This document shows, one piece after another, positions 1 to 64,000 of a DNA stretch of 64,000 nt. Both the position numbers and the translations under genes were made by a program. Origin of the DNA: Terriglobia bacterium (GTDB lineage Bacteria; Acidobacteriota; Terriglobia; Terriglobales; Acidobacteriaceae); contig JAIQGE010000001.1 in assembly GCA_020072815.1 (NCBI GenBank), positions 248,001-312,000 of the forward strand, read 5' to 3'. The notes below the pieces were generated by a model. The model made no database searches. It saw nothing but the letters and a program-made list of their open reading frames with translations, and was not told the DNA's origin. Each line of letters starts with the position of its first letter. Position 1 is the first letter of the stretch.

Positions 1-1782
1 CCCGGATCAACGGGGCGGCTCTACCAGCAGTTCGCGCTGACGATTGCCTTCTCCATCGCCATTTCGGCCTTCAACGCGCTGACGCTGTCGCCAGCGCTGG
101 CCGCGGTGCTGCTCAAACATCGCGAAACGCCCAAGGGAATGTTTGCGGCCATCAACCGTCTCATTCGCAGCGGCACTGCGGTGTATGGAACTTTTCTGCA
201 CTGGCTGGCCGGGTGGAAACCGGCGGTGGTTGTGGTTTTCGTGCTGACGCTCGTCGCGACAGGTTACGTCTACAACAAAGTCCCAACCAGCTTTATCCCG
301 GCGGAAGATTCGGGATACTTCTTCGTGGTGGTGCAAGCGCCGCCAGGAGCGTCCTTGCAGTACACCACCAGGGTGCTGGACAAGGCCACCGACATCATCA
401 ACAACAACAAGGACGTGGCCGGCATGTTTGCCGTCCCAGGATTTGGCTTTAGCGGCTCGGCTTCCAACCAGGGATTGATGTTTGTGAGCCTCAAAGACAT
501 CAAAGAGCGCAGCGGCAAGGAGCACACGGTGTCCGCGGTGGTGGAAGGCTTGCGCGGGCCGTTGATGGGCATTTCAGAAGCCATGGTCACTCCGTTTGCG
601 CCGCCTGCCATCTTTGGACTGGGAACGTTCGGCGGGTTTGCCTTCGAACTCCAGCAGACCGGCGGCGGCAGCCTGGATGAACTGGAAAGCACGGTGGGAG
701 CCTTTCTGGCCAAGGCCCGCCAGCGCAAGGAACTCACCGGAATGTACAGCCCGTTCACCGCGCGCGATCCGCAGTTCGTGGTGGAGATTGACCGGGAAAA
801 AGCCAAGAGCCTGAATGTGCCTTTTTCGCAGATCACCTCAGCGCTGCAGATTTACGTGGGGTCAGAATACGTCAACGATTTTGACTTCAACAACCGCAGC
901 TACCGCGTGATGGTGCAGGCCGACCAGGCGTTCCGCTCCAAGCCTCGCGACCTGCGCCAGTACTACGTGCGCTCCGACGATGGCCGCATGATCTCACTGG
1001 ACAACCTGGTCACGGTGAAAGAAGGCACCAACGCCAGCCTGATCAACCACTACAACATGTTTCGCAGCGTGGAAATTGACGGCAGCGCGGCGCCCGGCTA
1101 CAGCTCCGGTCAGGCCATCAAGGCCATGGAAGAAGTGGCCAAAGAAGCCTTGCCAGGCGGCTACCAGTACGAGTGGACGGGAATTTCCCTGGAAGAGATC
1201 AATTCCCGCGGGCAGTCACTGATGCTCTTTGGCTTGGGCCTGCTGGTGGTGTATCTGACCTTGTCCGCGCAGTATGAGAGCTTTGTGCTGCCATTCATTA
1301 TTCTGCTGGCCGTGCCCATGGCCATGCTGGGCGCGCTGGGCGCGGTGATGCTGGGGTCGCCGTTGTACGCAGCCTGGTTTGGCCACGGCCTGCAAAATGA
1401 CGTTTACTGCCAGATTGGGCTGGTCATGCTGATCGGCCTGGCCAGCAAGAACGCCATTCTGATTGTGGAATTCGCCGAGCAACTTCAGCATCGCGGGATG
1501 GGACTGGTGGAGTCGGCGATTGAAGCCGCGCGCCTGCGCTTGCGGCCCATCCTGATGACCTCCGTCGCGTTCATCCTGGGAGTGCTGCCGCTGGTGTTTG
1601 CCACCGGCTCCGGCGCGGCCGGCAGGAACTCCGTGGGAGTCACGGTGTTCGGCGGGATGATCGTCTCCACGTTCCTGAACGTGGTCATCATTCCCGTGCT
1701 GTACATCGTGGTGCGCGGCTGGCTGCCGATGAAGGTCAAGGCACTGGACGAAACGCCGAGTCTGGCTCAGGAAGCGTCCTAA
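1..1782 (+). CDS. RND efflux transporter permease (HAE1/AcrB type), 3' part
   Basis: This is the C-terminal part of an inner-membrane RND pump that uses the proton gradient to export drugs or other hydrophobic compounds through a periplasmic adaptor and an outer-membrane channel. The frame is open from base 1, and the first codons read into an AcrB-like transmembrane segment containing FNALTLSPALAAVLL, so the gene begins left of the window. After it come a periplasmic porter/docking region (about residues 70-400 of the visible part) and a block of C-terminal membrane helices with the typical GLASKNAILIVEFAEQL and ARLRLRPILMTS motifs. It ends 12 bp before the convergent kinase gene. Adaptor and outer-membrane partners are probably upstream, outside the window. 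The family call is firm; the substrate is unknown. Confidence 0.93.
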   Translation, partial: PGSTGRLYQQFALTIAFSIAISAFNALTLSPALAAVLLKHRETPKGMFAAINRLIRSGTAVYGTFLHWLAGWKPAVVVVFVLTLVATGYVYNKVPTSFIPAEDSGYFFVVVQAPPGASLQYTTRVLDKATDIINNNKDVAGMFAVPGFGFSGSASNQGLMFVSLKDIKERSGKEHTVSAVVEGLRGPLMGISEAMVTPFAPPAIFGLGTFGGFAFELQQTGGGSLDELESTVGAFLAKARQRKELTGMYSPFTARDPQFVVEIDREKAKSLNVPFSQITSALQIYVGSEYVNDFDFNNRSYRVMVQADQAFRSKPRDLRQYYVRSDDGRMISLDNLVTVKEGTNASLINHYNMFRSVEIDGSAAPGYSSGQAIKAMEEVAKEALPGGYQYEWTGISLEEINSRGQSLMLFGLGLLVVYLTLSAQYESFVLPFIILLAVPMAMLGALGAVMLGSPLYAAWFGHGLQNDVYCQIGLVMLIGLASKNAILIVEFAEQLQHRGMGLVESAIEAARLRLRPILMTSVAFILGVLPLVFATGSGAAGRNSVGVTVFGGMIVSTFLNVVIIPVLYIVVRGWLPMKVKALDETPSLAQEAS

Positions 1783-1794
1783 GCAAGGGAGGTT

Positions 1795-4446
1795 CTAGTC
1801 GTCTGCCCGGCTCGGTATGGACAGCAGTTCCTGCACTTTATTGCCGAGCTGGCGCAGGGAATAAGGCTTCTGCAGGAACGGCGTCTCCTGGATGGCCAGT
1901 CCGGTTTGCAGGACGACATCGTCGGCGTAGCCGGAAACAAAGAGCAGCTTGGTGTTGGGATGCACCTGGAGCAGGCGATCAGCGAATTCGCGCCCGCTCA
2001 TCTTGGGCATGACCACGTCACTGATGACCAGATCAATGTTGCCCAGGTTGCGGGCCATGTCCAGGGCTTCCGGGCCGTTGCCGGCGGAGATGACGGAATA
2101 ACCAATGGAAGCAAGAAACTCAGCATTGGCGTTTCGCAAATCAGGTTCATCTTCCACCAGCAGGATGCTGCCGGCGCCGTGGCTGAGTTCGCGGCGCGTG
2201 GTCTCCAGCACCTGCGCCTCCGTCCCGGCGACGGAAGGCAGAAAGATGCTGACCTGCGTGCCTTGTCCGGGCTGGGAATCAAGGCTGATTTCTCCGCGGC
2301 ACTGCTGAACGATTCCATACACGGTGGCCAGGCCCAGACCGGTGCCGCGCCCAACCTCTTTGGTGGTGAAGAACGGCTCAAAGGCGTGGGAGCGTGTCCT
2401 TTCATCCATGCCGACGCCGTTATCGCGAATGCGCAGTACGACGAAGCTGCGCACGGCGATGTCCGTGGAAAGCAGCGGAACTTGACGTAGGGCGTCCTCG
2501 GTCTCAATGATCAACCTGCCGCCGCCGGGCATGGCGTCGCGTGCGTTGATGACCACATTCAGGATGATTTGCTCGAAGTGGGTCCGGTCCATGATCACTG
2601 TGCCTTCCGAACGCAGGTCCAGCACCAGTTCAACGTCCTCCCCGATAAGCCGGGGAAGGATGACGGCCAGCTCACGGACGGCGTGGTCCGCACGCAGCGG
2701 CGTAGGCCGGACAATCTCTTTGCGGCTGAAGGTAAGCAACTGGCGGGTCAGGCCGCTGGCCCGCTGCGTGGTATCAATGATTTTGGAACAATAACGGCGG
2801 TAAGTCTCGTCGTGGCCCAGCTTGCCTTCCAGCAGCTCAGCATAGCCGCCGATGATCCCCAGCAGGTTGTTGAAATCGTGGGCCACGCCGCCGGCCAGAC
2901 GTCCGAGCGCTTCCATTTTCTGCGCCTGGAGGAACTTGGCTTCCAGCTGGCTCTTTTCGGTCTGGTCCAGCATCATGCCAAAGATGCAGTTTCGTTCCCC
3001 GATGCTGACCACCGAGGCGCAATACAAGACCACATGCTCGTTGCCCAAGGCGTCTTTGAATTCCAGTGGCAGGTTTTGCACCGCGCCGCCGCTCTGGAGA
3101 TGCCTGTTGAAAAAAGCATCGCGCTCTTCCTGGGACTTCCAGAAGCCCAGTTGCACGCCGGTCTTGCCGATCACCTGGTCGGCGCTCATGGCCATGACCC
3201 GCAAGAACGCCTCATTGACGCTGAGGAATACGCCATCCAGCGAAACAATCCCGCAAGCGACCGGGCTCTCGCGAAAAACCGTGGCAAACCGCTGCTCGGA
3301 CTCCTTGAGCGCGATCTCAGCCTGCTTGCGTTCGGTAATGTCAATGGCCGTGCCTTCAATCACCCGCTGCCCGGAAGGGTCCACCACCGTGGTGGCCCGC
3401 TCCAGGATCCACACATGCGTGCCGTCTTTTCGACTATGGCGGCATTCGTGGTTGACCACGCGCCCGTGCAGGCTGAGTTCGTCGAGAAACGCGCGCCGCT
3501 CCCCGGCATCCGGGCAGATCGAAACCCAGGAGTCGGCCAGCGCTTCCTCCTTGGACCTGAATCCGTACATCTTCAGGAACGCGCTGTTGCAGTCCAGCAA
3601 CTGGCCGCTGAAAGTCGAGACATAGACCGCAGCCAGGTTGCCTTCAAACAGCACGCGATACTTGCCGGCCACGGAGTTGGAGACCGCCCCCTGGTTCTCA
3701 TACAGCGTGAGGATCATTCCGAAAGCCACAAAGACCTTGGGTATGTCCCAGAAGAAACTGGCCTCCGCCGGACCGGCCCCGCGCGCCAGCAGAAGACTTG
3801 AAACCGGAAAGACCAGCCCCCACATCACGAAAGAGATGGAAGTGAAGATCACGCCTGGAGTGAAGCGCCGGAAATGCCGAAGGTAGGTCATTCCGGCTGC
3901 CATGAACAATCCAAAAAGATAGTAGTTCAGCCCCTGATCCAGATCGCCACGGCTGACTCGCACCATGGCCCAACCTGCGTAAGGCAACAACAGGATGGAC
4001 ATCGCGTAGAAGTAAAGGCTCTTGAATCCGTAATGGCGGATAGTTTGAAACAGACCTGTAGCGACGCTGGAAATCAACAGCGCAAGGTAAAGCCACCTGG
4101 GCCCGAAGTTCAGTACCAGTCCCGTGAGATACAGAATGGAGTTACTACCAACGAGTAGGAGAAAGAGCGCCCGCTGGCGTTTGTTGCGAAAAACGTCAGA
4201 AACTGAGAGCAGGAAACATGTGGCGGCGGCGATCAGCGTAGTGACTCTGATCCAATCGGTCACTGGGCGCGGCCAGTGCATCCACTCATTCATGACCGGG
4301 ATAGCAAAGTGAATGAAGATGGCGATCCAGCCCAGCAGCCAGAGAAAGGACTTCTCCTGGCGGTCGCGCAGGTACGTCCAGGTGAACAGCGTCACCTGGA
4401 TACTGATCACGACAAGGACAAGGATTTCCTCAAAGCGGAGGGACAT
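1795..4446 (-). CDS. Membrane hybrid histidine kinase (PAS-PAS-HisKA-HATPase-REC)
   Basis: Sensor kinase with an attached receiver domain. Numbering here is from an in-frame upstream TTG at 4515; I prefer the ATG at 4446 (residue 24), which directly precedes the first hydrophobic helix, though neither start has a clear Shine-Dalgarno. Six to eight membrane helices span residues 30-270. Two PAS domains follow (about 285-395 and 405-520). HisKA has the phosphoacceptor H546 in GGVAHDFNN. The ATPase has N657, D698-N-G and a GTGLGL lid. The C-terminal receiver (about 783-900) has acidic residues E788/D789, phosphoacceptor D833 and K883, so it looks complete. No response regulator gene is adjacent, so output must go to an unlinked partner through a phosphorelay. 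The input signal is unknown. Confidence 0.92.
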
Positions 4447-4705
4447 ATCCGTAACTTGCAGATAACTGCACAGCCTCCTGGGCAAACACCGTGCGCAAAG
4501 CGTGCCAACCAGCAAGCGCTTTGGAAGCGCTCCTGAAAAGCTTATCGGCTGAAACTTTAAGCCCTTTTAAGCCCTTTTCCAACGAGAAATAAATACTTTT
4601 CTGTTTTCAATAAGCGCCAAAAGCCGCCGATTTCCAATGCTTTTTCTAATGTCATCTCTAATCTTGGCTATGTGACGAACGCTGGTGGGCGAAGTTCTTG
4701 CGTCT

Positions 4706-5938
4706 TCAAGAGGGGTCTTTCTTCTTTTTTTCCGCGGGGTTTTCATGGACGCGTTCGCGGAACGTGCCGCCCATCCCTTTGGCCAGGAAGATGGTGGAAT
4801 CGCCGTACTTGTCGCGCAGGCGATCAGACGCGGAGAGCGCCTGTGTGCGCTTGCGGTGCTTGTCGCTGTCGAGCAAGTCAATCTGCTCCGGCCGGTCGTC
4901 AAAATTTCCCGCGTGCACGCCCAGCAGTCGCACGGCGCGGCCCATGGTCCAGTTGGCGAGGAAAAGCTTGCGAATGGTTTCGTAGATCTCCATGTCCACT
5001 GCAGTGGAATTGGCCAGCGACTGGGCGCGCGTGATGGTGGTGAAGTCCGAGTAACGTAGCTTGAGCTGGATGGTGCGGGCCATGAATCCTTGTTCGCGAA
5101 GGCGGCGGCCTACCATCTCCGATAGCTTGGAGAGGGTAGACTCCAGCTTCTCCAGGTCGGCAGTGTCCTGGTTGAAGGTATGCTCGTGGCTGATGGACTT
5201 GGCCTTCCAGTCTTCGCCCACTTCTCCTTCAAACCATCCACCGGCATCTTCTCCGCGAGCTTTGCCGGCCAGCGCCAGGCCCCACTTGCCAAAGTTTTCC
5301 TCGAGCGTTTGTTGCTCTGCCCGCAGCAAGTCGCCAATGAGCCGAATGCCCATGTCATTGAGGCGCGCTTTGGTTACTTTGCCGACGCCGGGGATTTTTC
5401 CTACGTCCAGCGGCGCAAGAAAAGTCTGCTCCTGTCCGGGCAACACATAAAGGATGCCGTTGGGCTTGGCCTGGTCGGACAAGATCTTGGCCATCAGGCG
5501 CGATGAGCCGATGCCGATGGAACAATTCAGCCCGGTGCGCTGCTTCATCTCGGCATGGAGCTTGTGTGCGGCCTGGAGCGGCGGCCCGTGGAGCTTTTCC
5601 GTGCCGGTCATGTCCACGTAAGCTTCGTCAATGGACGCCATCTCCACCGCGGGAGAAAAATCCTCCAGCACGGCGCGGGCTTTTCTTGAGTACTCGACGT
5701 AGAGGTCCATGTGGCCGTCAAGAAAAATGGCGTGCGGACAAAGCTTGGCGGCGGTGCGCAGCGGCATGGCTGAATGCACGCCGAATTTGCGGGCCTCATA
5801 GGACGCAGCGGAGACCACGCCACGCTCGTCGCGCTGCCCGCCCACGACCACGGCCTTGCCCTTCAGCGACGGATCAGACAGCTCTTCGACGGAGACGTAG
5901 AAGGCGTCCATGTCGAGGTGGAAGATGGTCCGCTGCAA
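4706..5938 (-). CDS. dinB: DNA polymerase IV (translesion Y-family polymerase)
   Basis: Error-prone Y-family polymerase that extends past damaged or misaligned template. The N-terminal catalytic motif HLDMDAFYVSVEEL gives D9 and the steric-gate pair F13/Y14. The second catalytic motif SIDEAYVDMT gives D104/E105. A helix-hairpin-helix region (IPGVGKVTKARL) and a little-finger domain with SISHEHTF follow. Near the C-terminus the string EQIDLLDSD resembles a beta-clamp binding motif. At 410 residues it is somewhat longer than E. coli DinB (351), with a Lys/Glu-rich tail. The start is the only ATG placed directly before the catalytic motif. No LexA box was recognised upstream, where a palindromic repeat pair lies instead. 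Confidence 0.95.
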   Translation of the reverse strand: MQRTIFHLDMDAFYVSVEELSDPSLKGKAVVVGGQRDERGVVSAASYEARKFGVHSAMPLRTAAKLCPHAIFLDGHMDLYVEYSRKARAVLEDFSPAVEMASIDEAYVDMTGTEKLHGPPLQAAHKLHAEMKQRTGLNCSIGIGSSRLMAKILSDQAKPNGILYVLPGQEQTFLAPLDVGKIPGVGKVTKARLNDMGIRLIGDLLRAEQQTLEENFGKWGLALAGKARGEDAGGWFEGEVGEDWKAKSISHEHTFNQDTADLEKLESTLSKLSEMVGRRLREQGFMARTIQLKLRYSDFTTITRAQSLANSTAVDMEIYETIRKLFLANWTMGRAVRLLGVHAGNFDDRPEQIDLLDSDKHRKRTQALSASDRLRDKYGDSTIFLAKGMGGTFRERVHENPAEKKKKDPS

Positions 5939-6005
5939 GAGGCACCCTGAGGATAAGGGTACAGCAAAGTGGTGGGGAGAAGAAAGGGCGGAGACGTTTG
6001 CTTTC

Positions 6006-6039
6006 TCCGAAGCCCCGAGCGGCAGCGAGGGGTCCCTAT
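6006..6039. repeat. Dispersed palindromic repeat, copy 1
   Basis: Copy of a short palindromic repeat with the core CCCGAGCG(N)AGCGAGGG followed by a TCCCTAT half. It is the inverted partner of the copy at 6174-6206 in the same gap. Confidence 0.75.
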
Positions 6040-6173
6040 CTCTAGCAAGAACTCAACGGTGCATAACCGCATGAACCTCCTGGGTATCAGGATCGCCGAT
6101 TGTCACCGTTGTCGCCGACCTCGTCTGGGTGATATCGGAAGCCACAGTCTTGTTCCGAAGTGCATGGTCACCT

Positions 6174-6206
6174 ATAGGGACCCCTCGCTGCCGCTCGGGA
6201 TTACAG
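6174..6206. repeat. Dispersed palindromic repeat, copy 2 (inverted relative to copy 1)
   Basis: Reads ATAGGGACCCCTCGC, then a short spacer, then GCTCGGGATTACAG, the reverse complement of copy 1 with few changes. The gap 5940-6251 between dinB and the next gene holds little else that I can recognise. Confidence 0.75.
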
Positions 6207-6251
6207 AAAAGGCGATCACGGTTTATCCTCCTTATGAGGAACTTCAACCGA

Positions 6252-8081
6252 ATGCGCAGAATCTTACTGGTATGTCTGATTGTATGTTTGACGCTGAGTG
6301 TGATGGCCGCAGCCCAAAAACCCGCCGCTCCCAAGCCCGCGGCCTCCGCTCAAAAGTCCAAGCCTGCCGCCCAGAAGGCCAAGCCCGCAGCAGCGGCTTT
6401 TCCCAATGAAGCCGAATTGAACAAGATGGCCGCGCGCTTTGCGCCTACGGAGATGAAGGTGGACATCTCCGCGCTCTCCGCCGGCGACAAGCAGGCGCTG
6501 GCCAGGCTGATCCAGGCATCGCAACTGGTGAACCAGCTCTTTATGCGCCAACTTTGGAGCGGCAACGTGGCCCTGTACGACAAGATGCTGTCCGACAAGA
6601 CCCCTCTGGGCAAGGCTCGGCTGCATTATTTCTGGCTGAACAAAGGCCCGTGGTCAGAAATTGACGGGCACAAGGCGTTCATGCCGGACGTGCCGGAGCA
6701 CAAGCCGGCGGGGGCCAACTTCTATCCCGAGGACATGACCAAAGAGGAGTTCGAGAGCTGGGTGAAGACGCTGTCGCCAGAGCAGAAAGAACAGGCAGAA
6801 GGGTTCTTCACGGTGGTGCGGCGGGACGCCGGCGAAAAGCTGAAGCTGGTCCCGTACAGCAAGGAATACGGATCTGAAATCGTGCTGGCGGCCAAGCTGC
6901 TCAAGGACGCAGCGGCGCTCACCGACAACGCGTCACTCAAGAAATTTCTCACCACCCGCGCCGACGCCTTCCGCTCCAACAACTATTTTGACAGCGACAT
7001 GGCCTGGATGGACCTGGACGCACCGCTGGACATTACCTTTGGCCCCTACGAAACCTACAACGACGAGATCTTCGGCTACAAAGCGGCGTTTGAAGCCTAC
7101 ATCAACCTGCGCGACGACAAGGAATCCGGGCGCCTGGCGTTTCTGGGCCAGCACCTGCAGGAAATTGAAGACAATTTGCCGGAAGATCCGCAGTATCGCG
7201 TGGCCAAGCTGGGGGCGTCGGCGCCGATCCGCGTGGTGAATGAAGTGTTCGCCGCGGGCGACGGCGGGCACGGCATCCAGACCGCCGCTTACAACCTGCC
7301 CAACGATGACAAAGTTGTCCAGCAGAAGGGCGCCAAGCGCGTGATGCTGAAGAACGTCCAGGAAGCAAAGTTCAAGTCCATTCTGCTGCCGATCTCCAAA
7401 GTGGTGCTCCGGCTGGCGGCGCAGAAAGACCTGAGCTTTGATCTGTTCTTCATACACATTGTGGCCCACGAACTCACGCACGGGCTGGGGCCGCACCAGA
7501 TCAAGGTAGATGGACGCGACACCAACCCGCGCATGGAGCTGAAAGAACTTTACAGCGCGATTGAAGAAGCCAAAGCCGACGTGACCGGGTTGTTTGCGCT
7601 GCAGTACTTGATGTCGCAAGCCGACAAGGGCGCGCTGCAGATGCCCATCGCGCACGGACCGGACGCGGAGCGGCAGTTGTACACCACCTATCTGGCGTCG
7701 TCATTCCGCACGCTGCGTTTTGGGTTGCAGGACGCGCACGCCAAAGGCATGGCCATCCAGTTCAACTATTTTCTGGACAAGGGAGCGTTCGTCGCCAACG
7801 CCGACGGAACGTTCAGCGTGGACTTGGCGAAGATCAAAGAGGCGGTGAGTTCGCTGGACCACGAGTTCCTGACGCTGGAAGCCAGAGGCGATTACGCCGG
7901 CGCAAAAAAGATGATGGCCGACTTGATGAATGTCCGCCCGGTGGTGAAGAAAGCGCTGGAGCGGCTGAAGAACGTACCCACAGACATTGAACCGATCTTT
8001 GTGACCGCCAACGAGATTACGGCGGAGAAACCGCGCCCGGCGCCGAACCGGAGTTACAAGCCAAAAGGCGGGAAGAACTAG
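6252..8081 (+). CDS. Secreted M49-like (dipeptidyl-peptidase III-like) zinc metallopeptidase
   Basis: Probable exported zinc peptidase that removes dipeptides or trims peptides outside the cytoplasm. I chose the ATG at 6252 because GAGGA lies 11 bases upstream and it opens directly into a signal peptide (MRRILLVCLIVCLTLSVMAAA); longer in-frame starts would run through a dispersed repeat. An Ala/Lys/Pro-rich linker follows. Zinc ligands are visible as HELTHGLGPH (H406, E407, H410), with the third ligand in AIEEAKAD (E438 or E439), the counterpart of the M49 EECRAD motif. At 609 residues it is close to bacterial DPP III. It is odd in having HExxH where most M49 enzymes have HExxxH. No signs of an operon. 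Family assignment is moderately strong; the exact specificity is unknown. Confidence 0.75.
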   Translation: MRRILLVCLIVCLTLSVMAAAQKPAAPKPAASAQKSKPAAQKAKPAAAAFPNEAELNKMAARFAPTEMKVDISALSAGDKQALARLIQASQLVNQLFMRQLWSGNVALYDKMLSDKTPLGKARLHYFWLNKGPWSEIDGHKAFMPDVPEHKPAGANFYPEDMTKEEFESWVKTLSPEQKEQAEGFFTVVRRDAGEKLKLVPYSKEYGSEIVLAAKLLKDAAALTDNASLKKFLTTRADAFRSNNYFDSDMAWMDLDAPLDITFGPYETYNDEIFGYKAAFEAYINLRDDKESGRLAFLGQHLQEIEDNLPEDPQYRVAKLGASAPIRVVNEVFAAGDGGHGIQTAAYNLPNDDKVVQQKGAKRVMLKNVQEAKFKSILLPISKVVLRLAAQKDLSFDLFFIHIVAHELTHGLGPHQIKVDGRDTNPRMELKELYSAIEEAKADVTGLFALQYLMSQADKGALQMPIAHGPDAERQLYTTYLASSFRTLRFGLQDAHAKGMAIQFNYFLDKGAFVANADGTFSVDLAKIKEAVSSLDHEFLTLEARGDYAGAKKMMADLMNVRPVVKKALERLKNVPTDIEPIFVTANEITAEKPRPAPNRSYKPKGGKN

Positions 8082-8103
8082 GTCGCGGAAGGAGGTTGCG
8101 AAC

Positions 8104-8607
8104 TTAGTGGGCTGATGAAGGACTCCCCGGCGATTTTTTTGATTTTGTAGCAGCCGGCGCAGGCGTCATGTCGTTGCGCAGTTTCCGCACCAAGAGGCCG
8201 GCCAACCCCTTGGTGGACTTTTTGCATTTGGTGTTGGCGGTCCAGAGAATGGCGCCGTCAGAATTGGCGGTGATTTGGACCACGGCGCCGCAAATCTCGG
8301 CTTCAGGCACCAAGCGGGCCTGGATCCAGAGAGTTATTTCGGCCTGCGCGCAGTCTTCCATGACCTGGAACCGGCCCCAGGCCTGAAGTTCCTTACGGGC
8401 TTCGGCCACGTCGGCGTCTGGCGCGCTCCGGACTTTGATGCACATGGACTTGGCGGAAAGAAGACGCTCGGGAAGCGGAGCTTTCGCCTGCTTGGACGCC
8501 TGCCCAGGTTTTTCAGCCGGCTTCTTGGCCTTGGCGTTGGCGCTATTTTGGTCGGGCGAGCCAGACAGCGCCCCCATCAGCACCAAAAATAGGAAAATTG
8601 ATTTCAT
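8104..8607 (-). CDS. Small secreted hypothetical protein
   Basis: A protein of about 167 residues with an N-terminal signal peptide (MKSIFLFLVLMGALSGS), which fixes the start at 8607 in preference to an ORF extension to 8643. A Lys/Ala/Pro-rich linker follows, then a compact domain of about 100 residues with three cysteines (CIKVRS, EDCAQ, EICGAV and another at TKCKK) and alternating strands such as EITLWIQARLV. The C-terminus is Lys/Ser/Pro-rich and disordered. I do not recognise the family. It converges on the peptidase gene at 6252-8081 with a 22-bp gap. Probably periplasmic or surface-exposed, by the signal peptide only. Confidence 0.7.
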   Translation of the reverse strand: MKSIFLFLVLMGALSGSPDQNSANAKAKKPAEKPGQASKQAKAPLPERLLSAKSMCIKVRSAPDADVAEARKELQAWGRFQVMEDCAQAEITLWIQARLVPEAEICGAVVQITANSDGAILWTANTKCKKSTKGLAGLLVRKLRNDMTPAPAATKSKKSPGSPSSAH

Positions 8608-8859
8608 ATGGCAGTATTTTAGCCGGGTAACCATTCTCGTCAATTCGCGGAAGTAATCAGCGGCAGTTGACTTCGTAAATAAGAGTCGGCATAATGCGGT
8701 TACACGGGAAAGGAGGGCGATCCAAAAAATATGAAAAATTCTGATAGTAGTGGTTTACGTGAGGTGGCTGAGGCTTAAGGCGTGAGTCTTTAAGTCCTGG
8801 CGAGTTGTGGATCGCGTAAGGCCTCCGCGCCTTCAGCCAATCCCAACAGTCAACCGGCG

Positions 8860-8893
8860 AACCCCGCAGATCTTTGCGGGGTTTGCTCTTTTT
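8860..8893 (+). terminator. Rho-independent terminator-like hairpin 1
   Basis: AACCCCGCA pairs with TGCGGGGTT across a short loop, followed by a T-rich run (GCTCTTTTT). No annotated gene lies upstream on this strand, so it must belong to a leader or small RNA. Confidence 0.7.
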
Positions 8894-8902
8894 AGGCAAA
8901 TA

Positions 8903-8926
8903 TATCGGGCCCGTCCCGATTTTTTT
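8903..8926 (+). terminator. Rho-independent terminator-like hairpin 2, abutting a start codon
   Basis: ATCGGG-CCCGT-CCCGAT followed by seven T residues. The T run ends immediately before the ATG at 8927, so this hairpin occupies the place of the ribosome binding site of the MFS gene. Confidence 0.6.
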
Positions 8927-10138
8927 ATGCCCAACCCGCCAATATCGCTGGACACGCGCCGCAACATTGTCATCTTCGGCTCGGTGTCGTTCTTTACCGA
9001 TACCGCCAGTGAAATGGCGTACTGGATTCTGCCGGCGTTTCTCACTTCGCTGGGCGCTGGTCCGGCCGCTCTGGGGCTGATTGAAGGCATCGCGGAAAGC
9101 GTGGCGGCGCTGGGCAAGCTGTTCTCCGGCTATCTGACGGACGTTGTTCCGCGCCGCAAGCCGCTGGTGGTTTTTGGTTACGTGCTGGCGAATGCCGTTA
9201 AACCATTGTTGGCCGTAAGCACCCAATGGTGGCATGTTCTGCTGATCCGCTTTACTGACCGCACGGCCAAAGGCATCCGCGGCACACCACGCGACGTGCT
9301 GGCGGCCGAGTCGGTGGACCGCAAGCAAGTCGGCAGCGCCTATGGCTTGTTGCAATCCATGGACTCAGCCGGAGCCATAGCCGGGCCGCTCATCGCCTGG
9401 CTGGTTCTCTCGCGCCTGGGCGGAATGCGCACGGTCTTCTGGATCGCCGCGATTCCGGGGCTCGTCGCCATGCTCGTGGTGCTCTTTGTGCGTGAGCCCA
9501 AGCGCGCCGCGGTTGAGCAAGGGCCTTCTCCTCCGTTTTGGCGGGCGGCCCATCTGCCTTTTCGCTTCTATTACATGCTGGCAGCGGTCCTGATCTTTTC
9601 GCTGGGAAACTCCAGCGACATGTTTCTGGTCCTGCGCGCACAGCAAATCGGCATAAGACCCGGGCTGGCGCCGTTGCTGGGCCTGACTTTCAACGTAACC
9701 TACACCCTTGGGTCCTGGCCGGCGGGCTGGCTCAGCGACCGCCGTTCCAAACCGGTGATTGCCGGTCTGGGGTACCTGGTCTTCGCGGCGACGTATTTCA
9801 CGTTTGCAGCCGCCCCGGGCAAGGCCGCGGTCTGGGGCATGATGGCGCTCTATGGAATGTACTATGCGCTGACCAGTCCGGTGCTGCGCGCGATGGTGGT
9901 GGAAACGGTGGCTCCGGAAGCGCGTGGCCGTGCCTTTGGACTGTTCTATTTCACCACCAGCGTGAGCACGCTTCTCTCCAGCCTGATCACCGGTGAATTG
10001 TGGAAACACTACGGAGCAGCTCTGCCATTTTTGCTCTCTGCATCGCTTGCGGTGATGGCTGCGGTGATGTTGCTGGCCGTCAGGAAGGCCCCCGAACGAC
10101 GGCAAGATGCATTTCTTGGTCCAGTTGTTCAGAGCTGA
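8927..10138 (+). CDS. Major facilitator superfamily transporter
   Basis: Twelve-helix inner-membrane carrier of about 403 residues, probably a proton-coupled exporter. The N-terminal half shows MFS signatures: FFTDTASEMAYWILPAF in helix 1 and GYLTDVVPRRKPLVVFGY in the loop between helices 2 and 3, then LIRFTDRTAKGIRGTPRD. The second half repeats the pattern (GWLSDRRSKPVIAGLGYLV). The ATG at 8927 is the first codon giving a normal cytoplasmic N-terminus, but it has no Shine-Dalgarno: the bases before it form a terminator-like hairpin with its T-tract. Alternative starts further in would cut into helix 1. Substrate unknown. It resembles the group of soil-bacterial MFS permeases annotated only at superfamily level. 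Confidence 0.88.
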   Translation: MPNPPISLDTRRNIVIFGSVSFFTDTASEMAYWILPAFLTSLGAGPAALGLIEGIAESVAALGKLFSGYLTDVVPRRKPLVVFGYVLANAVKPLLAVSTQWWHVLLIRFTDRTAKGIRGTPRDVLAAESVDRKQVGSAYGLLQSMDSAGAIAGPLIAWLVLSRLGGMRTVFWIAAIPGLVAMLVVLFVREPKRAAVEQGPSPPFWRAAHLPFRFYYMLAAVLIFSLGNSSDMFLVLRAQQIGIRPGLAPLLGLTFNVTYTLGSWPAGWLSDRRSKPVIAGLGYLVFAATYFTFAAAPGKAAVWGMMALYGMYYALTSPVLRAMVVETVAPEARGRAFGLFYFTTSVSTLLSSLITGELWKHYGAALPFLLSASLAVMAAVMLLAVRKAPERRQDAFLGPVVQS

Positions 10139-10183
10139 TCAGGGCTGTTCCCGAATTGTTGTGTTCCGGGACCTCTTACCTCA

Positions 10184-10235
10184 GCGGCTGAAAGCCGCCC
10201 TTTCGCAGGCCTGATACGCAGGCATAAATGCCTGC
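10184..10235. repeat. Twin-hairpin intergenic repeat
   Basis: Two perfect hairpins, GCGGCTgaaAGCCGC (10184-10198) and GCAGGCataaatGCCTGC (10218-10235), sit between the convergent MFS and VanZ-like genes. It could act as a bidirectional terminator or be a dispersed element; only one copy is in this window. Confidence 0.55.
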
Positions 10236-10273
10236 TCCACCCAGTTCGGGATAAAGCAAGAGGGGGAACCACT

Positions 10274-12284
<2,011 letters not shown>

Positions 12285-12373
12285 TTAAGGAAGGTCTAGT
12301 TTTCTATTGTAAACGCTTTGACAAAATGCGTCAGCCGGAGCCCGTGCAAGCCGCAGCGAGCCCAGCAGAAAAC

Positions 12374-12408
12374 GCCTGCAAGATATACAGCGTAAAGCAC
12401 TTGCAGGC
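12374..12408. repeat. Inverted repeat upstream of guaB and the PilZ gene
   Basis: GCCTGCAAG and its exact complement CTTGCAGGC are separated by 17 bases. The gap also has an 11-bp inverted pair, TTTGACAAAAT near 12317 and ATTTTGTCAAA near 12431, each containing a TTGACA -35-like element, one per strand. This fits two opposed promoters in the divergent guaB/PilZ gap. Confidence 0.4.
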
Positions 12409-12492
12409 CTGATCTCGGTCGCGAAACTTGGATTTTGTCAAACGAAAGTAATGTTGACCATCAGGGCGAGTACGTCAATACTCGTAGGTACT

Positions 12493-12864
12493 ATGCAAAC
12501 AAACCAGGGTCTGCCATTTTCGGTAGGAGCACCAACAGGATTGGGAACGACCAGGCGAGAAGAAAGACGCTTGCAGGTTGTCGTTCCAGTCAAAGTCTTT
12601 CCGGACATCAAGAGTATGGAATCGTTCGCGTCGTGCACCTATGAGATTTCCACTCTGGGCGCGCGGCTCTCGGCCTTGCCGAGCATCAAGGAAGTCGGCC
12701 AGATTATCTTCTTGCAGCGCCAGAACCGGCGCGCGAAGTACAAAGTTGCCTGGATCGGCGAACCGGAGACCTCGCAAGCCGGCCAGATTGGCGTGGAGTG
12801 CCTTGAGCCCGCCAACATGATCTGGGAAAACGAAATCAAGTCACGGGTGTCGTGGACGCGTTAA
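12493..12864 (+). CDS. PilZ-domain protein (probable c-di-GMP receptor)
   Basis: Soluble protein of about 123 residues made of little more than one PilZ domain. The c-di-GMP contact motif is visible as RREERR (RxxxR type) and, 35 residues later, as YEISTLGARL, matching the (D/N)xSxxG second motif with E in place of the acidic/amide residue. The strands continue through VGQIIFLQRQN and KVAWIGEPE. I prefer ATG 12493, preceded by GTAGGTACT; an in-frame ATG at 12451 would add 14 residues. The next gene downstream is unrelated, so its target must lie elsewhere. The HD-GYP protein at 54449-55741 is the only other c-di-GMP candidate in the window. Confidence 0.75.
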   Translation: MQTNQGLPFSVGAPTGLGTTRREERRLQVVVPVKVFPDIKSMESFASCTYEISTLGARLSALPSIKEVGQIIFLQRQNRRAKYKVAWIGEPETSQAGQIGVECLEPANMIWENEIKSRVSWTR

Positions 12865-12868
12865 TACT

Positions 12869-12895
12869 GTCGCTTCGCGACACACCGCTTACGAG
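12869..12895. repeat. TTCG-hairpin repeat, copy 1
   Basis: A GTCGCttcGCGAC hairpin followed by ACACCGCTTACGAG. Related copies are at 12972-12998 and 37992-38018. Confidence 0.55.
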
Positions 12896-12971
12896 TTTTC
12901 TCAGCGCCAGGACCATTCTGCTCCTGTTGCAGCGGGCTCGGCGCGCAAGCCGGCCTCGCCCTTCTCCTTAG

Positions 12972-12998
12972 GCGGCTTCGCCGCAAACCGCTAGCGAG
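12972..12998. repeat. TTCG-hairpin repeat, copy 2
   Basis: A GCGGCttcGCCGC hairpin followed by AAACCGCTAGCGAG, 103 bp downstream of copy 1 in the same orientation. Confidence 0.55.
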
Positions 12999-13100
12999 TT
13001 TTGCCCGCGCAGCGAATTCTCAGCACTGGATACCGCCGGACTCAGCGCGCGGACCGGCTTCGTCCGGCATGGCCCATCGCTCTCATTTGGAATCACCGTC

Positions 13101-13132
13101 GATCAGTGTAATCAGTGGCATCAGCGGTAAGG
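13101..13132. repeat. ATCAG-rich dispersed repeat, copy 1
   Basis: Three spaced ATCAG(C/T) units ending in GCGGTAAGG. The same unit in reverse orientation is at 37784-37820. Confidence 0.5.
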
Positions 13133-13236
13133 TTTGCCTTTCCGATGGCGGCGACGTCGTGCGATGACGCGCGATCACGGCGATGTCAAAATTGCTCCCG
13201 TTCGCGCCTGCATGGTACCTTCTAACTTCGAACGCC

Positions 13237-13767
13237 ATGCTTCGTCCATACCAGGGAATCTCGCCGCGCATCCATGAGACTTGTTACATTGACGAGTCAG
13301 CACAGATCATCGGCGACGTGGAGATCGGCGAAAACTCCAGCGTGTGGATGAACGCCGTCATCCGCGGAGACGTGTTTGCCATCCGCATCGGAAAGAACTG
13401 CAGCGTACAGGATTGCAGCGTGCTGCACGGCATGCGCTACAAATACGGCGTGGTCATGGGCGACTACGTGACCGTGGGCCACTCCGTGACTTTGCACGGC
13501 TGCACCATCGGCGACCGGTGCCTCATCGGCATGGGCTGCGTGGTGCTGAACAACGCCAAGATCGGCGAAGGCTCCATCATCGCCGCGGGAACGGTGATTC
13601 CGGAAAATACCGTGGTGGAACCGTACTCGCTGTGGATGGGCGTGCCGGGCGCGTTCAAGAAAAAAATTGACGACGAAAAGACCCAGCAGATGATCATGAT
13701 GTACGCGAACAATTACATGGATTACACACAAATCTACAAGAAAGAATTTCCCGGCGCCAAACGCTGA
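13237..13767 (+). CDS. Gamma-class carbonic anhydrase-like protein (left-handed beta-helix)
   Basis: Trimeric left-handed beta-helix protein of the gamma-carbonic anhydrase/YrdA group, which binds a metal between subunits and may hydrate CO2. Hexapeptide turns are clear from about residue 20 to 150 (IGDVEIGENSSVW, IRIGKNCSVQD, VMGDYVTVGHSVTLHGC, IGMGCVVLNNAKIG). The likely metal ligands are the histidines in VLHG, VGHS and LHGC. A C-terminal helix follows (QQMIMMYANNYMDY). I chose ATG 13237 because MLRPYQG is the usual family start; the frame extends upstream to 13183. Enzyme activity is not assured, as many YrdA-like members are inactive. Confidence 0.88.
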   Translation: MLRPYQGISPRIHETCYIDESAQIIGDVEIGENSSVWMNAVIRGDVFAIRIGKNCSVQDCSVLHGMRYKYGVVMGDYVTVGHSVTLHGCTIGDRCLIGMGCVVLNNAKIGEGSIIAAGTVIPENTVVEPYSLWMGVPGAFKKKIDDEKTQQMIMMYANNYMDYTQIYKKEFPGAKR

Positions 13768-13809
13768 CATGGAAACTTTTTTGGCTAAAGGCTAATGGCT
13801 AAGAGCTAA

Positions 13810-15105
13810 ATGGCTTCTCTCATCAAAGCGGTGCGCGGCACGCGCGACATTTTGCCGCCGGATACGGCCCTGTGGCAGCACGTGGAACAGGCCTGCCGCC
13901 ACATATTCCATCTCTACGACTTCCATGAGATTCGCACGCCGGTATTTGAAGACACGCAGTTGTTTGCACGCGGCGTGGGCGAAGAGACGGACATCGTTTC
14001 CAAAGAAATGTTCACCTGGGAAGACAAACCGCGCGCGCAAAGCGAGAAAGCGCAGTCGCTGACGCTGCGTCCGGAGAACACCGCCGGCGTGGTGCGGGCT
14101 TACATCGAACACAAAATGGGCGACACCGGGAAGCTGCAGAAGCTTTATTACATGGGCCCGCAGTTTAGGCGCGAGCGTCCGCAGAAAGGCCGCTACCGCC
14201 AGTTTTACCAGATTGGAGCGGAAGTGCTTGGACCCGTTCCTTCAGGAAGCGAATCGCCGGCGCGCGACGCCGAGATCATCGCCATGCTGGCGCACTTGCT
14301 CCGCGAAGTGGGAATCAAAGAGTGGACTCTGCTGCTCAACTCCGTGGGTACCTCCGAAGACCGCGCCACTTACAACGTGGCGCTGCGCGAGGCCCTGGCC
14401 GGCGTGAAAGACAAGATGTGCGCTGACTGCCAGCGCCGCGCGGAGACCAATCCGCTGCGCGTGCTCGATTGCAAAGTCCCGGAAGACCAGCCCATCATTG
14501 ACGCGCTGCCGAAAATTTCCGCCTACCTGGGTGACGCCAGCCGCGAGCACTTCAACGAAGTAAAGAAAATCCTCAACCACGTGGGCATCAAGTACCACGT
14601 GAATGAGCGCATGGTGCGCGGCCTGGACTACTACACGCGCACCACGTTTGAATTTACCCACGGCGGGCTGGGCGCGCAGAGCGCGCTGCTGGGCGGCGGA
14701 CGCTATGACGGCCTGTCCGAAGCGCTGGGCGGACCGAAGGCGCCGGGCATCGGTTTTGCTCTGGGGCTTGACCGCTTTGTGCTGGCGCTGCAGGCGGAAG
14801 AAACCGTAGGCATCCCCGACCAACGCCCCGTGGTTTACGTGGCGCCGTTGGGAGAGGGCATGAACGCTGAAGCCGCGGTGATCGCGCGCGACCTGCGCAA
14901 ACACAGAATCGCCGCCGAGTTGGGCGACGAGACTTTTCGTGCCAAGAAATCCTTCGAAGCAGCCGAGCGCGCTGGAGCGAAATATATTCTGTTCGTCGGC
15001 GAAAATGAAGCTGCTTCCGGCCAGTTCGCGCTCAAGAACCTGGCGACGGGCGAGCAGGATAGCGTGGCCAGGGGGGAGATTGCTGCTTTTTTGTCCCGAG
15101 CGTAA
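13810..15105 (+). CDS. hisS: Histidyl-tRNA synthetase
   Basis: Class II aminoacyl-tRNA synthetase that charges tRNA-His. The protein is full length at 431 residues. It has the conserved N-terminus VRGTRDILPPDTALW, motif 2 (FRRERPQKGRYRQFYQ), the histidine-specific signature VRGLDYYTRTTFEF, motif 3 (GGGRYDGL and GIGFALGLDRFVLAL) and a C-terminal anticodon-binding domain (VVYVAPLG onward). A short GGCTAA-rich repetitive stretch lies just before the start. aspS is 1.5 kb downstream in the same direction, separated by the MerR pair. Confidence 0.98.
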   Translation: MASLIKAVRGTRDILPPDTALWQHVEQACRHIFHLYDFHEIRTPVFEDTQLFARGVGEETDIVSKEMFTWEDKPRAQSEKAQSLTLRPENTAGVVRAYIEHKMGDTGKLQKLYYMGPQFRRERPQKGRYRQFYQIGAEVLGPVPSGSESPARDAEIIAMLAHLLREVGIKEWTLLLNSVGTSEDRATYNVALREALAGVKDKMCADCQRRAETNPLRVLDCKVPEDQPIIDALPKISAYLGDASREHFNEVKKILNHVGIKYHVNERMVRGLDYYTRTTFEFTHGGLGAQSALLGGGRYDGLSEALGGPKAPGIGFALGLDRFVLALQAEETVGIPDQRPVVYVAPLGEGMNAEAAVIARDLRKHRIAAELGDETFRAKKSFEAAERAGAKYILFVGENEAASGQFALKNLATGEQDSVARGEIAAFLSRA

Positions 15106-15110
15106 GCCTT

Positions 15111-15143
15111 TTCCGAAGTCCCGAGCGAAGCGAGGGATCCCTA
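15111..15143. repeat. Dispersed palindromic repeat, copy 3
   Basis: Clear copy: TCCCGAGCGAAGCGAGGGA followed by TCCCTAT, just after hisS. Degenerate halves of the same family recur in 15200-15290 (GCTTCGCTCGGGATTTTAG). Confidence 0.8.
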
Positions 15144-15301
15144 TTGTTACGAAAGCTCGCCGCGGTGAACCTGAAGATTATCGAGAGCCATAGCGATCTC
15201 TCCCCTTCGGCTTCGCTCAGGGTTTCGGGCCGGTGGCCCTCAAGCAAAAGCGCTCGAGATTTCAGAAGAAGCTTCGCTCGGGATTTTAGAAAAAAGCCCA
15301 G

Positions 15302-15892
15302 CTACTTCACTTCCAGCGCATCCCCCGTCTTATGCTCGGTGATCTGAAACTTCAGGAACTGATGAATCGCTCCAAGCGCCTCAGCGTTTCCAGAGCTGAT
15401 CACCACGCGCCCGCCGTTTTCTACCTCTTCATATTTGTAGGTGATGGCGTCTTTCAGCTTTTGCATCACCGGCACGCCCGGCGGCGTCTGGTCATGGACG
15501 AACATAGGGATGCTGAAGTCGCCGGCCTGAAACGCCTGGCTGAGATGTTTCAGGTGCATGCGAATCTGGTCGCGGCTGGTTTTGTCGTCGGCTGAATTGG
15601 CGGTCACCTGGATGGCGCCGCCGTCTTTGCTCAGGAGGAAGTGGTGCGTGGTCTTTTCCTGAGAAAAGCCCATGCCCTGGTGGCTCTCGCCGCGCTTCAT
15701 CATGTCATGGTCGTGCTGGCCGGCGGCCATGTGCTGGGCGTGCATGGGACAGTCGTTCATGTGACCGCGCATGCTGTCGCTTGCGGGCATACTGTCGCCG
15801 GCCGGTTTGGATTTGTCTTTTTCCTGTTCCTGCGCGAAGCCGGCCAAGGCCAACGCCGCGATCATAAGTGCTAACTGAAAATAACGTTTCAT
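15302..15892 (-). CDS. Secreted Met/His-rich protein, probable metal-binding
   Basis: A 196-residue protein with a signal peptide (MKRYFQLALMIAALALAGFA). Residues 33-75 are packed with Met and His, including CPMHAQHM and GQHDHDMM, a pattern seen in periplasmic copper- or silver-binding proteins. The C-terminal 110 residues form a folded region with HHFLLSKDGGAIQV and FVHDQTPPGVP that I cannot place in a named family. Its ATG overlaps the stop of the upstream merR-like gene by 4 bp, so the two are translationally coupled. That context and the Met/His clusters suggest a metal-stress function, which is an inference. Confidence 0.8.
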   Translation of the reverse strand: MKRYFQLALMIAALALAGFAQEQEKDKSKPAGDSMPASDSMRGHMNDCPMHAQHMAAGQHDHDMMKRGESHQGMGFSQEKTTHHFLLSKDGGAIQVTANSADDKTSRDQIRMHLKHLSQAFQAGDFSIPMFVHDQTPPGVPVMQKLKDAITYKYEEVENGGRVVISSGNAEALGAIHQFLKFQITEHKTGDALEVK

Positions 15893-16419
15893 AGTTTTCC
15901 GCCTTTTCGTTTTTCCAAACTACGGGTTTGCAATCTGCTTTTCAATCCCGGAGAAATCAACGGCGAAATCGCCAGCGCGCTCTCCGGATGGTGAGCGACA
16001 AACATCTCCAGCAACCCGGCCTGCCGGCCTGGCGCCGTGGACTTCAATCTCCGGCTCCAGCTTCGAATGGCCGCTTGCAGCGCACGATGCAACGTTGTCA
16101 GCTCGGCGATTCGAGCGTCCAACGCGCGCGCCTTTTCTTTCGCCAGTGCGTGGACGCGCTTGCAGGGAGCCACTCCGCGATCGCGCTGGGAGAAGATTTC
16201 CGCCAGTTCGTCCACGGTGAAGCCGATTCCCAAGGCAGCGCGAATCATCCGCACCCGCGCGGCCGCTTGCGCCGGATAACGCCGGTAACCGTTCTGCGCA
16301 CGCTGTGCCGCGGGCAACAGGCCGTGGCGCTCGTAATAACGCAGGGCGTCGCGACTGATGCCGGTCATGGCCGCCAATTCTCCGGAGCGGAAGGTCCGTT
16401 CCGGAGCTTTCTCCGCCAT
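15889..16419 (-). CDS. MerR-family transcriptional regulator
   Basis: DNA-binding regulator of 176 residues. The N-terminal winged helix-turn-helix is typical: FRSGELAAMTGISRDALRYYERHGLLP, then RRYPAQAAARVRMIRAALGIGFTVDELAEIF. A dimerisation coiled coil follows (about residues 85-125). The effector region holds a single cysteine (VAPCKRVHAL) where metal sensors of the MerR/CueR/ZntR type usually have two or more, so the ligand is uncertain. A MerR-type promoter with an elongated spacer lies just upstream. It begins a two-gene operon with the Met/His-rich secreted protein. A CAGGAGA-like site precedes the ATG. Confidence 0.9.
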   Translation of the reverse strand: MAEKAPERTFRSGELAAMTGISRDALRYYERHGLLPAAQRAQNGYRRYPAQAAARVRMIRAALGIGFTVDELAEIFSQRDRGVAPCKRVHALAKEKARALDARIAELTTLHRALQAAIRSWSRRLKSTAPGRQAGLLEMFVAHHPESALAISPLISPGLKSRLQTRSLEKRKGGKL

Positions 16420-16442
16420 AAGATCATTCTCCTCTTATTCTC

Positions 16443-16468
16443 AAATATGGAACATGTTCCACGGTCAA
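16443..16468 (-). promoter_or_regulatory. MerR-type promoter/operator
   Basis: On the minus strand TTGACC (16468-16463) is followed by a perfect 14-bp palindrome, TGGAACATGTTCCA (16448-16461), and, about 20 bases after the -35, a -10-like GAGAAT. A dyad within a 19-20 bp spacer is the hallmark of MerR-family promoters. It drives the merR-like/secreted-protein operon, implying autoregulation. Confidence 0.6.
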
Positions 16469-16658
16469 GAGTTTTTGCCCTGCGCCCAAGAGCTTTCTTG
16501 CAGACTGGTTGCGTCGCCCGAACGTGAGCGTGCGGCCCGGACGGAATAAGCTTAGTTTCGCATGGCTCACGGGCCTCCGTCCGCAAGCCGCTGATTACCT
16601 TTATAATCAAACTCTTAGCCGACAGCCGGCTATTTCAGCAAAAGGCAGGTAATTTCTT

Positions 16659-18443
16659 TTGGCGCTCGACTTCGTTGGTGAACTTCGTCGCACGCACATG
16701 TGCGGAGAGCTGCGCGCGGAAAACGCCGGGCAGCAAGTGGTGTTGATGGGCTGGGTCAACCGCCGTCGCGACCTGGGCAACGTCATCTTTATTGATGTGC
16801 GCGACCGCACCGGGCTCACCCAGTTGGTCTTTGACAAGAGCGACAACTCGGCGCTGCACCAGAAGGCGAGCGAACTGCGGTCAGAGTACGTGATTGCCGC
16901 CATCGGCACGGTGCGCAAGCGCGAGGAGCGGACCATCAACCGCCACATCCCTACGGGCGAAATTGAAGTGGTGGTGACCGAGCTGAAGCTGCTGAATGAA
17001 TCCAAGCTGCCGCCGTTCCTGCCCGGCGATCCGGCGCTGGCCAACGAAGAGATGCGGCTTAAGTACCGCTACATTGATTTGCGGCGCGAGCCCATGCAAC
17101 ACAACATTGAGCTGCGCCACAAGGTCGCGCTGGCGATTCGCGAATACCTTTCCAGCAAGGGATTCTTTGAAATTGAAACGCCGTTCATGACGCGCTCCAC
17201 GCCGGAAGGCGCGCGCGACTATCTGGTGCCCAGCCGCGTGTATCCCGGCGAGTTTTACGCGCTGCCGCAGTCTCCGCAGCTGTTCAAGCAGATCCTGATG
17301 ATCTCCGGGTTCGATAAATATTTCCAGATCGTGCGCTGCTTCCGCGATGAAGACCTGCGCGCTGACCGCCAGCCGGAGTTCACGCAAATTGACCTGGAAA
17401 TGTCTTTCCCGCAGATGGACCGCGTGTTTGAGGTGGTGGAAGGTTTTCTGCAGGCGGCGTTCAAGGTGGCCGGATTTGAGATCAAGCCGCCGTTCCCGCG
17501 CACGACCTATGACGAAGCCATCCGCAACTACGGCATTGATAAGCCTGATCTGCGCTTGCCCAAACTGACGGACGTGCGGACAGCGTTCGCGCCGGAGCAG
17601 CTGCAGACGCTGCAACTCAATCCTGAGCTGCCGGTGGTGGCGATTCGCATTCCCAAGATTGGCGAGCTCTCGCGCAAGGAGCGTGACGATAATCGTCCGC
17701 TGTTCGGCGAGCGCAAAGAAGCGCGCTTGCTGGATGACATCAAGCGTCTGGAAAAATCTTTCCCGGAAGCCGTTGCCAAGCTGCGCGAGATGTGCGGCGC
17801 GCAAGCCGAAGACTTGTTAGTGCTCGTCGGCGGGCCGCTGACGTCGGAGAAAACAGGTTTGCGTCCGGATTACGGCGTGTTCACCGCCGCCGGAGCGTTT
17901 CGCGTGGAACTGGCGCGCAAATACGCTGACCGTCACATGGCTTTCCGCCAGGGCGGATTCCACTTCACCTGGGTCACGGACTTCCCCATGTTCGAGTATG
18001 ACGAAGCGGAAAAGCGCTGGAACCCGGCGCACCATCCGTTTACGTCGCCGCATGAGCGCGACATGGACAAGCTGGAGTCCGACCCCGGCTCGGTGCGCGC
18101 GCTGGCTTATGACATTGTGCTGAATGGCACCGAGCTGGGCTCCGGCTCGATTCGTATCCATCGCCAGGACATTCAGAAACAGATCTTCCACGCACTGGGC
18201 ATGAGCGACGAAGAAGCCAAATCCCGCTTTGGATTTTTCCTGGAAGCGCTGGAGTACGGCACACCTCCGCACGGCGGCATAGCGCTGGGTCTGGACCGCA
18301 TCGTGATGATCCTGGCCGGCGCGGAGAGCCTGCGCGAGGTCATCCCCTTCCCCAAGACCGCAAAAGCCGTGGACCTGATGGTGGACGCGCCCACGCCGGT
18401 GAGCGAAGCCCAGCTGAAGGAGTTGGGGATCAAGATCCGATAA
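16659..18443 (+). CDS. aspS: Aspartyl-tRNA synthetase (bacterial type)
   Basis: Class IIb synthetase that charges tRNA-Asp. The protein is full length at 594 residues, with an N-terminal OB-fold anticodon-binding domain (VLMGWVNRRRDLGNVIFIDVRD), motif 1/2 regions (SPQLFKQILMISGFDKYFQIVRCFRDED and RQPEFTQIDLEMSF), the bacterial GAD insertion domain (about 290-420) and motif 3 (GIALGLDRIVMILAG). The start is TTG at 16659, with AGGCAGGT about 10 bases upstream; an in-frame ATG at 16698 would remove the first strand of the OB fold. Confidence 0.97.
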   Translation: MALDFVGELRRTHMCGELRAENAGQQVVLMGWVNRRRDLGNVIFIDVRDRTGLTQLVFDKSDNSALHQKASELRSEYVIAAIGTVRKREERTINRHIPTGEIEVVVTELKLLNESKLPPFLPGDPALANEEMRLKYRYIDLRREPMQHNIELRHKVALAIREYLSSKGFFEIETPFMTRSTPEGARDYLVPSRVYPGEFYALPQSPQLFKQILMISGFDKYFQIVRCFRDEDLRADRQPEFTQIDLEMSFPQMDRVFEVVEGFLQAAFKVAGFEIKPPFPRTTYDEAIRNYGIDKPDLRLPKLTDVRTAFAPEQLQTLQLNPELPVVAIRIPKIGELSRKERDDNRPLFGERKEARLLDDIKRLEKSFPEAVAKLREMCGAQAEDLLVLVGGPLTSEKTGLRPDYGVFTAAGAFRVELARKYADRHMAFRQGGFHFTWVTDFPMFEYDEAEKRWNPAHHPFTSPHERDMDKLESDPGSVRALAYDIVLNGTELGSGSIRIHRQDIQKQIFHALGMSDEEAKSRFGFFLEALEYGTPPHGGIALGLDRIVMILAGAESLREVIPFPKTAKAVDLMVDAPTPVSEAQLKELGIKIR

Positions 18444-18447
18444 ACCC

Positions 18448-18473
18448 TCACCACAGAGGACACAGAGGAGCAC
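18448..18473. repeat. CACAGAGG-type dispersed repeat, copy 1
   Basis: TCACCACAGAGG followed by ACACAGAGGAGCAC. A similar unit is at 58250-58274. Only these two copies are in the window. Confidence 0.5.
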
Positions 18474-18488
18474 GCGTCTGACATGTAT

Positions 18489-18571
18489 CGCCCCTCCGGG
18501 GCTCTACATCTATCTTCGAAGCTTACCCAGGACTTCCGTCCTGGGCTAACTCATTTCGCGCCTACGGCGCT
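18489..18571. repeat. Triple-hairpin intergenic element
   Basis: Three consecutive perfect hairpins: GCCCCtccGGGGC, CCCAGGACttccGTCCTGGG and GCGCCtacGGCGC. The layout (short stems, TCC/TTCC/TAC loops, fixed spacing) suggests one composite repeat unit. No ORF is convincing in 18444-18783. Confidence 0.6.
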
Positions 18572-18734
18572 GGAATGTTACGGAACCGAAGTCTTCGCGT
18601 TTTTCCGGCGGTATCTGCAATAGATTCTTCGTAATTGGCAATCCAAGGTTGGCCTGCCGTGAAGTTAGACTTGTCTCCATCGCTCGCCACGCTCGTGAAA
18701 GCTATGGAAATTAGACCTTAAGCTCTGACGTGAT

Positions 18735-18770
18735 ACTAGGGATCCCTCGCCTTTGGCTCGGGATTTCAGA
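18735..18770. repeat. Dispersed palindromic repeat, copy 4
   Basis: CTAGGGATCCCTCGC, short spacer, GGCTCGGGATTTCAGA, immediately downstream of the MFS gene that ends at 18784. Confidence 0.8.
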
Positions 18771-18783
18771 ATAGCTAAGCTTG

Positions 18784-20079
18784 CTAACTCTCGCTGTGTC
18801 GCGCCATGCTCCTCGATCCGCCCCAAAGCACCAGGGCCAGTCCCAAAGCCAGCACAGGAATGACGAGCATGGCTTGTTGCAAACCGGTGGCGCGGAAGGC
18901 TTCCGCAACTTTGACTCCAGCGGCGACGCCGGCGGCCCGATGCGCCATGTAGTCGCTCAGCCAGCCGGTGATGACCGGACCGAAGGAAGCGCCGCCCAGA
19001 TACATCACCAGAAAGTAAATCGCCATGGCGATTCCGCGCAGCGCGGGCGCGACAACATCCTGCAGCGAAGCATAGACAAGTCCGTAATACATGTTGAGCA
19101 AACCGTAAGCGCCGGTGAGCAGCGCGACTGCGATGTACAGATCGCCGAAGGACTGGCGCACGCCAAACAGGGCCAGGGGGACAGCCGCCAGTGCGGCGAG
19201 GGCGGCAATGCGCATGCGGCCTCCGGGGCTGCGGCGCCCCACGCGGTCGCCCCAGTAGCCGCCGAAGGTCCCACCCAGCAGGCCGCCGACTGCGTACAGC
19301 ACTCCGGTGGCGATGCCGGCGCGTCCCACATTCAGATGATGAATGCGCTGCAGGAACGCGGGAAGAAAAGTCCCCAGCGCGTAGAGGTTGAAGTTGACCA
19401 GCACGCCGGACGCGACGATCCACCAGAACGTGGGAATCTGCAGCACCTGGAAAATGGAACTCTGCGAAGGGCCGCCGTGCTCGGCTGCTCCGCGCTGAGG
19501 TTCGTGCAGCAAAAGCACCAGAGGCGCCAGCAGCAACGCCGGAAGCGCGGCAAACACCATTGCCCGCCGCCATCCGAATGCCTGCGCGATTGGTCCGCTG
19601 AAGAAAAAACTCAAGGCGCCGCCGACGGGAACACCGAGCATGAACAGCGCCAGCGGTTTGGCGCGGCGCTCAGGAGGAAAAAGGTCGCCGATCCAACTGG
19701 TGGCCGTGGGCGCGCAAGTGGCCTCGCCCACCGCCACGCCGAGCCGCGAAACTACCAGCATGCCCAGACTTGCGGCCCAGGCAGCCATGCCAGTGAGCGC
19801 GCCCCAGACTACAATGCCGGCTGCCAGCAGCTTCTTGCGGCTGCCTTTATCGGCCAAGCGGCCCAGCGGCAGGCCCACCACGGCGTACAGAAGCGTGAAC
19901 GCCGTACCAATCCAGCCAATCTGAGTGTCGGTAAGGCCAAACTCTTTGCGGATGGGCTCGGCGAGCGCGCCGGGAACGTGGCGGTCATAGAAATTGACGA
20001 TGTTGACCAGTATCAGCACGATCAGAGATTTGATCGCGATGCCCGAGCTGGATGGCGCTTCCGCCGCTTTGGTGGCCAT
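18784..20079 (-). CDS. Spinster-like MFS transporter
   Basis: Twelve-helix carrier of about 431 residues. It matches the Spinster-like branch of the MFS, with NFYDRHVPGALAEPIRKEFGL in helix 1, IGWIGTAFTLLYAVVGLPLGRLADKGSRKK in helix 2 and its loop, and GEATCAPTATSWIGDLFPPERRA. Eukaryotic Spinster members move sphingolipids or lysophospholipids; bacterial substrates are mostly unknown. The ATG at 20079 gives a short Ala-rich N-terminus; the frame runs on to 20253, but that part is proline/arginine-rich and overlaps the end of the methyltransferase gene. It lies 44 bp downstream of that gene in the same direction, so they may be co-transcribed. Confidence 0.88.
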   Translation of the reverse strand: MATKAAEAPSSSGIAIKSLIVLILVNIVNFYDRHVPGALAEPIRKEFGLTDTQIGWIGTAFTLLYAVVGLPLGRLADKGSRKKLLAAGIVVWGALTGMAAWAASLGMLVVSRLGVAVGEATCAPTATSWIGDLFPPERRAKPLALFMLGVPVGGALSFFFSGPIAQAFGWRRAMVFAALPALLLAPLVLLLHEPQRGAAEHGGPSQSSIFQVLQIPTFWWIVASGVLVNFNLYALGTFLPAFLQRIHHLNVGRAGIATGVLYAVGGLLGGTFGGYWGDRVGRRSPGGRMRIAALAALAAVPLALFGVRQSFGDLYIAVALLTGAYGLLNMYYGLVYASLQDVVAPALRGIAMAIYFLVMYLGGASFGPVITGWLSDYMAHRAAGVAAGVKVAEAFRATGLQQAMLVIPVLALGLALVLWGGSRSMARHSES

Positions 20080-20123
20080 GGGCGGAAATACTAACAGACT
20101 GGAACAGCAGGGGCCGCAGTCAA

Positions 20124-21767
20124 TCAGCGCTGGGCTTGTTCCTGCTCCAACTTGAGCCGCAAATTTCGGGCGGGCTCGAACGCGGGGTCTTGTGTGCAGG
20201 CGGCGGTCAGGAATGCCAGGGCTTGGTCCGCGCGGCCCAGTCCCATGGCGCACAGACCCAGGTTGTAGCTGGTGGCGGCCGAGCGTCCAAAGAACTGTTC
20301 CGAAGTTTTGAACATGGCCAGCGCATCTTCGAAGTAGCGCAGTTCCAGCAAAATAACGCCGCAGTTGAAGGCCAGCACGTTTTCGGCGGGAGTTACGGGA
20401 TAGTGGTTGGCCCAGGTGTTCAGGACGGCGTCGCGAAGGTCGGTGCGCTCGCCCGTGACGTTGCGAAACTGCCGCACGATCACCGGAAACAAACGAAGGA
20501 AGGCCGTGGTGTCCCAGCGCGTCAGGCGCAGAAGAGACAGGGCCTGCGAGACTGAGACTTCTTCCAGGTGCGCGTTCAGCCAGGTCATCAACGCGAACAG
20601 ATCATCGGGGCCGAACGCGGCAAGATTCGCCTCGTAAGCTTTTCGGGTGGAGGGCAACTCGTCGCCCGGCCGTCGCCCGAGGAAGGCACAGATACTCAGG
20701 CCGGTGAAATGCTTCGTCGGGACCAGAGCGAGTCCTCCGATGCATGCAAAGTATTTTGCGATCGCGTCGAAATTGACGATCTGGGAAAAGCAATGATTGG
20801 AGGCGTGAAACTCCAGCGCGGGCGGGCCCTGGCAGAGCGCGAGATCTTCTTCATGCGTGATGCCCTTGTCGGCCGCCAGCAGCAGCATTCTGCCGTCACT
20901 GGATTGGCCGAGTTGTTGCAACAGCGCGAGCGCGGCGCAGGGAAACAGCACGGTGGCGGCAGGCAGACGGAGGCGATACTGCTCCAGCATTTCATTCCAT
21001 GATTTGTCAGCGTAGCGTTCTGGCGATACAGAGGCATTCGCAAAGGAGAATTGCAGGTTGCCAAGCGGCTGGACGCCACCGGCCTCGCTCCCACCGGTCG
21101 TGGTCACCAGCGCTTCAGAGATCTTTCCCTCTTCGATGATGAAAGCGTCCTGGGGAAGACTATCGAAAACGTAGTTGGCGATCACCACTAGCGGTCCGCT
21201 GGCTGCCTTGGCTGATGGGGAAGCATTTCCGCCGGCGCTTGGGGATTGGCTTTCTACTCCGGCAGGGAGCAGTTCAAACTCCAGGATCCCAGAGTCAACG
21301 AATTCTCCCAGGTAGCGGTTGGCGCGCCACTCCGCGATCAGGCTTTCCGAGCAGTCGCTCATACGGTAACGCAAGAGTTCGGGCGCGACGTTCTTTGCGC
21401 GCAACAGGGCGGTGACCTTGCGCAAGAAAAGATAGGAGAACCTGCCTGTCCCCGCGCCGAGTTCCATAATCCGCAGCGGATGCTCCGCGGAAAGCGGTTC
21501 GCCCTGAGCCGATTGCATGCAATCGTCAAGAAAGCCTGCGACAATCCCGGCATAAATTTCAGCGATGAAGGGATTGTTGGTGATGTAGCTGGGGACCATG
21601 TCCTCCGTCCAGGCTTTGAGACCACGCTGGGCGTAGAAGTCGCGCTGCAGCCGCCAAATCACCGACTGCGACAGAGGCACGCCGGTTTCCAGGACAACCC
21701 CGTGTGGGGGCGGCGCCGCTGCGGCCGGCGCAACCTGGACAGACGCTTGTGTCTCGTGGCGAGGCAT
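20124..21767 (-). CDS. SAM-dependent methyltransferase fused to C-terminal TPR repeats
   Basis: A 547-residue two-part protein. After an Ala/Pro-rich start, residues 35-230 hold a Rossmann methyltransferase with motif I LRIMELGAGTGRFSYLFLRK near residue 98 and a later VVIANYVFDSLPQDAF stretch. This resembles the MidA/DUF185-like and generic class I enzymes. The last 90 residues form tetratricopeptide-like helices (NVLAFNCGVILLELRYFEDALAMF and TSYNLGLCAMGLGRADQALAFL), a likely protein-docking surface. The substrate is unknown, and a protein target is a guess based on the TPRs. It lies next to the MITE-like element and the tail-collar cluster, in the same direction. Confidence 0.8.
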   Translation of the reverse strand: MPRHETQASVQVAPAAAAPPPHGVVLETGVPLSQSVIWRLQRDFYAQRGLKAWTEDMVPSYITNNPFIAEIYAGIVAGFLDDCMQSAQGEPLSAEHPLRIMELGAGTGRFSYLFLRKVTALLRAKNVAPELLRYRMSDCSESLIAEWRANRYLGEFVDSGILEFELLPAGVESQSPSAGGNASPSAKAASGPLVVIANYVFDSLPQDAFIIEEGKISEALVTTTGGSEAGGVQPLGNLQFSFANASVSPERYADKSWNEMLEQYRLRLPAATVLFPCAALALLQQLGQSSDGRMLLLAADKGITHEEDLALCQGPPALEFHASNHCFSQIVNFDAIAKYFACIGGLALVPTKHFTGLSICAFLGRRPGDELPSTRKAYEANLAAFGPDDLFALMTWLNAHLEEVSVSQALSLLRLTRWDTTAFLRLFPVIVRQFRNVTGERTDLRDAVLNTWANHYPVTPAENVLAFNCGVILLELRYFEDALAMFKTSEQFFGRSAATSYNLGLCAMGLGRADQALAFLTAACTQDPAFEPARNLRLKLEQEQAQR

Positions 21768-21821
21768 TTCGTGAATGGGTCAATAGTAGCGCAAACAACA
21801 GCAAGGGCCTCAGAGTGTGGT

Positions 21822-21949
21822 AGTGGGTCAGTTTGATAAGGGTTCATCGCTGGCGCGATGAACGTCTGCCTAAAGGCCCGCGATTCACAAGCGAATCGCT
21901 AGACGCTGATACAGGCGAGTGGGTCAGTTTTCAAATAAACTGACCCACT
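21822..21949. mobile_element. MITE-like 128-bp element with 13-bp terminal inverted repeats
   Basis: It begins with AGTGGGTCAGTTT (21822-21834) and ends with the exact complement AAACTGACCCACT (21937-21949). A third copy of the 13-mer at 21918-21930 makes a terminal hairpin. Inside are hairpins GTTCATCG/CGATGAAC and a three-way junction closed by CGTCT/AGACG, holding GCCTaaAGGC and GCGATTC/GAATCGC. No ORF and no obvious target-site duplication. Probably a non-autonomous element or a structured RNA. Confidence 0.5.
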
Positions 21950-21988
21950 GCCCAGCCCCGCTGGTATTGCTTGAAGCAATGCCTGGCA

Positions 21989-22513
21989 TCAAGTGCGCGG
22001 CGGGAAAATGCCCTGGAGCGCGATGATGAAAGTCAGGCAGAGATACGGCATCATGTTGTTGTGCGGCAGATTGCCGCCGGCGATGGAGGTGGCAGCCGGG
22101 GTCATGGAAACGTTGCTGGGCGAAGAAGGCGAATAGACGCTGCCGAAGCCTTTTGCTCCCGAGGCCCAGACGTTGTTGGTGGGATCGGCCAAGCCGGTCC
22201 CGGCAGCGGCCTGGACACCGTGCGCGTGCGCGGGCATTTCGGTTTGCAGCAAAGTGACGTTCTGTTCGCCGCCGACCTCACCCAGGTCGCGCAAGCTCAG
22301 GCCCGGCCCCTGGCCTTGCTGCATGGGTGCCGTGCCCTGGAGGTTGGGCAGAGCAAAGTTGCTCTTGCCGTCGCCGCCATAGGTGGTGCCCAGAAGCGAG
22401 AACAAGGCCGTGTTCTGGCTGATGGGCATGAGCTGGCCGTTGCACAAAGCCCAGCCGGTGGGAGCAAAGTTTCCTGCGAAAATCCTGATTTCAGCTACAA
22501 ATTGATTTGACAT
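21989..22513 (-). CDS. Tail-collar domain protein (MdpB-like), paralogue 3
   Basis: A 174-residue protein made of one phage tail-collar domain, the family called microcystin-dependent protein (MdpB) in bacteria. Its N-terminus FVAEIRIFAGNFAPTGWALCNGQLMPIS matches the two sister proteins upstream, followed by LLGTTYGGDG and FALPNLQG. The middle (VTLLQTEMPAHAHGVQ) is typical, while residues 105-140 are variable. The C-terminus NNMMPYLCLTFIIALQGIFPPRT closes the fold. It is the last gene of a same-strand run: giant protein, then three collar genes with gaps of 42, 39 and 19 bp. AAAGGATT precedes the ATG. Such domains form trimeric fibre bases in phage; their role in bacteria is not settled. Confidence 0.9.
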   Translation of the reverse strand: MSNQFVAEIRIFAGNFAPTGWALCNGQLMPISQNTALFSLLGTTYGGDGKSNFALPNLQGTAPMQQGQGPGLSLRDLGEVGGEQNVTLLQTEMPAHAHGVQAAAGTGLADPTNNVWASGAKGFGSVYSPSSPSNVSMTPAATSIAGGNLPHNNMMPYLCLTFIIALQGIFPPRT

Positions 22514-22532
22514 GGCAATCCTTTCTCCCTTG

Positions 22533-23033
22533 CTAGTTCTGGCTGGGGAAAATCCCCTGCAGCGCGATGATGAAATTCAGCACCAGGTACGGCGACATAT
22601 TCTCATGCGGCTGGCTGCCTCCCGTGGGCAGGATGCACGCAGGATTCATCGCGACCGTGGGCGTGGGGGCAAACGGTTTGGCATTGTTCGCCGACCACAA
22701 GTTTCCCGCAGCGCTGGGCGAGGTAGGCGGATTGGTGTTGCTGCCCACCGGCGCGTGGCTATGAGCAGGCAGCTCGGAAATGTTGAGGGTATGCGCGGTT
22801 TCACCGCCGAGTTCGCCCAGGGTAATGCCCCCGCCCGTGTGGACCGGCATGCGGCCCTGCAGGTTGGGAAGGGCAAAGTTGACCCGGCCGTCGCCGCCGT
22901 AGGTGGTTCCCAGGATGGAAAACAAAGCCTGGTTCTGATTGATAGGCAGCAATTGCCCGTTGCAGAAGGCCCAGCCCTTGGGAGGGAAATTCCAACTGAT
23001 GACTTTCACTTCGCCCAGATATGGCTCTGACAT
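22533..23033 (-). CDS. Tail-collar domain protein (MdpB-like), paralogue 2
   Basis: A 166-residue paralogue of its neighbours. It has the shared core (YLGEVKVISWNFPPKGWAFCNGQLLPIN, ILGTTYGGDGRVNFALPNLQG, LNISELPAHSHAPVG) and the same tail, NMSPYLVLNFIIALQGIFPSQN. The loop at about residues 100-140 is Pro/Thr/Asn-rich and differs from both sisters. A strong GAGGAGAAGAAC site precedes the ATG. No signal peptide is visible, so if it is exported it must use another route, as with phage fibres. Confidence 0.9.
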   Translation of the reverse strand: MSEPYLGEVKVISWNFPPKGWAFCNGQLLPINQNQALFSILGTTYGGDGRVNFALPNLQGRMPVHTGGGITLGELGGETAHTLNISELPAHSHAPVGSNTNPPTSPSAAGNLWSANNAKPFAPTPTVAMNPACILPTGGSQPHENMSPYLVLNFIIALQGIFPSQN

Positions 23034-23072
23034 GTTCTTCTCCTCTAGCTCTTAAGCTTGGTGGTAAACGGC

Positions 23073-23579
23073 TTACACCTGCGACGGAAAGATCCCAAAC
23101 AACGAGAGAATAAAGTTGATGGCCAGGAAAGGCACCATATTGTCGTGCGGTTGCGAACCGCCGGACGGGCCCATGGCTCCCGGGTCCATGGTCAAGGTGG
23201 GGGCAACGTTGGAGTACTGGTTCAAGCTGGGACTGGTAGAGGCCCATACGTTGTTTTGCGGGCCGACCTGTGTTCCCGCCGCGGCATTGGCCTGGGGCAC
23301 GTGGGAATGCGCGGGAATCTGGCTGGTGGTCAAGGTGACGGTTTCCACACCGCCGCTCTGCCCCAGAGCAAAGCCCGGTCCAACGTGGACGGGGATGCGG
23401 CTGCGCAGGTCAGGCAGGGCAAAGGTGTTGACTCCATCGCCGCCATACGTGGTGCCAATCAGGTTGAAGAGGGCATCGTTCTCTGAGATGGGAATGAGGG
23501 ACCCATCGCAGAACGCCCAGCCTGCAGGGGCGAAGTTTCCGCCAAACATCCGGATTTCGCCGATAAACGGACTTGACAT
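23073..23579 (-). CDS. Tail-collar domain protein (MdpB-like), paralogue 1
   Basis: A 168-residue tail-collar protein, the first of three. The core is FIGEIRMFGGNFAPAGWAFCDGSLIPIS, LIGTTYGGDGVNTFALPDLRSRIPVHVG and VTLTTSQIPAHSHVPQ, ending NMVPFLAINFILSLFGIFPSQV. It differs from paralogue 2 mostly in residues 95-140, the variable loop region. AGGAGCAG precedes the ATG. It begins 42 bp after the stop of the giant repeat protein, so a shared transcript is likely. Confidence 0.9.
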   Translation of the reverse strand: MSSPFIGEIRMFGGNFAPAGWAFCDGSLIPISENDALFNLIGTTYGGDGVNTFALPDLRSRIPVHVGPGFALGQSGGVETVTLTTSQIPAHSHVPQANAAAGTQVGPQNNVWASTSPSLNQYSNVAPTLTMDPGAMGPSGGSQPHDNMVPFLAINFILSLFGIFPSQV

Positions 23580-23621
23580 GTTTTTCTGCTCCTATCGGTA
23601 CTTCAGTCTGCCGCGTGCCGA

Positions 23622-26600
23622 CTACTGCACGGTCAGCGTAATGTTGGTGTTGGCCTGCACGGTCGGCGTGACCGCGGTTACGGTTATCTGGTAGGTCCCT
23701 GCGGGAGTGACGATTCCATGCGGACCGCCGCCACAACCCGCCAACACGATGAGGAACGCCATTACAGCAAAGATCGCCAAGCCGCGCAGCGCCCGCCGCC
23801 TGTCCTTCTTTGCGCCCAGAGTCACAAAGGCAAATCCCATGGCCGGGAGCAGCAAGGAGTAGAACGGGGCCGTGGGTCGCCAGGGCGTGTTCCTGCTCTG
23901 GACCACGATGCCGGACGACCGTCCCGAGGTGGTGATGGTCATGGTCACCAGGGTGGTGCTCGCGATGGTTCCCGCTGGATTGAACATGCACGCCGCGCCG
24001 ACGGGCAGTCCGGCGCAGGTGAAGCCCACCGTACCCAAAGTGGGATCGTCGTCAGTTACATCAAAGCCAATCGTGCCCGATGCCCCAGCCGGAAGAGCCA
24101 TGGTGGTGCCCGCATGTGGGTTGATGATGATCGGCGGTCCCAGGCTGATGGAATCGGTGGCTGTGTTGTTGCCGGTATTGGTTTCGCCGCCGCCGGAGAC
24201 TGTGGCGGTGTTGGTGAAGTTGTTCCGGATGTTGATGGGAATATTCACGGTCAGCGAGATGGCCGGGTAGCTGGCGCCCGGCGCCAAAACGTCAGAGCGC
24301 GTACAGGTCAGGGTGCCCAGGGTGCAAGTCCATCCCGTGCCGCTGATGGCCGTCGGCACAGGCGGGTTAGTGATGGCGGGTAGCGTGTCCACGACCGTCA
24401 CGGTGCCTACGGTCGGTCCAGCGCCGGAGTTCGTGACCGTGATGGTCCAGACGGCCCCGGTTTGTCCGCGGGTAAACGTGCCGGTGTGGGTCTTGGTGAT
24501 AGTGAGATCAGCCGGCTGTACCGTGAGGGTTGCCGTCGCCGTGTTGCCGGTGCCGCCGTTCGTGGAACTCACGGCGCCGCTGGTGTTGACGAAGCTTCCC
24601 GTCGCACTGGCGGTCACATTCACTGCAAGCGCGCAAGTGCTGGCCGCAGCCACGGTGCCTCCGGTCAGCGAGACGCTGCCCGAGCCCGCGGTGGCCGTTG
24701 CCGTCCCGCCGCAGGTGTTGGTCAGCCCATTCGGCGTGGCCACAACCATGCCTGCCGGCAGAGTATCGGTAAACGCTACACCCGCCTCAGCCACGGTGTT
24801 GGCGGCTGGGTTGGTGATGGTGAAGGTCAAGGTGGAAACGCCGTTGACGGCAATAGCCGTGGGGTTGAATGCCTTGGCGATAGATGGAGGCGCTACCACA
24901 GCGATGCTGGCGGAAGCAGTACCGCCGGTGCCGCCCTCAACGGAGGTCACGTTGCCGGTGGTGTTGTTCTTGGTCCCTGCCGTTGTGCCGGTCACATTCA
25001 CGCTGAAAGTGCATGACGTGCTGGCGGCCAGCGTTGCTCCGGTCAGGCTGATGACGCTGGTGGCCTGCGTGGCGGTGATGGTCCCGCCACCGCAAGAGCC
25101 GGTCAGACCGTTGGGCGTGGCGACCACCAGGCCCGCGGGCAGAGTGTCACTGAAGCCTACGCCGGTCAATGAACTGGTGGTGTTGTTGTTCTGAATGGTG
25201 AAGGTCAGGCTGGTGGAGCCGTTCAGCGGAATGCTGGCCGCGCCGAAGGCCTTGATGATGACCGGCGGTGAAGTCACGGTGATGCTGGCGTTGGACGTGT
25301 TACCCGGGCCGCTTTCCGTGGCTGTGACCTGGACGCTGTTGTTCTTCACGCCGCCCGTGGTGCCGGTCACGTTGACGCTGAGCGTGCAAGACGCGCTGGA
25401 CGCCAGAGTGCCGCCGGACAAGCTGACAGAACCCGAGCCCGCGACTGCGGTAGCTGTGCCGCCGCAGGTGCTGGTCAACGCGTTGGGCGTCGCCACTACC
25501 ATGCCGGCAGGAAGATTGTCAGTAAACGCGACCCCGGTCAGCGTGGTGCCGGTGTTGGGGTTGTTAATGGTGAAGCTCAGCGACGTGGTCCCGTTCAGCG
25601 GAATGCTGGCTGCGCCAAACGACTTGGTGATGGTCGGCGGCGTGGCTACGGTCAGAGTTGCCGTCGCCGTGTTACCGGTCCCACCGTTGGTGGAGCTCAC
25701 AGCGCCGGAGGTGTTGACGAACGTCCCAGCGGCGGTACCCGTGATGTTCACGGTGACCGTGCAATTGCTGCTGGCAGCGATGGTGCCGCCGGTGAGCGAG
25801 ATGCTGGTTGATCCGGCGACCGCCGTGGCTGTGCCGCCGCAAGTGTTGGTCAAGCCGTTGGGCGTGGCCACTACCAGGCCGGTGGGCAGCGTGTCGGTGA
25901 ACGCGACTCCAGCCTCAGCAACTGCGTTGGCCGCAGGATTGGTGATGGTGAAGGTCAATGACGTGGTGCCGTTCAGCGGAATTCCGGTGGCGCCGAAGGC
26001 CTTGGCGATGGACGGCGGCGCTACCACGTTGATGCTGGCTGAGGCCGTTCCGCCGGTGCCGCCTTCCGTGGAAGTGACGTTGCCGGTGGTGTTGTTCTGC
26101 GTGCCCGCCGCCGTGCCGGTCACATTGACGGAGAAGGTGCACGACGTGCTTTGCGCCAGCGTTGCTCCGGTCAAGCTGATGACGTTGGTCGCCTGCGTGG
26201 CGGTAATGGTCCCGCCGCCGCAAGAGCCGGTCAGACCGTTGGGCGTGGAGACGACCAGGCCTGCGGGCAGCGTGTCGCTAAAGCCGACGCCAGTGAGTGT
26301 AGTCGTGGTGTTGTTGTTCTGAATGGTGAAGGTCAGGCTGGTGGAGCCGTTCAGCGGAATGCTGGCCGCGCCGAATGCCTTGATGATCACCGGCGGTCCC
26401 GCCACGGTGATGGAAGCGTTGGACGTATTTCCCGTTCCGCCTTCCGTGGATGTCACCTGGACGCTGTTGTTCTTGATGCCCGCCGTGACGCCGGTAACGT
26501 TCACTGAGACCGTGCACGACGCGCTGGAGGCCAGAGTCCCGCCGGAGAGGCTGATGCTGCCCGAGCCCGCTACCGCAGTGGCTGTGCCGCCGCAAGTGTT

Positions 26601-29600
26601 GTTGAGCGCGTTGGGCGTGGCCACGACCAGGCCAGCTGGCAGATTGTCAGTAAACGCTACCCCGGTCAGCGCCAGGCCGGTGTTCGGATTATTGATGGTG
26701 AAGGTCAGCGAAGTTGAACCGTTCAACGGAATGCTGGCCGCGCCAAAGGCCTTGGTGATGGTCGGCGGCGTAGCGACTGTCAGGTTGGCGGTAGCCGTGT
26801 TGCCGGTGCCGCCATTGGTGGAGGTCACCGCGCCGCTGGTGTTGGTGTACTGTCCTGACGCCGTGCCGGTAATGTTCACCACCACGGTGCAGTTCGCGTT
26901 GACGGCGATGGTGCCGCCGGTGAGCGAGATGCTGGTTGAACTGGCGACCGCGGTGGCAGTGCCGCCGCAAGTGTTGCTCAAGCCGTTAGGCGTGGCCACG
27001 ACCAGGCCGGTGGGCAGCGTATCAGTGAACGCGACTCCGGTTTCGGCAACCGCATTGGCCGCAGGGTTAGTGATGGTGAAGGTCAGCGAGGTGGTGCCGT
27101 TCAGCGGAATCGTCGTCGCGCCAAAGGCCTTGGCGATGGACGGAGGCGCTACCACGTTGATGCTGGCCGAGGCCGTTCCGCCGGTGCCGCCTTCCGTGGA
27201 AGTGACGTTGCCGGTGGTGTTGTTCTGCGTGCCGGCAGCCGTGCCGGTCACGTTGACCGAGAACGTGCATGAAGTGCTCGCTGCCAGAGTTGCTCCGGTC
27301 AAGCTGATGACGTTGGTCCCCTGCGTGGCGGTGATCGTCCCGCCACCGCAAGAGCCGGTCAGGCCGTTGGGCGTGGAGACCACCAGGCCCGCGGGCAACG
27401 TGTCACTGAAGCCGACGCCGGTGAGCGAAACCGTGGTGTTGTTGTTCTGGATGGTGAAGGTCAGGCTGGTGGAGCCGTTCAGCGGAATGCTGGCCGCGCC
27501 AAAAGCTTTGATGATCACCGGCGGAGCCACCACCGTGATGGAAGCGTTGGACGTGTTCCCGGTTCCAGCGTTGGTGGAGCTGACCTGAACGCTGTTGTTC
27601 TTCACTCCAGCGGTGGTGCCGGTCACGTTCAAAGAGACGGTGCAGCTTGCGCCGGGAGCCAGGCTGGCGCCCGACAAGCTGACGGAAGAAGATCCGTCCA
27701 CTGCCGTGGCCGTGCCGCTGCAAGTGCTGGTCAAATTGCTGGGCGTGGCGACGACCAAGCCTGCAGGCAAGTTGTCAGTAAAAGCGACGCCGTTCAACGT
27801 CAAATTCGCGTTCGTGCTGCTGAGCGTGAAAGTCAGGCTGGTGGAGCCGTTCAGCGGAATGGTCGCGGCGCCGAAAGCTTTGGTGATGGTCGGCGGATTG
27901 ATGACCGTGAGGCTGGCGGAAGATGTAGATTGCGCGCCGGTGCCGGCCGCCGTGGAATTGATGGTGACGCTGTTGTTGTAGACGCTATCAACCGCGCTGG
28001 ATACGTTCACCGTGATGGTGCAGGAGCCCACAGGCAACGCCGCGTTGGAGAAGCTTACGCTGCCCGCGCCGGCGACGGCCGTAAACGTGCCGCCGCAGGT
28101 GTTGGTGGCGCCGGGTGTGGCCGCAACCACCAGGTTGGCTGGGAAAGTATCGGTAAAGCTGGCGTCCACGGCGATCACGTTCGGATTGTTGACGGCGAAG
28201 CTGAGCGTGCTGGAAACACCCACCGCAACCGTGGTGGGGTTGAAGCTCTTGGTGATCTGCAGCGGCTCAAGAATGATGATGTTGGCGGTAACCGTGGCCT
28301 GGTCAACGGTGGCGTCGGCGTGCCCGTTGCCGCTGGTCCCGCCCGCATTGAAAGTGGCCGTGGCCGTGGGCACGGGGTTGCCTAGAGTTTCCGGCTGGGC
28401 TTGAGGAATGGTTCCCAGAATTGGATTGTTGAAAGTGATCGGCAGACCGACGATAACATCCAGATTTCCAGCCAGGGCTGTACCGACGCCATGATTGTCT
28501 TTGCTCATGTCGCCGGTGAGCGTGGTGCTCTGGTTGATGCGAATGGTACTCGGCGAGGCGGTGTGCGTCAGTACGATGAACGGATCAAACGTGGTGACGC
28601 CGCTGTTGATCGTATTGATAGTCGCGGCCGGAGTATTGGTGCCCCACCAGTTGTTGGTCACGGTGGCGGTGGAGTGGTTATTGTTCAGGTTCTTGGCAGT
28701 CGCCGCGGTATTGCCAGCCAGGCGGCTGAAGCTCATGGTAAAGGCGTGCGCCAGTGTTGGCTCGCCAGAATCAATGCCGCCACCATTGCCGGTAGCGGTG
28801 TTGCCGGTGATGGTGACCTTGGTCAGCGTCATCACGTCCGGGCTGACCGCGTGGTAGTGGATGCCGCCGCCGTTTCCGCCGGCGGTGTTGCCGGAGATGA
28901 CGGTAAGGCTGGCCGGGGAACCGCCGTTGTCAATCAAGAGGTTCGAAGTGTCCCAAATTCCGCCGCCGTCACCGGACGCGTTGTTGCCGGTGATGGTGTT
29001 GCTATGGAGTACAGTTTGTCTTGAATTGGCGCCAGCAGAAAAGATAAAGAGCCCGCCGCCAACGCCGCGGCCTGTGCCGTTGATCTGGTTGGCGTTGTTG
29101 TTGATGATCTGGCTGTTGCTCAGAGACATCCGAGCAAGATCAGCCACCCAGATACCGCCGCCGCTGCCGGCTGCATTTGTGTTAACTTCCGCTACTGAGC
29201 CGTTCTGGAAAATACTGTTGGTAATGGTTGCCAATCCGGGGCCGCCGGTTGCGCCGGAAGAAGCATTGAAGATCGCAATTCCAGCACCGTTGCCATCGGT
29301 GGTACTGCAGTCGCTGAATGTTACGTTTGTCAGCGTCAGGTTGGCAGTCCCGGCGCCACCGGTGTCGAACTCCATGCAGCCGCCATCGCCGTCAAAGCCG
29401 GCAACGCTTCCGCGGTTCCTGCCAAATTGCAGAGTGAGGTTGGAGATGCTGGCGCTGGCATTTGTAAGCACAGCTATGTCTTCGTTGACAGCCAGCAACA
29501 TGTCAACGCCGTTGGTATTGGTTGTGCCTGCACGAATGATCGTTGTGCCCTGACCTGCGCCGACGATGTTGACCGAGTCCAGAACTTCCAAGGTTCCCGA

Positions 29601-31223
29601 TTTGCCGTCGTATGTGACGGGGCTGGGTCTGGCGAGAGAGAGCGTATAAGTGCCCGCCGCGATGGTAATGGTGTCCGTGCCGGCGGTGGCGTTGGCCTTG
29701 AGGATGGCTTCACGCACGCTGCAAGACGAAGACACATCTACATTGCTGACGTTATTGCAGGTGGTGGCAACGGTTCCAGGTATTGGATCGTCGGTGCGAT
29801 TGACGAAGAACGTTGGATCGGGCAGCGGCATCATCACGGCCGGAGCGAGCTGGCCGGCGTGCAACGCGACGACGCCGGGGCGTCCGTCAATATTGGTGCG
29901 CATGGGCAGCGCCGCTACGGGCGAGCCGGCATACGGCCGCGTGGAAATCTGTGCGGGAAGAAAAGTGGTGGCGCCGGCCGCCACGTCAGGATGCGAGATC
30001 ACGGCCATCTGTCCCATGGAGGGGTTGAGCACCATCACATCGTCAGCGCCGTGATCAGAGATGCGCGTGCGGAACAGGACCGGAGGCTGTCCGGGCGTAA
30101 AGGGCGCGGCCGAGGCAATGCTCTCCACGATCCTGAAACCGTTCATGGGAAGAGTGCGCGGCGGGTCCAGCGGATTGCCATACCCGCGCCGCCCGGCCTG
30201 CAGGCGCGCCTGATGCTCTTGCGCGGTGAGCGGGCGAGGATCAAATTCAGTGTGCGCGGCAATGTGCAGGCTGCCGTCCGAGGTCAGCAGAGCGATCTGC
30301 AATCCGCCGGTGCGGTCAAAAATAAACGAGCCCAGGGCCATGGCGCTGGCGTTCACGGGCAGAGAGAGAGCTTCGATCTGGAAATTCGAAGAATGAAGAA
30401 TGAAGGCGTTGCCGCCGGAGAGAAAAGCCGCGTCGGTATGGGAATCGCCAAAGTCGCCAAATACGATGTTGCTGGCGGCGGCGTCCAGGGCAAAGGCGGA
30501 CAGCGGTCCCAAACCTTTTTCAGAACCGGAGAAGATCTGCAAAGAAGAACTCTGCGGAGTAGAGACGCCGACGACCAGATTGGAGTAAGGCTGTCCACGT
30601 ACCAGGTTTTCAGACGCCATGGCGGTGACGCCGCCGGTGAGCGCGAGGGTTTGCGGGGCGCCGAAGTTGCCGCGTCCGTCGCCGGGGAAAACGTACAAGT
30701 TGCTGCCGCCGAGGGAAGCTACCACCAGGTCCTGTTGTCCGCCGGGCGTGAAGCTGCCCAGCGCCATGAAATCAGGCCGGACGGGAATGCTGACGATCTG
30801 GGTGTCAGGCAAAAACGGCGCGGGAAACTGCCCGCGGCCGATGGCCAGGAACGAAGCGTTGCTCTGCGGAGCGAAAGCGTCCACGTTGCCGCGATGAATG
30901 ACGATGGCTCCGCCGCCGGGCGCGCTGAAGCCGGCGATCATGTCAGCCACGCCGTCTCCATCCACGTCCGCCGTGGCCATGGAGAGGGGTTGCGCCTGTC
31001 CCGCAGCGACGCTCTGGGCAAGGCTCGGCCCAACCGGCTTCACCGGAGCGGCCTGGTTGTCTCCCAGCCAGATCTTGGGGCCGGGCGCAGGAGTGGTCTG
31101 CAGAGGAGCGGCGCTCACACTCATTCCCGTTAAGGGAAAACCAGCCGCCAAAAACACCAGGCTCAAGATTACGCAACAAACAGCAAAAGAAAGGACGAAG
31201 GCAGGCAGAGTCCGTCTAGTCAA
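23622..31223 (-). CDS. Giant secreted repeat protein (FG-GAP, CSLREA beta-helix, DUF11-like repeats)
   Basis: A 2533-residue exported protein starting with TTG at 31223, with GAGGAGTT about nine bases upstream. A signal peptide covers residues 1-38. FG-GAP/VCBS-like propeller repeats (DVDGDGVADMI) span about 80-480. A CSLREA motif (SSCSVREAILKANA, about 495) opens a parallel beta-helix with Pmp-like repeats (NGGGIHYH, GDGGGIWD) to about 880. Then eleven Ig-like repeats of about 125 residues, related to DUF11-type surface repeats, run from about 989 to 2366; repeats 2-10 form three exact 376-residue super-units. The C-terminus has two hydrophobic helices around KKDRRRALRG, then VLAGCGGG and a short beta-strand tail. 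It is probably a surface adhesin or stalk protein; the function is inferred. Confidence 0.88.
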   Translation of the reverse strand: MTRRTLPAFVLSFAVCCVILSLVFLAAGFPLTGMSVSAAPLQTTPAPGPKIWLGDNQAAPVKPVGPSLAQSVAAGQAQPLSMATADVDGDGVADMIAGFSAPGGGAIVIHRGNVDAFAPQSNASFLAIGRGQFPAPFLPDTQIVSIPVRPDFMALGSFTPGGQQDLVVASLGGSNLYVFPGDGRGNFGAPQTLALTGGVTAMASENLVRGQPYSNLVVGVSTPQSSSLQIFSGSEKGLGPLSAFALDAAASNIVFGDFGDSHTDAAFLSGGNAFILHSSNFQIEALSLPVNASAMALGSFIFDRTGGLQIALLTSDGSLHIAAHTEFDPRPLTAQEHQARLQAGRRGYGNPLDPPRTLPMNGFRIVESIASAAPFTPGQPPVLFRTRISDHGADDVMVLNPSMGQMAVISHPDVAAGATTFLPAQISTRPYAGSPVAALPMRTNIDGRPGVVALHAGQLAPAVMMPLPDPTFFVNRTDDPIPGTVATTCNNVSNVDVSSSCSVREAILKANATAGTDTITIAAGTYTLSLARPSPVTYDGKSGTLEVLDSVNIVGAGQGTTIIRAGTTNTNGVDMLLAVNEDIAVLTNASASISNLTLQFGRNRGSVAGFDGDGGCMEFDTGGAGTANLTLTNVTFSDCSTTDGNGAGIAIFNASSGATGGPGLATITNSIFQNGSVAEVNTNAAGSGGGIWVADLARMSLSNSQIINNNANQINGTGRGVGGGLFIFSAGANSRQTVLHSNTITGNNASGDGGGIWDTSNLLIDNGGSPASLTVISGNTAGGNGGGIHYHAVSPDVMTLTKVTITGNTATGNGGGIDSGEPTLAHAFTMSFSRLAGNTAATAKNLNNNHSTATVTNNWWGTNTPAATINTINSGVTTFDPFIVLTHTASPSTIRINQSTTLTGDMSKDNHGVGTALAGNLDVIVGLPITFNNPILGTIPQAQPETLGNPVPTATATFNAGGTSGNGHADATVDQATVTANIIILEPLQITKSFNPTTVAVGVSSTLSFAVNNPNVIAVDASFTDTFPANLVVAATPGATNTCGGTFTAVAGAGSVSFSNAALPVGSCTITVNVSSAVDSVYNNSVTINSTAAGTGAQSTSSASLTVINPPTITKAFGAATIPLNGSTSLTFTLSSTNANLTLNGVAFTDNLPAGLVVATPSNLTSTCSGTATAVDGSSSVSLSGASLAPGASCTVSLNVTGTTAGVKNNSVQVSSTNAGTGNTSNASITVVAPPVIIKAFGAASIPLNGSTSLTFTIQNNNTTVSLTGVGFSDTLPAGLVVSTPNGLTGSCGGGTITATQGTNVISLTGATLAASTSCTFSVNVTGTAAGTQNNTTGNVTSTEGGTGGTASASINVVAPPSIAKAFGATTIPLNGTTSLTFTITNPAANAVAETGVAFTDTLPTGLVVATPNGLSNTCGGTATAVASSTSISLTGGTIAVNANCTVVVNITGTASGQYTNTSGAVTSTNGGTGNTATANLTVATPPTITKAFGAASIPLNGSTSLTFTINNPNTGLALTGVAFTDNLPAGLVVATPNALNNTCGGTATAVAGSGSISLSGGTLASSASCTVSVNVTGVTAGIKNNSVQVTSTEGGTGNTSNASITVAGPPVIIKAFGAASIPLNGSTSLTFTIQNNNTTTTLTGVGFSDTLPAGLVVSTPNGLTGSCGGGTITATQATNVISLTGATLAQSTSCTFSVNVTGTAAGTQNNTTGNVTSTEGGTGGTASASINVVAPPSIAKAFGATGIPLNGTTSLTFTITNPAANAVAEAGVAFTDTLPTGLVVATPNGLTNTCGGTATAVAGSTSISLTGGTIAASSNCTVTVNITGTAAGTFVNTSGAVSSTNGGTGNTATATLTVATPPTITKSFGAASIPLNGTTSLSFTINNPNTGTTLTGVAFTDNLPAGMVVATPNALTSTCGGTATAVAGSGSVSLSGGTLASSASCTLSVNVTGTTGGVKNNSVQVTATESGPGNTSNASITVTSPPVIIKAFGAASIPLNGSTSLTFTIQNNNTTSSLTGVGFSDTLPAGLVVATPNGLTGSCGGGTITATQATSVISLTGATLAASTSCTFSVNVTGTTAGTKNNTTGNVTSVEGGTGGTASASIAVVAPPSIAKAFNPTAIAVNGVSTLTFTITNPAANTVAEAGVAFTDTLPAGMVVATPNGLTNTCGGTATATAGSGSVSLTGGTVAAASTCALAVNVTASATGSFVNTSGAVSSTNGGTGNTATATLTVQPADLTITKTHTGTFTRGQTGAVWTITVTNSGAGPTVGTVTVVDTLPAITNPPVPTAISGTGWTCTLGTLTCTRSDVLAPGASYPAISLTVNIPINIRNNFTNTATVSGGGETNTGNNTATDSISLGPPIIINPHAGTTMALPAGASGTIGFDVTDDDPTLGTVGFTCAGLPVGAACMFNPAGTIASTTLVTMTITTSGRSSGIVVQSRNTPWRPTAPFYSLLLPAMGFAFVTLGAKKDRRRALRGLAIFAVMAFLIVLAGCGGGPHGIVTPAGTYQITVTAVTPTVQANTNITLTVQ
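24507..27887 (-). repeat. Higher-order tandem repeat, 3 x 1128 bp
   Basis: Three copies of a three-domain unit (types A-B-C, 376 codons). Matching anchors lie exactly 1128 bp apart: type A at 27880, 26752, 25624; type B at 27508, 26380, 25252; type C at 27130, 26002, 24874. Type B domains share IIKAFGAASIPLNGS and type C share the IAKAF start. Confidence 0.95.
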
Positions 31224-31782
31224 GCAGGTAACTCCTCTAAATCTGATTCACTCCGGGAGCCGGGGAACGTCATGCAAAACGCATTGGAAACGACATTGAG
31301 GTTCCTTCCCGGAGGTCAAAGGAGTCTTTCTGTCATCTTCCAAGAATCGTGTCTTGCACGGTTATTGGGGGCGGGGGACCGAGACAACTGATGTGTCAGT
31401 TATGTACTTTGCGTCCGGTACATTCTTTTTGTCAAGGTCAAAGGCCTGGAATAAGTTACTACCGTATTTTTGTACCTCCAGAATCACTAACGACCAGCTT
31501 GATTCGCTCTCCAGGGCTTGCGGCGTGGTGCGATCTTGGGCCGCTAAGAAGTCACGTGCACGGCAAAACATTTCACCAAGAAACGTGGGGACCGTGGGAA
31601 GCGGCCGTCTCAGGGTGAGAAGCCCTTAAAAAGACGTTCGCGGACGCAAATTTTGTGACAAAAGTCACCTTCCCTTTGGTCACAAGTCCTGTTAGAAATA
31701 ACTTAAGAAAGTCCAGGTTTCCCGATTTGGGAATTTTCGGTCCCCCCCAAGAGCAGTTTCATCAAGACATAGAGGTGAAGCC
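31224..31782. promoter_or_regulatory. 559-bp divergent regulatory gap
   Basis: No convincing ORF. It contains hairpins AACTGAtgtgTCAGTT and TGTAC...GTACA (about 31386-31422), an inverted pair of CGGACGCAAA (minus strand near 31408-31417 and plus strand 31642-31651), and a CRP/FNR-like site near the plus-strand gene. The giant gene would have a long 5' leader if transcribed from the right half. Confidence 0.5.
31653..31669. promoter_or_regulatory. CRP/FNR-like operator
   Basis: TTGTGACAAAAGTCACC fits TGTGA-N6-TCAC(A); a further GGTCACAAG half-site follows at 31678. It lies about 115 bp before the plus-strand gene and 430 bp before the giant gene. Motif match only. Confidence 0.45.
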
Positions 31783-32547
31783 TTGTCAGTTTCTCGACGG
31801 ATCTTTCTTTGGAAAAGCGCATTAACAGCCGCGGCTTGCGCCGCAATCCCGCTGGAAGGGATCGGACAGCGCCGGACAATTCCCGGGGAAACCGTCCCCG
31901 GACAAGCCCCTGCGCAAACTCCTGCACAGCAGGGTGGTACGGTCACGGGTGATCCGTATGCTGCCCTGGCTGGTCTGGACCGCGATCTGTTCACCAGCGC
32001 CGTGGGCTCAAATTTCAAGGTTGCTTTGCCCGGCGCATCGCCGGTCTGGCTGCAACTTCTTGCAGTGAGCGACTTGCCCGGCCCGCCCGCGCCCGACCCC
32101 AAGACTTTTGTGACGCGGAACAAGTTGGTTCCCGTCGTCGGCACCACGGGTTTCATGCTGCGGTTCGCGACGACGTCGCCTGACCCCTTGCCGCAAGATA
32201 CTTACACCTTCAACCATGCCACGCTGGGCGAATTTGTGATGTTCATCGTGCCAGAAGGTTCGAGCAAGGGAGAGTTCAGCGCGGTGGTCAACCGCTTGAA
32301 CGCGCCGATGCCCGTGGCTGTACCGGTGCGGGTGGTGAGTCCGGCGGTGAGTCCTTCCGTGTCGGTGAATTCGCCGGCTATGGGCACGAATCCCGGCTCG
32401 GCACCAGGACAGGCTTCAGGACAGGCTTCAGGACAGGCTATGGCGCCAGCGATGGCTGCCCCCGCGTCCACTTCATCAGATAGTGGAAGCCCTTCTCTTC
32501 AGCAGGTTGGAACCCGAGGCGGAAGAAAAGCCGCAGAGAAGGATTGA
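31783..32547 (+). CDS. Tat-type exported protein with DUF6916-like domain
   Basis: A 254-residue protein starting with TTG at 31783, preceded by GAGGTGAAG. The N-terminus SRRIFLWKSALTAAACAA fits a twin-arginine (Tat) signal. Residues 65-165 form a small beta-rich domain (LFTSAVGSNFKVALPG, WLQLLAV, FMLRFAT, TYTFNHATLGEFVMFIVPEG) that I assign to the DUF6916 family. The rest is low-complexity, with GQASGQASGQAM repeats and a basic end. A domain paralogue without signal is at 32947-33270. Its last 110 bp overlap the 3' end of the GNAT gene on the other strand. It is divergent from the giant protein and shares its control gap. Confidence 0.75.
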   Translation: MSVSRRIFLWKSALTAAACAAIPLEGIGQRRTIPGETVPGQAPAQTPAQQGGTVTGDPYAALAGLDRDLFTSAVGSNFKVALPGASPVWLQLLAVSDLPGPPAPDPKTFVTRNKLVPVVGTTGFMLRFATTSPDPLPQDTYTFNHATLGEFVMFIVPEGSSKGEFSAVVNRLNAPMPVAVPVRVVSPAVSPSVSVNSPAMGTNPGSAPGQASGQASGQAMAPAMAAPASTSSDSGSPSLQQVGTRGGRKAAEKD

Positions 32548-32950
32548 AGTTCTCGACGTAGATGGTGACTGGCAGGGCTTTGCTGGAAGCATCGTTCTGG
32601 ATGCGGCCGAGCATCGCTGAGCCAATCCCTGTATTGCGACGCTCCGGCGAAACTGTAATGTCCAGAATGTGAAGGGCGTCCGCGTTGCGCGCCAGATAGA
32701 GCCTGCCCACCGGCGAGTCATCCAACAAAATAAGATCATGCTGCGCGTGCGGGAACTCCGCCGCGTAGTGCTGTTTCTGCGCGGTGAACTGCATGCGCAG
32801 AAAGGCTTCTTTCTGCTCCGGCGTCCAGGGAACGCGCGTCATCTCTTCCGCGCGCGTGCTGGCATAGACGGAGTAAAGAAACGCGTCGTCGGCGACGGCG
32901 ACGGGCCGCAGCGTGATGCGCGAAGACAGAGCGCCTGCGTCCTGGATCAT
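32438..32950 (-). CDS. GNAT-family N-acetyltransferase
   Basis: Acetyl-CoA-dependent N-acetyltransferase of 170 residues, substrate unknown. The fold is complete: ITLRPVAVADDAFLYSVYASTR (strand 1/helix 1), LILLDDSPVGRLYLAR, the acetyl-CoA loop ITVSPERRNTGIGSAML (RxxGxG/A type) and the C-terminal YVENFNPSLRLFFRLGFQPAEE. The ATG overlaps the stop of the DUF6916-like gene upstream by 4 bp (ATGA), so the two are translationally coupled. It converges on and overlaps the Tat-type DUF6916-like gene. The pairing with a DUF6916 protein suggests it acts within the surface module, which is an inference. Confidence 0.9.
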   Translation of the reverse strand: MIQDAGALSSRITLRPVAVADDAFLYSVYASTRAEEMTRVPWTPEQKEAFLRMQFTAQKQHYAAEFPHAQHDLILLDDSPVGRLYLARNADALHILDITVSPERRNTGIGSAMLGRIQNDASSKALPVTIYVENFNPSLRLFFRLGFQPAEEKGFHYLMKWTRGQPSLAP

Positions 32951-33270
32951 GGCTGGGCTTTGTTCCGGTTCAGCCGGTGGAACACCGATTCATACTGCGT
33001 GCCGTTCTGGTCCGCGCCCACGGGCGTCAGGAAAATTTGGAACGCGCCCAGCTTCTCATGCTCCAGGCTGTGGATGTGCTGCGCCAGCCGTGGCGAATTG
33101 GGCCCTTGGAAGATCAGCGAAAACAATTCAACCGGAGGCCCGCTGGAACGCTCATTCACTTCAATGAGCTCAACCATCAGCGGCTCGGAATGGCCGATGT
33201 GGACTTTGAAAGAGGTGTTCAACTGCTCGCGAAAAACCTTGGCGTTGAGGCGGTCAAGATTGTCGGCCAT
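32947..33270 (-). CDS. Cytoplasmic DUF6916-like protein
   Basis: A 107-residue protein consisting only of the small beta-rich domain also present in the Tat-type protein at 31783: REQLNTSFKVHIGHSEPLMVELIEV, LFSLIFQGPNSPRL, SLEHEKLGAFQIFLTPVG. It has no signal peptide. It is the first gene of a two-gene operon with the GNAT. Function unknown. The paralogy to the exported protein is by eye and moderate in strength. Confidence 0.75.
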   Translation of the reverse strand: MADNLDRLNAKVFREQLNTSFKVHIGHSEPLMVELIEVNERSSGPPVELFSLIFQGPNSPRLAQHIHSLEHEKLGAFQIFLTPVGADQNGTQYESVFHRLNRNKAQP

Positions 33271-33411
33271 GGATGGGAATATTTATAACACGGACATTCG
33301 TAACATCAAGGGCTGAGATGACCAAACACCAACGCAGGCCGCACCGCCAACGTTTCGGAGAGCACCGGGCCATCGCGCTCATCGCTCGACGACGGCCCGG
33401 CTGTCGCTTCC

Positions 33412-33900
33412 TTACTGCTTGCGGGTGTATTGAAATGCATCGTGCATCACGTCTTTACCATCTTTGCGGAAAGACCATTGCTCGGAGAAATGGTCTTTGT
33501 CCTGGATGGTGAGCACCATCTTGTGCATGTGACCGTCGCTGGGGCTGGCCAGGTTGGTGGCGTCCAGAAAATTGAAAGTGATGGTCTTGCCGTCCGCTGA
33601 AACCTCGGCTTGCATGCGTGGCTGGTTGTGCGCGGCGCAGTAGTGGGTCATCAGCAAGCGGTCATTGTCGAGGTGATAGATGGTGACCATGCTGTCATGC
33701 GGAATCTCCTCCATCAGGGCGGAACCTTCCGAGATCAGCCGCAAGGTAATCTGCATGGGCTTGCCGTCAGGCCCTTTGCCTTCCCAGGTCCCGGCCAGGC
33801 CCTTGAGCGAATCAAATCCTGACGCGGCGTTGGACGCGCTCCACATGGGAATGGAAAACGCAAAGAGCACTGCCAGGGCGATTAACGAACGAACTTTCAT
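33412..33900 (-). CDS. Secreted lipocalin-like hypothetical protein
   Basis: A 162-residue protein starting at ATG 33900, where MKVRSLIALAVLFAFSIPMWSAS forms a signal peptide. The mature part is predicted beta-barrel: LKGLAGTWEGKGPDGKPMQITLRLIS, then MVTIYHLDNDRLLMTHYC and KMVLTIQDKDHFSEQWSF. This is similar in style to small secreted lipocalin-like or DUF1579-like proteins that bind hydrophobic ligands, but no ligand can be deduced. The frame extends to 33993 through a repetitive GCGCGGCAAT-rich stretch that is unlikely to be coding. Confidence 0.75.
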   Translation of the reverse strand: MKVRSLIALAVLFAFSIPMWSASNAASGFDSLKGLAGTWEGKGPDGKPMQITLRLISEGSALMEEIPHDSMVTIYHLDNDRLLMTHYCAAHNQPRMQAEVSADGKTITFNFLDATNLASPSDGHMHKMVLTIQDKDHFSEQWSFRKDGKDVMHDAFQYTRKQ

Positions 33901-34075
33901 AGTGTCCTCTCCTCTTTTATTAGTGTTGCGCGGAATTGCCGCGCAGATTATTGCGCGGCTCTCATCCGCACGATTTTTGCTGCGCGAAGCCACCGCGCAG
34001 ATTATTTTGCGGCACTGGCCGCGCGAATCGTGAAGCTAAACTTCAATTCGTGACCTGCACGCCCGGCGCATCAGA

Positions 34076-34534
34076 CTAGGCCGCTTTCTTCTCGACGTAG
34101 TCTTTGAGCCAGCCGATCACGCCCGGCCATCCGCCACTGTACATGGCCTTCATCTGCGGATGCTCCTTCAAACCGCTGTGCGTCATGGTGAGCCGGGTCC
34201 CCACGGACGAAGGCCGCAACTCCCAGCGGACCACGCTGGTCGCGTTCCCGCCAAAACTGGACAGCCAAGTGTACTCGAGCAGCCGCGGAGGATCGATCTT
34301 GAGATACGTGCCTTGCACTTCAAAAGCTTCCCCGTTCGCTGACTTGCCCCGGCTGTGCCACTTGCCGCCGACTTTCAGATCAATCTCCCACTGGTCGGCC
34401 TTGTAGTATTTGCTGTCACCCCACCATTGCGAGGCTTGCGCGGGATCGGCAAGCGCGGAAAATACGGTTTCCGGTTTGGCTGCGATCTCAATATCGCCGA
34501 TGATGGCGTCGTCGGTGGTGCTGATGTTGACCAT
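34076..34534 (-). CDS. SRPBCC (AHSA1-like) domain protein
   Basis: A 152-residue START/Bet v1-like ligand-binding protein of the AHSA1 group. It shows IIGDIEIAAKPETVFSALADPAQASQWWGD at the start, then WEIDLKVGGKWHSRG, RLLEYTWLS and SVVRWELRPSSVGTRLTMTHSGL. Such proteins bind small hydrophobic molecules in a helix-grip cavity, and are often paired with an ArsR-type repressor. That pairing is present: the regulator's gene lies 61 bp upstream in the same direction. Confidence 0.88.
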   Translation of the reverse strand: MVNISTTDDAIIGDIEIAAKPETVFSALADPAQASQWWGDSKYYKADQWEIDLKVGGKWHSRGKSANGEAFEVQGTYLKIDPPRLLEYTWLSSFGGNATSVVRWELRPSSVGTRLTMTHSGLKEHPQMKAMYSGGWPGVIGWLKDYVEKKAA

Positions 34535-34595
34535 TCTTCTTCCTTCTTTCAGCCCGCCCGGGGCTTCGTTGATTTCTCATTACCGCTGCTTGGAG

Positions 34596-34961
34596 CTATT
34601 GCAGCTTGGGCTTTTTCTTTTCCTGGGCTTCCGCAAACTTTTTCAAGTTGGCCAGATTGGCTTGCCAGAACTGGCGATAGCGTTCCAGCCATCCGTCAAT
34701 GTTGCGCAGCGGGCCGGCGTTCAGGCGGTACATGCGCTGCCGTCCGACGCGCTCTTCGCGCACCAGTTCGGCCGCGCGCAGCACGCGCAGGTGCTTGGAG
34801 ATGGCCGGGCGCGACACCGGGAAGTTGCGGGCAATATCGCCGGCCGGCAAGCTGCCCCGGCGAAGCAGGTCAAGCACCGCGCGGCGCGTGGGGTCGGCCA
34901 CGGCGCGGAAGGCGTCCGCGTCTTCCAGGTGGCCGGAATATGTAACCGATTGGTTTCTCAT
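34596..34961 (-). CDS. ArsR-family transcriptional repressor
   Basis: A 121-residue winged-helix repressor. The core is AFRAVADPTRRAVLDLLRRG, then PAGDIARNFPVSRPAISKHLRVLRAAELV and EERVGRQRMYRL. No cysteine-based metal site is present, so it belongs to the non-metal ArsR group associated with SRPBCC genes. The operator GTAACCatacGGTTAC lies 6-21 bp before the ATG and overlaps the -10 box, implying autorepression. The coding start itself contains a second, imperfect dyad (GTAACCgattGGTTTC). It heads a two-gene operon with the SRPBCC gene. Confidence 0.92.
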   Translation of the reverse strand: MRNQSVTYSGHLEDADAFRAVADPTRRAVLDLLRRGSLPAGDIARNFPVSRPAISKHLRVLRAAELVREERVGRQRMYRLNAGPLRNIDGWLERYRQFWQANLANLKKFAEAQEKKKPKLQ

Positions 34962-34966
34962 TATGT

Positions 34967-34999
34967 GTAACCATACGGTTACTGGATTGGGTATGTCAA
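34967..34999 (-). promoter_or_regulatory. Promoter with overlapping ArsR operator
   Basis: Minus strand: -35 TTGACA (34999-34994), 18-bp spacer, -10 TATGGT (34975-34970). The perfect dyad GTAACCATACGGTTAC covers 34967-34982 and so includes the -10. The predicted start point near 34963 leaves almost no 5' leader before the ATG at 34961. Confidence 0.65.
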
Positions 35000-35642
35000 G
35001 AGGTATTTGGGGGACTAATAGATGCAGTTGGACGAAGGTTCAGACGCGCGAAGAATGTTCTATCTGAAGTTCCGATGAGGGACAACGCAGCCGAGGGCGG
35101 CTGCGCTCCACACCTCTCGGAAAGGAAACAGGCCAAAGAATAGGTCATCGTCCCATTTCGCCATTGATTAAGAGGCGAATATATGGTAAATTATAGAATT
35201 CGGTCTTTGGTGTTTGGTTCTTGGTATTTGGCAGACAGCCAACGGACCCTGGATTGGGCCTGATTTGACGCGAATTTGACCCCGTTTGGAGGCGATTTGA
35301 AGGCTGGCTCCCTGGGATGACAAGAGCTAACCCCTTTGGAATCCTAATCGAAGGCCATGGGGGGTGGGGTACAAGATCGCCGGGATCGCACGAATCGCCG
35401 GGATCGGAAAACCCAAAAGTATCGCCGGGGATGAATCGTCTAAGTCTATATTTTTCGGGGATGAACGGGGATGGGTGGGGCAGAGATTTGGTAAATGGGT
35501 AAGTAGGTAATTGGGTAGTTATGAAAGCGAACAGAAAAGTCCGAATTTGCCACGCTGCCCAATCGTTGACCGTGGTAAGAATGCCAGAATAGAATCGCCC
35601 CACAAGCCCAGCTTCTCCCTGGCACTGCTGAAAGGATCAGTG
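35000..35642. other. Gene-free stretch with simple and dispersed repeats
   Basis: No convincing gene. A minus-strand ORF of 152 codons (35145-35603) is Pro/Arg-rich, has no recognisable domain and runs through repeats, so I leave it out. Visible are a TTTGGT-rich stretch (35205-35232), repeated ATCGCCGGGATCG units (35377-35412) and the GTAATTGGGTA element (35488-35520). Confidence 0.6.
35488..35520. repeat. GTAATTGGGTA-type repeat, copy 1
   Basis: TTGGTAAATGGGTAAG followed by TAGGTAATTGGGTAG. The same words form the large inverted repeat at 50208-50297. Confidence 0.5.
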
Positions 35643-37760
35643 ATGCGTAAAAAAATCTTTGCCCTGTTTGCCCTTATCCTCCTGATCGGATTCGCCGACC
35701 GCGTTGTCGCGCTTCAGGCTCCCACTGTCGCCAACCCCGCGCTGCCGGCGCCCCCCAAGACCGCCACGGACGACGTAAAGGAAACCCTGCACGGCGTGGA
35801 GATCACCGATCCCTATCGCTGGCTGGAAGACCAGAACAGTCCGGAGACGCGGGCCTGGATTGACGCGCAGAACGCTTACACCGATTCCATCATCCCCAAG
35901 CTACCCGGCCGCGAGCAGCTGAAGCAGCGGGTGAGCGCGCTGGTGAAGATTGATTTCATGAGCTCACCCACGGTCCGCAACGGCCGCTACTTCTTCTCCA
36001 AGCGCCAGGCCGACCAGGACCAAGCCGTGCTGTACATGCGCCAGGGGCTTGACGGCAAAGACCAGGTGCTGGTGGACCCGCTGCCCATGAGCCCGGACCA
36101 CACCGTCACGGTCAACTTGTTCGATGTGTCCCAGGACGGCAAGATGCTGGCTTACGTGATACGCCACGGCGGCGCCGATGAAGTTGAGCCCCATCTCTTC
36201 GACGTGGACGCGCACAAGGAAGTGCCGGACAACTTTCCCAAAGCGCGCTACTCCGGCTTCAGCATTCTGCCCGACAAGAGCGGCGTGTATCTGACGCGTC
36301 TCACCGCGGAAGGCCCGCGGGTTTACTTCCACAAGATGGGCGCTGACAGCGCAACGGACGTGGAGGTGTTCGGCAAAGGTTATGGTCCGGAAAAAATCGT
36401 TGGCAGCGGCCTCTCGGACGATGGCCGCTACTTGACCATCACTGTCCTATACGGCTCGGCCGCGGAGAAGACGGAGATCTACTTTGCCGACGTGTCCAAG
36501 AAGGGACCGGTCGTCCCGGTGGCAACAGATTTGAAAGCCGCGTCCTTCGGCCAGATTGAGGACGGACGGATGTTTGTCCGCACCAACTGGAATGCTCCCA
36601 AGTGGCGCATCATGGAAGTGGACTTGAAGAACCCTGCGCCGGAACATTGGCGCGAGGTAATTCCGGAGAGCGGCGACGTGATGGACGGCCTCTCCTTGGT
36701 GGGCGGCATGCTGGCCGTACACACCGCGCACGACGTGGTGGGACGGGTGAAGCTGTTTGACGTTAAAGGCAAGCTGGTGCGGGAAATTACGCTGCCTACC
36801 CAGGGCTCCATCTCCGGCCTGGGCGGACGGTGGGACAGCAAGGAAGCGTTTTTCTCCTTCGCGTCATACTATGTGCCGCCTACGGTCTACCGCTACGACG
36901 TTGCCAGCGGGAAGCAGTCAACGTGGTCGCAGCAGCAGGTGCCGATTGACGCCGACAAATATGAAGTCAAACAGGTCTGGTACACGTCCAAAGACGGCAC
37001 CAAGATTCCCATGTTCCTGGCGCACGCCAAAGGCGTGAAGCTGGATGGCTCCAATCCCACGCTGCTCACCGGTTACGGCGGGTTCAACCTGAGTTCCACG
37101 CCCAGCTTCAACCCTTTTGCCGCCGCATGGATCTCCAGCGGCGGGGTGTACGCGGTGGCCAACATGCGCGGCGGCGGAGAATTTGGCGAAGCCTGGCACC
37201 ACGCCGGCATGCTGGAGAAAAAACAAAACGTTTTTGACGACTTTTTCGCCGCGGCGGAATGGCTGATCCAGAACAAGTACACGTCGCCGGCGCGGCTGGC
37301 GATTCGCGGCAACAGCAACGGCGGACTGCTGATGGGCGCGGCGGTCACGCAGCGTCCGGAACTGTTTGGCGCCGTCATCTGCGGCTATCCGCTGCTGGAC
37401 ATGGTGCGCTACCAGAAATTCCTGGTGGCCAAGTACTGGGTGCCGGAATACGGCTCGTCGGACGATCCGCAGCAGTTCAAGTGGATCTATGCCTACTCTC
37501 CTTACCACCATGTGAAGCCGGGGACAAAATATCCGGCGATCCTGTTCCTGACCGGCGACTCGGACACGCGCGTGGCCCCGCTGCACGCCCGCAAAATGAC
37601 GGCGCTGATGCAGGCCGCCGGCTCAGAGAAACCGATTCTGCTGCACTATGACACCGCAGCCGGCCACTCCGGCGGAACTCCCGCGGGCAAACAAGTGGAA
37701 AACACCACGGACGAACTGAACTTTCTCTTCTGGCAGCTCGGCGTGGCCGCGGGGAAGTAA
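35643..37760 (+). CDS. Prolyl oligopeptidase (S9A), exported
   Basis: A serine peptidase of 705 residues that cleaves peptides after proline. The start at ATG 35643 has AAAGGATC upstream and opens with a signal peptide (MRKKIFALFALILLIGFADRVVA), so a periplasmic or secreted location is likely. The N-terminal beta-propeller begins with the family hallmark DPYRWLEDQNSPETRAW. The C-terminal alpha/beta-hydrolase carries the triad S558 (GNSNGGLL), D641 (GDSDTRV) and H675 (AAGHSGG). The oxyanion region ANMRGGGEFGEAWHHAG is intact. It stands alone, followed by the tRNA gene. Confidence 0.96.
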   Translation: MRKKIFALFALILLIGFADRVVALQAPTVANPALPAPPKTATDDVKETLHGVEITDPYRWLEDQNSPETRAWIDAQNAYTDSIIPKLPGREQLKQRVSALVKIDFMSSPTVRNGRYFFSKRQADQDQAVLYMRQGLDGKDQVLVDPLPMSPDHTVTVNLFDVSQDGKMLAYVIRHGGADEVEPHLFDVDAHKEVPDNFPKARYSGFSILPDKSGVYLTRLTAEGPRVYFHKMGADSATDVEVFGKGYGPEKIVGSGLSDDGRYLTITVLYGSAAEKTEIYFADVSKKGPVVPVATDLKAASFGQIEDGRMFVRTNWNAPKWRIMEVDLKNPAPEHWREVIPESGDVMDGLSLVGGMLAVHTAHDVVGRVKLFDVKGKLVREITLPTQGSISGLGGRWDSKEAFFSFASYYVPPTVYRYDVASGKQSTWSQQQVPIDADKYEVKQVWYTSKDGTKIPMFLAHAKGVKLDGSNPTLLTGYGGFNLSSTPSFNPFAAAWISSGGVYAVANMRGGGEFGEAWHHAGMLEKKQNVFDDFFAAAEWLIQNKYTSPARLAIRGNSNGGLLMGAAVTQRPELFGAVICGYPLLDMVRYQKFLVAKYWVPEYGSSDDPQQFKWIYAYSPYHHVKPGTKYPAILFLTGDSDTRVAPLHARKMTALMQAAGSEKPILLHYDTAAGHSGGTPAGKQVENTTDELNFLFWQLGVAAGK

Positions 37761-37783
37761 TGGGGAGAGCGAAAGCCAAAAAG

Positions 37784-37820
37784 CTTACCGCTGATCAACG
37801 CTGATGACGCTGATCAGCGG
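37784..37820. repeat. ATCAG-rich dispersed repeat, copy 2 (inverted)
   Basis: CTTACCGCTGATCAACG followed by CTGATGACGCTGATCAGCGG, the reverse orientation of the unit at 13101-13132. Confidence 0.5.
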
Positions 37821-37869
37821 ATGTGGATCGCAAGCGGGTTGCCGGCAGCGACGTGAAGAGACGCCGCGC

Positions 37870-37898
37870 TTTACGGCCCACGCAATGTCTCATAAAAT
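37870..37898 (+). promoter_or_regulatory. Promoter of the tRNA-Thr gene
   Basis: -35 TTTACG (37870-37875), 17-bp spacer, -10 TAAAAT (37893-37898), eight bases before the tRNA 5' end. The spacing implies a very short or absent 5' leader. Confidence 0.55.
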
Positions 37899-37906
37899 AA
37901 GAGCAG

Positions 37907-37982
37907 GCCGACGTAGCTCAGTTGGTAGAGCAGTCGATTCGTAATCGACAGGTCATCGGTTCAAGTCCGATCGTCGGCTCCA
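37907..37982 (+). tRNA. tRNA-Thr (anticodon CGU)
   Basis: A 76-nt cloverleaf. The acceptor stem GCCGACG/CGTCGGC, D-arm GCTC...GAGC, anticodon arm GTCGA-TTCGTAA-TCGAC with anticodon CGT, T-arm ATCGG-TTCAAGT-CCGAT, discriminator T and an encoded CCA are all present. It reads ACG codons. Confidence 0.96.
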
Positions 37983-37991
37983 TCATTTACT

Positions 37992-38018
37992 GCCGCCTCG
38001 CGGCAAACCGCTTACGAC
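37992..38018. repeat. TTCG-hairpin repeat, copy 3
   Basis: A GCCGcctCGGC-type hairpin followed by AAACCGCTTACGAC, matching the copies near 12.9 kb. It overlaps the 3' end of the next gene by 7 bp. Confidence 0.5.
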
Positions 38019-38377
38019 TTGAGCGCCCGGACAAAGTCGCGCAGGTTCCAAATCACCATTGCGAAGGACGCAACAAACAATCCGCCGGCGATAGTCCAAA
38101 ACCAAAAAGGATGCTGCGCGCGGTCAATCATGGGAATGCGGACCCCTTGGAATACTCCTGCGAGCATCTGGATAACAATCATCGCCAAAACGGCGCCGCC
38201 CATGGTCGCCCACAAAAGAGACGTGATGATTTCTTGGGTTCGCAGCACGGATGCTGCGTCGCGCCGGCGCTGAACAACGGCGATCAACCGGTCGCTAGAG
38301 AGCGCGAGCAGGAATGCGATGGCGAAGATGCAAGCGGCGATCGTCATGTTCGTGAACGAAGAGGCGCGAAACGGCAT
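38012..38377 (-). CDS. Small membrane protein of unknown function
   Basis: A 121-residue protein with three hydrophobic helices: TIAACIFAIAFLLAL, LWATMGGAVLAMIVIQMLAGVF and FWFWTIAGGLFVASFAMVIW, joined by a charged loop DRLIAVVQRRRDAAS. The start may be the internal ATG at 38347. I do not recognise the family. It converges on the tRNA gene and is divergent from the HTH-TPR gene. Opposing plus-strand ORFs here are Arg/Gln-rich shadows. Confidence 0.65.
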   Translation of the reverse strand: MPFRASSFTNMTIAACIFAIAFLLALSSDRLIAVVQRRRDAASVLRTQEIITSLLWATMGGAVLAMIVIQMLAGVFQGVRIPMIDRAQHPFWFWTIAGGLFVASFAMVIWNLRDFVRALKS

Positions 38378-38482
38378 TTGAGCGTAGCACGGGAGTGAGA
38401 ACTGCCCTTCACGAGCCCTGTTGGGCTCTTACCCCCAGCGGGTTACTACCTTTGTTTTCCACAACTTAATACTTGTTTGCCC

Positions 38483-38512
38483 TTGCTATTTTGCTTTTGG
38501 CTCTCGCATAAT
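38483..38512 (+). promoter_or_regulatory. Promoter of the HTH-TPR gene
   Basis: -35 TTGCTA (38483-38488), 18-bp spacer, -10 CATAAT (38507-38512). It overlaps the in-frame ATG at 38511, which argues that translation starts further downstream. Confidence 0.45.
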
Positions 38513-38555
38513 GGTCTGTATCTCTTTGAAGATACGAAGTACTTCCAAGGGCAAA

Positions 38556-39431
38556 GTGGAACGATACAGTCGAGAGGACGTCCTCAGGATTCTTCGCATC
38601 ACGGCGCGCCAGCTTGTCGGCTGGGAGAAAGGCGGGTTATTCCCCGTCAAAGAGTTCTATTCCTTTTTTGATCTCCTGCAAATCAAGAAGCTGGGCGACC
38701 TGCGCGCCAAGAAGGTGCGTCCGGCGATGATTCGCGATTCTCTGCGCGCCATGCAGCAACAGGTGGCGGGCATGGAGAATCCATTGCTGGAAGCCGGCAC
38801 GTTTACGCGGCGATCACGCGTTGTCTATCGCCACAGCGGGGCCGCGGTGGAACCGCTGGCCGGGCAGTTTGTGATGGACTTTACTGACCGCGCTGTGCTG
38901 GAGTCGCCCAAGATCCACGCCATCCGCACGGCGGAATCCGCCAGCGATTTCTTTTCCCGCGGCGTGGCCCTGGAAGAAGACCCCAAGACCCAGGACGAAG
39001 CCATGGACGCCTACAAAAAGTGCGTGGCTCTAGACCCCACGCATGCCGCGGCGTACATCAACCTGGGCACGCTTTGTTACAACCGCCATGACTACGTGCT
39101 GGCGGAGCGCTATTATCGCAAAGCCATCGAAGTAGATCCGCGCTACGCGCTGGCGTACTTCGACCTAGGCAATGTGCTGGATGAAACCGGGCGCCTGCCC
39201 GACGCCGTCCGCGCGTACCAGTCGGCCATTACTCTGGCGCCGACGTACGCTGACGCCCACTACAACCTGGCGCTGGCCTTTGAAAAAGCCAGGCAGCCGC
39301 GCAAAGCCCTGCAGCACTGGGAAGCCTACGCCAAGCTCGACGCCATGGGCCCCTGGGCCATGCATGCCCGCAACCAGATCAAAAAAATCCTGGCCGCCGA
39401 CACGCTGAAAATGGTGGAGAAAAAGAAGTAG
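38556..39431 (+). CDS. HTH (MerR-like) domain fused to TPR repeats
   Basis: A 291-residue cytosolic protein. Residues 1-70 form a MerR-like winged helix: ERYSREDVLRILRITARQLVGWEKGGLFP, then FFDLLQIKKLGDLRAKKVRP. A linker with strands follows. From about residue 150, at least three TPRs are clear (AMDAYKKCVALDPTHAAAYINLGTL, AERYYRKAIEVDPRYALAYFDLGNV, AVRAYQSAITLAPTYADAHYNLALAF). I favour the GTG at 38556, with AAGGG just upstream, because a promoter -10 covers the ATG at 38511. MerR-like DNA binding plus TPR protein docking suggests a regulator controlled by a protein partner. Confidence 0.8.
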   Translation: MERYSREDVLRILRITARQLVGWEKGGLFPVKEFYSFFDLLQIKKLGDLRAKKVRPAMIRDSLRAMQQQVAGMENPLLEAGTFTRRSRVVYRHSGAAVEPLAGQFVMDFTDRAVLESPKIHAIRTAESASDFFSRGVALEEDPKTQDEAMDAYKKCVALDPTHAAAYINLGTLCYNRHDYVLAERYYRKAIEVDPRYALAYFDLGNVLDETGRLPDAVRAYQSAITLAPTYADAHYNLALAFEKARQPRKALQHWEAYAKLDAMGPWAMHARNQIKKILAADTLKMVEKKK

Positions 39432-39489
39432 CCTGGCGTTCCTTCTCGAAGCGAATCGAGAGACCCCTGTCAAATTTATTGGAAGAGCT

Positions 39490-40731
39490 TCAGGAAGGCG
39501 ACTCCGCCCCTCCAGGCGATTTTAGCGTGCCGCGATGCGTCTGCCAGGTGTGCCACAGAATCCGGAACGTGGCCATGACCGGGATGGAAAGAAACACGCC
39601 GATCACGCCGGCAACTTCGCCGCCGGCAAAAATCCCGAACAACACGGCCAGCGGATGCAACTCCAGCGTGGTGCCCATGATGCGCGGCGAAGTCACGTAG
39701 TCCTGAATGCCGCGCCACACCACTAGAAACACCAGCAGCCAGAAAAGATGGCCGTAGCCCGCCATGAAGGCCACGGACATCACCACCAGAATGCCGATGA
39801 GCGGCCCCACCACGGGGATAAACTCCAGCGCGCCGGCCGCCGGCCCCAGCGCAAGAGCGTAAGGGACGCGCATGGCCCACAACACAAAGCTGATCACCAC
39901 CATGGCCAAAACAGCCAGCGTGATTTGTGCGCGGATGAACGCGCCCAGCATGGAATTCATGGCGTCCACCGTGGCAGATACCAGTTGGCGGTTGCGCACG
40001 TCTTCCACCGACTCCACGATCATCCGGGCAAACTTATCGCCGTCCAGGAGAAAGAAGATGGCTAGAATGGGCACCAGCAGCAGCCACCACATGTCCTGGA
40101 TGGTGCTGACGGCGCTGACCACCAGGCTCTGCGCCGCGGAGACAATTTCCTGCCGGTGGTCCCGGAAAAAGCCCATCACGAAATCCCGGACGCGCTCCTG
40201 TGTCTCCTGGCTCCAGCCGTGTTGCGCGCCAACCTGCTGGACGATTTGCCCGGATGTGATGTTCTGCGCCATTTGCGGGGCTTGCTGCCGCAGCTGTTGC
40301 GCTTCTTTGGCCACCGGCGGCCCGGCCATGGCAGCCACAAAGACCACCAGCGCGACAAAAAACAGATAGACAACGGCCACGGCCGCGGGACGCGAACCAC
40401 GCAGAAGTCTCTGCAGCCGCGCCACGGGCGCTTCCAGCAGGTACGCGAAAAAGATGGCAAAAAGAAAAGCCAGCAGCGCGCGCCATGCGACATAAAGAAA
40501 CAGCAGCCCCAGGGCGAACACCAGCGCCGTGAACAAGGCTTGCGCCGTGCGTTTATCAAAAGGTCTCAGAAGGCCCCACCTTCGCGACTGAAATTGAATT
40601 ACATCGCAGGGAAATCCCCTCCAGCTTACTTGAGGCGCGGTTTGATCGCCTACTCTTTTCTCAGTGACGGGAACGCCCTTGAACGACGCACCACAATCCC
40701 AAACCGGCGCTCTTGCGATAATGAATGACAT
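39490..40731 (-). CDS. AI-2E family (PerM-like) membrane permease
   Basis: A polytopic membrane protein of up to 413 residues in the AI-2E exporter family (PerM, YhhT and TqsA relatives). It has about seven helices: ALFTALVFALGLLFLYVAWRALLAFLFAIFFAYLL near the N-terminus, a large amphipathic segment (QQLRQQAPQMAQNI), then AQITLAVLAMVVISFVLWAM, GALEFIPVVGPLIGILVV and LVFLVVWRGIQDYVTSPRIMG (the family's conserved C-terminal signature). The only ATG, at 40731, abuts the mutM start; the first 45 residues are atypical, so a rare start near 40599 (ATT) or 40566 (CTG) is possible. Substrates of the family vary. Confidence 0.88.
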   Translation of the reverse strand: MSFIIARAPVWDCGASFKGVPVTEKRVGDQTAPQVSWRGFPCDVIQFQSRRWGLLRPFDKRTAQALFTALVFALGLLFLYVAWRALLAFLFAIFFAYLLEAPVARLQRLLRGSRPAAVAVVYLFFVALVVFVAAMAGPPVAKEAQQLRQQAPQMAQNITSGQIVQQVGAQHGWSQETQERVRDFVMGFFRDHRQEIVSAAQSLVVSAVSTIQDMWWLLLVPILAIFFLLDGDKFARMIVESVEDVRNRQLVSATVDAMNSMLGAFIRAQITLAVLAMVVISFVLWAMRVPYALALGPAAGALEFIPVVGPLIGILVVMSVAFMAGYGHLFWLLVFLVVWRGIQDYVTSPRIMGTTLELHPLAVLFGIFAGGEVAGVIGVFLSIPVMATFRILWHTWQTHRGTLKSPGGAESPS

Positions 40732-41595
40732 ATGCCGGAATTACCTGAGGTCGAAACCATCGCCAACGGCCTGCACAAGCGGGTGGCCGGCGACCGCCTT
40801 GAGTCCGTCTGGGTGGGCAGCAAGAAAGAACCGCTGAAGTCGCGGCCGGCGGAGATTGTGCGCGTGCTGGAAGGCGCGATGATCGAACGAGTGCATCGCG
40901 TGGGCAAACACATTGTCTTTCATCTGCTATCGGACCACGGGAAAAGCCTGCTCAAAGCGCACTCGTCCAAAGCCCAATGGATCGTCCACCTGGGGATGAC
41001 CGGACGCATGCTGGTGGCCACGCCGGACTCGGAAACAGTCAAACACACGCATTTGGTGGCCAGGCTCAGGTCAGGACGCGAGTTGCGGTTTGTTGATCCG
41101 CGGCGCTTTGGACGGCTGGAAGTCCGCCGCCTGTTGGAGCACGACGGCAAAGGTGGCCGTCAGGGATTCCGCGGGCCTGGCGCCGAGCCGCTCACCATCA
41201 GCGACGAAGAGTTCGCGCGCCTCTTCCACAAGAGCTCGGCTTTCATCAAAGCGGCGTTGCTGAACCAGAAGCTGCTGCACGGGGTCGGTAACATTTACGC
41301 CGATGAAGGTTTGTTTCGCGCCGGAGTCCGGCCTCGCCGTCGCGCCAATACGCTGGCGCGCGCGGAACTGGGCAGGTTGCACGCCGGACTTCAGGAAGTA
41401 CTAAAAGAAGCCATCGCGGCGGGCGGGTCGTCTATTTCCGACTACGTGGACGCCGACGGCGAAGAGGGATTCTTCCAACTACAGCATCGCGCCTACGGCC
41501 GCGAAGGCCAGCCTTGCCTGGTGTGCAAGACGCCCATCAAAAAGATTGTGGTGGCGGGCCGAGGGACGCACTATTGTCCGCGGTGCCAGAAGTAG
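40732..41595 (+). CDS. mutM: Formamidopyrimidine-DNA glycosylase (8-oxoguanine repair)
   Basis: Bifunctional glycosylase/AP lyase that removes 8-oxoguanine and formamidopyrimidines from DNA. The start is certain because the mature N-terminal proline is the nucleophile (MPELPEVETIANGL: P2, E3). The void-filling and helix-2-turn-helix region is clear (ALLNQKLLHGVGNIYADEGLFRAGVRP). The C-terminal zinc finger has CLVC and CPRC pairs. At 287 residues it is full length. Its start codon shares a CATATG with the opposing permease gene. Confidence 0.97.
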   Translation: MPELPEVETIANGLHKRVAGDRLESVWVGSKKEPLKSRPAEIVRVLEGAMIERVHRVGKHIVFHLLSDHGKSLLKAHSSKAQWIVHLGMTGRMLVATPDSETVKHTHLVARLRSGRELRFVDPRRFGRLEVRRLLEHDGKGGRQGFRGPGAEPLTISDEEFARLFHKSSAFIKAALLNQKLLHGVGNIYADEGLFRAGVRPRRRANTLARAELGRLHAGLQEVLKEAIAAGGSSISDYVDADGEEGFFQLQHRAYGREGQPCLVCKTPIKKIVVAGRGTHYCPRCQK

Positions 41596-41631
41596 CGGCT
41601 AGCTACTAGCCGCTAGCAGCTAGCACCTCCT

Positions 41632-42414
41632 TTACTTCTTCCCCAAAATCTGCGTGCTGGCCTGCAGCTTGCGCAGGCCGCGGATCCAGCGGTCGTAGTC
41701 GTTGGCCTTGTTCTGGAAATATTTCGCCACTTCGGGATGCGGAAGGATGAGGAACTTCTCTGCCGCGATGCCGGCCACCACGTCGGCGGCCACCTGTTCC
41801 GGCTCAATCGCCGTATCCAGCAGGAACGCTCCGCCGGCAAATTCGGCGCGGCGCAGCATGTTGGTGCGGACGCCCTGCGGACACAGCGCGGACACGCGGA
41901 TGCCCTGGTCGCCGTAGGTGATGCTGAGCCACTCGGCAAAACTGAGCGCGGCGTGTTTGGTAACGGCATACGGCGCCGAGCCTATCTGCGTCAGCAATCC
42001 GGCGGCGGAAACCGTCTGCAGCAAATAGCCTTCTTTGCGAGCCAGCATCTGCGGCAGAACGGCACGCGCCGCGTAGACGTGGGACATCAGGTTCACGTCC
42101 CAGCTGCGCTGCCAGTCAGCGTCCGGCGCTTCTTCGCCGCCGGCCACGCCAATGCCCGCGTTGGAGCAGAAAATATCCACCTGGCCGAATTGGCGCGTGG
42201 CGGTTTCCACCAGCTGCGCCATTTCGCTTTCTTTGCCCACGTTCGCCGGAATCGCCACCGACTTGATCTCATCCGCCACCTGGCGCGCGCCCTGCACGTC
42301 AATGTCCGAGACAATGACCGCCTTGGCGCCTTCCTGCGCGAACCGGTGGCACAGGGCGCGGCCAATTCCGTTGGCCCCGCCGGTTACAACAATCACTTTG
42401 CCTGCAATTTGCAT
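41632..42414 (-). CDS. Short-chain dehydrogenase/reductase
   Basis: NAD(P)-dependent oxidoreductase of the classical SDR family, 260 residues. The cofactor motif TGGANGIG is at residues 9-16. The NNAG-equivalent reads CSNAGIGV. The catalytic Ser-Tyr-Lys is [20 protein letters not shown] (S, Y and K at standard spacing). I chose ATG 42414 because [13 protein letters not shown] is the normal family start; the frame extends upstream to 42450. The substrate is unknown. It is divergent from the ROK kinase gene with an 78-bp gap. Confidence 0.92.
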
Positions 42415-42492
42415 GACAAGAAGATAATCCGTTCCTGCGGTATCCTTCAAATGCCGGAAGCACCATTTTGCGAACGGAGGCCACTATTCCGC

Positions 42493-43530
42493 ATGGGCAG
42501 CTATGCTATTGGCGTTGATCTGGGCGGGACGAACCTGCGCATCGCCGCCGTGGACCAGGACGGAAAAATCCTGGACAGGGTCACCGCCGGAACCGCCGTC
42601 GTTCTGGGCCGCGACCAGGTGATTGACGAAATGTGCCGGGCCATTCAGGCCGTGACCGCCAAGTTCAAGTCGAGCCGGCTGTTGGGAATCGGGATTGGCG
42701 TGCCGGGCATCATCGATCTGCACACCGGCATGCTGCGGCAATCGCCCAATCTTCCTGGATGGGAAGACTATCCGGTGCAACACGAGATTGAGCGCCGCTT
42801 GGGGACGAAAGTTTTTCTGGAAAATGACGCCAACGTGGCCGCGCTGGGCGAACATTGGCTGGGCGCCGCCGCGGGCCACGACAGCGCGTGCATGATCACC
42901 CTGGGCACGGGCGTGGGCGGAGGCCTGGTGCTCAACGGCAGAATCTGGCACGGCATGCTGGGGATGGCCGCCGAACTGGGCCACACCAACATTGAACCGG
43001 ATGGCGCGCCCTGCGGATGCGGCGGCCGCGGATGCCTGGAGCAATACGCGTCGTCGAAGGCGATCAAGCGCATGGCGGCCGAAGCCGCGGCCGGAGGGCA
43101 GGCCCCGCGCCTGGCACAAGCCATCAAGGACGCTAATTTCGGTTCCGTCAGCGTTTATGAACTTGCCATGGCCGGCGACGCTGCGTCACAACAAATCTTT
43201 CGCCGCATGGGGACCGCGCTGGGCATCGCCGTGGCGGACTTGATCAACATCTTCAACTTGCCCATCTATGTGATCGGCGGAGGCGTGGCGGCGTCATGGG
43301 ACGCGTTTGCCCCGGCCATGTTCGATGCGGTGCGGAAATATTCTTACATTTATCGGGCAACCGCGCCGTCGCCGGCGGAACAGGTGGTAAAGGCTGGGCC
43401 TCACGCGGAACCATCTACGGGGAAAACAATGATCGCTCGCGCATTGTTGGGCGGCGATGCCGGACTCATCGGCGCGGGACGTTTACCTGTCGCTACGCTC
43501 CAAACCGCCGGCGAGACCGAATCCTTATGA
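42493..43530 (+). CDS. ROK-family glucokinase-like sugar kinase
   Basis: A 345-residue ATP-dependent sugar kinase of the ROK family, probably a glucokinase feeding glycolysis. The phosphate-1 motif DLGGTN is at residues 9-14. The sugar/zinc signature GHTNIEPDGAPCGCGGRGCLEQYAS contains the ROK CxCGxxGCxE motif. ENDANVAALGEHWLGAA holds the catalytic Asp-Ala environment. The true start is ATG 42493; an open frame extending 252 codons upstream is antisense to the SDR gene and does not look real. Regulatory ROK members carry an N-terminal HTH, absent here, so an enzyme role is preferred. Confidence 0.92.
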   Translation: MGSYAIGVDLGGTNLRIAAVDQDGKILDRVTAGTAVVLGRDQVIDEMCRAIQAVTAKFKSSRLLGIGIGVPGIIDLHTGMLRQSPNLPGWEDYPVQHEIERRLGTKVFLENDANVAALGEHWLGAAAGHDSACMITLGTGVGGGLVLNGRIWHGMLGMAAELGHTNIEPDGAPCGCGGRGCLEQYASSKAIKRMAAEAAAGGQAPRLAQAIKDANFGSVSVYELAMAGDAASQQIFRRMGTALGIAVADLINIFNLPIYVIGGGVAASWDAFAPAMFDAVRKYSYIYRATAPSPAEQVVKAGPHAEPSTGKTMIARALLGGDAGLIGAGRLPVATLQTAGETESL

Positions 43531-43890
43531 GCCTGTTCTGCGCCTGATGCAAGCCACTCGCCGCGCAAGCCGGGCTCGTGGGCCAATCATCCCCGGCGCA
43601 AGTTGTCGTAATGGATACTTAGTCACTTAGGCTGGGTGACCAGCGGGCGGAAATATTTTCGCAAAACCCGCTTCGCGGACTTGCTTTCGCCATCCCGGAG
43701 GGGCGTATACTTTTGCCGTCAGAAGAAGCAGTCAAGCAGTAACCGGCTGCCGCAAGCGGTCCAGCCCCAGCCACCGTCGGCAGTCGCGATTCAATACAAC
43801 GAAGTAGCCAGCGGCTTTTCTCCAAGAAGCCGTTGCGGTCCCCACCTTCCGAACAGCGCCGCTCTGGCGCGCAAGAAATGGAGTACTCTC
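43531..43890. other. Gene-free stretch with a possible promoter
   Basis: No convincing gene; a plus-strand frame runs through it but its codons do not look coding. A TTGCTT (43681) and TATACT (43706) pair with a 19-bp spacer could serve the next gene. A GAAGCC-type hairpin lies near 43817-43836. Confidence 0.4.
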
Positions 43891-44262
43891 ATGGCAACTG
43901 CACCAAAAATCACTCCCATCCATGAACTGGAAAATATTCTGACCTTCCGGACCAAACCGGGCGCCGAATCAGTACGCGGCGGCGAAACCAAGGAACTGGG
44001 CACGGTGGAAGTCAGCCGCTTTGACAAGATCCGTTTGGTATGCGATGAGCGCATCGGCTCCACCTGCAGCGTCCTGGTCCGCCTGACCATCATGGAAGGC
44101 AATGAACTGGTGGCCTTCCTGGACACCGTGCTGCTGCATCCGCACGCGCAGACCACGCGCGTGTATGACGTCCCGGGAACCAAACTGAATGTGGCCATGG
44201 ACGGCATTGGACCAGCCAACACGCAAGGCGCTGTGGACGTGCTGATCTACGGCCAATATTGA
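43891..44262 (+). CDS. Small beta-sandwich-like hypothetical protein
   Basis: A 123-residue soluble protein starting at ATG 43891 with GGAG ten bases upstream. It alternates beta strands: LENILTFRTK, TVEVSRFDKIRLVCDERIGS, SVLVRLTIMEGNELVAFLDTVLLHPHAQ, TTRVYDVPGTKLNVAMD, GAVDVLIYGQY. This looks like a jelly-roll or beta-sandwich fold, but I do not recognise the family. A strong terminator lies just downstream (44298-44325), so it is a single-gene unit. Confidence 0.75.
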   Translation: MATAPKITPIHELENILTFRTKPGAESVRGGETKELGTVEVSRFDKIRLVCDERIGSTCSVLVRLTIMEGNELVAFLDTVLLHPHAQTTRVYDVPGTKLNVAMDGIGPANTQGAVDVLIYGQY

Positions 44263-44297
44263 CCAGCTCTCGGCGCGCCGCGCCGTAACGATAGCAA

Positions 44298-44325
44298 GCG
44301 CACCTCGCCATGGGGTGCGCTTTTT
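44298..44325 (+). terminator. Rho-independent terminator
   Basis: GCGCACC and GGTGCGC stem with a nine-base loop followed by TTTTT. It closes the transcript of the small beta-sandwich gene. Confidence 0.85.
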
Positions 44326-44390
44326 GCATTGGCCTGTGCCGTCGGTCACCTCCGGTATCATCATTACTACTTAAAGGAGCCGAACCTGCC

Positions 44391-44903
44391 ATGGCTGAGG
44401 TCCTCATCCGTCCCGCTACCAGGACTGACCTTCCCCGCCTCACGGAGATTTACAACCACTACGTAGTGAACACACCGGTTACGTTTGATCTGGAGCCGCA
44501 CGCGGTAGAAAGCCGCGTCGCATGGTTCGCGCAGTTCGCACCCACCGGACGCCACCGGTTGATGGTGGCGGAGGAAGACGGCGCAGTGATGGGCTATGCC
44601 GGGACCACGCGTTTTCGCGCCAAGGCCGCCTACGACCCCACGGTGGAAACCACCATCTACTGCAGTCCAGACGCGATCAGCAAAGGTCTGGGCAGCCGCT
44701 TGTATGCGGCGCTCTTTGAGGCCTTGGCGGGAGAAGACGTTCGCCTCATCGTCGCCGGATACACCCTGCCCAACGCGGCGTCCGCCGCGCTGCATAAACG
44801 TTTCAGGTTCCAACCGGTGGGCGTATTCCACGACGTTGGGCGCAAGTTTGGTCGCTATTGGGACGTGGCGTGGTCAGAGCGTCCGCTGCGTTTGGAGAAA
44901 TAA
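44391..44903 (+). CDS. GNAT N-acetyltransferase, phosphinothricin acetyltransferase-like
   Basis: A 170-residue acetyltransferase of the Pat/Bar/YncA group. It starts with AEVLIRPATRTDLPRLTEIYNHYVVNTPVTFDLEP, the usual opening of that group, then MGYAGTTRFRAKAAYDPTVETTIYCSP, the acetyl-CoA loop SKGLGSRLYAALFEAL, and HKRFRFQPVGVFHDVGRKFGRYWDV. Homologues acetylate phosphinothricin, methionine sulfoximine or related amines. ATG 44391 has AAAGGAG upstream. The exact substrate cannot be read from sequence. Confidence 0.9.
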   Translation: MAEVLIRPATRTDLPRLTEIYNHYVVNTPVTFDLEPHAVESRVAWFAQFAPTGRHRLMVAEEDGAVMGYAGTTRFRAKAAYDPTVETTIYCSPDAISKGLGSRLYAALFEALAGEDVRLIVAGYTLPNAASAALHKRFRFQPVGVFHDVGRKFGRYWDVAWSERPLRLEK

Positions 44904-45006
44904 TAGAAGATAGAAAAGCAAGCAGACGCGTGCGAACAAAGTTCTGCGGCGGACGACCGCAGCCTGCCTGATTATCCGGGCAAATTCCAGATAAGAGTTG
45001 CGTTGG

Positions 45007-45738
45007 CTAGGCGGCGCGAGCCATGCGTTCGCGTTCGATGCCGTCCAGCGCGCGCCACAAGGCTTGAGCAATCCTTTCGGCGGAATCCAGCGCTTTTTCT
45101 TGCTGAGCTTTTTCTTGAAGCTCTGTGGCCGCGACTTGCAGTTGCTTTTCGAGCTGCTGGCTCCACACCTGCGCGTGGTATACGTCGGCGGTCTGGTGCA
45201 CGGTGAAGTAGCCGCAGGTCCGCTGGTCGGCGCCGTACATTTCTTTCAGCCCGCGCGCTTTTTCCGCGGCAATGCGCGGCACCTGGGATTCGTAAGCATA
45301 AAACGCCGCCAGCGCTTCCGCCGGCGAGCCTTCGCGCGCAATGCTCTGGAAGGTGTCCATCAGTTCCTGCATTTCCGGCAGCGGTTCGCTGCTGGCCAGA
45401 GCGGAACGCTCCGCGCCCATGCCTTCGACAAAATCCAGCCACAGCTCGGCGTGCGCGCGGCCGTCGTCTGAATCCGCGCCTTCTTCTTCCGCGCGGTTGC
45501 GGGCCACGGCTTCCGCCAGCGGCGAGCCGGCCGCCAGACGGCTTTCAAACATCTCCAGATATTCGGGAAACGCAGCTACCTGATGGAAATATTGCACGGC
45601 GTAAGAACGCAGGTCATCACGCGTGAGCCGGCCTTGGGTCCAAGCCTGGTAAAAGGGATGGCACAGCAGATCATGCTTGGCGATGCGGGAATCAAGTTCT
45701 TTTTGGAAAGCGTGCGTATTAACGTTTGGGGGATTCAT
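45007..45738 (-). CDS. CADD-like (TenA/PqqC-fold) candidate self-sacrificing pABA synthase
   Basis: A 243-residue heme-oxygenase-fold diiron protein. It matches chlamydial CADD, which makes para-aminobenzoate for folate from its own tyrosine. Numbering from ATG 45738: FYQAW gives Y30 (CADD Y27), AYESQVP gives Y149/E150 (CADD Y141/E142), and K160 is 11 residues after Y149, as K152 is in CADD. Metal ligands are visible in the EEEG/H96 region and in HQTADVYH (H181, D185, H188). The match at the special Y/K positions is by eye from memory of the family. The ATG at 45738 follows a purine-rich run; an alternative start is at 45756. No folate genes adjoin. Confidence 0.82.
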   Translation of the reverse strand: MNPPNVNTHAFQKELDSRIAKHDLLCHPFYQAWTQGRLTRDDLRSYAVQYFHQVAAFPEYLEMFESRLAAGSPLAEAVARNRAEEEGADSDDGRAHAELWLDFVEGMGAERSALASSEPLPEMQELMDTFQSIAREGSPAEALAAFYAYESQVPRIAAEKARGLKEMYGADQRTCGYFTVHQTADVYHAQVWSQQLEKQLQVAATELQEKAQQEKALDSAERIAQALWRALDGIERERMARAA

Positions 45739-45822
45739 TTCTTCTCTCTCGTTCAAGATGGCGACCTAGCACTATACGTGAAGACCGGCTGAGACTTCAA
45801 CGGCAGTCCGCGCCGGCGCGTC

Positions 45823-46818
45823 TTATGAGCGCAGGAGTTGCCGGGCCACCGAACAGTAGAGATCTACCGCTTCATGCAGTTGTTTTTTGGAAATATATTC
45901 GCGCTCGGTGTGGGCGACATGAATCGAACCAGGCCCCAGCAAAACCGGCGCGCCCCAGTTGCTCAGGAAAGGGATGTCCGTGGTGAAGGCCGCCACCATA
46001 CTTTCAATGCCGGCGACGGTGCGCAGCTTGGCGAAAGGAATCTCCAGTACGAACTCGGCCGCAGCCAGGCCGGCGACGGCGTCGGTAATTTGCTTCCGCA
46101 GCCCTTCCGATGGCCCAACCAGGCGGTAAAGAAGCTGGGCGCGGGCGTGATCGGAAATTACATTGGGCGCGCGGCCGCCTTCCAGCAAACCAATGTTCAG
46201 CGTGCACGGCCCGACTTCAGGGTTCTCCGGCAGCTTCATCGCGCGCAAGCGATCCAGCGCGGTGAGCAGCTTTTCAATCGCCGATTCGCCCAGCTCAGGG
46301 TACGCCGAATGCGCCATGCGGCCCTTGGCCGTCAACTCCACGCGCAGCGCGCCCTTGGACGCTACGGCAACCTTGTTTTCCGTGGGCTCGCCATTGATGA
46401 GGAAGCGGCTGCCGGGAGAATTCTGGTTGGCGACCTTGGCGCCCAGGCTGTCCCGCTCTTCGCCCACCACAAACAGCATTCCGACCGGCGCGCCTTCCTG
46501 CCGCAAACGCTGGCACGCGGCGATCTGCGCGGCGATGATTCCCTTGGCGTCGCAAGCGCCGCGCCCGTAAATGTTGTCATGGTCCTCTGACGATGGAATG
46601 AACGGCGGCACCGTATCCATGTGGGTGGAGAAGACAACTTGCGGCGCAACGCCATCCAGTGTGGCGATCACGTTGAAGCGCTCGTGCTCCACCGGCATTT
46701 TGTGCGTGGTGTAGCCGAACCGGCCAAGCTCGTCGTAGAGTTCAGCGCCCACCGCGCCTTCATGGCCGGTGGTGGATTCAACGTCAACGAGCTTGCGGGT
46801 CAGCTTGATGGGGTCCAT
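45823..46818 (-). CDS. M20-family zinc peptidase/deacylase (ArgE/DapE/CPG2-like)
   Basis: A 331-residue metallo-hydrolase with two zinc ions. The ligands are in STHMDTVPP (H, D), GRGACDAKG (bridging D), GEERDS (catalytic E, zinc E) and HTEREYI (last H). A lid/dimerisation domain inserts at about residues 160-265, containing AKGRMAHSAYPELGESAIEKLL. The substrate could be an N-acyl amino acid or a small peptide; the family includes ArgE, DapE, LysK and CPG2. The spacing GAPVGMLFVVGEE fits the ArgE/LysK side, but this is not decisive. Confidence 0.9.
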   Translation of the reverse strand: MDPIKLTRKLVDVESTTGHEGAVGAELYDELGRFGYTTHKMPVEHERFNVIATLDGVAPQVVFSTHMDTVPPFIPSSEDHDNIYGRGACDAKGIIAAQIAACQRLRQEGAPVGMLFVVGEERDSLGAKVANQNSPGSRFLINGEPTENKVAVASKGALRVELTAKGRMAHSAYPELGESAIEKLLTALDRLRAMKLPENPEVGPCTLNIGLLEGGRAPNVISDHARAQLLYRLVGPSEGLRKQITDAVAGLAAAEFVLEIPFAKLRTVAGIESMVAAFTTDIPFLSNWGAPVLLGPGSIHVAHTEREYISKKQLHEAVDLYCSVARQLLRS

Positions 46819-46887
46819 TGGCTGGTTACAAGGATAAATCCTTCGCCAGTCTCCGGCGGACTTCAGCGTCTTTCACGGCGGAAAAAC

Positions 46888-47982
46888 TCAGTTTGCTGGC
46901 GGCAAACCGTCAGGCAGATCACCCAACGGACCGTCAAGTTCGCGGTAAGCACGCTTGACGAAGACGTCAAGGAAATAGCTATTGAAGGCCTCGACGCCGG
47001 CGGCGTCTTTTACGCCGACTATCGCGGCGAAGTCGGCGCTTTGCTTACCTAGCGCTTCGGCGGTCTGGTCCGCCGTCATGCCTTTGATCTTGGCATCTTT
47101 CACTTTGGCCATCACATCTTCGAACAAACGGATGTTGCGGGCAATGAACTGGTCGCCTTCCTGCGCCTGGCCGTGGCCGGGGACGGTCCACGCCGGTTTG
47201 AGCGCGGCGAATTGCTTCAGCGTGGCCAGCCACTCCGCGGGATAGGTCCCGCCGATGGCGTACGGGTACGGATCCAGCATGATGTCGCCGGTGATCAGGA
47301 TTTTTGCGTCGGGCAAGAAGATGTAAGTATCGCCGGGCGTAATGGCCCGCGCGTGCAGCACGCGAATTTCGCGTCCACCCATGTGCAGCGTGAGCGCGTC
47401 GGAGAAGGTCGCGTTGGGCAAGGTCTTGCGCAGTGATTGCTTCTGCTTAAGAAAATTGCGGTCCACCGCCAGGCGTTGTTCGGCGGCCTTGATGCGTTCT
47501 TCCGTGGCGCCTTTGGCCTTGATCGAGGCGATCTGCTTTTCAAAACCGTCGAGAAAATTCGGCAGATCTTCTTTCAGGCCGTGCTCGTTCCAGCGCGGTT
47601 CCACGGTGGCCATCATTTCCAGGTTCTTCTCGTGGCTGATGATCTGCAGCGCCGGATTCGCCTCAAGAAAAACCTGATTGCCGCCCCAGTGGTCCCAGTG
47701 CCAGTGCGAGTTGACCAGATAGCGGACAGGCTTGTCCGTCAGCTTGCGGATCTCCGCAAGAATGGTCTGCGCGGTCTCCGGCGTGGCCCCTGTGTCGAAG
47801 ACCAGTACGCCGTCGCTGGTGATGATGGCGACAGAATTTCCACAAAAGCCCACGTCGGCATACGGCGTGGTGGTGAAGAGGTACACGCCGTCAGCGACTT
47901 TGTGCCTGGTGACTTTGCCGTAGTCAGCCGCGGCGCAGCACGCCGTCAGCCACAACACACATAGACCCAGCTTTCGAAGCAC
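46888..47982 (-). CDS. Exported metallo-beta-lactamase-fold hydrolase
   Basis: A 364-residue MBL-fold enzyme. I prefer the GTG at 47982, preceded by GGAGG, because it opens directly into a lipoprotein-like signal (LRKLGLCVLWLTACCAAA, lipobox LTAC). The metal motif is NSHWHWDHWGG (HxHxDH). Downstream are HARAITPGDTYIFLPDAKILITGDIMLDPYPY and VPGHGQAQEG, which supply the remaining ligands. It belongs to the broad group of MBL hydrolases in which true beta-lactamases and many other enzymes fall; resistance should not be inferred from this alone. Confidence 0.9.
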   Translation of the reverse strand: MLRKLGLCVLWLTACCAAADYGKVTRHKVADGVYLFTTTPYADVGFCGNSVAIITSDGVLVFDTGATPETAQTILAEIRKLTDKPVRYLVNSHWHWDHWGGNQVFLEANPALQIISHEKNLEMMATVEPRWNEHGLKEDLPNFLDGFEKQIASIKAKGATEERIKAAEQRLAVDRNFLKQKQSLRKTLPNATFSDALTLHMGGREIRVLHARAITPGDTYIFLPDAKILITGDIMLDPYPYAIGGTYPAEWLATLKQFAALKPAWTVPGHGQAQEGDQFIARNIRLFEDVMAKVKDAKIKGMTADQTAEALGKQSADFAAIVGVKDAAGVEAFNSYFLDVFVKRAYRELDGPLGDLPDGLPPAN

Positions 47983-48071
47983 ACGTCCTCCAACTTTGCG
48001 GAAACTTGGGCGAGCAGGTAATAGACGAGCGTGCACGTGAGATGTAAGCAGCAGCGCTGCTTCCTCTGATG

Positions 48072-48096
48072 TTCCGAACGAAGTGAGGAATCCCTA
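48072..48096. repeat. Dispersed palindromic repeat, copy 5
   Basis: TTCCGAACGAAGTGAGGAAT then CCCTATCG, a diverged copy, inverted relative to copy 6. Confidence 0.65.
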
Positions 48097-48140
48097 TCGT
48101 CTTGCTGAATGTTCTTCTCGGCGATTCCACAAGATCAAAA

Positions 48141-48169
48141 AGATCCCTCACTGCGTTCGGGATTTCAGA
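48141..48169. repeat. Dispersed palindromic repeat, copy 6
   Basis: AGATCCCTCACTGCG then TTCGGGATTTCAGA, 45 bp after copy 5 and in opposite orientation. Confidence 0.65.
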
Positions 48170-48223
48170 TGTAGGCGCACTCGAGGCTTGGAGTTTCCAC
48201 TTGGCAGAGTGTAAAAAAGTACT

Positions 48224-48889
48224 GTGCCCAGCGGAGTCAAATCATTCTTCATGCCCGGTCCAGCGGGCCGGCTGGAAGCGCTGTTCAACGAAGGCCGCCC
48301 TGGAGCCGGCCACGCCGCGCTGGTTTGCCATCCACATCCTTTATATGGGGGCACCATGCATAACAAAGTGGTGTACCACGCCATGAAGGTGCTGAACGGA
48401 TTCGGCTTTCCAGTGCTGCGGTTCAACTTTCGCGGCGCCGGCCTGAGTGAAGGCCGGCATGACCACGGCCGCGGCGAAGCGGACGACGCGTCCGCGGCGC
48501 TCGACTGGCTGCATGCGGAAACTCGCTTGCCCATCATCTTCTGCGGATTCTCTTTTGGCGCGGCTGCGGGACTGCGTGCCGCCTGTGCGCGCAGCGACGA
48601 TGACATAGTAGGCTTGATTTCTCTGGGCACGCCGGTCGCGGTGGAAGGCCGCTCGTACAACTACGAGTTTCTCCAGGACTGCACCAAGCCCAAGCTGTTC
48701 GTCAGCGGAGCGCTCGACCAGTACAGCCCGCAGGAAATTCTTCGGCAGGTAGTCGAGCAAGTACCCGAGCCCAAAGAACTCGTCCTGGTGGAAGGCGCCG
48801 ACCATTTCTTTGAAGGCCATCTGCCGGAGATGCAGACGGCGATTCGCGCCTGGACCACGAGCTACTTCGCGCCGGTGGACGCCGCGTGA
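48224..48889 (+). CDS. Alpha/beta hydrolase (COG2945-like)
   Basis: A 221-residue alpha/beta-hydrolase of the small COG2945 type. The family's early motif CHPHPLYGGTMHNKVVYH is present, followed by RFNFRGAGLSEGRHDHGRGEADD. The nucleophile elbow is GFSFGAAAG, the acid lies in GALDQYSP and the histidine in GADHFFEGH. The start is GTG at 48224 (ATG 48251 is an alternative). It overlaps the downstream glycerate-kinase gene by 4 bp, so the two are co-translated. Physiological substrate unknown. Confidence 0.9.
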   Translation: MPSGVKSFFMPGPAGRLEALFNEGRPGAGHAALVCHPHPLYGGTMHNKVVYHAMKVLNGFGFPVLRFNFRGAGLSEGRHDHGRGEADDASAALDWLHAETRLPIIFCGFSFGAAAGLRAACARSDDDIVGLISLGTPVAVEGRSYNYEFLQDCTKPKLFVSGALDQYSPQEILRQVVEQVPEPKELVLVEGADHFFEGHLPEMQTAIRAWTTSYFAPVDAA

Positions 48890-50199
48890 CGTCCGCAGCG
48901 CACAGCATGCGTTCTTTGGCGCGGGACATATTCCTGCACGCGCTGGCCGAAGCCAGCATCAGCAAAGCCTTTGACCGGCACATCCACTACGAACGCGGCG
49001 TGTTGCGCGTCTGCGAAGATCTGTACGACCTGAAGTCTTACTCGCGCGTGCTGGCAATTTCTTTCGGCAAAGCGGCGCATTGCATGGCTGAGCTTCTTGC
49101 CCAGCAGGTTGTGCCGGGCGTGCAAGGCATCATCGCTGACCCCAACCAGCATCCTCACCAGCTCCCCGGCTACCGCTACTTTGCCGGCGGCCATCCGCAG
49201 CCCAATGCAGAATCGGTGCGCGCCGCCGAGGCGATCTTGAAATCTCTGGGCTCGTTGAACGCGCAGTCGCTGGCCATCTTCTTGATCAGCGGAGGCGGCT
49301 CATCTGCGGTGGAGAAGCCGGTGGACGACGAGATCTCGCTCGCCGATCTCATTGCGACATACAAAACCCTTGTTTTTTCCGGCGCGCCGATTGCCCAGAT
49401 CAACGCCGTGCGCAAACATCTTTCCGCCACCAAAGGCGGACGCATGGCCCGCGCCGCCCAGGGCGCGCAACTGGTTTCGATTCTGGTTTCTGACGTTCCG
49501 GAGCACGCGCTGGATTCGCTCGCCTCCGGGCCGACCATGCCGGACGGTTCGACCCGCGACGACTGCTACCGCATCGTGAGCGAGTACAACATGCTGCCGG
49601 AGTTCCCCGCTTCCGTCCGCGAACTGTTTGAGCGCCGCGCGCTGGAGGAGACGCCCAAGAAAGATGATGCGGCCTTTGCGCGCTCACGCTGGTGGAAGGT
49701 GCTGTCCAATGAGACGGCGGAGAAGGCGGCCGCCGAAGCCGCGGCCAGGCACGGATTTACTGTGCAAATTGATCACTCCTGCGATGACTGGGATTTTGCC
49801 CGGGCCGCGGATTACCTGCTGGACCGCTTGCGCACGCTGCGACGCGACGGCGGCAAGGCCTGTATCGTTTCCGGCGGCGAGGTGACCGTGAAAGTTACCG
49901 GAGACGCCAGCGTTGGCGGACGGAACCAGCACTTCGCTCTCTACTGCGCGCAAAAAATTGCGGGAGAAAATATCTGTGTGCTAAGCGCGGGCACGGACGG
50001 CATTGATGGCAACAGCCTGGCGGCCGGCGCCGTGGCCGACGGCACAACCCTGGAGCGCGCTCGCGCTGCAGGGCTCGATGTGGCACAGACCCTCAGCCAG
50101 TTCAATTCATTTCCGCTTTTCGAGAAATTGGGCGATGCGATCCAGACTGGGCCGACGGGGAACAATGTGCGGGACCTGCGGATACTGCTGGCCTACTGA
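48886..50199 (+). CDS. Glycerate 2-kinase-like protein (GckA/TtuD, MOFRL family)
   Basis: A 437-residue kinase of the DUF4147/MOFRL type, which phosphorylates glycerate to 2-phosphoglycerate in serine- or photorespiration-type pathways. The N-terminal half has YSRVLAISFGKAAHCMAELL, GGHPQPNAESVRAAEAIL and FLISGGGSSAVEKP; the C-terminal MOFRL domain has GGEVTVKVTGDASVGGRNQHFALYCA and LSAGTDGIDGNSLAAGAVADG. The GTG start at 48886 overlaps the hydrolase stop (GTGA). It ends before a large inverted repeat. Confidence 0.93.
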   Translation: MTSAAHSMRSLARDIFLHALAEASISKAFDRHIHYERGVLRVCEDLYDLKSYSRVLAISFGKAAHCMAELLAQQVVPGVQGIIADPNQHPHQLPGYRYFAGGHPQPNAESVRAAEAILKSLGSLNAQSLAIFLISGGGSSAVEKPVDDEISLADLIATYKTLVFSGAPIAQINAVRKHLSATKGGRMARAAQGAQLVSILVSDVPEHALDSLASGPTMPDGSTRDDCYRIVSEYNMLPEFPASVRELFERRALEETPKKDDAAFARSRWWKVLSNETAEKAAAEAAARHGFTVQIDHSCDDWDFARAADYLLDRLRTLRRDGGKACIVSGGEVTVKVTGDASVGGRNQHFALYCAQKIAGENICVLSAGTDGIDGNSLAAGAVADGTTLERARAAGLDVAQTLSQFNSFPLFEKLGDAIQTGPTGNNVRDLRILLAY

Positions 50200-50207
50200 C
50201 CGAATTT

Positions 50208-50297
50208 AGTAATTGGGTAGTTTTGTAATTTGGTAATTGCAAGTGCCGATTAAGATTCAACTGCCAATTACCCATTTACCAAATTACCCAATTACTC
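50208..50297. repeat. 90-bp imperfect inverted repeat
   Basis: GTAATTGGGTAG...AATTTGGTAATTG pairs with CAATTACC...ACCAAATTACCCAATTAC around a 24-base centre. It sits between convergent genes and may end both transcripts. Copy 1 of the words is at 35488-35520. Confidence 0.6.
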
Positions 50298-50309
50298 ACC
50301 CTTGCTGCC

Positions 50310-50774
50310 CTAACTCCGCACTTGCGCAAACACCACATACAGATGATGCGCTTCATGCACCAGGAAAAACTCAACCCACTGCGCCAGCGTCAGCTTGCCG
50401 AACTTAGGATGCACTCCGGTGCGGGCGAAGGAATCACCGCTAAGCTGCTTCAGTTCGGCAATCAGTTTTGCCCGCGAAGACTGCATCTGTTCCAAGACTT
50501 CGCTGGTGGGTAATTGCCGCCAAGCGTCCCAGGCGGAATCGTCTTCGGCGCGGTAGCGGGCGAAAGCCGGGTTGGGTTCCGCCAGGATGCGGTGGAGCCG
50601 CTCGAGAAAGATTTCATGGTAGCGGCCCAGGTGGGCCAGGTTCTCATGCGCTGACCACTTGTCGGGATTGGATCGCTGGGTCAAGTTGCCATGGCCGTCG
50701 GCGATGACCACGGCAAGAAAGTCTTTCAGTTGAGCTTCACAGCGCAGAATTTGCGAGGAATGGTCCAGCTTCAT
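50310..50774 (-). CDS. DinB-like (DinB_2) four-helix protein
   Basis: A 154-residue protein of the DinB/YfiT four-helix superfamily (not polymerase IV). The three metal-site histidines fit ENLAHLGRYHEIF and FFLVHEAHHLYVV. NPDKWSAHENLAHL is the usual first-half signature. Family members include thiol-S-transferases and damage-induced proteins of unknown role. ATG 50774 (MKLDHSSQIL) is favoured over 50792. The gene ends near the large inverted repeat. Confidence 0.85.
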   Translation of the reverse strand: MKLDHSSQILRCEAQLKDFLAVVIADGHGNLTQRSNPDKWSAHENLAHLGRYHEIFLERLHRILAEPNPAFARYRAEDDSAWDAWRQLPTSEVLEQMQSSRAKLIAELKQLSGDSFARTGVHPKFGKLTLAQWVEFFLVHEAHHLYVVFAQVRS

Positions 50775-50876
50775 GGGGATAGCATAGCGCACGGCACCAA
50801 GCCAACACCGGGCTTGGTGGGGACCCCGGCCTACAGAGGCTGAAGCCAGTGCTTCAACAGCGATTCGGATGCGATG

Positions 50877-50900
50877 GGGTTCCCTCGCTCCGCTCGGGAA
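50877..50900. repeat. Dispersed palindromic repeat, copy 7
   Basis: GGGGTTCCCTCGCTCCGCTC then GGGA, adjacent to the 3' end of the DUF1501 gene. Confidence 0.65.
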
Positions 50901-50909
50901 AAAAGGCGA

Positions 50910-52154
50910 CTATCCCAGGTAACCGAGAAAATCTTTCGGCCCGGACTTCCCAAAGCCGGGAAAAACTTTGTCCAGGTTGCCGGCGCCCAGATGCCGGCTC
51001 AACGCTTCGCTCAGCACCTGGCGGAAGTCGGTGGTCACGGCCAAGTCGCGGCCTTCATAAAGTTGCCCTGGCTGCAGGCCCGGCCAGCGTCCGTAAACTT
51101 TTCCGCCTTTGACCGGGCCGCCCAACACAAAGATGACGTTGGCGTGGCCGTGGTCGGTACCGCGGTTGCCGTTTTCCCGCGCGGTGCGCCCGAACTCTGA
51201 CATGGTCACGATCACGGTGTCTTCGGCGAGATTGCCCAGGTCAATCCAGAACGCGGCGATGGCTTGCGAGAATTCGCGCGTGAGGTTGGCGATCTGGCCT
51301 TGCACGCTGCCTTCATTCACGTGATGGTCCCAGCCGCCGATGTCGGCAAAGGCAACTTCCACGCCTAGGTTGGCTTTGACCAATTGCGCCACCTGGCGAA
51401 GGCTGTCACCAAAGCGCCCGCGCGGGTAGTCGGCGCCTGCGGCCGGCGTGTATTTCTCCGGGTCCGTGGACTTGAGCATCTTGACGGCTTCAAACGTCTC
51501 GTTGCCGGTGCCGTGGAGAACCGAATCCACGGACTGCTCATACATGGCTTCAAAAGTATTGCTGGCGACTTCCGCGCCACGTCCGCGTCCGCCCACGGCG
51601 AAGCTGCGAATGTCACTCATGGCGACGGCGGGCACCGGTCCGGCCAGCGTGCGCGGCAGCGCGCCGCCCATGGCCACGGCGCGGAAGGGAGTCGCCGACG
51701 GTTCATTCAATCCGGCAAGCGCGCGATTCAGCCAGCCGTCTTCGGTGGACTTGATGCCGGGCGTGCCGGATTCCATGTAGTCCTGCGCGTCAAAGTGGGA
51801 GCGCGTGTTGTCCGGCGAGCCGGCCGCGTGGACGATGGCCAGGTGTTTCTGGTCCCACAGCGGTTTGAACGCGGACATGGAAGGATGCAGGCCGAAGGAG
51901 CCGTCCAGGTCAATCACGCTCTGGCGCGGGATGGCGATGGTCGGACGCATGGCGTAATACGCCTGCTCGGCGTGCGGGACGACGATGTTCAGCCCGTCGG
52001 CGGCGCCGCGCTGAAAAAGAACGACGAGACGTTTTTTGCCCGGAGCGGCGGTTTCCGCGGCGTAGACAGCGCGCGTAAGAAAGCTGGGGACCACGCTGGC
52101 GCCGACGATGGCCAGTGCGCCGTTCTTCAGAAAAACTCTGCGAGTGATGGACAT
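50910..52154 (-). CDS. DUF1501 family protein, Tat-exported
   Basis: A 414-residue protein with a clear twin-arginine signal (SITRRVFLKNGALAIVG) and the alkaline-phosphatase/sulfatase-like DUF1501 fold: KRLVVLFQRGAADGLNIVVPH near the N-terminus, LHPSMSAFKPLWDQKHLAIVHAAG, AFADIGGWDHHVN and VTMSEFGRTARENGNRGTDHGHANVIFVLGG, the usual signature. Function in bacteria is not established. It lies 4 bp downstream of the DUF1800 gene; this pair occurs together in many genomes, so the two probably act together outside the cytoplasm. Confidence 0.95.
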   Translation of the reverse strand: MSITRRVFLKNGALAIVGASVVPSFLTRAVYAAETAAPGKKRLVVLFQRGAADGLNIVVPHAEQAYYAMRPTIAIPRQSVIDLDGSFGLHPSMSAFKPLWDQKHLAIVHAAGSPDNTRSHFDAQDYMESGTPGIKSTEDGWLNRALAGLNEPSATPFRAVAMGGALPRTLAGPVPAVAMSDIRSFAVGGRGRGAEVASNTFEAMYEQSVDSVLHGTGNETFEAVKMLKSTDPEKYTPAAGADYPRGRFGDSLRQVAQLVKANLGVEVAFADIGGWDHHVNEGSVQGQIANLTREFSQAIAAFWIDLGNLAEDTVIVTMSEFGRTARENGNRGTDHGHANVIFVLGGPVKGGKVYGRWPGLQPGQLYEGRDLAVTTDFRQVLSEALSRHLGAGNLDKVFPGFGKSGPKDFLGYLG

Positions 52155-52158
52155 ATCG

Positions 52159-54375
52159 TTACCTTCTCTGGAATTCCGGCGAGCCCATGATCAGCCCGGC
52201 GATAGCGCCGGTGTTGGGTGCGCGGTTGGGATCGTCCAATTTGCGCTGCGTGACCTGAGGATCGTTCAACTGTTTCTGTATCACGGCGTGCGTTTGCGGC
52301 GAAACGTCGCCAGACAAAATGCCTTTTTCCAGCAAGGCCAGCGCCGCGTCAGCGTCGGTTGGCGTTGGTCCGCGCAATAAGGTTTGCGGGTCCAACGCGG
52401 TCCCCGGCAGCTTGCCGGTGCCCAGCGCCAAGGCAAAGTTCATGCGGTTGAGCAGCGCGGAAGAGTTCACCCAGGCGTCGCCCTTCATGGAATAGCCGGT
52501 GGGCGGTTGCATTCCGTAAAGCTGCATCCCCATGCGGTTGAGGAACTGGACCATGGGCAGCGCGTTCTGCACGTCAGCGCCGGAAGCGCGCGCGGCGGAG
52601 GCCACGAACTCCAGCGGCGTTTTCACTTTGGCGCGGTAGGCGTCGGCAGCCCAGAATTCCGGCGACTTGAACATGGTGCGCAGGACTTCCTTGATGTCGC
52701 CATCTTTCTTCAGGAAGGCGTCCGCCATGCGGTCCACCAGGCTCTGCGGCGGATTGTCAGACACAAAGCGCATGGCCAGCTTGCGGGAAATAAATTTGGC
52801 GGTGGCGGGATGATGGGCCAGCACGTCCAGCATTTCCATGCCTTCTTTCTCGCCGCCTTCGCTGATCCTGCGGCCCAGCACCAACTTGTTGCCGGGTTCG
52901 TGGGCGCGTTCGTTGAACTTGAACCCGCCGCCTTGCTGGGGCTTTTCAATGCTCCAGCCGGTCAGGACTTTGGCCAGCTCGGTGACGTCTTGCTGGGTGT
53001 AGCCGCCGTCCACGCCGAGCGTGTGCAGTTCCATGATTTCGCGCGCGTAATTTTCATTCAAGCCGCTGGGCCGGTTCTTGTTCTGTTGGGGACGCGGGAA
53101 TGGAGCAAAGGGCCCGCGACGGCGAGCCCGGCGCATCCCACCGGGGCCGTAGACGGCCAGCTCAGAGTTGGGGCCCACGGACTGCCAGTTGTCCAGATAG
53201 AAGAGCATGGCCGGGCTCTGGGCGGTGGCCACCAGCAGGTCCTTAAACTTGCCCAGCGCACGCGGACGAATTACATCGCGCTCGTAGGCGGTGATCATGT
53301 AACGGTCCGGGCCTTTGCCGATGAAGACGTTGAAGTGGTTGTACCAGAAGTCGGTCATGACTTCGTCCAGCTGGCGTTCGCTGTAGATGGCGCGCAACAG
53401 CTTGCCTTGGGACAGTTCGCCGCCCACCACCAGTTGCGGATTCACGATGGCTTCAATCGTCTCCTGCTGCTGGGGGCTCATGCCTTCAACCAGCTTGAAA
53501 ACCTTGCCACCGCGATACGAATCCGCCATGTCCATGCGGGCTTCCGGCGTCATCTGGAGGATGGCATGGTAGCGGTCGTCAGGCGCCATCTGCATCAGAC
53601 GGTCGTTCGACGCAGAATTGACAACGTCCGCATACATCGCGTTTTCTTTTTGCTTCTGTGCGACGCTGGGCTTTGGATCAGCATTGGATTTCGTCATTCC
53701 CGAATCCGATTTCGCGGGCGCGGGAGCCATGCCCAGATCGGCGTACATGGCGTCTTCTTTCTGCTTCTGGTGGGCTTTGCGCTGCTCGGGCGTGAGCGAC
53801 GAATCGTCGCCGGCGGGCTTCATGCCTTCTTGCATTTCCATTTCGGCTGCGACATCTTTATTAGCGCCGCTCACAGGGGTCTTGCCGGGCGCGCTGGCCG
53901 CTGGACTTTCACCAGCACCACCGGCGGCGGACTGCTTTCTTTCCTGCCGTTCTTCGCGCCTCATGACCTGCGCCTGGTAGATGGCGCGTTTGGCGGGATC
54001 GCGCGGCAAACCCATACGTCCGTTTTCCACGGCCTTGACCACTTGCGGCGGAGGAAAGTTTTCAACCATCTCGCGCGTGCTCATCTTGAGCGTGCGCAGC
54101 GGAGCCAGGCGGGAATCCAGAGAGGCGTCACTGATCTTGTCGGGATGAAGTTGCTCGTCGAGCCATTTATCCAGGCCCATGGCGCGGACGCGCTCCACGT
54201 CGCCGGGACGTATGCCGAAGGTGAGACGATTCAGCGCATGGACGATCTTCTTTTCATCGTCCATCTGCGGTGAGGCAGGCTGGTCCTTGGCTTTCTTGTC
54301 TGCCGCCACCAGCAGAACGGCGGAGACCACCATAACCATACTCAGCAGGGGCAATGCCTTACGCATGAAGGGCAT
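52159..54375 (-). CDS. DUF1800 family exported protein with a low-complexity insert
   Basis: A 738-residue exported protein, start MPFMRKALPLLSMVMVVSAVLLVAA. DUF1800 begins with HALNRLTFGIRPGDVERVRAMGLDKWLDEQLHP, then FWYNHFNVFIGKG, NENYAREIMELHTLGVDGGYTQQDV and FISRKLAMRFVSDNPP, ending ALALGTGKLPGTALDP. Residues about 140-265 are a Gln/Lys/Met/Ala-rich insert that splits the domain and contains two near-identical QKQKE(D/N)AMYAD words (about 207 and 245). It is the first gene of the DUF1800-DUF1501 pair. Role unknown; often linked to secreted polysaccharide or cellulose-like functions by neighbourhood, not by experiment. Confidence 0.93.
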   Translation of the reverse strand: MPFMRKALPLLSMVMVVSAVLLVAADKKAKDQPASPQMDDEKKIVHALNRLTFGIRPGDVERVRAMGLDKWLDEQLHPDKISDASLDSRLAPLRTLKMSTREMVENFPPPQVVKAVENGRMGLPRDPAKRAIYQAQVMRREERQERKQSAAGGAGESPAASAPGKTPVSGANKDVAAEMEMQEGMKPAGDDSSLTPEQRKAHQKQKEDAMYADLGMAPAPAKSDSGMTKSNADPKPSVAQKQKENAMYADVVNSASNDRLMQMAPDDRYHAILQMTPEARMDMADSYRGGKVFKLVEGMSPQQQETIEAIVNPQLVVGGELSQGKLLRAIYSERQLDEVMTDFWYNHFNVFIGKGPDRYMITAYERDVIRPRALGKFKDLLVATAQSPAMLFYLDNWQSVGPNSELAVYGPGGMRRARRRGPFAPFPRPQQNKNRPSGLNENYAREIMELHTLGVDGGYTQQDVTELAKVLTGWSIEKPQQGGGFKFNERAHEPGNKLVLGRRISEGGEKEGMEMLDVLAHHPATAKFISRKLAMRFVSDNPPQSLVDRMADAFLKKDGDIKEVLRTMFKSPEFWAADAYRAKVKTPLEFVASAARASGADVQNALPMVQFLNRMGMQLYGMQPPTGYSMKGDAWVNSSALLNRMNFALALGTGKLPGTALDPQTLLRGPTPTDADAALALLEKGILSGDVSPQTHAVIQKQLNDPQVTQRKLDDPNRAPNTGAIAGLIMGSPEFQRR

Positions 54376-54448
54376 AGAAACTCCAGAGGCACAGGTTTTC
54401 CCAGAGGATAGTAACCCGAAATCGCGGGAAAGTTGTGCCCCGCCGCGA

Positions 54449-55741
54449 TTACGTAAGGAACGTCCTTCCGCGGTTGGTGCGATGGTTCAGCTCGGACACC
54501 AGGTGATCAATGTCGGTGGGAGAAATGTTGCAGGCGATACTGGGATCGAGAAACGGTTTGCGCGCGCGGTCCTGCGGCGAGGCCCAGGGGCGCGGCGGCG
54601 AGAGCAAGGCCACGGCGTCGCGGCGCAGCTGCACCAGCAGGCCTTGCACCACGTCTGGATCAAGCTTGGATGGGGCCAGCCAGCTCAGTTGCGCGGCGGC
54701 TTCGCCCAGCGTCATCCGCTTGCGGTAAGGGCGCTCACTGAGCATGGCGTCAAAGGTGTCCGCCACGGCGACGATCTTCACCGGCATGGACATGTCTTCA
54801 TTGCGCAGGCGGTCGGGATAGCCGGAGCCGTCAGCGCGTTCGTGGTGCGAGCGCACAACCTCGGGCACATGCGGCCAGGGGAACTGCACGGTGGACACAA
54901 TGCGATGCCCGACTATCGTATGGTCAGCCATCTCCTGGAACTCGCCGGAATCCAGCGCGCTGGGCTTGGTGAAAATGTGTTTGTCCACGGTGACCTTGCC
55001 GATGTCATGCAGGTAGCCGGAAGCGCGCATCTCTCCGACTTCAGTCGCGTTCAGGCCGATCCCTTCGGCGATGCCCGCCGAGTAGCGTCCCACGCGGAGC
55101 GAGTGGCCGTGCATTTCCTTGGACTTGATATCAATGGTGGCGGCGAAGCCGGCCAGCGCGTCGTCCCAGAACGAGTGCACGGAAGCGATCAGCTTCAGGT
55201 TGTCCGCAGTGCGCTCTTCCAGCGACATCAAGAGCTGGTGGTTGTAAATGGCCAGCGCGATGAACGGCGCCAGGTCGCCAACCTGCTTCAAGGTCTCTGC
55301 GGTGTATTCCGCTCCGCCTTCGCGCTCACCCAAGAGCAGCGCGCCGATCAGTTTGCCGCGCACCCGCAGCGGCGCAATGCAGCGGAACCACACGCTGGAA
55401 ATGTTGCCGGTGGAACTCAGGAAAACGTCGCTGCGCTCGCGGCCGATCCTTTGCGGTGTGGGCGTGTTGATGAGCGCGTGGACGTGCTTGGGCATGAGCG
55501 GGAACACCGCGGTCTGGGGAAACACGGCAAAACCGGAAGCCGCAATGGAACTCAGCATGGCCGGCTTTTCCTGGAAACGAAAGAGCGCGCCGGAACTGGC
55601 GCGGACAGCGGCCATGACAACTTCCAGGGCGGCGGCGGCGGTCGTGGCAAGGTCTCGCTCGCCCGTCAGGACGGGTCCCAGTTCGGCCAAGACCTGGGAG
55701 GCGAGCAAAGGAGGTCTGCTTGTAACGAAGGGGTCGGCCAA
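54449..55741 (-). CDS. GAF and HD-GYP domain protein (probable c-di-GMP phosphodiesterase)
   Basis: A 430-residue cytosolic protein. A GAF-like sensor occupies about residues 25-175. The HD-GYP domain (about 205-385) has HGHSLRVGRYSAGIAEGIG, the HD pair in GYLHDIGKV, HTIVGHRIV, and the metal/GYP motif RSHHERADGSGYPDRL followed by IVAVADTFDAMLSERPYRK. All catalytic metal ligands are visible, so hydrolysis of c-di-GMP is likely. The reading frame starts at ATG 55741; upstream sequence is short. It lies 73 bp upstream of the DUF1800 gene's start, in the same direction. Confidence 0.93.
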   Translation of the reverse strand: MADPFVTSRPPLLASQVLAELGPVLTGERDLATTAAAALEVVMAAVRASSGALFRFQEKPAMLSSIAASGFAVFPQTAVFPLMPKHVHALINTPTPQRIGRERSDVFLSSTGNISSVWFRCIAPLRVRGKLIGALLLGEREGGAEYTAETLKQVGDLAPFIALAIYNHQLLMSLEERTADNLKLIASVHSFWDDALAGFAATIDIKSKEMHGHSLRVGRYSAGIAEGIGLNATEVGEMRASGYLHDIGKVTVDKHIFTKPSALDSGEFQEMADHTIVGHRIVSTVQFPWPHVPEVVRSHHERADGSGYPDRLRNEDMSMPVKIVAVADTFDAMLSERPYRKRMTLGEAAAQLSWLAPSKLDPDVVQGLLVQLRRDAVALLSPPRPWASPQDRARKPFLDPSIACNISPTDIDHLVSELNHRTNRGRTFLT

Positions 55742-55858
55742 ATTGTGTGGCGCGAACTCCAGAGCAATCTCAGCCTAACAGCTTAGGAGACTCTCACAAA
55801 GCCCGAGTATCGGAGTGGTAAACAGGTTAAGGCAAAAGACTTGGCTTGCAGCTGGCAG

Positions 55859-56959
55859 CTAATAGACGGAGAGATCCATCTGCTGCAGGCGGCCGATGAC
55901 CCTGGAGGCCGCGCCTTTCAATAGGTTGAGAGGCAGCGACTCATCGGTAGCATCGCTCGACGTTGACACGCTAAACCCGACATTCTTGTACACCACTTGC
56001 AGCGTATAGTTTGCCTCCGGGGCATCTCCCTGCCATTTTGTCAGAACAGCACTCTCGCCAACACCGGAGACTTCGTGGCCGCTCTCCCCCACCATGGCAA
56101 GTTGAATGAGACCCACGGTCTTTGAGTTTTCCACTGCATCTTTGAGCCGGGCGGGCGACGCAGTGACGAACTTGAGCGCGAGCAAGGGGCCATGCGAACA
56201 GTAGGAATCATATTGCTGCAAAGGACCTGAGGGCTCGACTCCAGTAACCATTCTGTAGTCGTAAGCTGTAAACAACTCACATGCGGGCGGAAACACCTTG
56301 GGCTCTGGTGGCGGCGGAGCCATGGCGACTTCAGAGGGCAGTTGAGAAATAATTTTCAAGGCCACTCGCTTTTCCAACTCCAAAGGGTCCGGCCGTACGG
56401 CTTGACCGGGGACGAAAGGCAGGTCGCGGATTTGAGTTTCCAACAACCATGGGCCTCGGTGGACACACAAAAAGCCGTTAGAGCGCCAAAATGCCTGGTC
56501 ACCGACGCCAGGTGCGGGTTTTCGATCTGGGGCGGCGTTGCAACGCTCTTCCCAGAGGTCCCGTTTCCCAGACTTCGCAGGAAACAGATTTATGACTACC
56601 AGTGCGCTGCGCCGGTCAAACCCGTAGACACAGTATCTGGAATCATCATCCCCATCGCGGGCAACTCCGTTGGACGTTTTGCCTCCCAGCAGATCGTCAA
56701 CATCCCTTGCGGTAAACAACTGGCAAGGATCAGGCACAATCAACCGGCCCTTGCCGGCCGGAACCTGTGAGGCAGGCGTGACCGGGGAGCGATTGAACCG
56801 CTCATCGTCTAGATGGATTTTGGCTTTGGGGCGCCGGTCGTTATTCTCGCGCGCGGCGCGCGCGGCAGCGCCCAGATCAGAGGGCGCGTCCTGGGCAGAA
56901 GATGCGCACGGGGACAGGCAACATCCCAAAAGGACTACCAGTATGCTGCTAAGTTTCAA
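55859..56959 (-). CDS. Secreted or lipid-anchored protein with two DUF3558-like repeats
   Basis: A 366-residue exported protein. The start MKLSSILVVLLGCCLSP could be a lipoprotein signal (LLGC). A charged linker rich in Arg/Asn/Asp follows. Two homologous halves then repeat: DPCQLFTARDVDDLLGG...YCVYGF (about residue 76) and PACELFTAYDYRMVTGV...YCSHG (about 220), each with a Cys pair. This pattern resembles DUF3558-like secreted domains. No function can be assigned. It stands alone between the HD-GYP and ada genes. Confidence 0.7.
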   Translation of the reverse strand: MKLSSILVVLLGCCLSPCASSAQDAPSDLGAAARAARENNDRRPKAKIHLDDERFNRSPVTPASQVPAGKGRLIVPDPCQLFTARDVDDLLGGKTSNGVARDGDDDSRYCVYGFDRRSALVVINLFPAKSGKRDLWEERCNAAPDRKPAPGVGDQAFWRSNGFLCVHRGPWLLETQIRDLPFVPGQAVRPDPLELEKRVALKIISQLPSEVAMAPPPPEPKVFPPACELFTAYDYRMVTGVEPSGPLQQYDSYCSHGPLLALKFVTASPARLKDAVENSKTVGLIQLAMVGESGHEVSGVGESAVLTKWQGDAPEANYTLQVVYKNVGFSVSTSSDATDESLPLNLLKGAASRVIGRLQQMDLSVY

Positions 56960-57077
56960 CAGTACACCTCGTCAACAGCCGAAATCGCCCGGCGCGGACC
57001 CATCTAGGAGGATGGTAGCAAAGGAATATTAGGAGCCCATGGTGCCGTTGGACATTGCACGGTTGGGTTACCGAAGA

Positions 57078-58154
57078 CTAAGCTTTGCGGCCCTCCATCT
57101 CCAGCAGCGCCGCCTTGCGCTTCATGCCCCAGCGATAGCCCGCAAGACTGCCGGATTTCTGCACAACACGATGGCACGGTACTACCAACGCAACCGGATT
57201 CTGCGCGCAGGCGCTGGCCACGGCGCGCACCGCGCGCGGCTTGCCGATGATCTTGGCAACCTCCGTGTAACTGCGGGTCTCACCGCGCGGAATCTGGCGC
57301 AGCGCTTGCCACACGATCTGCTGAAACGCCGTGCCCTGAACGTCCAGGGGGATGCTTTGCGCAACGATGCTGTGCGCAATAGACGTTCCGCGCAGCAGTT
57401 GCTGCACCTGTCCGGCGACGGCTGCGAGCCGGCGGTCGTCGCGGTGAATTTCCGCGGCGGCAAATTCGCTTTTCAGCTCGCGCGTCAGTGCGGCTTCGCT
57501 CTGGCCGAAGCGCACGGCGCAGACACCGCGCTCCGTGGTGGCGATGAGTAGCTTGCCCAGGCTCGTAGGCGCCACGGAGAAGAATATCTTCACGCCTTCG
57601 CCCTTGCGCCGGAAGGCCGAAGGAGTCATGCCGAGTTGCGCGGGCGCGGACTCGTAGGCGCGGCTGCTGGAACTGTAGCCGGCTTCATAGATGGCGTCAG
57701 TGATGCGGGCTTCCGTGTGCAGAGCGCTGCGGAATTTTCCCGCACGGCGCGCCTGCTGATACTGGCGCGGGCTGATGCCCACGGTCCGCTTGAAGAGCCG
57801 CTGGAAATGGAACGGGCTTAGGCCCACGCGGCGGGCCAGGTCGCTGAGACCCAGCGCGGTGTCGCCATTCTGGGCCAGGGCCTCATCTATATAGCGGCAA
57901 GCGGCTTCAATCTTTTCGATTTGCGCGTTGCGGCCAGTGGGCGTGCAGCGGCGGCAGGCGCGATAGCCGGCCTGCTGGGCGTCGGCGGGCGATTCAAAGA
58001 ATTCCACCATCTCGCGCCGCGGGCGGCGGCTGGGGCACGACGGCCGGCAGAACACGCCGGTGGACCTGACGGCATAGACGAACTGGCCGTCAGCCTTGAG
58101 GTCGCGGGCCAGGACTTGCGTCCATTTATCGTTTGCGCTGATCACAATTTGCAT
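57078..58154 (-). CDS. ada: Ada-type bifunctional methyltransferase/transcriptional activator
   Basis: A 358-residue DNA alkylation-repair protein. The N-terminal zinc domain with four cysteines (C36, C40, C67, C70 in VFCRPSCP and RACRRC) accepts methyl groups from DNA phosphotriesters and triggers activation. An AraC-type HTH follows (about 80-175; LARRVGLSPFHFQRLFKRTVG). The C-terminal methyltransferase has the reactive C327 in PCHRV and removes methyl from O6-methylguanine. All parts look intact. Domain order is standard. It is probably autoregulated from its own promoter. Right of it is a gene-free region with repeats. Confidence 0.97.
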   Translation of the reverse strand: MQIVISANDKWTQVLARDLKADGQFVYAVRSTGVFCRPSCPSRRPRREMVEFFESPADAQQAGYRACRRCTPTGRNAQIEKIEAACRYIDEALAQNGDTALGLSDLARRVGLSPFHFQRLFKRTVGISPRQYQQARRAGKFRSALHTEARITDAIYEAGYSSSSRAYESAPAQLGMTPSAFRRKGEGVKIFFSVAPTSLGKLLIATTERGVCAVRFGQSEAALTRELKSEFAAAEIHRDDRRLAAVAGQVQQLLRGTSIAHSIVAQSIPLDVQGTAFQQIVWQALRQIPRGETRSYTEVAKIIGKPRAVRAVASACAQNPVALVVPCHRVVQKSGSLAGYRWGMKRKAALLEMEGRKA

Positions 58155-58249
58155 TTCTTCCTCCGTGAGACCTGAGTGTAGGGACGCCGGCGGAGGAGAG
58201 CTATCCGGGGATTGCTGTCAAAGTGCGCAATGTGATTTTAGCGAAAATC

Positions 58250-58274
58250 TCACCACGGAGGCACGGAGACACGC
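58250..58274. repeat. CACAGAGG-type dispersed repeat, copy 2
   Basis: TCACCACGGAGGCACG then GAGACACGC; same family as 18448-18473. Confidence 0.5.
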
Positions 58275-58610
58275 AAAACCATGAAACACGGAGGAAAGGA
58301 GGAAGCGGAGGATGAGCAGTTTTGCAGTCGGGCGAAAACAAAGAACTTTACCGGGGAGACGCGCGGAAAACCGGACCAATGTAGAGTCGATATCGGCCAA
58401 GAAACTTGGCGGGTGACGAGCATCGAGGAAACGCCCTGTGGCCGCATGTACGTCCGAAGCATTCTCGGGATGTTTCGAGTCGCCCTTGCCCGCCTGCAGC
58501 GGACGCGGACTCGCTCAACATGACAAGAACAGAGAGGGAGTCAGGACCGTGGGCGTGACGTGGTACGGCGAGATCTTCTACTTGGGTCATCCGTGAGGTG
58601 GATCGTAGTC

Positions 58611-58640
58611 ATAGGGATCCCTCCCTACGGTCGGGATGAA
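58611..58640. repeat. Dispersed palindromic repeat, copy 8
   Basis: ATAGGGATCCCTCCCTACGG then TCGGGATGAA. The loop-proximal bases are changed but the ends match. Confidence 0.65.
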
Positions 58641-58827
58641 GAAAAAGGGCCGTTTGTGAAATCCGGACAGTACACAGCACTGTCCATGCGAACTAGACCT
58701 ACTGGCAGGACCGGCATGGGTGGCCAGCGTGGTATTCTCGCCGGGAGACTTAACCGACAAGCGCTTTCATACGTAAGTTTGCACAGGAGAAACGCGACTG
58801 CCTCCCTCCCCGACGCCTCGCCTTCGT

Positions 58828-61422
58828 GTGGTCTCTTGGATCATCGCCCTCCTTCTGCCTGCTGCCGCGTGGACCTTCACCAGCTACACGCAAGCCTATT
58901 TCCATCCTGGGTTGGGAGCGTTCTTTACTGCCGCCGCGGTGCTGGCTGCGGCGATCGGCGGAATGCGCATGGCTTTCGTGGCCGCCACGCTGAACGTGGC
59001 TGCCATGAACCTGTTCGCGCGCCTGTATCTGCCCAGCACCCAGCATACGAACATCGGATTCTGGTCCGTGCTGATGGTGACCGTGGCGCTGGTGGTGGGC
59101 TACGCGCGAGAGAAATGGTCGGCCGCGGAAATGCTCGCCGGACGCCTCAGCACCGACCTGGCCCGCCTACGCGACGAGCTGGAATCGCAACGCACTGACC
59201 TGCGGCGCTTTCACGATCTCAGCGTGCGGCTCTCCAGCAGCCTGGAATTGCAGCGCCTGCTGAATGACGTGCTGGTATCGGTGGCGTCGCTGCAAAAGAC
59301 CGATCTGGCTCTGCTGCTGGTGCTGCCGGAGCGCAAGAGCAAAGTGCTGCGGGTGGAAACCTACACGGGTTTCGCGGCTGAGCAGATCAAGCTCTTCGGC
59401 GAGCTGCCGGCGTCGTTCTTTTCGCCGGAGCGCCGCGTGCTGATTGAAGACATTGAAAAACCCGGGACACATTTTCCGTTCATGGAAGCCGCCAAGGAAG
59501 TCGGGTTCCGTGCGGTGTTCAGCATGCCCATCATGAACGCGCGGGGCGAACCGCTGGGCATGGTGGTCACGTTCTTCCGACATCCCTACGCGCCCAGCGA
59601 CCGGCAGTCACGACTAGTGGAACTCTACGCCCGCCAGGCGGCCAACGCGCTGGACAACGCGCGCTTGTATCGCGATTCGCTGGACACGCTGGCGGCCGAG
59701 CAGCATCGCACCGCCGTGCTGCGGTCGCTGGCGGAAGCATCTGTGCAGATCAATTCCGCGCTCACCATGGATTCCGTGCTGCAAGCCATCACCGACCAGG
59801 CGCGGACCATCATCGGCGCGCGCCAGGCTTTTACCACGCTGCTGGCCAAAGGCGCGTGGAACCAGAGTCTCACGTGCGTGTCCGTGGCGGAAGGCGAACC
59901 GGCCTTCAAGTTTCCGCAGGAAAGCTCAGAGAATTTCATCCTGGCGTGCAGTCTCAACAAGCCGGTGCGGCTGGACTCCAGCGGCGGCGGGACCCGCCCG
60001 TGGCGCGCCATGATGAAGAATGAAGAAGCCACACGGCATGGCTGGCTGGCCGCTCCCCTGCTCACCCGTGATGGCCGTAACCTGGGATTGATCCAGCTGT
60101 TTGAGAAGATGAACGGCGAGTTCACGGAAGACGATGAGGCAATCCTGGTGCAGCTGGCGCACATGGCGTCCGTGGCCACTGACAACGTGCGGCTGTATCG
60201 CGAAGCGCAGGAGCAGATCGCGGAAATCAAACGGACGCAGGAAGCGCTGGAGCGCAGCAAAGAAAACATGGAACTGGCGCAGCAGTACGTGGGCATCGGC
60301 ATATGGGAGTGGGACCTCCACACCGAAGCGCTGGCTTGGTCGGACAAAATCTCCCGCCTGCACGGCGTGGAGCCGGGAAATTTTGACGGCAAGTACGCCA
60401 GTTGGATGGAGTGCATTCATCCTGAGGACCGGCAGCAGGTACATCATGCGATTACCGAAGCCACGGCGCGGAACGGCGACTATGAAGTGCAATATCGCGT
60501 GGTGTACGCGGACAAGAGCGTCCACTGGCTGGAGACCCGCGGCCGCACCATGATGATCGGCAATACGCCAGTGCGGATGCTGGGTGTGGCCATGGATATC
60601 ACCTCGCGCAAGCTGGCGGAAGAGGCGCTGCGCCGTTCAGAAAAGCTGGCGGCCACCGGACGTCTGGCGGCCAGCATCGCGCACGAAATCAACAATCCGC
60701 TGGCGGCGGTGACCAACGCGCTGTACATCCTGCGCATCAGCGCGGGCATGCCGCAGAACGCGCTGGAATACGTCCGCACGGCGGAAGCCGAACTGGCGCG
60801 CGTGGTCCACATCACGCGGCAGACGCTGGGCTTTTATCGCGAACCGTCGTCGCCCGTGCCCATCTACGTTCCGCAAGTCATGGAAGAAGTGCTCTCCGCG
60901 TACGGCACCAAGATCCAGAAGCATGGGACAAACGTCTTGACGCTTTATGAGGATGTGGGACAACTGGCGGCCTTCCCCGGCGAACTGCGGCAGGTGTTCT
61001 CCAACCTGGTGCTCAACGCGCTGGAAGCGCTGCCCGAGGCCGGAAAAATCTTTGTTCGCGTGCGCGAGGCGCATGACCGCGAAGAAAAGCGTGGCGTAAG
61101 GATCACGGTGAGCGACAACGGTCCAGGTATCGCGCCGGAGAACCTGCCCAGGATCTTTGAACCGTTCTTCACCACCAAAGAAAGCAAAGGCACCGGACTG
61201 GGACTGTGGGTGAGCCAGGGGATCGTGCACAAGCACGGAGGCAAGATTCGCGTCCGCAGCAGCATTAGTGAGGGCCATCACGGGACCACGTTTGCGATCT
61301 TCCTACCCTTCGCCGCGAAAGAAGCTCCCGCCGCACAGCCGCCCGCGACGCAGGAAAGCACGGGAAGCGATGCGGTGGTGCAGAACGAAGTGGCGTCAGG
61401 CAACAAGTCCTCAGCGGCGTAA
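58828..61422 (+). CDS. Membrane histidine kinase with two GAF domains and a PAS
   Basis: An 864-residue sensor kinase. Three or four helices (residues 1-95, including IIALLLPAAAWTFTSYT and FWSVLMVTVALVVGYA) are followed by a coiled coil (LARLRDELESQRTDLRRFHDL). GAF domains cover about 125-280 and 300-470. A PAS domain covers about 490-600. HisKA has H619 in ASIAHEINNPLAAVTNAL. The ATPase contains NLVLNALEALPEA, DNGPGI and GTGLGLWVSQGI. No receiver is attached. GTG 58828 is the start given; an in-frame CTG at 58798 preceded by AGGAG (58785-58789) is a strong alternative. No adjacent response regulator gene. Confidence 0.93.
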   Translation: MVSWIIALLLPAAAWTFTSYTQAYFHPGLGAFFTAAAVLAAAIGGMRMAFVAATLNVAAMNLFARLYLPSTQHTNIGFWSVLMVTVALVVGYAREKWSAAEMLAGRLSTDLARLRDELESQRTDLRRFHDLSVRLSSSLELQRLLNDVLVSVASLQKTDLALLLVLPERKSKVLRVETYTGFAAEQIKLFGELPASFFSPERRVLIEDIEKPGTHFPFMEAAKEVGFRAVFSMPIMNARGEPLGMVVTFFRHPYAPSDRQSRLVELYARQAANALDNARLYRDSLDTLAAEQHRTAVLRSLAEASVQINSALTMDSVLQAITDQARTIIGARQAFTTLLAKGAWNQSLTCVSVAEGEPAFKFPQESSENFILACSLNKPVRLDSSGGGTRPWRAMMKNEEATRHGWLAAPLLTRDGRNLGLIQLFEKMNGEFTEDDEAILVQLAHMASVATDNVRLYREAQEQIAEIKRTQEALERSKENMELAQQYVGIGIWEWDLHTEALAWSDKISRLHGVEPGNFDGKYASWMECIHPEDRQQVHHAITEATARNGDYEVQYRVVYADKSVHWLETRGRTMMIGNTPVRMLGVAMDITSRKLAEEALRRSEKLAATGRLAASIAHEINNPLAAVTNALYILRISAGMPQNALEYVRTAEAELARVVHITRQTLGFYREPSSPVPIYVPQVMEEVLSAYGTKIQKHGTNVLTLYEDVGQLAAFPGELRQVFSNLVLNALEALPEAGKIFVRVREAHDREEKRGVRITVSDNGPGIAPENLPRIFEPFFTTKESKGTGLGLWVSQGIVHKHGGKIRVRSSISEGHHGTTFAIFLPFAAKEAPAAQPPATQESTGSDAVVQNEVASGNKSSAA

Positions 61423-61485
61423 CAGCCGCCCAACTCATCAGCTATCGGCCACACGGATTCGCGCAGGCGTTCCCCGCGGAGGCGG

Positions 61486-61830
61486 TCAGGCTTCCTGCAG
61501 ACCGTGGAGCAGGCGTCCCATGACGCGGGAGATGCGCTCCCAGTTGCGGGCTTCCACCGCGAGCTGCTTCTTTCCCGCAGCGGTGATGGCATAGAAGCGG
61601 GCCTTGCGATTGTTCTCAGAAACGCCCCACTTGGAAGTGATCCAGCCTTTTTGCTGCAGGCGCAGCAGCGCGGGATAGAGCGTTCCCTGGTTGAGGTGCA
61701 GCATATCTTCTGACACCTGCTCAATGCGCCGCGCGATGCCGTAGCCGTGCATGGTGCCAAGGCCGTCCAGGGTCTTGAGCACCATCAGGTCCAGCGTGCC
61801 TTGCATGACGTCAGCTTTGGGGTCGCTCAT
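61486..61830 (-). CDS. PadR-family transcriptional regulator
   Basis: A 114-residue winged-helix regulator. The PadR core is clear: GTLDLMVLKTLDGLGTMHGYGIARRIEQVS, NQGTLYPALLRLQQKGWI, KARFYAITAAGKKQL. A short C-terminal dimerisation helix follows. GGAG lies six bases before the ATG. A perfect 17-bp palindrome overlaps its likely -35 box (61897-61913), suggesting autorepression. PadR genes usually sit by a transporter; none is adjacent here, the next gene being the pilin on the other strand. Confidence 0.93.
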   Translation of the reverse strand: MSDPKADVMQGTLDLMVLKTLDGLGTMHGYGIARRIEQVSEDMLHLNQGTLYPALLRLQQKGWITSKWGVSENNRKARFYAITAAGKKQLAVEARNWERISRVMGRLLHGLQEA

Positions 61831-61896
61831 CGGCGCTCCTGAAGTGCCGGATCAAACAGCACTTACGATCAACCAAATAGAAGACTAAGTTGCTAT

Positions 61897-61913
61897 CTGT
61901 TGATTGTCAACAG
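61897..61913 (-). promoter_or_regulatory. Palindromic operator over the padR -35 box
   Basis: CTGTTGAttgTCAACAG is a perfect 7-3-7 dyad. Its minus-strand reading contains TTGACA, a consensus -35, 70 bp upstream of the padR start. Confidence 0.5.
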
Positions 61914-62208
61914 GAAGGCGCGGGATCACCATGTGCCTGTTGGATTAAGCCGTGCTATGGCTCCGCCGAAGATCATGGACAGAGTACCTCCGAGGCGCAA
62001 ATTGGCCCAGTCTGGGGGCTGGGGCCGGTCGCGATGACCAAGACCCCTTCCCGGCCTACGGCGAAACCATAAAAATATTGAATTTAAATGACTTAGACGA
62101 CAGTTTTACGGCGGTGATCAACCCAAAGATGAGAGAAATTAATGTAGGAACACAGGAACACTTTTAGAGTATGCTAGTGCCTTGCAGGTTACTTTGGTAA
62201 CTAGGCCC

Positions 62209-62742
62209 ATGGTAAACACAAAAAAGTCGCTGTCCCCAGGCGCAAGCGCCCAGCGAGGATTTTCCCTGGTTGAGGCGCTGGTGGTGGTCATGGTGATTCT
62301 GGTGATTGCTGCCATAGCGATTCCCAGCCTGATTCAGTCCCGCATGAAAGCCAATGAAGCCGCGGCGGTGGCCTCCATGAAGACCATACAGACCGCGGAG
62401 ACCTTGTATTCCACCGAGTTTCCCGAGGAAGGGTTCGCGCCGAGCCTGGCCGTGCTGGGGCCGAACGGGACTGACTGCTCCAACGCGGGGCCGACCAATT
62501 CCTGCATCATCATGGACGATGCCCTGGCCAGCGGGCTCAAGAGCGGCTACATCTTTGTGCTGACGGGCGATGGCAACACACCCACCCGCGCCTACACCTT
62601 GACCGCCTCGCCGGAGAGCAGCAGCGCGTCGGGCCGGTGCACTTTCTCCTCCAACCAGACAGGACTGATCTCCAAGACCGTCTCCGGTTCTGGAAGCGGC
62701 TCTGGGACCTTCACCGTGGGCACCAGCGGCACCTGCGACTAA
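62209..62742 (+). CDS. Type IV pilin-like (prepilin) protein
   Basis: A 177-residue prepilin. The leader MVNTKKSLSPGASAQRG ends at the processing site G17|F18, followed by FSLVEALVVVMVILVIAAIAIP with Glu at +5, the hallmark of type IVa pilins and pseudopilins. The globular part has four cysteines (TDCSNA, NSCIIM, GRCTF, GTCD), so two disulfides are likely, and a Ser/Gly-rich C-terminus. ATG 62209 is chosen because longer N-termini (62182) are unusual. No other pilus gene is adjacent, so it may be a minor or orphan pilin. GTTACtttgGTAAC at 62189-62202 is a small dyad in its leader. Confidence 0.9.
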   Translation: MVNTKKSLSPGASAQRGFSLVEALVVVMVILVIAAIAIPSLIQSRMKANEAAAVASMKTIQTAETLYSTEFPEEGFAPSLAVLGPNGTDCSNAGPTNSCIIMDDALASGLKSGYIFVLTGDGNTPTRAYTLTASPESSSASGRCTFSSNQTGLISKTVSGSGSGSGTFTVGTSGTCD

Positions 62743-62827
62743 GACCTCCGCAAAAGTTCGATTCCTTCTTCTTCGGCTGGCGAATCAATGTGCCTGCTCG
62801 CCTAGCAATTGAGACGTAAGCGAGAGT

Positions 62828-63382
62828 CTACTCAGCTTTCACCGTCACCGATACGCGGGTGTTTTCCCAATCGAGTTGCAGGCTGGCGGTGTCGTCGCCC
62901 TTCTTGTTGAAGGAAATGGTGAACTGCTCCACCAGTTGCGGCAGCGCCGACGTCTTCATGTCCACGCGGGCCAGATCTTGTTCCTGGTGGTACTCGGTGC
63001 CCCATTGTCCGGTCTGCTTATTGATGATCAGCTTCCATCCGCTTTCCGCGGGCAATGCGTAGAGCGTGTACGTGCCGGCCGGGACCTTCACGCCGCCGAT
63101 GTCCAGGTTCGTCGCGGTTGTCAGCGTGGTGGCTTCATTGGCGCCAACCCGCCAGACGTAGCCGTAAGGCGCCAGGTCGGTTCCCAGCTTTCTTCCCCGC
63201 AGCGATGGACGGCTGTAATCCACCGTGATCTTCTTGCTCTTGAGCGTGACATCGGCCGTTGCCGGAGGACTGGGCCGCTTGCTCTTGTCCTGCTGTGCGA
63301 CGCCGGCAGTCGTCAAACCGACCACCAGCGCGGCGACCGCGACCGCCGTTCCACCTGTAAAGATCCTGTTCCGCATGTTCAT
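62828..63382 (-). CDS. Secreted DUF2911 protein
   Basis: A 184-residue exported protein with signal MNMRNRIFTGGTAVAVAALVVGLTTAGVAQQ. The DUF2911 core is clear: ITVDYSRPSLRGRKLG, PYGYVWRVGANEATTLTTATNLDIGGVKVPAGTYTLYALP and WTTEYHQEQD-like strands (WGTEYHQEQDLARVDM). The family is common in Acidobacteriota and Bacteroidota; its function is unknown. The mature part is predicted beta-rich. It is in a separate unit from the pilin gene. Confidence 0.9.
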   Translation of the reverse strand: MNMRNRIFTGGTAVAVAALVVGLTTAGVAQQDKSKRPSPPATADVTLKSKKITVDYSRPSLRGRKLGTDLAPYGYVWRVGANEATTLTTATNLDIGGVKVPAGTYTLYALPAESGWKLIINKQTGQWGTEYHQEQDLARVDMKTSALPQLVEQFTISFNKKGDDTASLQLDWENTRVSVTVKAE

Positions 63383-63555
63383 GTGAGTTGTGAATGTCCT
63401 TTCCCGATTTTTCTGCGCAGATCATTATCGCGCGCAGAACGGTGAACGGACAAATCTATCGTGACGAAGAGCCTCCGCAAACATTCAGGCCCCAACGCTC
63501 TTCGGCAAAGAAGCCGTTGAGCGCAGGAGCCTGATCTTCTGAATCTGGCGTTCGA

Positions 63556-64000
63556 TTACTGGTTGGTGTACTGAGCCGCGTGCACGGGCTTCTTCTTCTT
63601 GCTCTTGGCGACTATTTTCTTGGGCGGCGCCGAGTCGTCTTTCCTTGCGGGCGCGCTCGCCACGACGGGCGCGTTGCCGCGCGGATCAACCACCGCGGCG
63701 CGCTGTTCTACGTAAGACGACAAGCTGCTGCGAATGCGGAGCAGGTTGGCGTAGTCGGCGGACAGGCGGTTGTACTCTTCCTTCTTGCCGTAATTTTGCG
63801 TGGCTTCCGCCAGGATGTCCAGGTTTTCGCAGACCAGCGTGACGTTGTTGTAGAGCTTAAAGGTGGAGCCCACGCTGCCGTGCTGCGCGCGCACTTCGCT
63901 GATCATCGCCGGCAACGCGCCGGCCTGCTGCTTGAGCATGTCCGCGGTCTGGTTGGCTTGCTGTTTGTGCGAACTCTTCTTGATGAAGCCGGTCTTCCAG
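63556..64000 (-). CDS. Hypothetical protein, 5' part outside the window
   Basis: The frame is open to the right edge: upstream of the ATG at 63939 it continues as KTGFIKKSSHKQQANQTAD, so the gene very likely begins beyond 64000. The visible 148 residues are helical (MLKQQAGALPAMISEV, NVTLVCENLDILAEAT, YNRLSADYANLLRIRSSL), followed by a disordered Lys/Pro/Ala-rich tail (PPKKIVAKSKKKKPVH). Family not recognised. Confidence 0.7.
   Translation of the reverse strand, partial: WKTGFIKKSSHKQQANQTADMLKQQAGALPAMISEVRAQHGSVGSTFKLYNNVTLVCENLDILAEATQNYGKKEEYNRLSADYANLLRIRSSLSSYVEQRAAVVDPRGNAPVVASAPARKDDSAPPKKIVAKSKKKKPVHAAQYTNQ

Follow-up and report, generated by a model that had tools for sequence, protein, structure and literature searches.

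Gene organization of the locus

We analyzed a stretch of 64,000 nucleotides from a Terriglobia bacterium (the window), in which seven adjacent genes had been proposed to form one module. Their Pfam families are Collar (three genes), DUF6916 (two genes), GNAT, and DUF7933/DUF11 in the gene for a giant protein (Table 1). Each of the seven genes is an open reading frame located at the coordinates given in the preliminary description of this DNA, and the gene order and the gaps of 42, 39 and 19 bp at the collar genes were confirmed in the sequence. The Tat-type gene is indeed divergent from the giant gene, 559 bp apart, and the 4-bp overlap of the short DUF6916 gene and the GNAT gene was reproduced. 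The Tat-type and GNAT genes, which lie on opposite strands, also share 110 bp at their 3' ends (32438-32547), a feature absent from that description. A simple scan of positions 21800-33500 found no sigma-70 sites. The hairpin behind the last collar gene is single-copy in the genome, with up to 3 mismatches allowed.

Table 1. Features of the locus (window coordinates)
Feature	Position	Strand	Basis or remark
Perfect hairpin, 30 nt, just 3' of the last collar gene	21919..21948	-	Possible transcription end
Collar protein, class 3 of the trio, 174 aa	21989..22513	-	ORF, Pfam, class profiles
Collar protein, class 1 of the trio, 166 aa	22533..23033	-	ORF, Pfam, class profiles
Collar protein, class 2 of the trio, 168 aa	23073..23579	-	ORF, Pfam, class profiles
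Giant secreted protein, 2533 aa, TTG start	23622..31223	-	ORF, Pfam
Divergent intergenic region between giant and Tat-type genes, 559 bp	31224..31782		Control region by position only
Tat-signal DUF6916 protein, 254 aa, TTG start	31783..32547	+	Proposed export partner
GNAT N-acetyltransferase, 170 aa, module-tied subfamily	32438..32950	-	
Short DUF6916 protein without signal, 107 aa	32947..33270	-	

The collar trio

The three collar proteins of the window score 99.7, 91.0 and 96.3 bits against a Pfam Collar cut-off of 24. An H-x-H motif, a predicted metal site, is present in 258/258 collars from trio loci, and in 255 of them it stands in a P-x-H-x-H type context. The collars fall into three orthologous classes, and 83 of the 86 trio loci have one of each (79-84 in four random restarts of the class assignment). 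For 74, 72 and 83 of the 86 collars at trio positions 1, 2 and 3, respectively, the nearest neighbour in another locus occupied the same position. This suggests that the trio collars form a hetero-trimer. Divergent trios follow the rule less strictly: one of each class was found in 15/22 short Hymenobacter loci and in 8/16 longer Hymenobacter loci with exactly three collars, where the genomes of the two sets overlap and the class profiles were trained mostly on other lineages. The trio of Sinorhizobium meliloti has, by score, one class 1 collar and two of class 3. Single-collar versions of the locus also exist, indicating that a hetero-trimer is dispensable in some versions. An AF2 model of a lone collar chain had no fold and was unusable (pLDDT 52, pTM 0.22), which is expected for an interlocked trimer and is at most a weak hint of one. 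The N-termini are conserved as M-[A/S/D]-x-P. In classes 1, 2 and 3, position 2 is A, S or T in 92% (of 73 collars), 96% (of 85) and 74% (of 70), respectively, after 30 of the 258 collars without a recognisable start were dropped.

NCBI labels these genes 'tail fiber protein', and the available part of PMC4221894 calls three collar genes of Caulobacter K31 a phage region. Both would fit a prophage remnant, that is, tail genes of a decayed phage with coincidental neighbours. Against this, the same genes occur across phyla with three conserved classes, and GNAT and DUF6916 were found in 0/7 loci with other weak collars (33-84 bits), which are phage-type by appearance. The recurrence, together with the absence of GNAT and DUF6916 from the phage records searched, led us to reject a prophage origin, and we give the remnant almost no credence. 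Homology of the collars to phage tail fibres would also suit a released antibacterial or tailocin-like particle, with the collars as receptor-binding tips and the giant as toxin or delivery protein. However, the GNAT and DUF6916 proteins had no match in 50,697 phage records, and phage collars are distant (the best was 40% identical among the matches listed, and all 146 records were below 60%). Furthermore, the six small proteins had no PADLOC match and a Pfam scan of the window's giant found no toxin domain, so that such a particle is quite improbable. The same PADLOC scan of the six small proteins led us to reject an anti-phage defence system.

The GNAT and DUF6916 proteins

The GNAT gene matches PF00583 with 33.5 bits (cut-off 20.7), and its product belongs to a subfamily tied to the module. 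It contains the sequence RNTGIG, corresponding to R-x-x-G-x-G/A, which we take to be the acetyl-CoA loop motif of the GNAT family. An acyltransferase gene is a nearly constant part of the module. GNAT may be a modifying enzyme, as had been proposed. The two DUF6916 matches in the window score 86.5 and 50.6 bits. The short DUF6916 protein was modelled as all-beta (pLDDT 92), and a fold search in PDB and BFVD found no match to a known fold at E <= 0.001; a likeness to chagasin was rejected, with E = 0.19 only. GNAT and DUF6916 genes lie on opposite strands in 33/71 adjacent pairs, indicating that they are not one operon everywhere.

The giant protein

By eye, the giant of the window has a Sec-type signal at its N-terminus and, at its C-terminus, only a hydrophobic stretch with an LAGC box. 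Between them lie an FG-GAP-like N-terminal part and a region that has a CSVREA stretch and, by eye, a GN-rich beta-helix look, followed in Pfam by ten DUF7933 (isopeptide-type Ig) repeats and DUF11. The isopeptide triad of DUF7933 repeats, described in the available text of PMC12617251, is present in 10/10 repeats (Lys and Asp by script, Asn by eye). The protein is long and predicted to be secreted and carries tandem stalk repeats, as fibrillar adhesins do. Giants of different loci differ in sequence, and a C-terminal domain common to 42 loci was not found in the window's giant. Among those scanned, giants of other loci often end in lineage-specific surface anchors, namely Por_Secre_tail, SLH, Autotransporter, IPTL-CTERM or an OMP barrel. 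These anchor domains support the surface location suggested in the preliminary description, and the giant partner of the module is probably a surface-exposed protein.

Recurrence of the module

A giant protein is accompanied across loci by the three orthologous collar classes, a special GNAT and DUF6916. In many phyla, the collar trio is found repeatedly with GNAT, DUF6916 and a long gene next to it, as expected for one module and opposite to the rare co-occurrence that would have spoken against it. Among 49 roomy loci picked by collar similarity alone, the trio is present in 47, GNAT in 42, DUF6916 in 40 and a long same-strand neighbour in 39. Of 80 loci flanked on each side by 3 kb or more of sequence, 13 have no 1000-aa neighbour within 1 kb. 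Almost all genomes that encode DUF6916 also have a collar gene (12/13 and 29/30 in two genome samples). Per-genome co-occurrence of collar and DUF6916 gave Fisher p = 5e-13 in the window's phylum (149 genomes) and p = 1e-18 in Pseudomonadota (200 genomes), values that ignore kinship among genomes. Giant, trio, GNAT and DUF6916 are together in Ruegeria sp. TM1040 and S. meliloti LMB1; Paenibacillus sp. 37 and Deinococcus ficus have giant, trio and GNAT, and DUF6916 was not found within the stretches examined. An ABC transporter was rejected as a constant partner: a cluster of 14 ABC-type ORFs in 12 loci, found 2.0-9.1 kb away from the trio, to either side of it and on either strand, was put down to chance. 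Searches of open-access papers found no description of the cassette of collar, GNAT, DUF6916 and giant, and the term 'DUF6916' is absent from the open-access papers searched.

In Acaryochloris marina MBIC11017, the three 'phage tail collar' genes AM1_3688-3690 are listed among the 35 genes with the strongest induction in low far-red light (PMC11633204), together with the acetyltransferase AM1_3686 and the conserved hypotheticals AM1_3684 and AM1_3687; AM1_3686-3689 appear in the same low far-red light table for strain MU13. Judging from names and locus tags rather than sequences, these genes would be an example of the module and a parallel for its co-expression.

A soluble secreted matrix or symbiosis set, like rhiABC, is an unlikely reading of this neighbourhood. 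In such a set, the collars would bind glycans of plants or neighbours and the giant would be one of several partners. The collar domain of RhiB, relevant to the Rhizobium-legume interaction (available text of PMC13133039), points in this direction, as does single-collar locus L069, of the window's family, which adjoins a collagen/CBM96/CBM5_12 protein. Nevertheless, the long same-strand neighbour is found in more of the roomy loci than expected for a free partner.

Tat signals and export

The DUF6916-like protein encoded on the plus strand has a twin-arginine (RR) signal at its N-terminus (SRRIFLWKSALTAAACAAIP), and the window's genome encodes TatC (205 bits). With both present, this protein is a predicted Tat substrate. 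Within the first kb next to the trio, RR-signal ORFs start 4.8 times as often as in the background at 1-9 kb (36 starts in 184 kb compared with 50 starts in 1.23 Mb), as detected by a home-made rule at two settings with shadow frames among the matches. Only 47/97 loci have an RR-signal gene within 1.5 kb of the block; this count includes some shadow frames and does not include the RR gene of the window, since that gene is separated from the trio by the giant gene. No RR-signal gene was found near the block in six Rhizobiales-type loci (L080, L093, L094, L118, L128, L142), and in 9 of 10 Hymenobacter loci (L188-L197) the collars are signal-less and an RR half-collar is missing. Tat therefore cannot be the sole route.

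In many Hymenobacter loci, the collars themselves or a neighbouring half-collar bear Tat-type signals; the signals of class 2 collars are weakly hydrophobic. GNAT and DUF6916 were found in 0/22 longer Hymenobacter loci. A formyl transferase is present in 13/13 signal-less Hymenobacter trios examined, compared with 0/7 RR-fused loci. The idea that RR-fused loci lost GNAT because the N-terminus was taken was rejected as stated, since signal-less Hymenobacter loci also lack GNAT and have the formyl transferase instead.

The three collars, GNAT and the short DUF6916 protein have no signal peptide in the window, nor do they in most loci. This is consistent with collars and GNAT forming an intracellular maturation or chaperone complex for the giant or its glycan, without being exported themselves, and acyltransferases (GNAT or formyl transferase) also modify sugars. 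On the other hand, phage collar domains are receptor binders, Hymenobacter collars can bear RR signals, and RR-signal half-collars directly adjoin signal-less collars there. A collar protein, which may belong to such a locus, is also reported in the exoproteome of Ruegeria pomeroyi (PMC4949626). We consider a purely intracellular complex rather unlikely.

Proposed mechanism and significance

Our preferred reading, plausible though short of probable, is a dedicated cassette serving a giant cell-surface adhesin, with which a folded and possibly acylated collar trimer would cooperate after export. The signal-less collars would co-fold in the cytoplasm into a hetero-trimer resembling phage short tail fibres, with the HxH motifs of the chains binding a metal ion that pins them together. 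GNAT, or the formyl transferase in Hymenobacter, might acylate this complex, with the conserved M-[A/S/D]-x-P N-termini as possible sites, and the short DUF6916 protein might help as adaptor or chaperone. The folded complex would leave via the Tat pathway, riding on an RR-signal partner, which in the window would be the RR-DUF6916 protein. Outside the cell, it would cap or decorate the giant, whose DUF7933/DUF11 repeats would make up a cross-linked stalk; the resulting fibre would serve attachment or the building of a matrix. As far as sequences can tell, the module probably builds an adhesive cell-surface structure so far undescribed, in which we infer the fibre role.

A more far-reaching version is possible but doubtful. 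It would be a new surface organelle, in which a hetero-trimeric, metal-pinned, domesticated phage fibre tip sits on a giant isopeptide-stiffened adhesin. Its collars, of fixed orthologous classes, would be folded and acylated in the cytoplasm and exported whole by Tat on an RR-signal guide, and the system would have spread horizontally over at least eight phyla.

Genes that carry the annotation 'tail fiber protein' in bacterial genomes are readily dismissed as prophage debris. Many of those seen here belong to a coherent, widely transferred cassette of three collar classes, acyltransferase and giant, carried by plant symbionts and by soil and aquatic bacteria. If the mechanism is true, DUF6916 gains a role, hetero-trimeric fibres join the Tat cargoes, and a new adhesion or matrix system becomes directly testable in tractable strains.

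Comparison with known systems

The window's collars share the Collar domain and the HxH motif with the phage short tail fibre gp12 (PF07484), although gp12 chains match them only weakly in sequence (E 0.004-0.013). Unlike gp12, they are separate proteins of about 170 aa in three classes per locus, and module collars were found without phage context and tied to GNAT, DUF6916 and a giant. The mosaic adhesive trimer fibres of Bdellovibrio reportedly also place phage-fibre-like trimers at the bacterial surface, with a different domain make-up. In Tat hitch-hiker export, a signal-less folded partner leaves with an RR-bearing subunit, as we propose for the module; the cargo would here consist of trimers of the fibre type instead of metalloenzymes.

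Fibrillar adhesins with DUF11/CLIPPER and DUF7933 stalks (PMC12617251) share a signal and tandem isopeptide-type repeats with the giant, and relatives of the giant carry anchors typical of these adhesins; the available text of that source does not mention a collar/GNAT/DUF6916 cassette. According to the available part of PMC13133039, rhizobial rhiABC(D) differs from the module in being flanked by the quorum-sensing genes rhiI and rhiR, in having RhiA and RhiC without a Pfam domain, and in apparently having one collar gene. It resembles the module in that RhiB has a collar domain, and it is linked to the Rhizobium-legume interaction.

A recurrent gene cassette

The seven genes of the preliminary description (see table) were borne out on the window sequence in their positions, strands, gaps and overlap. 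The 64-kb window belongs to a contig of 919,626 bases, and the genome totals 5.3 Mb. With Pfam, three of the proteins are assigned to Collar, two to DUF6916 (one of these carries a twin-arginine, RR, signal) and one to GNAT; the long secreted neighbor protein (the giant) matches DUF7933 in ten stretches, along with DUF11 and an FG-GAP-like part. Beyond Pfam, NCBIfam gave only a DUF11-type repeat and sub-threshold likenesses of the GNAT to RimI and MshD. Among the matches listed, acidobacterial proteins are the closest relatives of the window collars (77% and 67% identity), which makes an acidobacterium the probable host.

Coordinates of cassette genes and associated features (window positions unless a locus is named)
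Feature	Position	Strand	Remark
Perfect inverted repeat	21919-21948		30 nt, behind the trio; one copy in genome
Collar, class 3	21989-22513	-	
Collar, class 1	22533-23033	-	
Collar, class 2	23073-23579	-	
Giant	23622-31223	-	
RR-DUF6916	31783-32547	+	
RR-DUF6916/GNAT overlap	32438-32547		110 bp, convergent genes
GNAT	32438-32950	-	
Short DUF6916	32947-33270	-	
Shared giant domain, locus L081	residues 1961-2125 of ORF 3097-9474		example of the ~145-aa domain

Pfam model searches found DUF6916 in 13, Collar in 17 and both in 12 of 149 genomes of the window's phylum, and DUF6916 in 30, Collar in 55 and both in 29 of 200 Pseudomonadota genomes; a Fisher test on this co-occurrence ignores the kinship of the genomes. 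DUF6916 without Collar was seen in genomes G132, whose DUF6916 contig is just 9.9 kb, and G306. From at least 580 relatives in a scan of genome contigs with the collar alignment alone, the best 80 loci were kept. Each of the three small families was given its own HMM, which was run on every ORF in 100 loci, made up of the window, these 80 and 19 regions of the phylum sample. Collars were matched in 97, mostly by construction, GNAT in 85 and DUF6916 in 74; the latter two counts are independent of selection for the 80, and at least 10 of the 19 phylum-sample regions were chosen through their DUF6916 matches. Of the best 80 loci, 49 extend at least 6 kb to each side; in these, the trio of collar genes is present in 47, GNAT in 42 and DUF6916 in 40. 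The genes thus recur together in the neighborhood search, as had been proposed. In 39 of these 49, an ORF of 600 aa or longer, not in every case coding for a secreted protein, is found on the same strand within 1.8 kb; GNAT, DUF6916 and a long same-strand neighbor occur jointly in 32 and are all absent in one. In 51 of the best 80 loci the block has an ORF of 1000 aa or more within 1 kb, and just 18 ORFs of this size occur elsewhere in those loci; in the other 29, a contig end is within 3 kb in 16 and not in 13. GNAT and DUF6916 genes at most 300 bp apart form 71 pairs; 38 of them share a strand and the other 33 do not. We conclude that the cassette of trio, GNAT, DUF6916 and giant is real and, as far as the open-access literature searched shows, undescribed.

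Spread and single-collar forms

Four of 56 matching plasmid records were opened. Giant, trio, a 405-aa gene, GNAT and DUF6916 lie on a Ruegeria sp. TM1040 plasmid; giant, trio, GNAT and DUF6916 on a Sinorhizobium meliloti LMB1 plasmid; giant, GNAT and trio on a Paenibacillus sp. 37 plasmid; and an 899-aa protein, trio, RR-signal substrate-binding protein and GNAT on a Deinococcus ficus plasmid. DUF6916 was not found in 18.5 kb of the Paenibacillus plasmid or in 15 kb of the Deinococcus plasmid. Plasmid annotation calls cassette genes 'tail fiber protein', 'N-acetyltransferase' and 'hypothetical protein'. In a tree of joined trios (74 loci), subject to caution over bins and paralogues, the phyla are mixed, with 28 label changes, where 6 is the minimum and shuffled labels give 40.7; we conclude that the cassette probably moved between phyla. 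The cassette is widely transferred; it occurs in the seven phyla of this tree, and Deinococcota, through the D. ficus plasmid, is the eighth.

Single-collar forms also exist. Six Pseudomonadota loci (L203, L204, L206, L207, L216, L218; L numbers denote fetched loci of relatives) have a single collar, GNAT and a giant of at least 2030 aa nearby, and five of them have DUF6916 by our own HMM. DUF4347 lies near the N-terminus of both giants scanned. The motif LEPRM[ML]FDGA was seen near the giant N-terminus in five of the six. L205 and L208 have a single collar and no giant; their sole GNAT-like gene is more distant (54-58 bits). In the window's own family, a single collar and GNAT are flanked by two long proteins in L068-L070; in L069, the sole locus scanned, the upstream protein has collagen repeats plus carbohydrate-binding modules, and NHL repeats are found in the downstream one. 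Ten loci were fetched from genomes having a collar without a Pfam DUF6916 match: two are of the module type (L216, L218), seven have other, weakly scoring collars and lack both GNAT and DUF6916, and in one the collar was not found by our model.

The giant and the acyl transferases

Fifteen hand-picked neighbor proteins were scanned with Pfam. Por_Secre_tail was found in giants of Flavobacterium and Hymenobacter, SLH in Paenibacillus, an autotransporter barrel in Ruegeria and S. meliloti, IPTL-CTERM in Delftia and an OMP barrel in Alloalcanivorax; in several of the 15, Pfam found no anchor. The stalks of anchor-bearing giants are Ig, cadherin or DUF7933. We read the giant as a probable surface protein, and a surface function of the cassette is likely. 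We hypothesize that the collars dock on the giant. A domain of ~145 aa, which was not found in the window giant, terminates the beta-helix part of giants in 42 loci of various phyla and is not covered by any Pfam best stretch in L081, L137 or L059; it is a possible docking site. The DUF7933 repeats of the window giant have Lys and Asp at isopeptide positions in 10/10 by script, and Asn by eye; the family list is that of PMC12617251.

The GNATs form a subfamily with 22-45% identity to the window GNAT over phyla (ACYLTRANSFERASE). A formyl transferase (Formyl_trans_N and _C in the one protein scanned) replaces GNAT, between trio and giant, in all 13 fetched signal-less Hymenobacter trio loci (L188-L197, L220-L222), and was found in none of seven RR-fused Hymenobacter loci and in neither of the single-collar loci L223 and L224; these counts come from one genus and are not independent. 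That an unrelated N-acyl transferase takes the place of another suggests that acylation as such matters, and acylation in the cassette is our hypothesis. Collar N-termini are conserved as M-[A/S/D]-x-P, and our guess is that this terminus is the target.

Predicted export of the collars

In most loci the collars have no signal peptide. RR-signal ORF starts number 36 in 184 kb (the first kb beside the trio) versus 50 in 1.23 Mb farther out, a 4.8-fold difference. These nearby ORFs belong to unrelated families, such as RR-DUF6916 of the window type, a Flavobacterium family and a Burkholderiales family; further ones we take, by sequence likeness, to be substrate-binding and PhoX-like proteins. An RR-type collar was matched in 43 of 81 Hymenobacter genomes, and in the best 30 Hymenobacter loci our detection rule found RR signals on 37 of 80 collars, in 20 loci. 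Other Hymenobacter loci have signal-less collars, and in six of them, five of which were chosen since the RR-type collar search had hinted at them, an RR-type half-collar protein directly adjoins. The RR is visible in five N-termini, and in L220 through alignment alone. Small proteins with a Tat signal and half a collar domain adjoin signal-less collars in L192, L221, L222, L223 and L224. Nine of the ten Hymenobacter loci L188-L197 lack the half-collar gene. The half-collar protein resembles a guide subunit with which folded partners would leave by the Tat pathway. Tat export of collars is a well-motivated prediction; RR genes went unrecognized in roughly half of the loci, which means that export must also take other routes.

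Published expression

COG4675 (microcystin-dependent protein) is a collar family. Four tables of a study on soil metaproteomes list it (PMC5579227). Table 4 of PMC11633204 gives the 35 genes with the strongest induction under low far-red light; for Acaryochloris marina MBIC11017 it includes three collar genes (AM1_3688-3690), an acetyltransferase (AM1_3686) and two conserved hypothetical genes (AM1_3684, AM1_3687). The assignment of these genes to the cassette follows gene names and locus tags. For strain MU13, the same table has AM1_3686-3689; the text of section 6 does not discuss these genes (PMC11633204).

Three collar classes

Profile clustering of 258 collars from the 86 loci having exactly three gave three classes. 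Their order is 1-2-3 in 59 loci, 2-1-3 in 22 including the window, and 3-2-1 and 2-3-1 in one each; three loci score 2-2-3. Four locus-blind starts from random labels gave one of each class in 83, 81, 79 and 84 of the 86 loci, and nearest collar neighbors in other loci agree with the classes. Support for the class 3 clade is low (0.189) in a quick collar tree, so the class reading rests on clustering. The one-of-each rule is looser outside this set: the Ruegeria, Deinococcus and Paenibacillus plasmid trios follow it, that of S. meliloti does not, and Hymenobacter loci with exactly three collars follow it in 15 of 22 short and 8 of 16 longer loci, some of which overlap. A hetero-oligomer would require that one member of each class be kept from phylum to phylum, and a hetero-trimer of collars is a well-motivated prediction; the overall reading is slightly less likely because the rule fails in part of Hymenobacter. 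Structure prediction of the collar monomer gave no usable model. H-x-H is kept in all 258 collars; in gp12, H-x-H is the metal ligand of the trimer.
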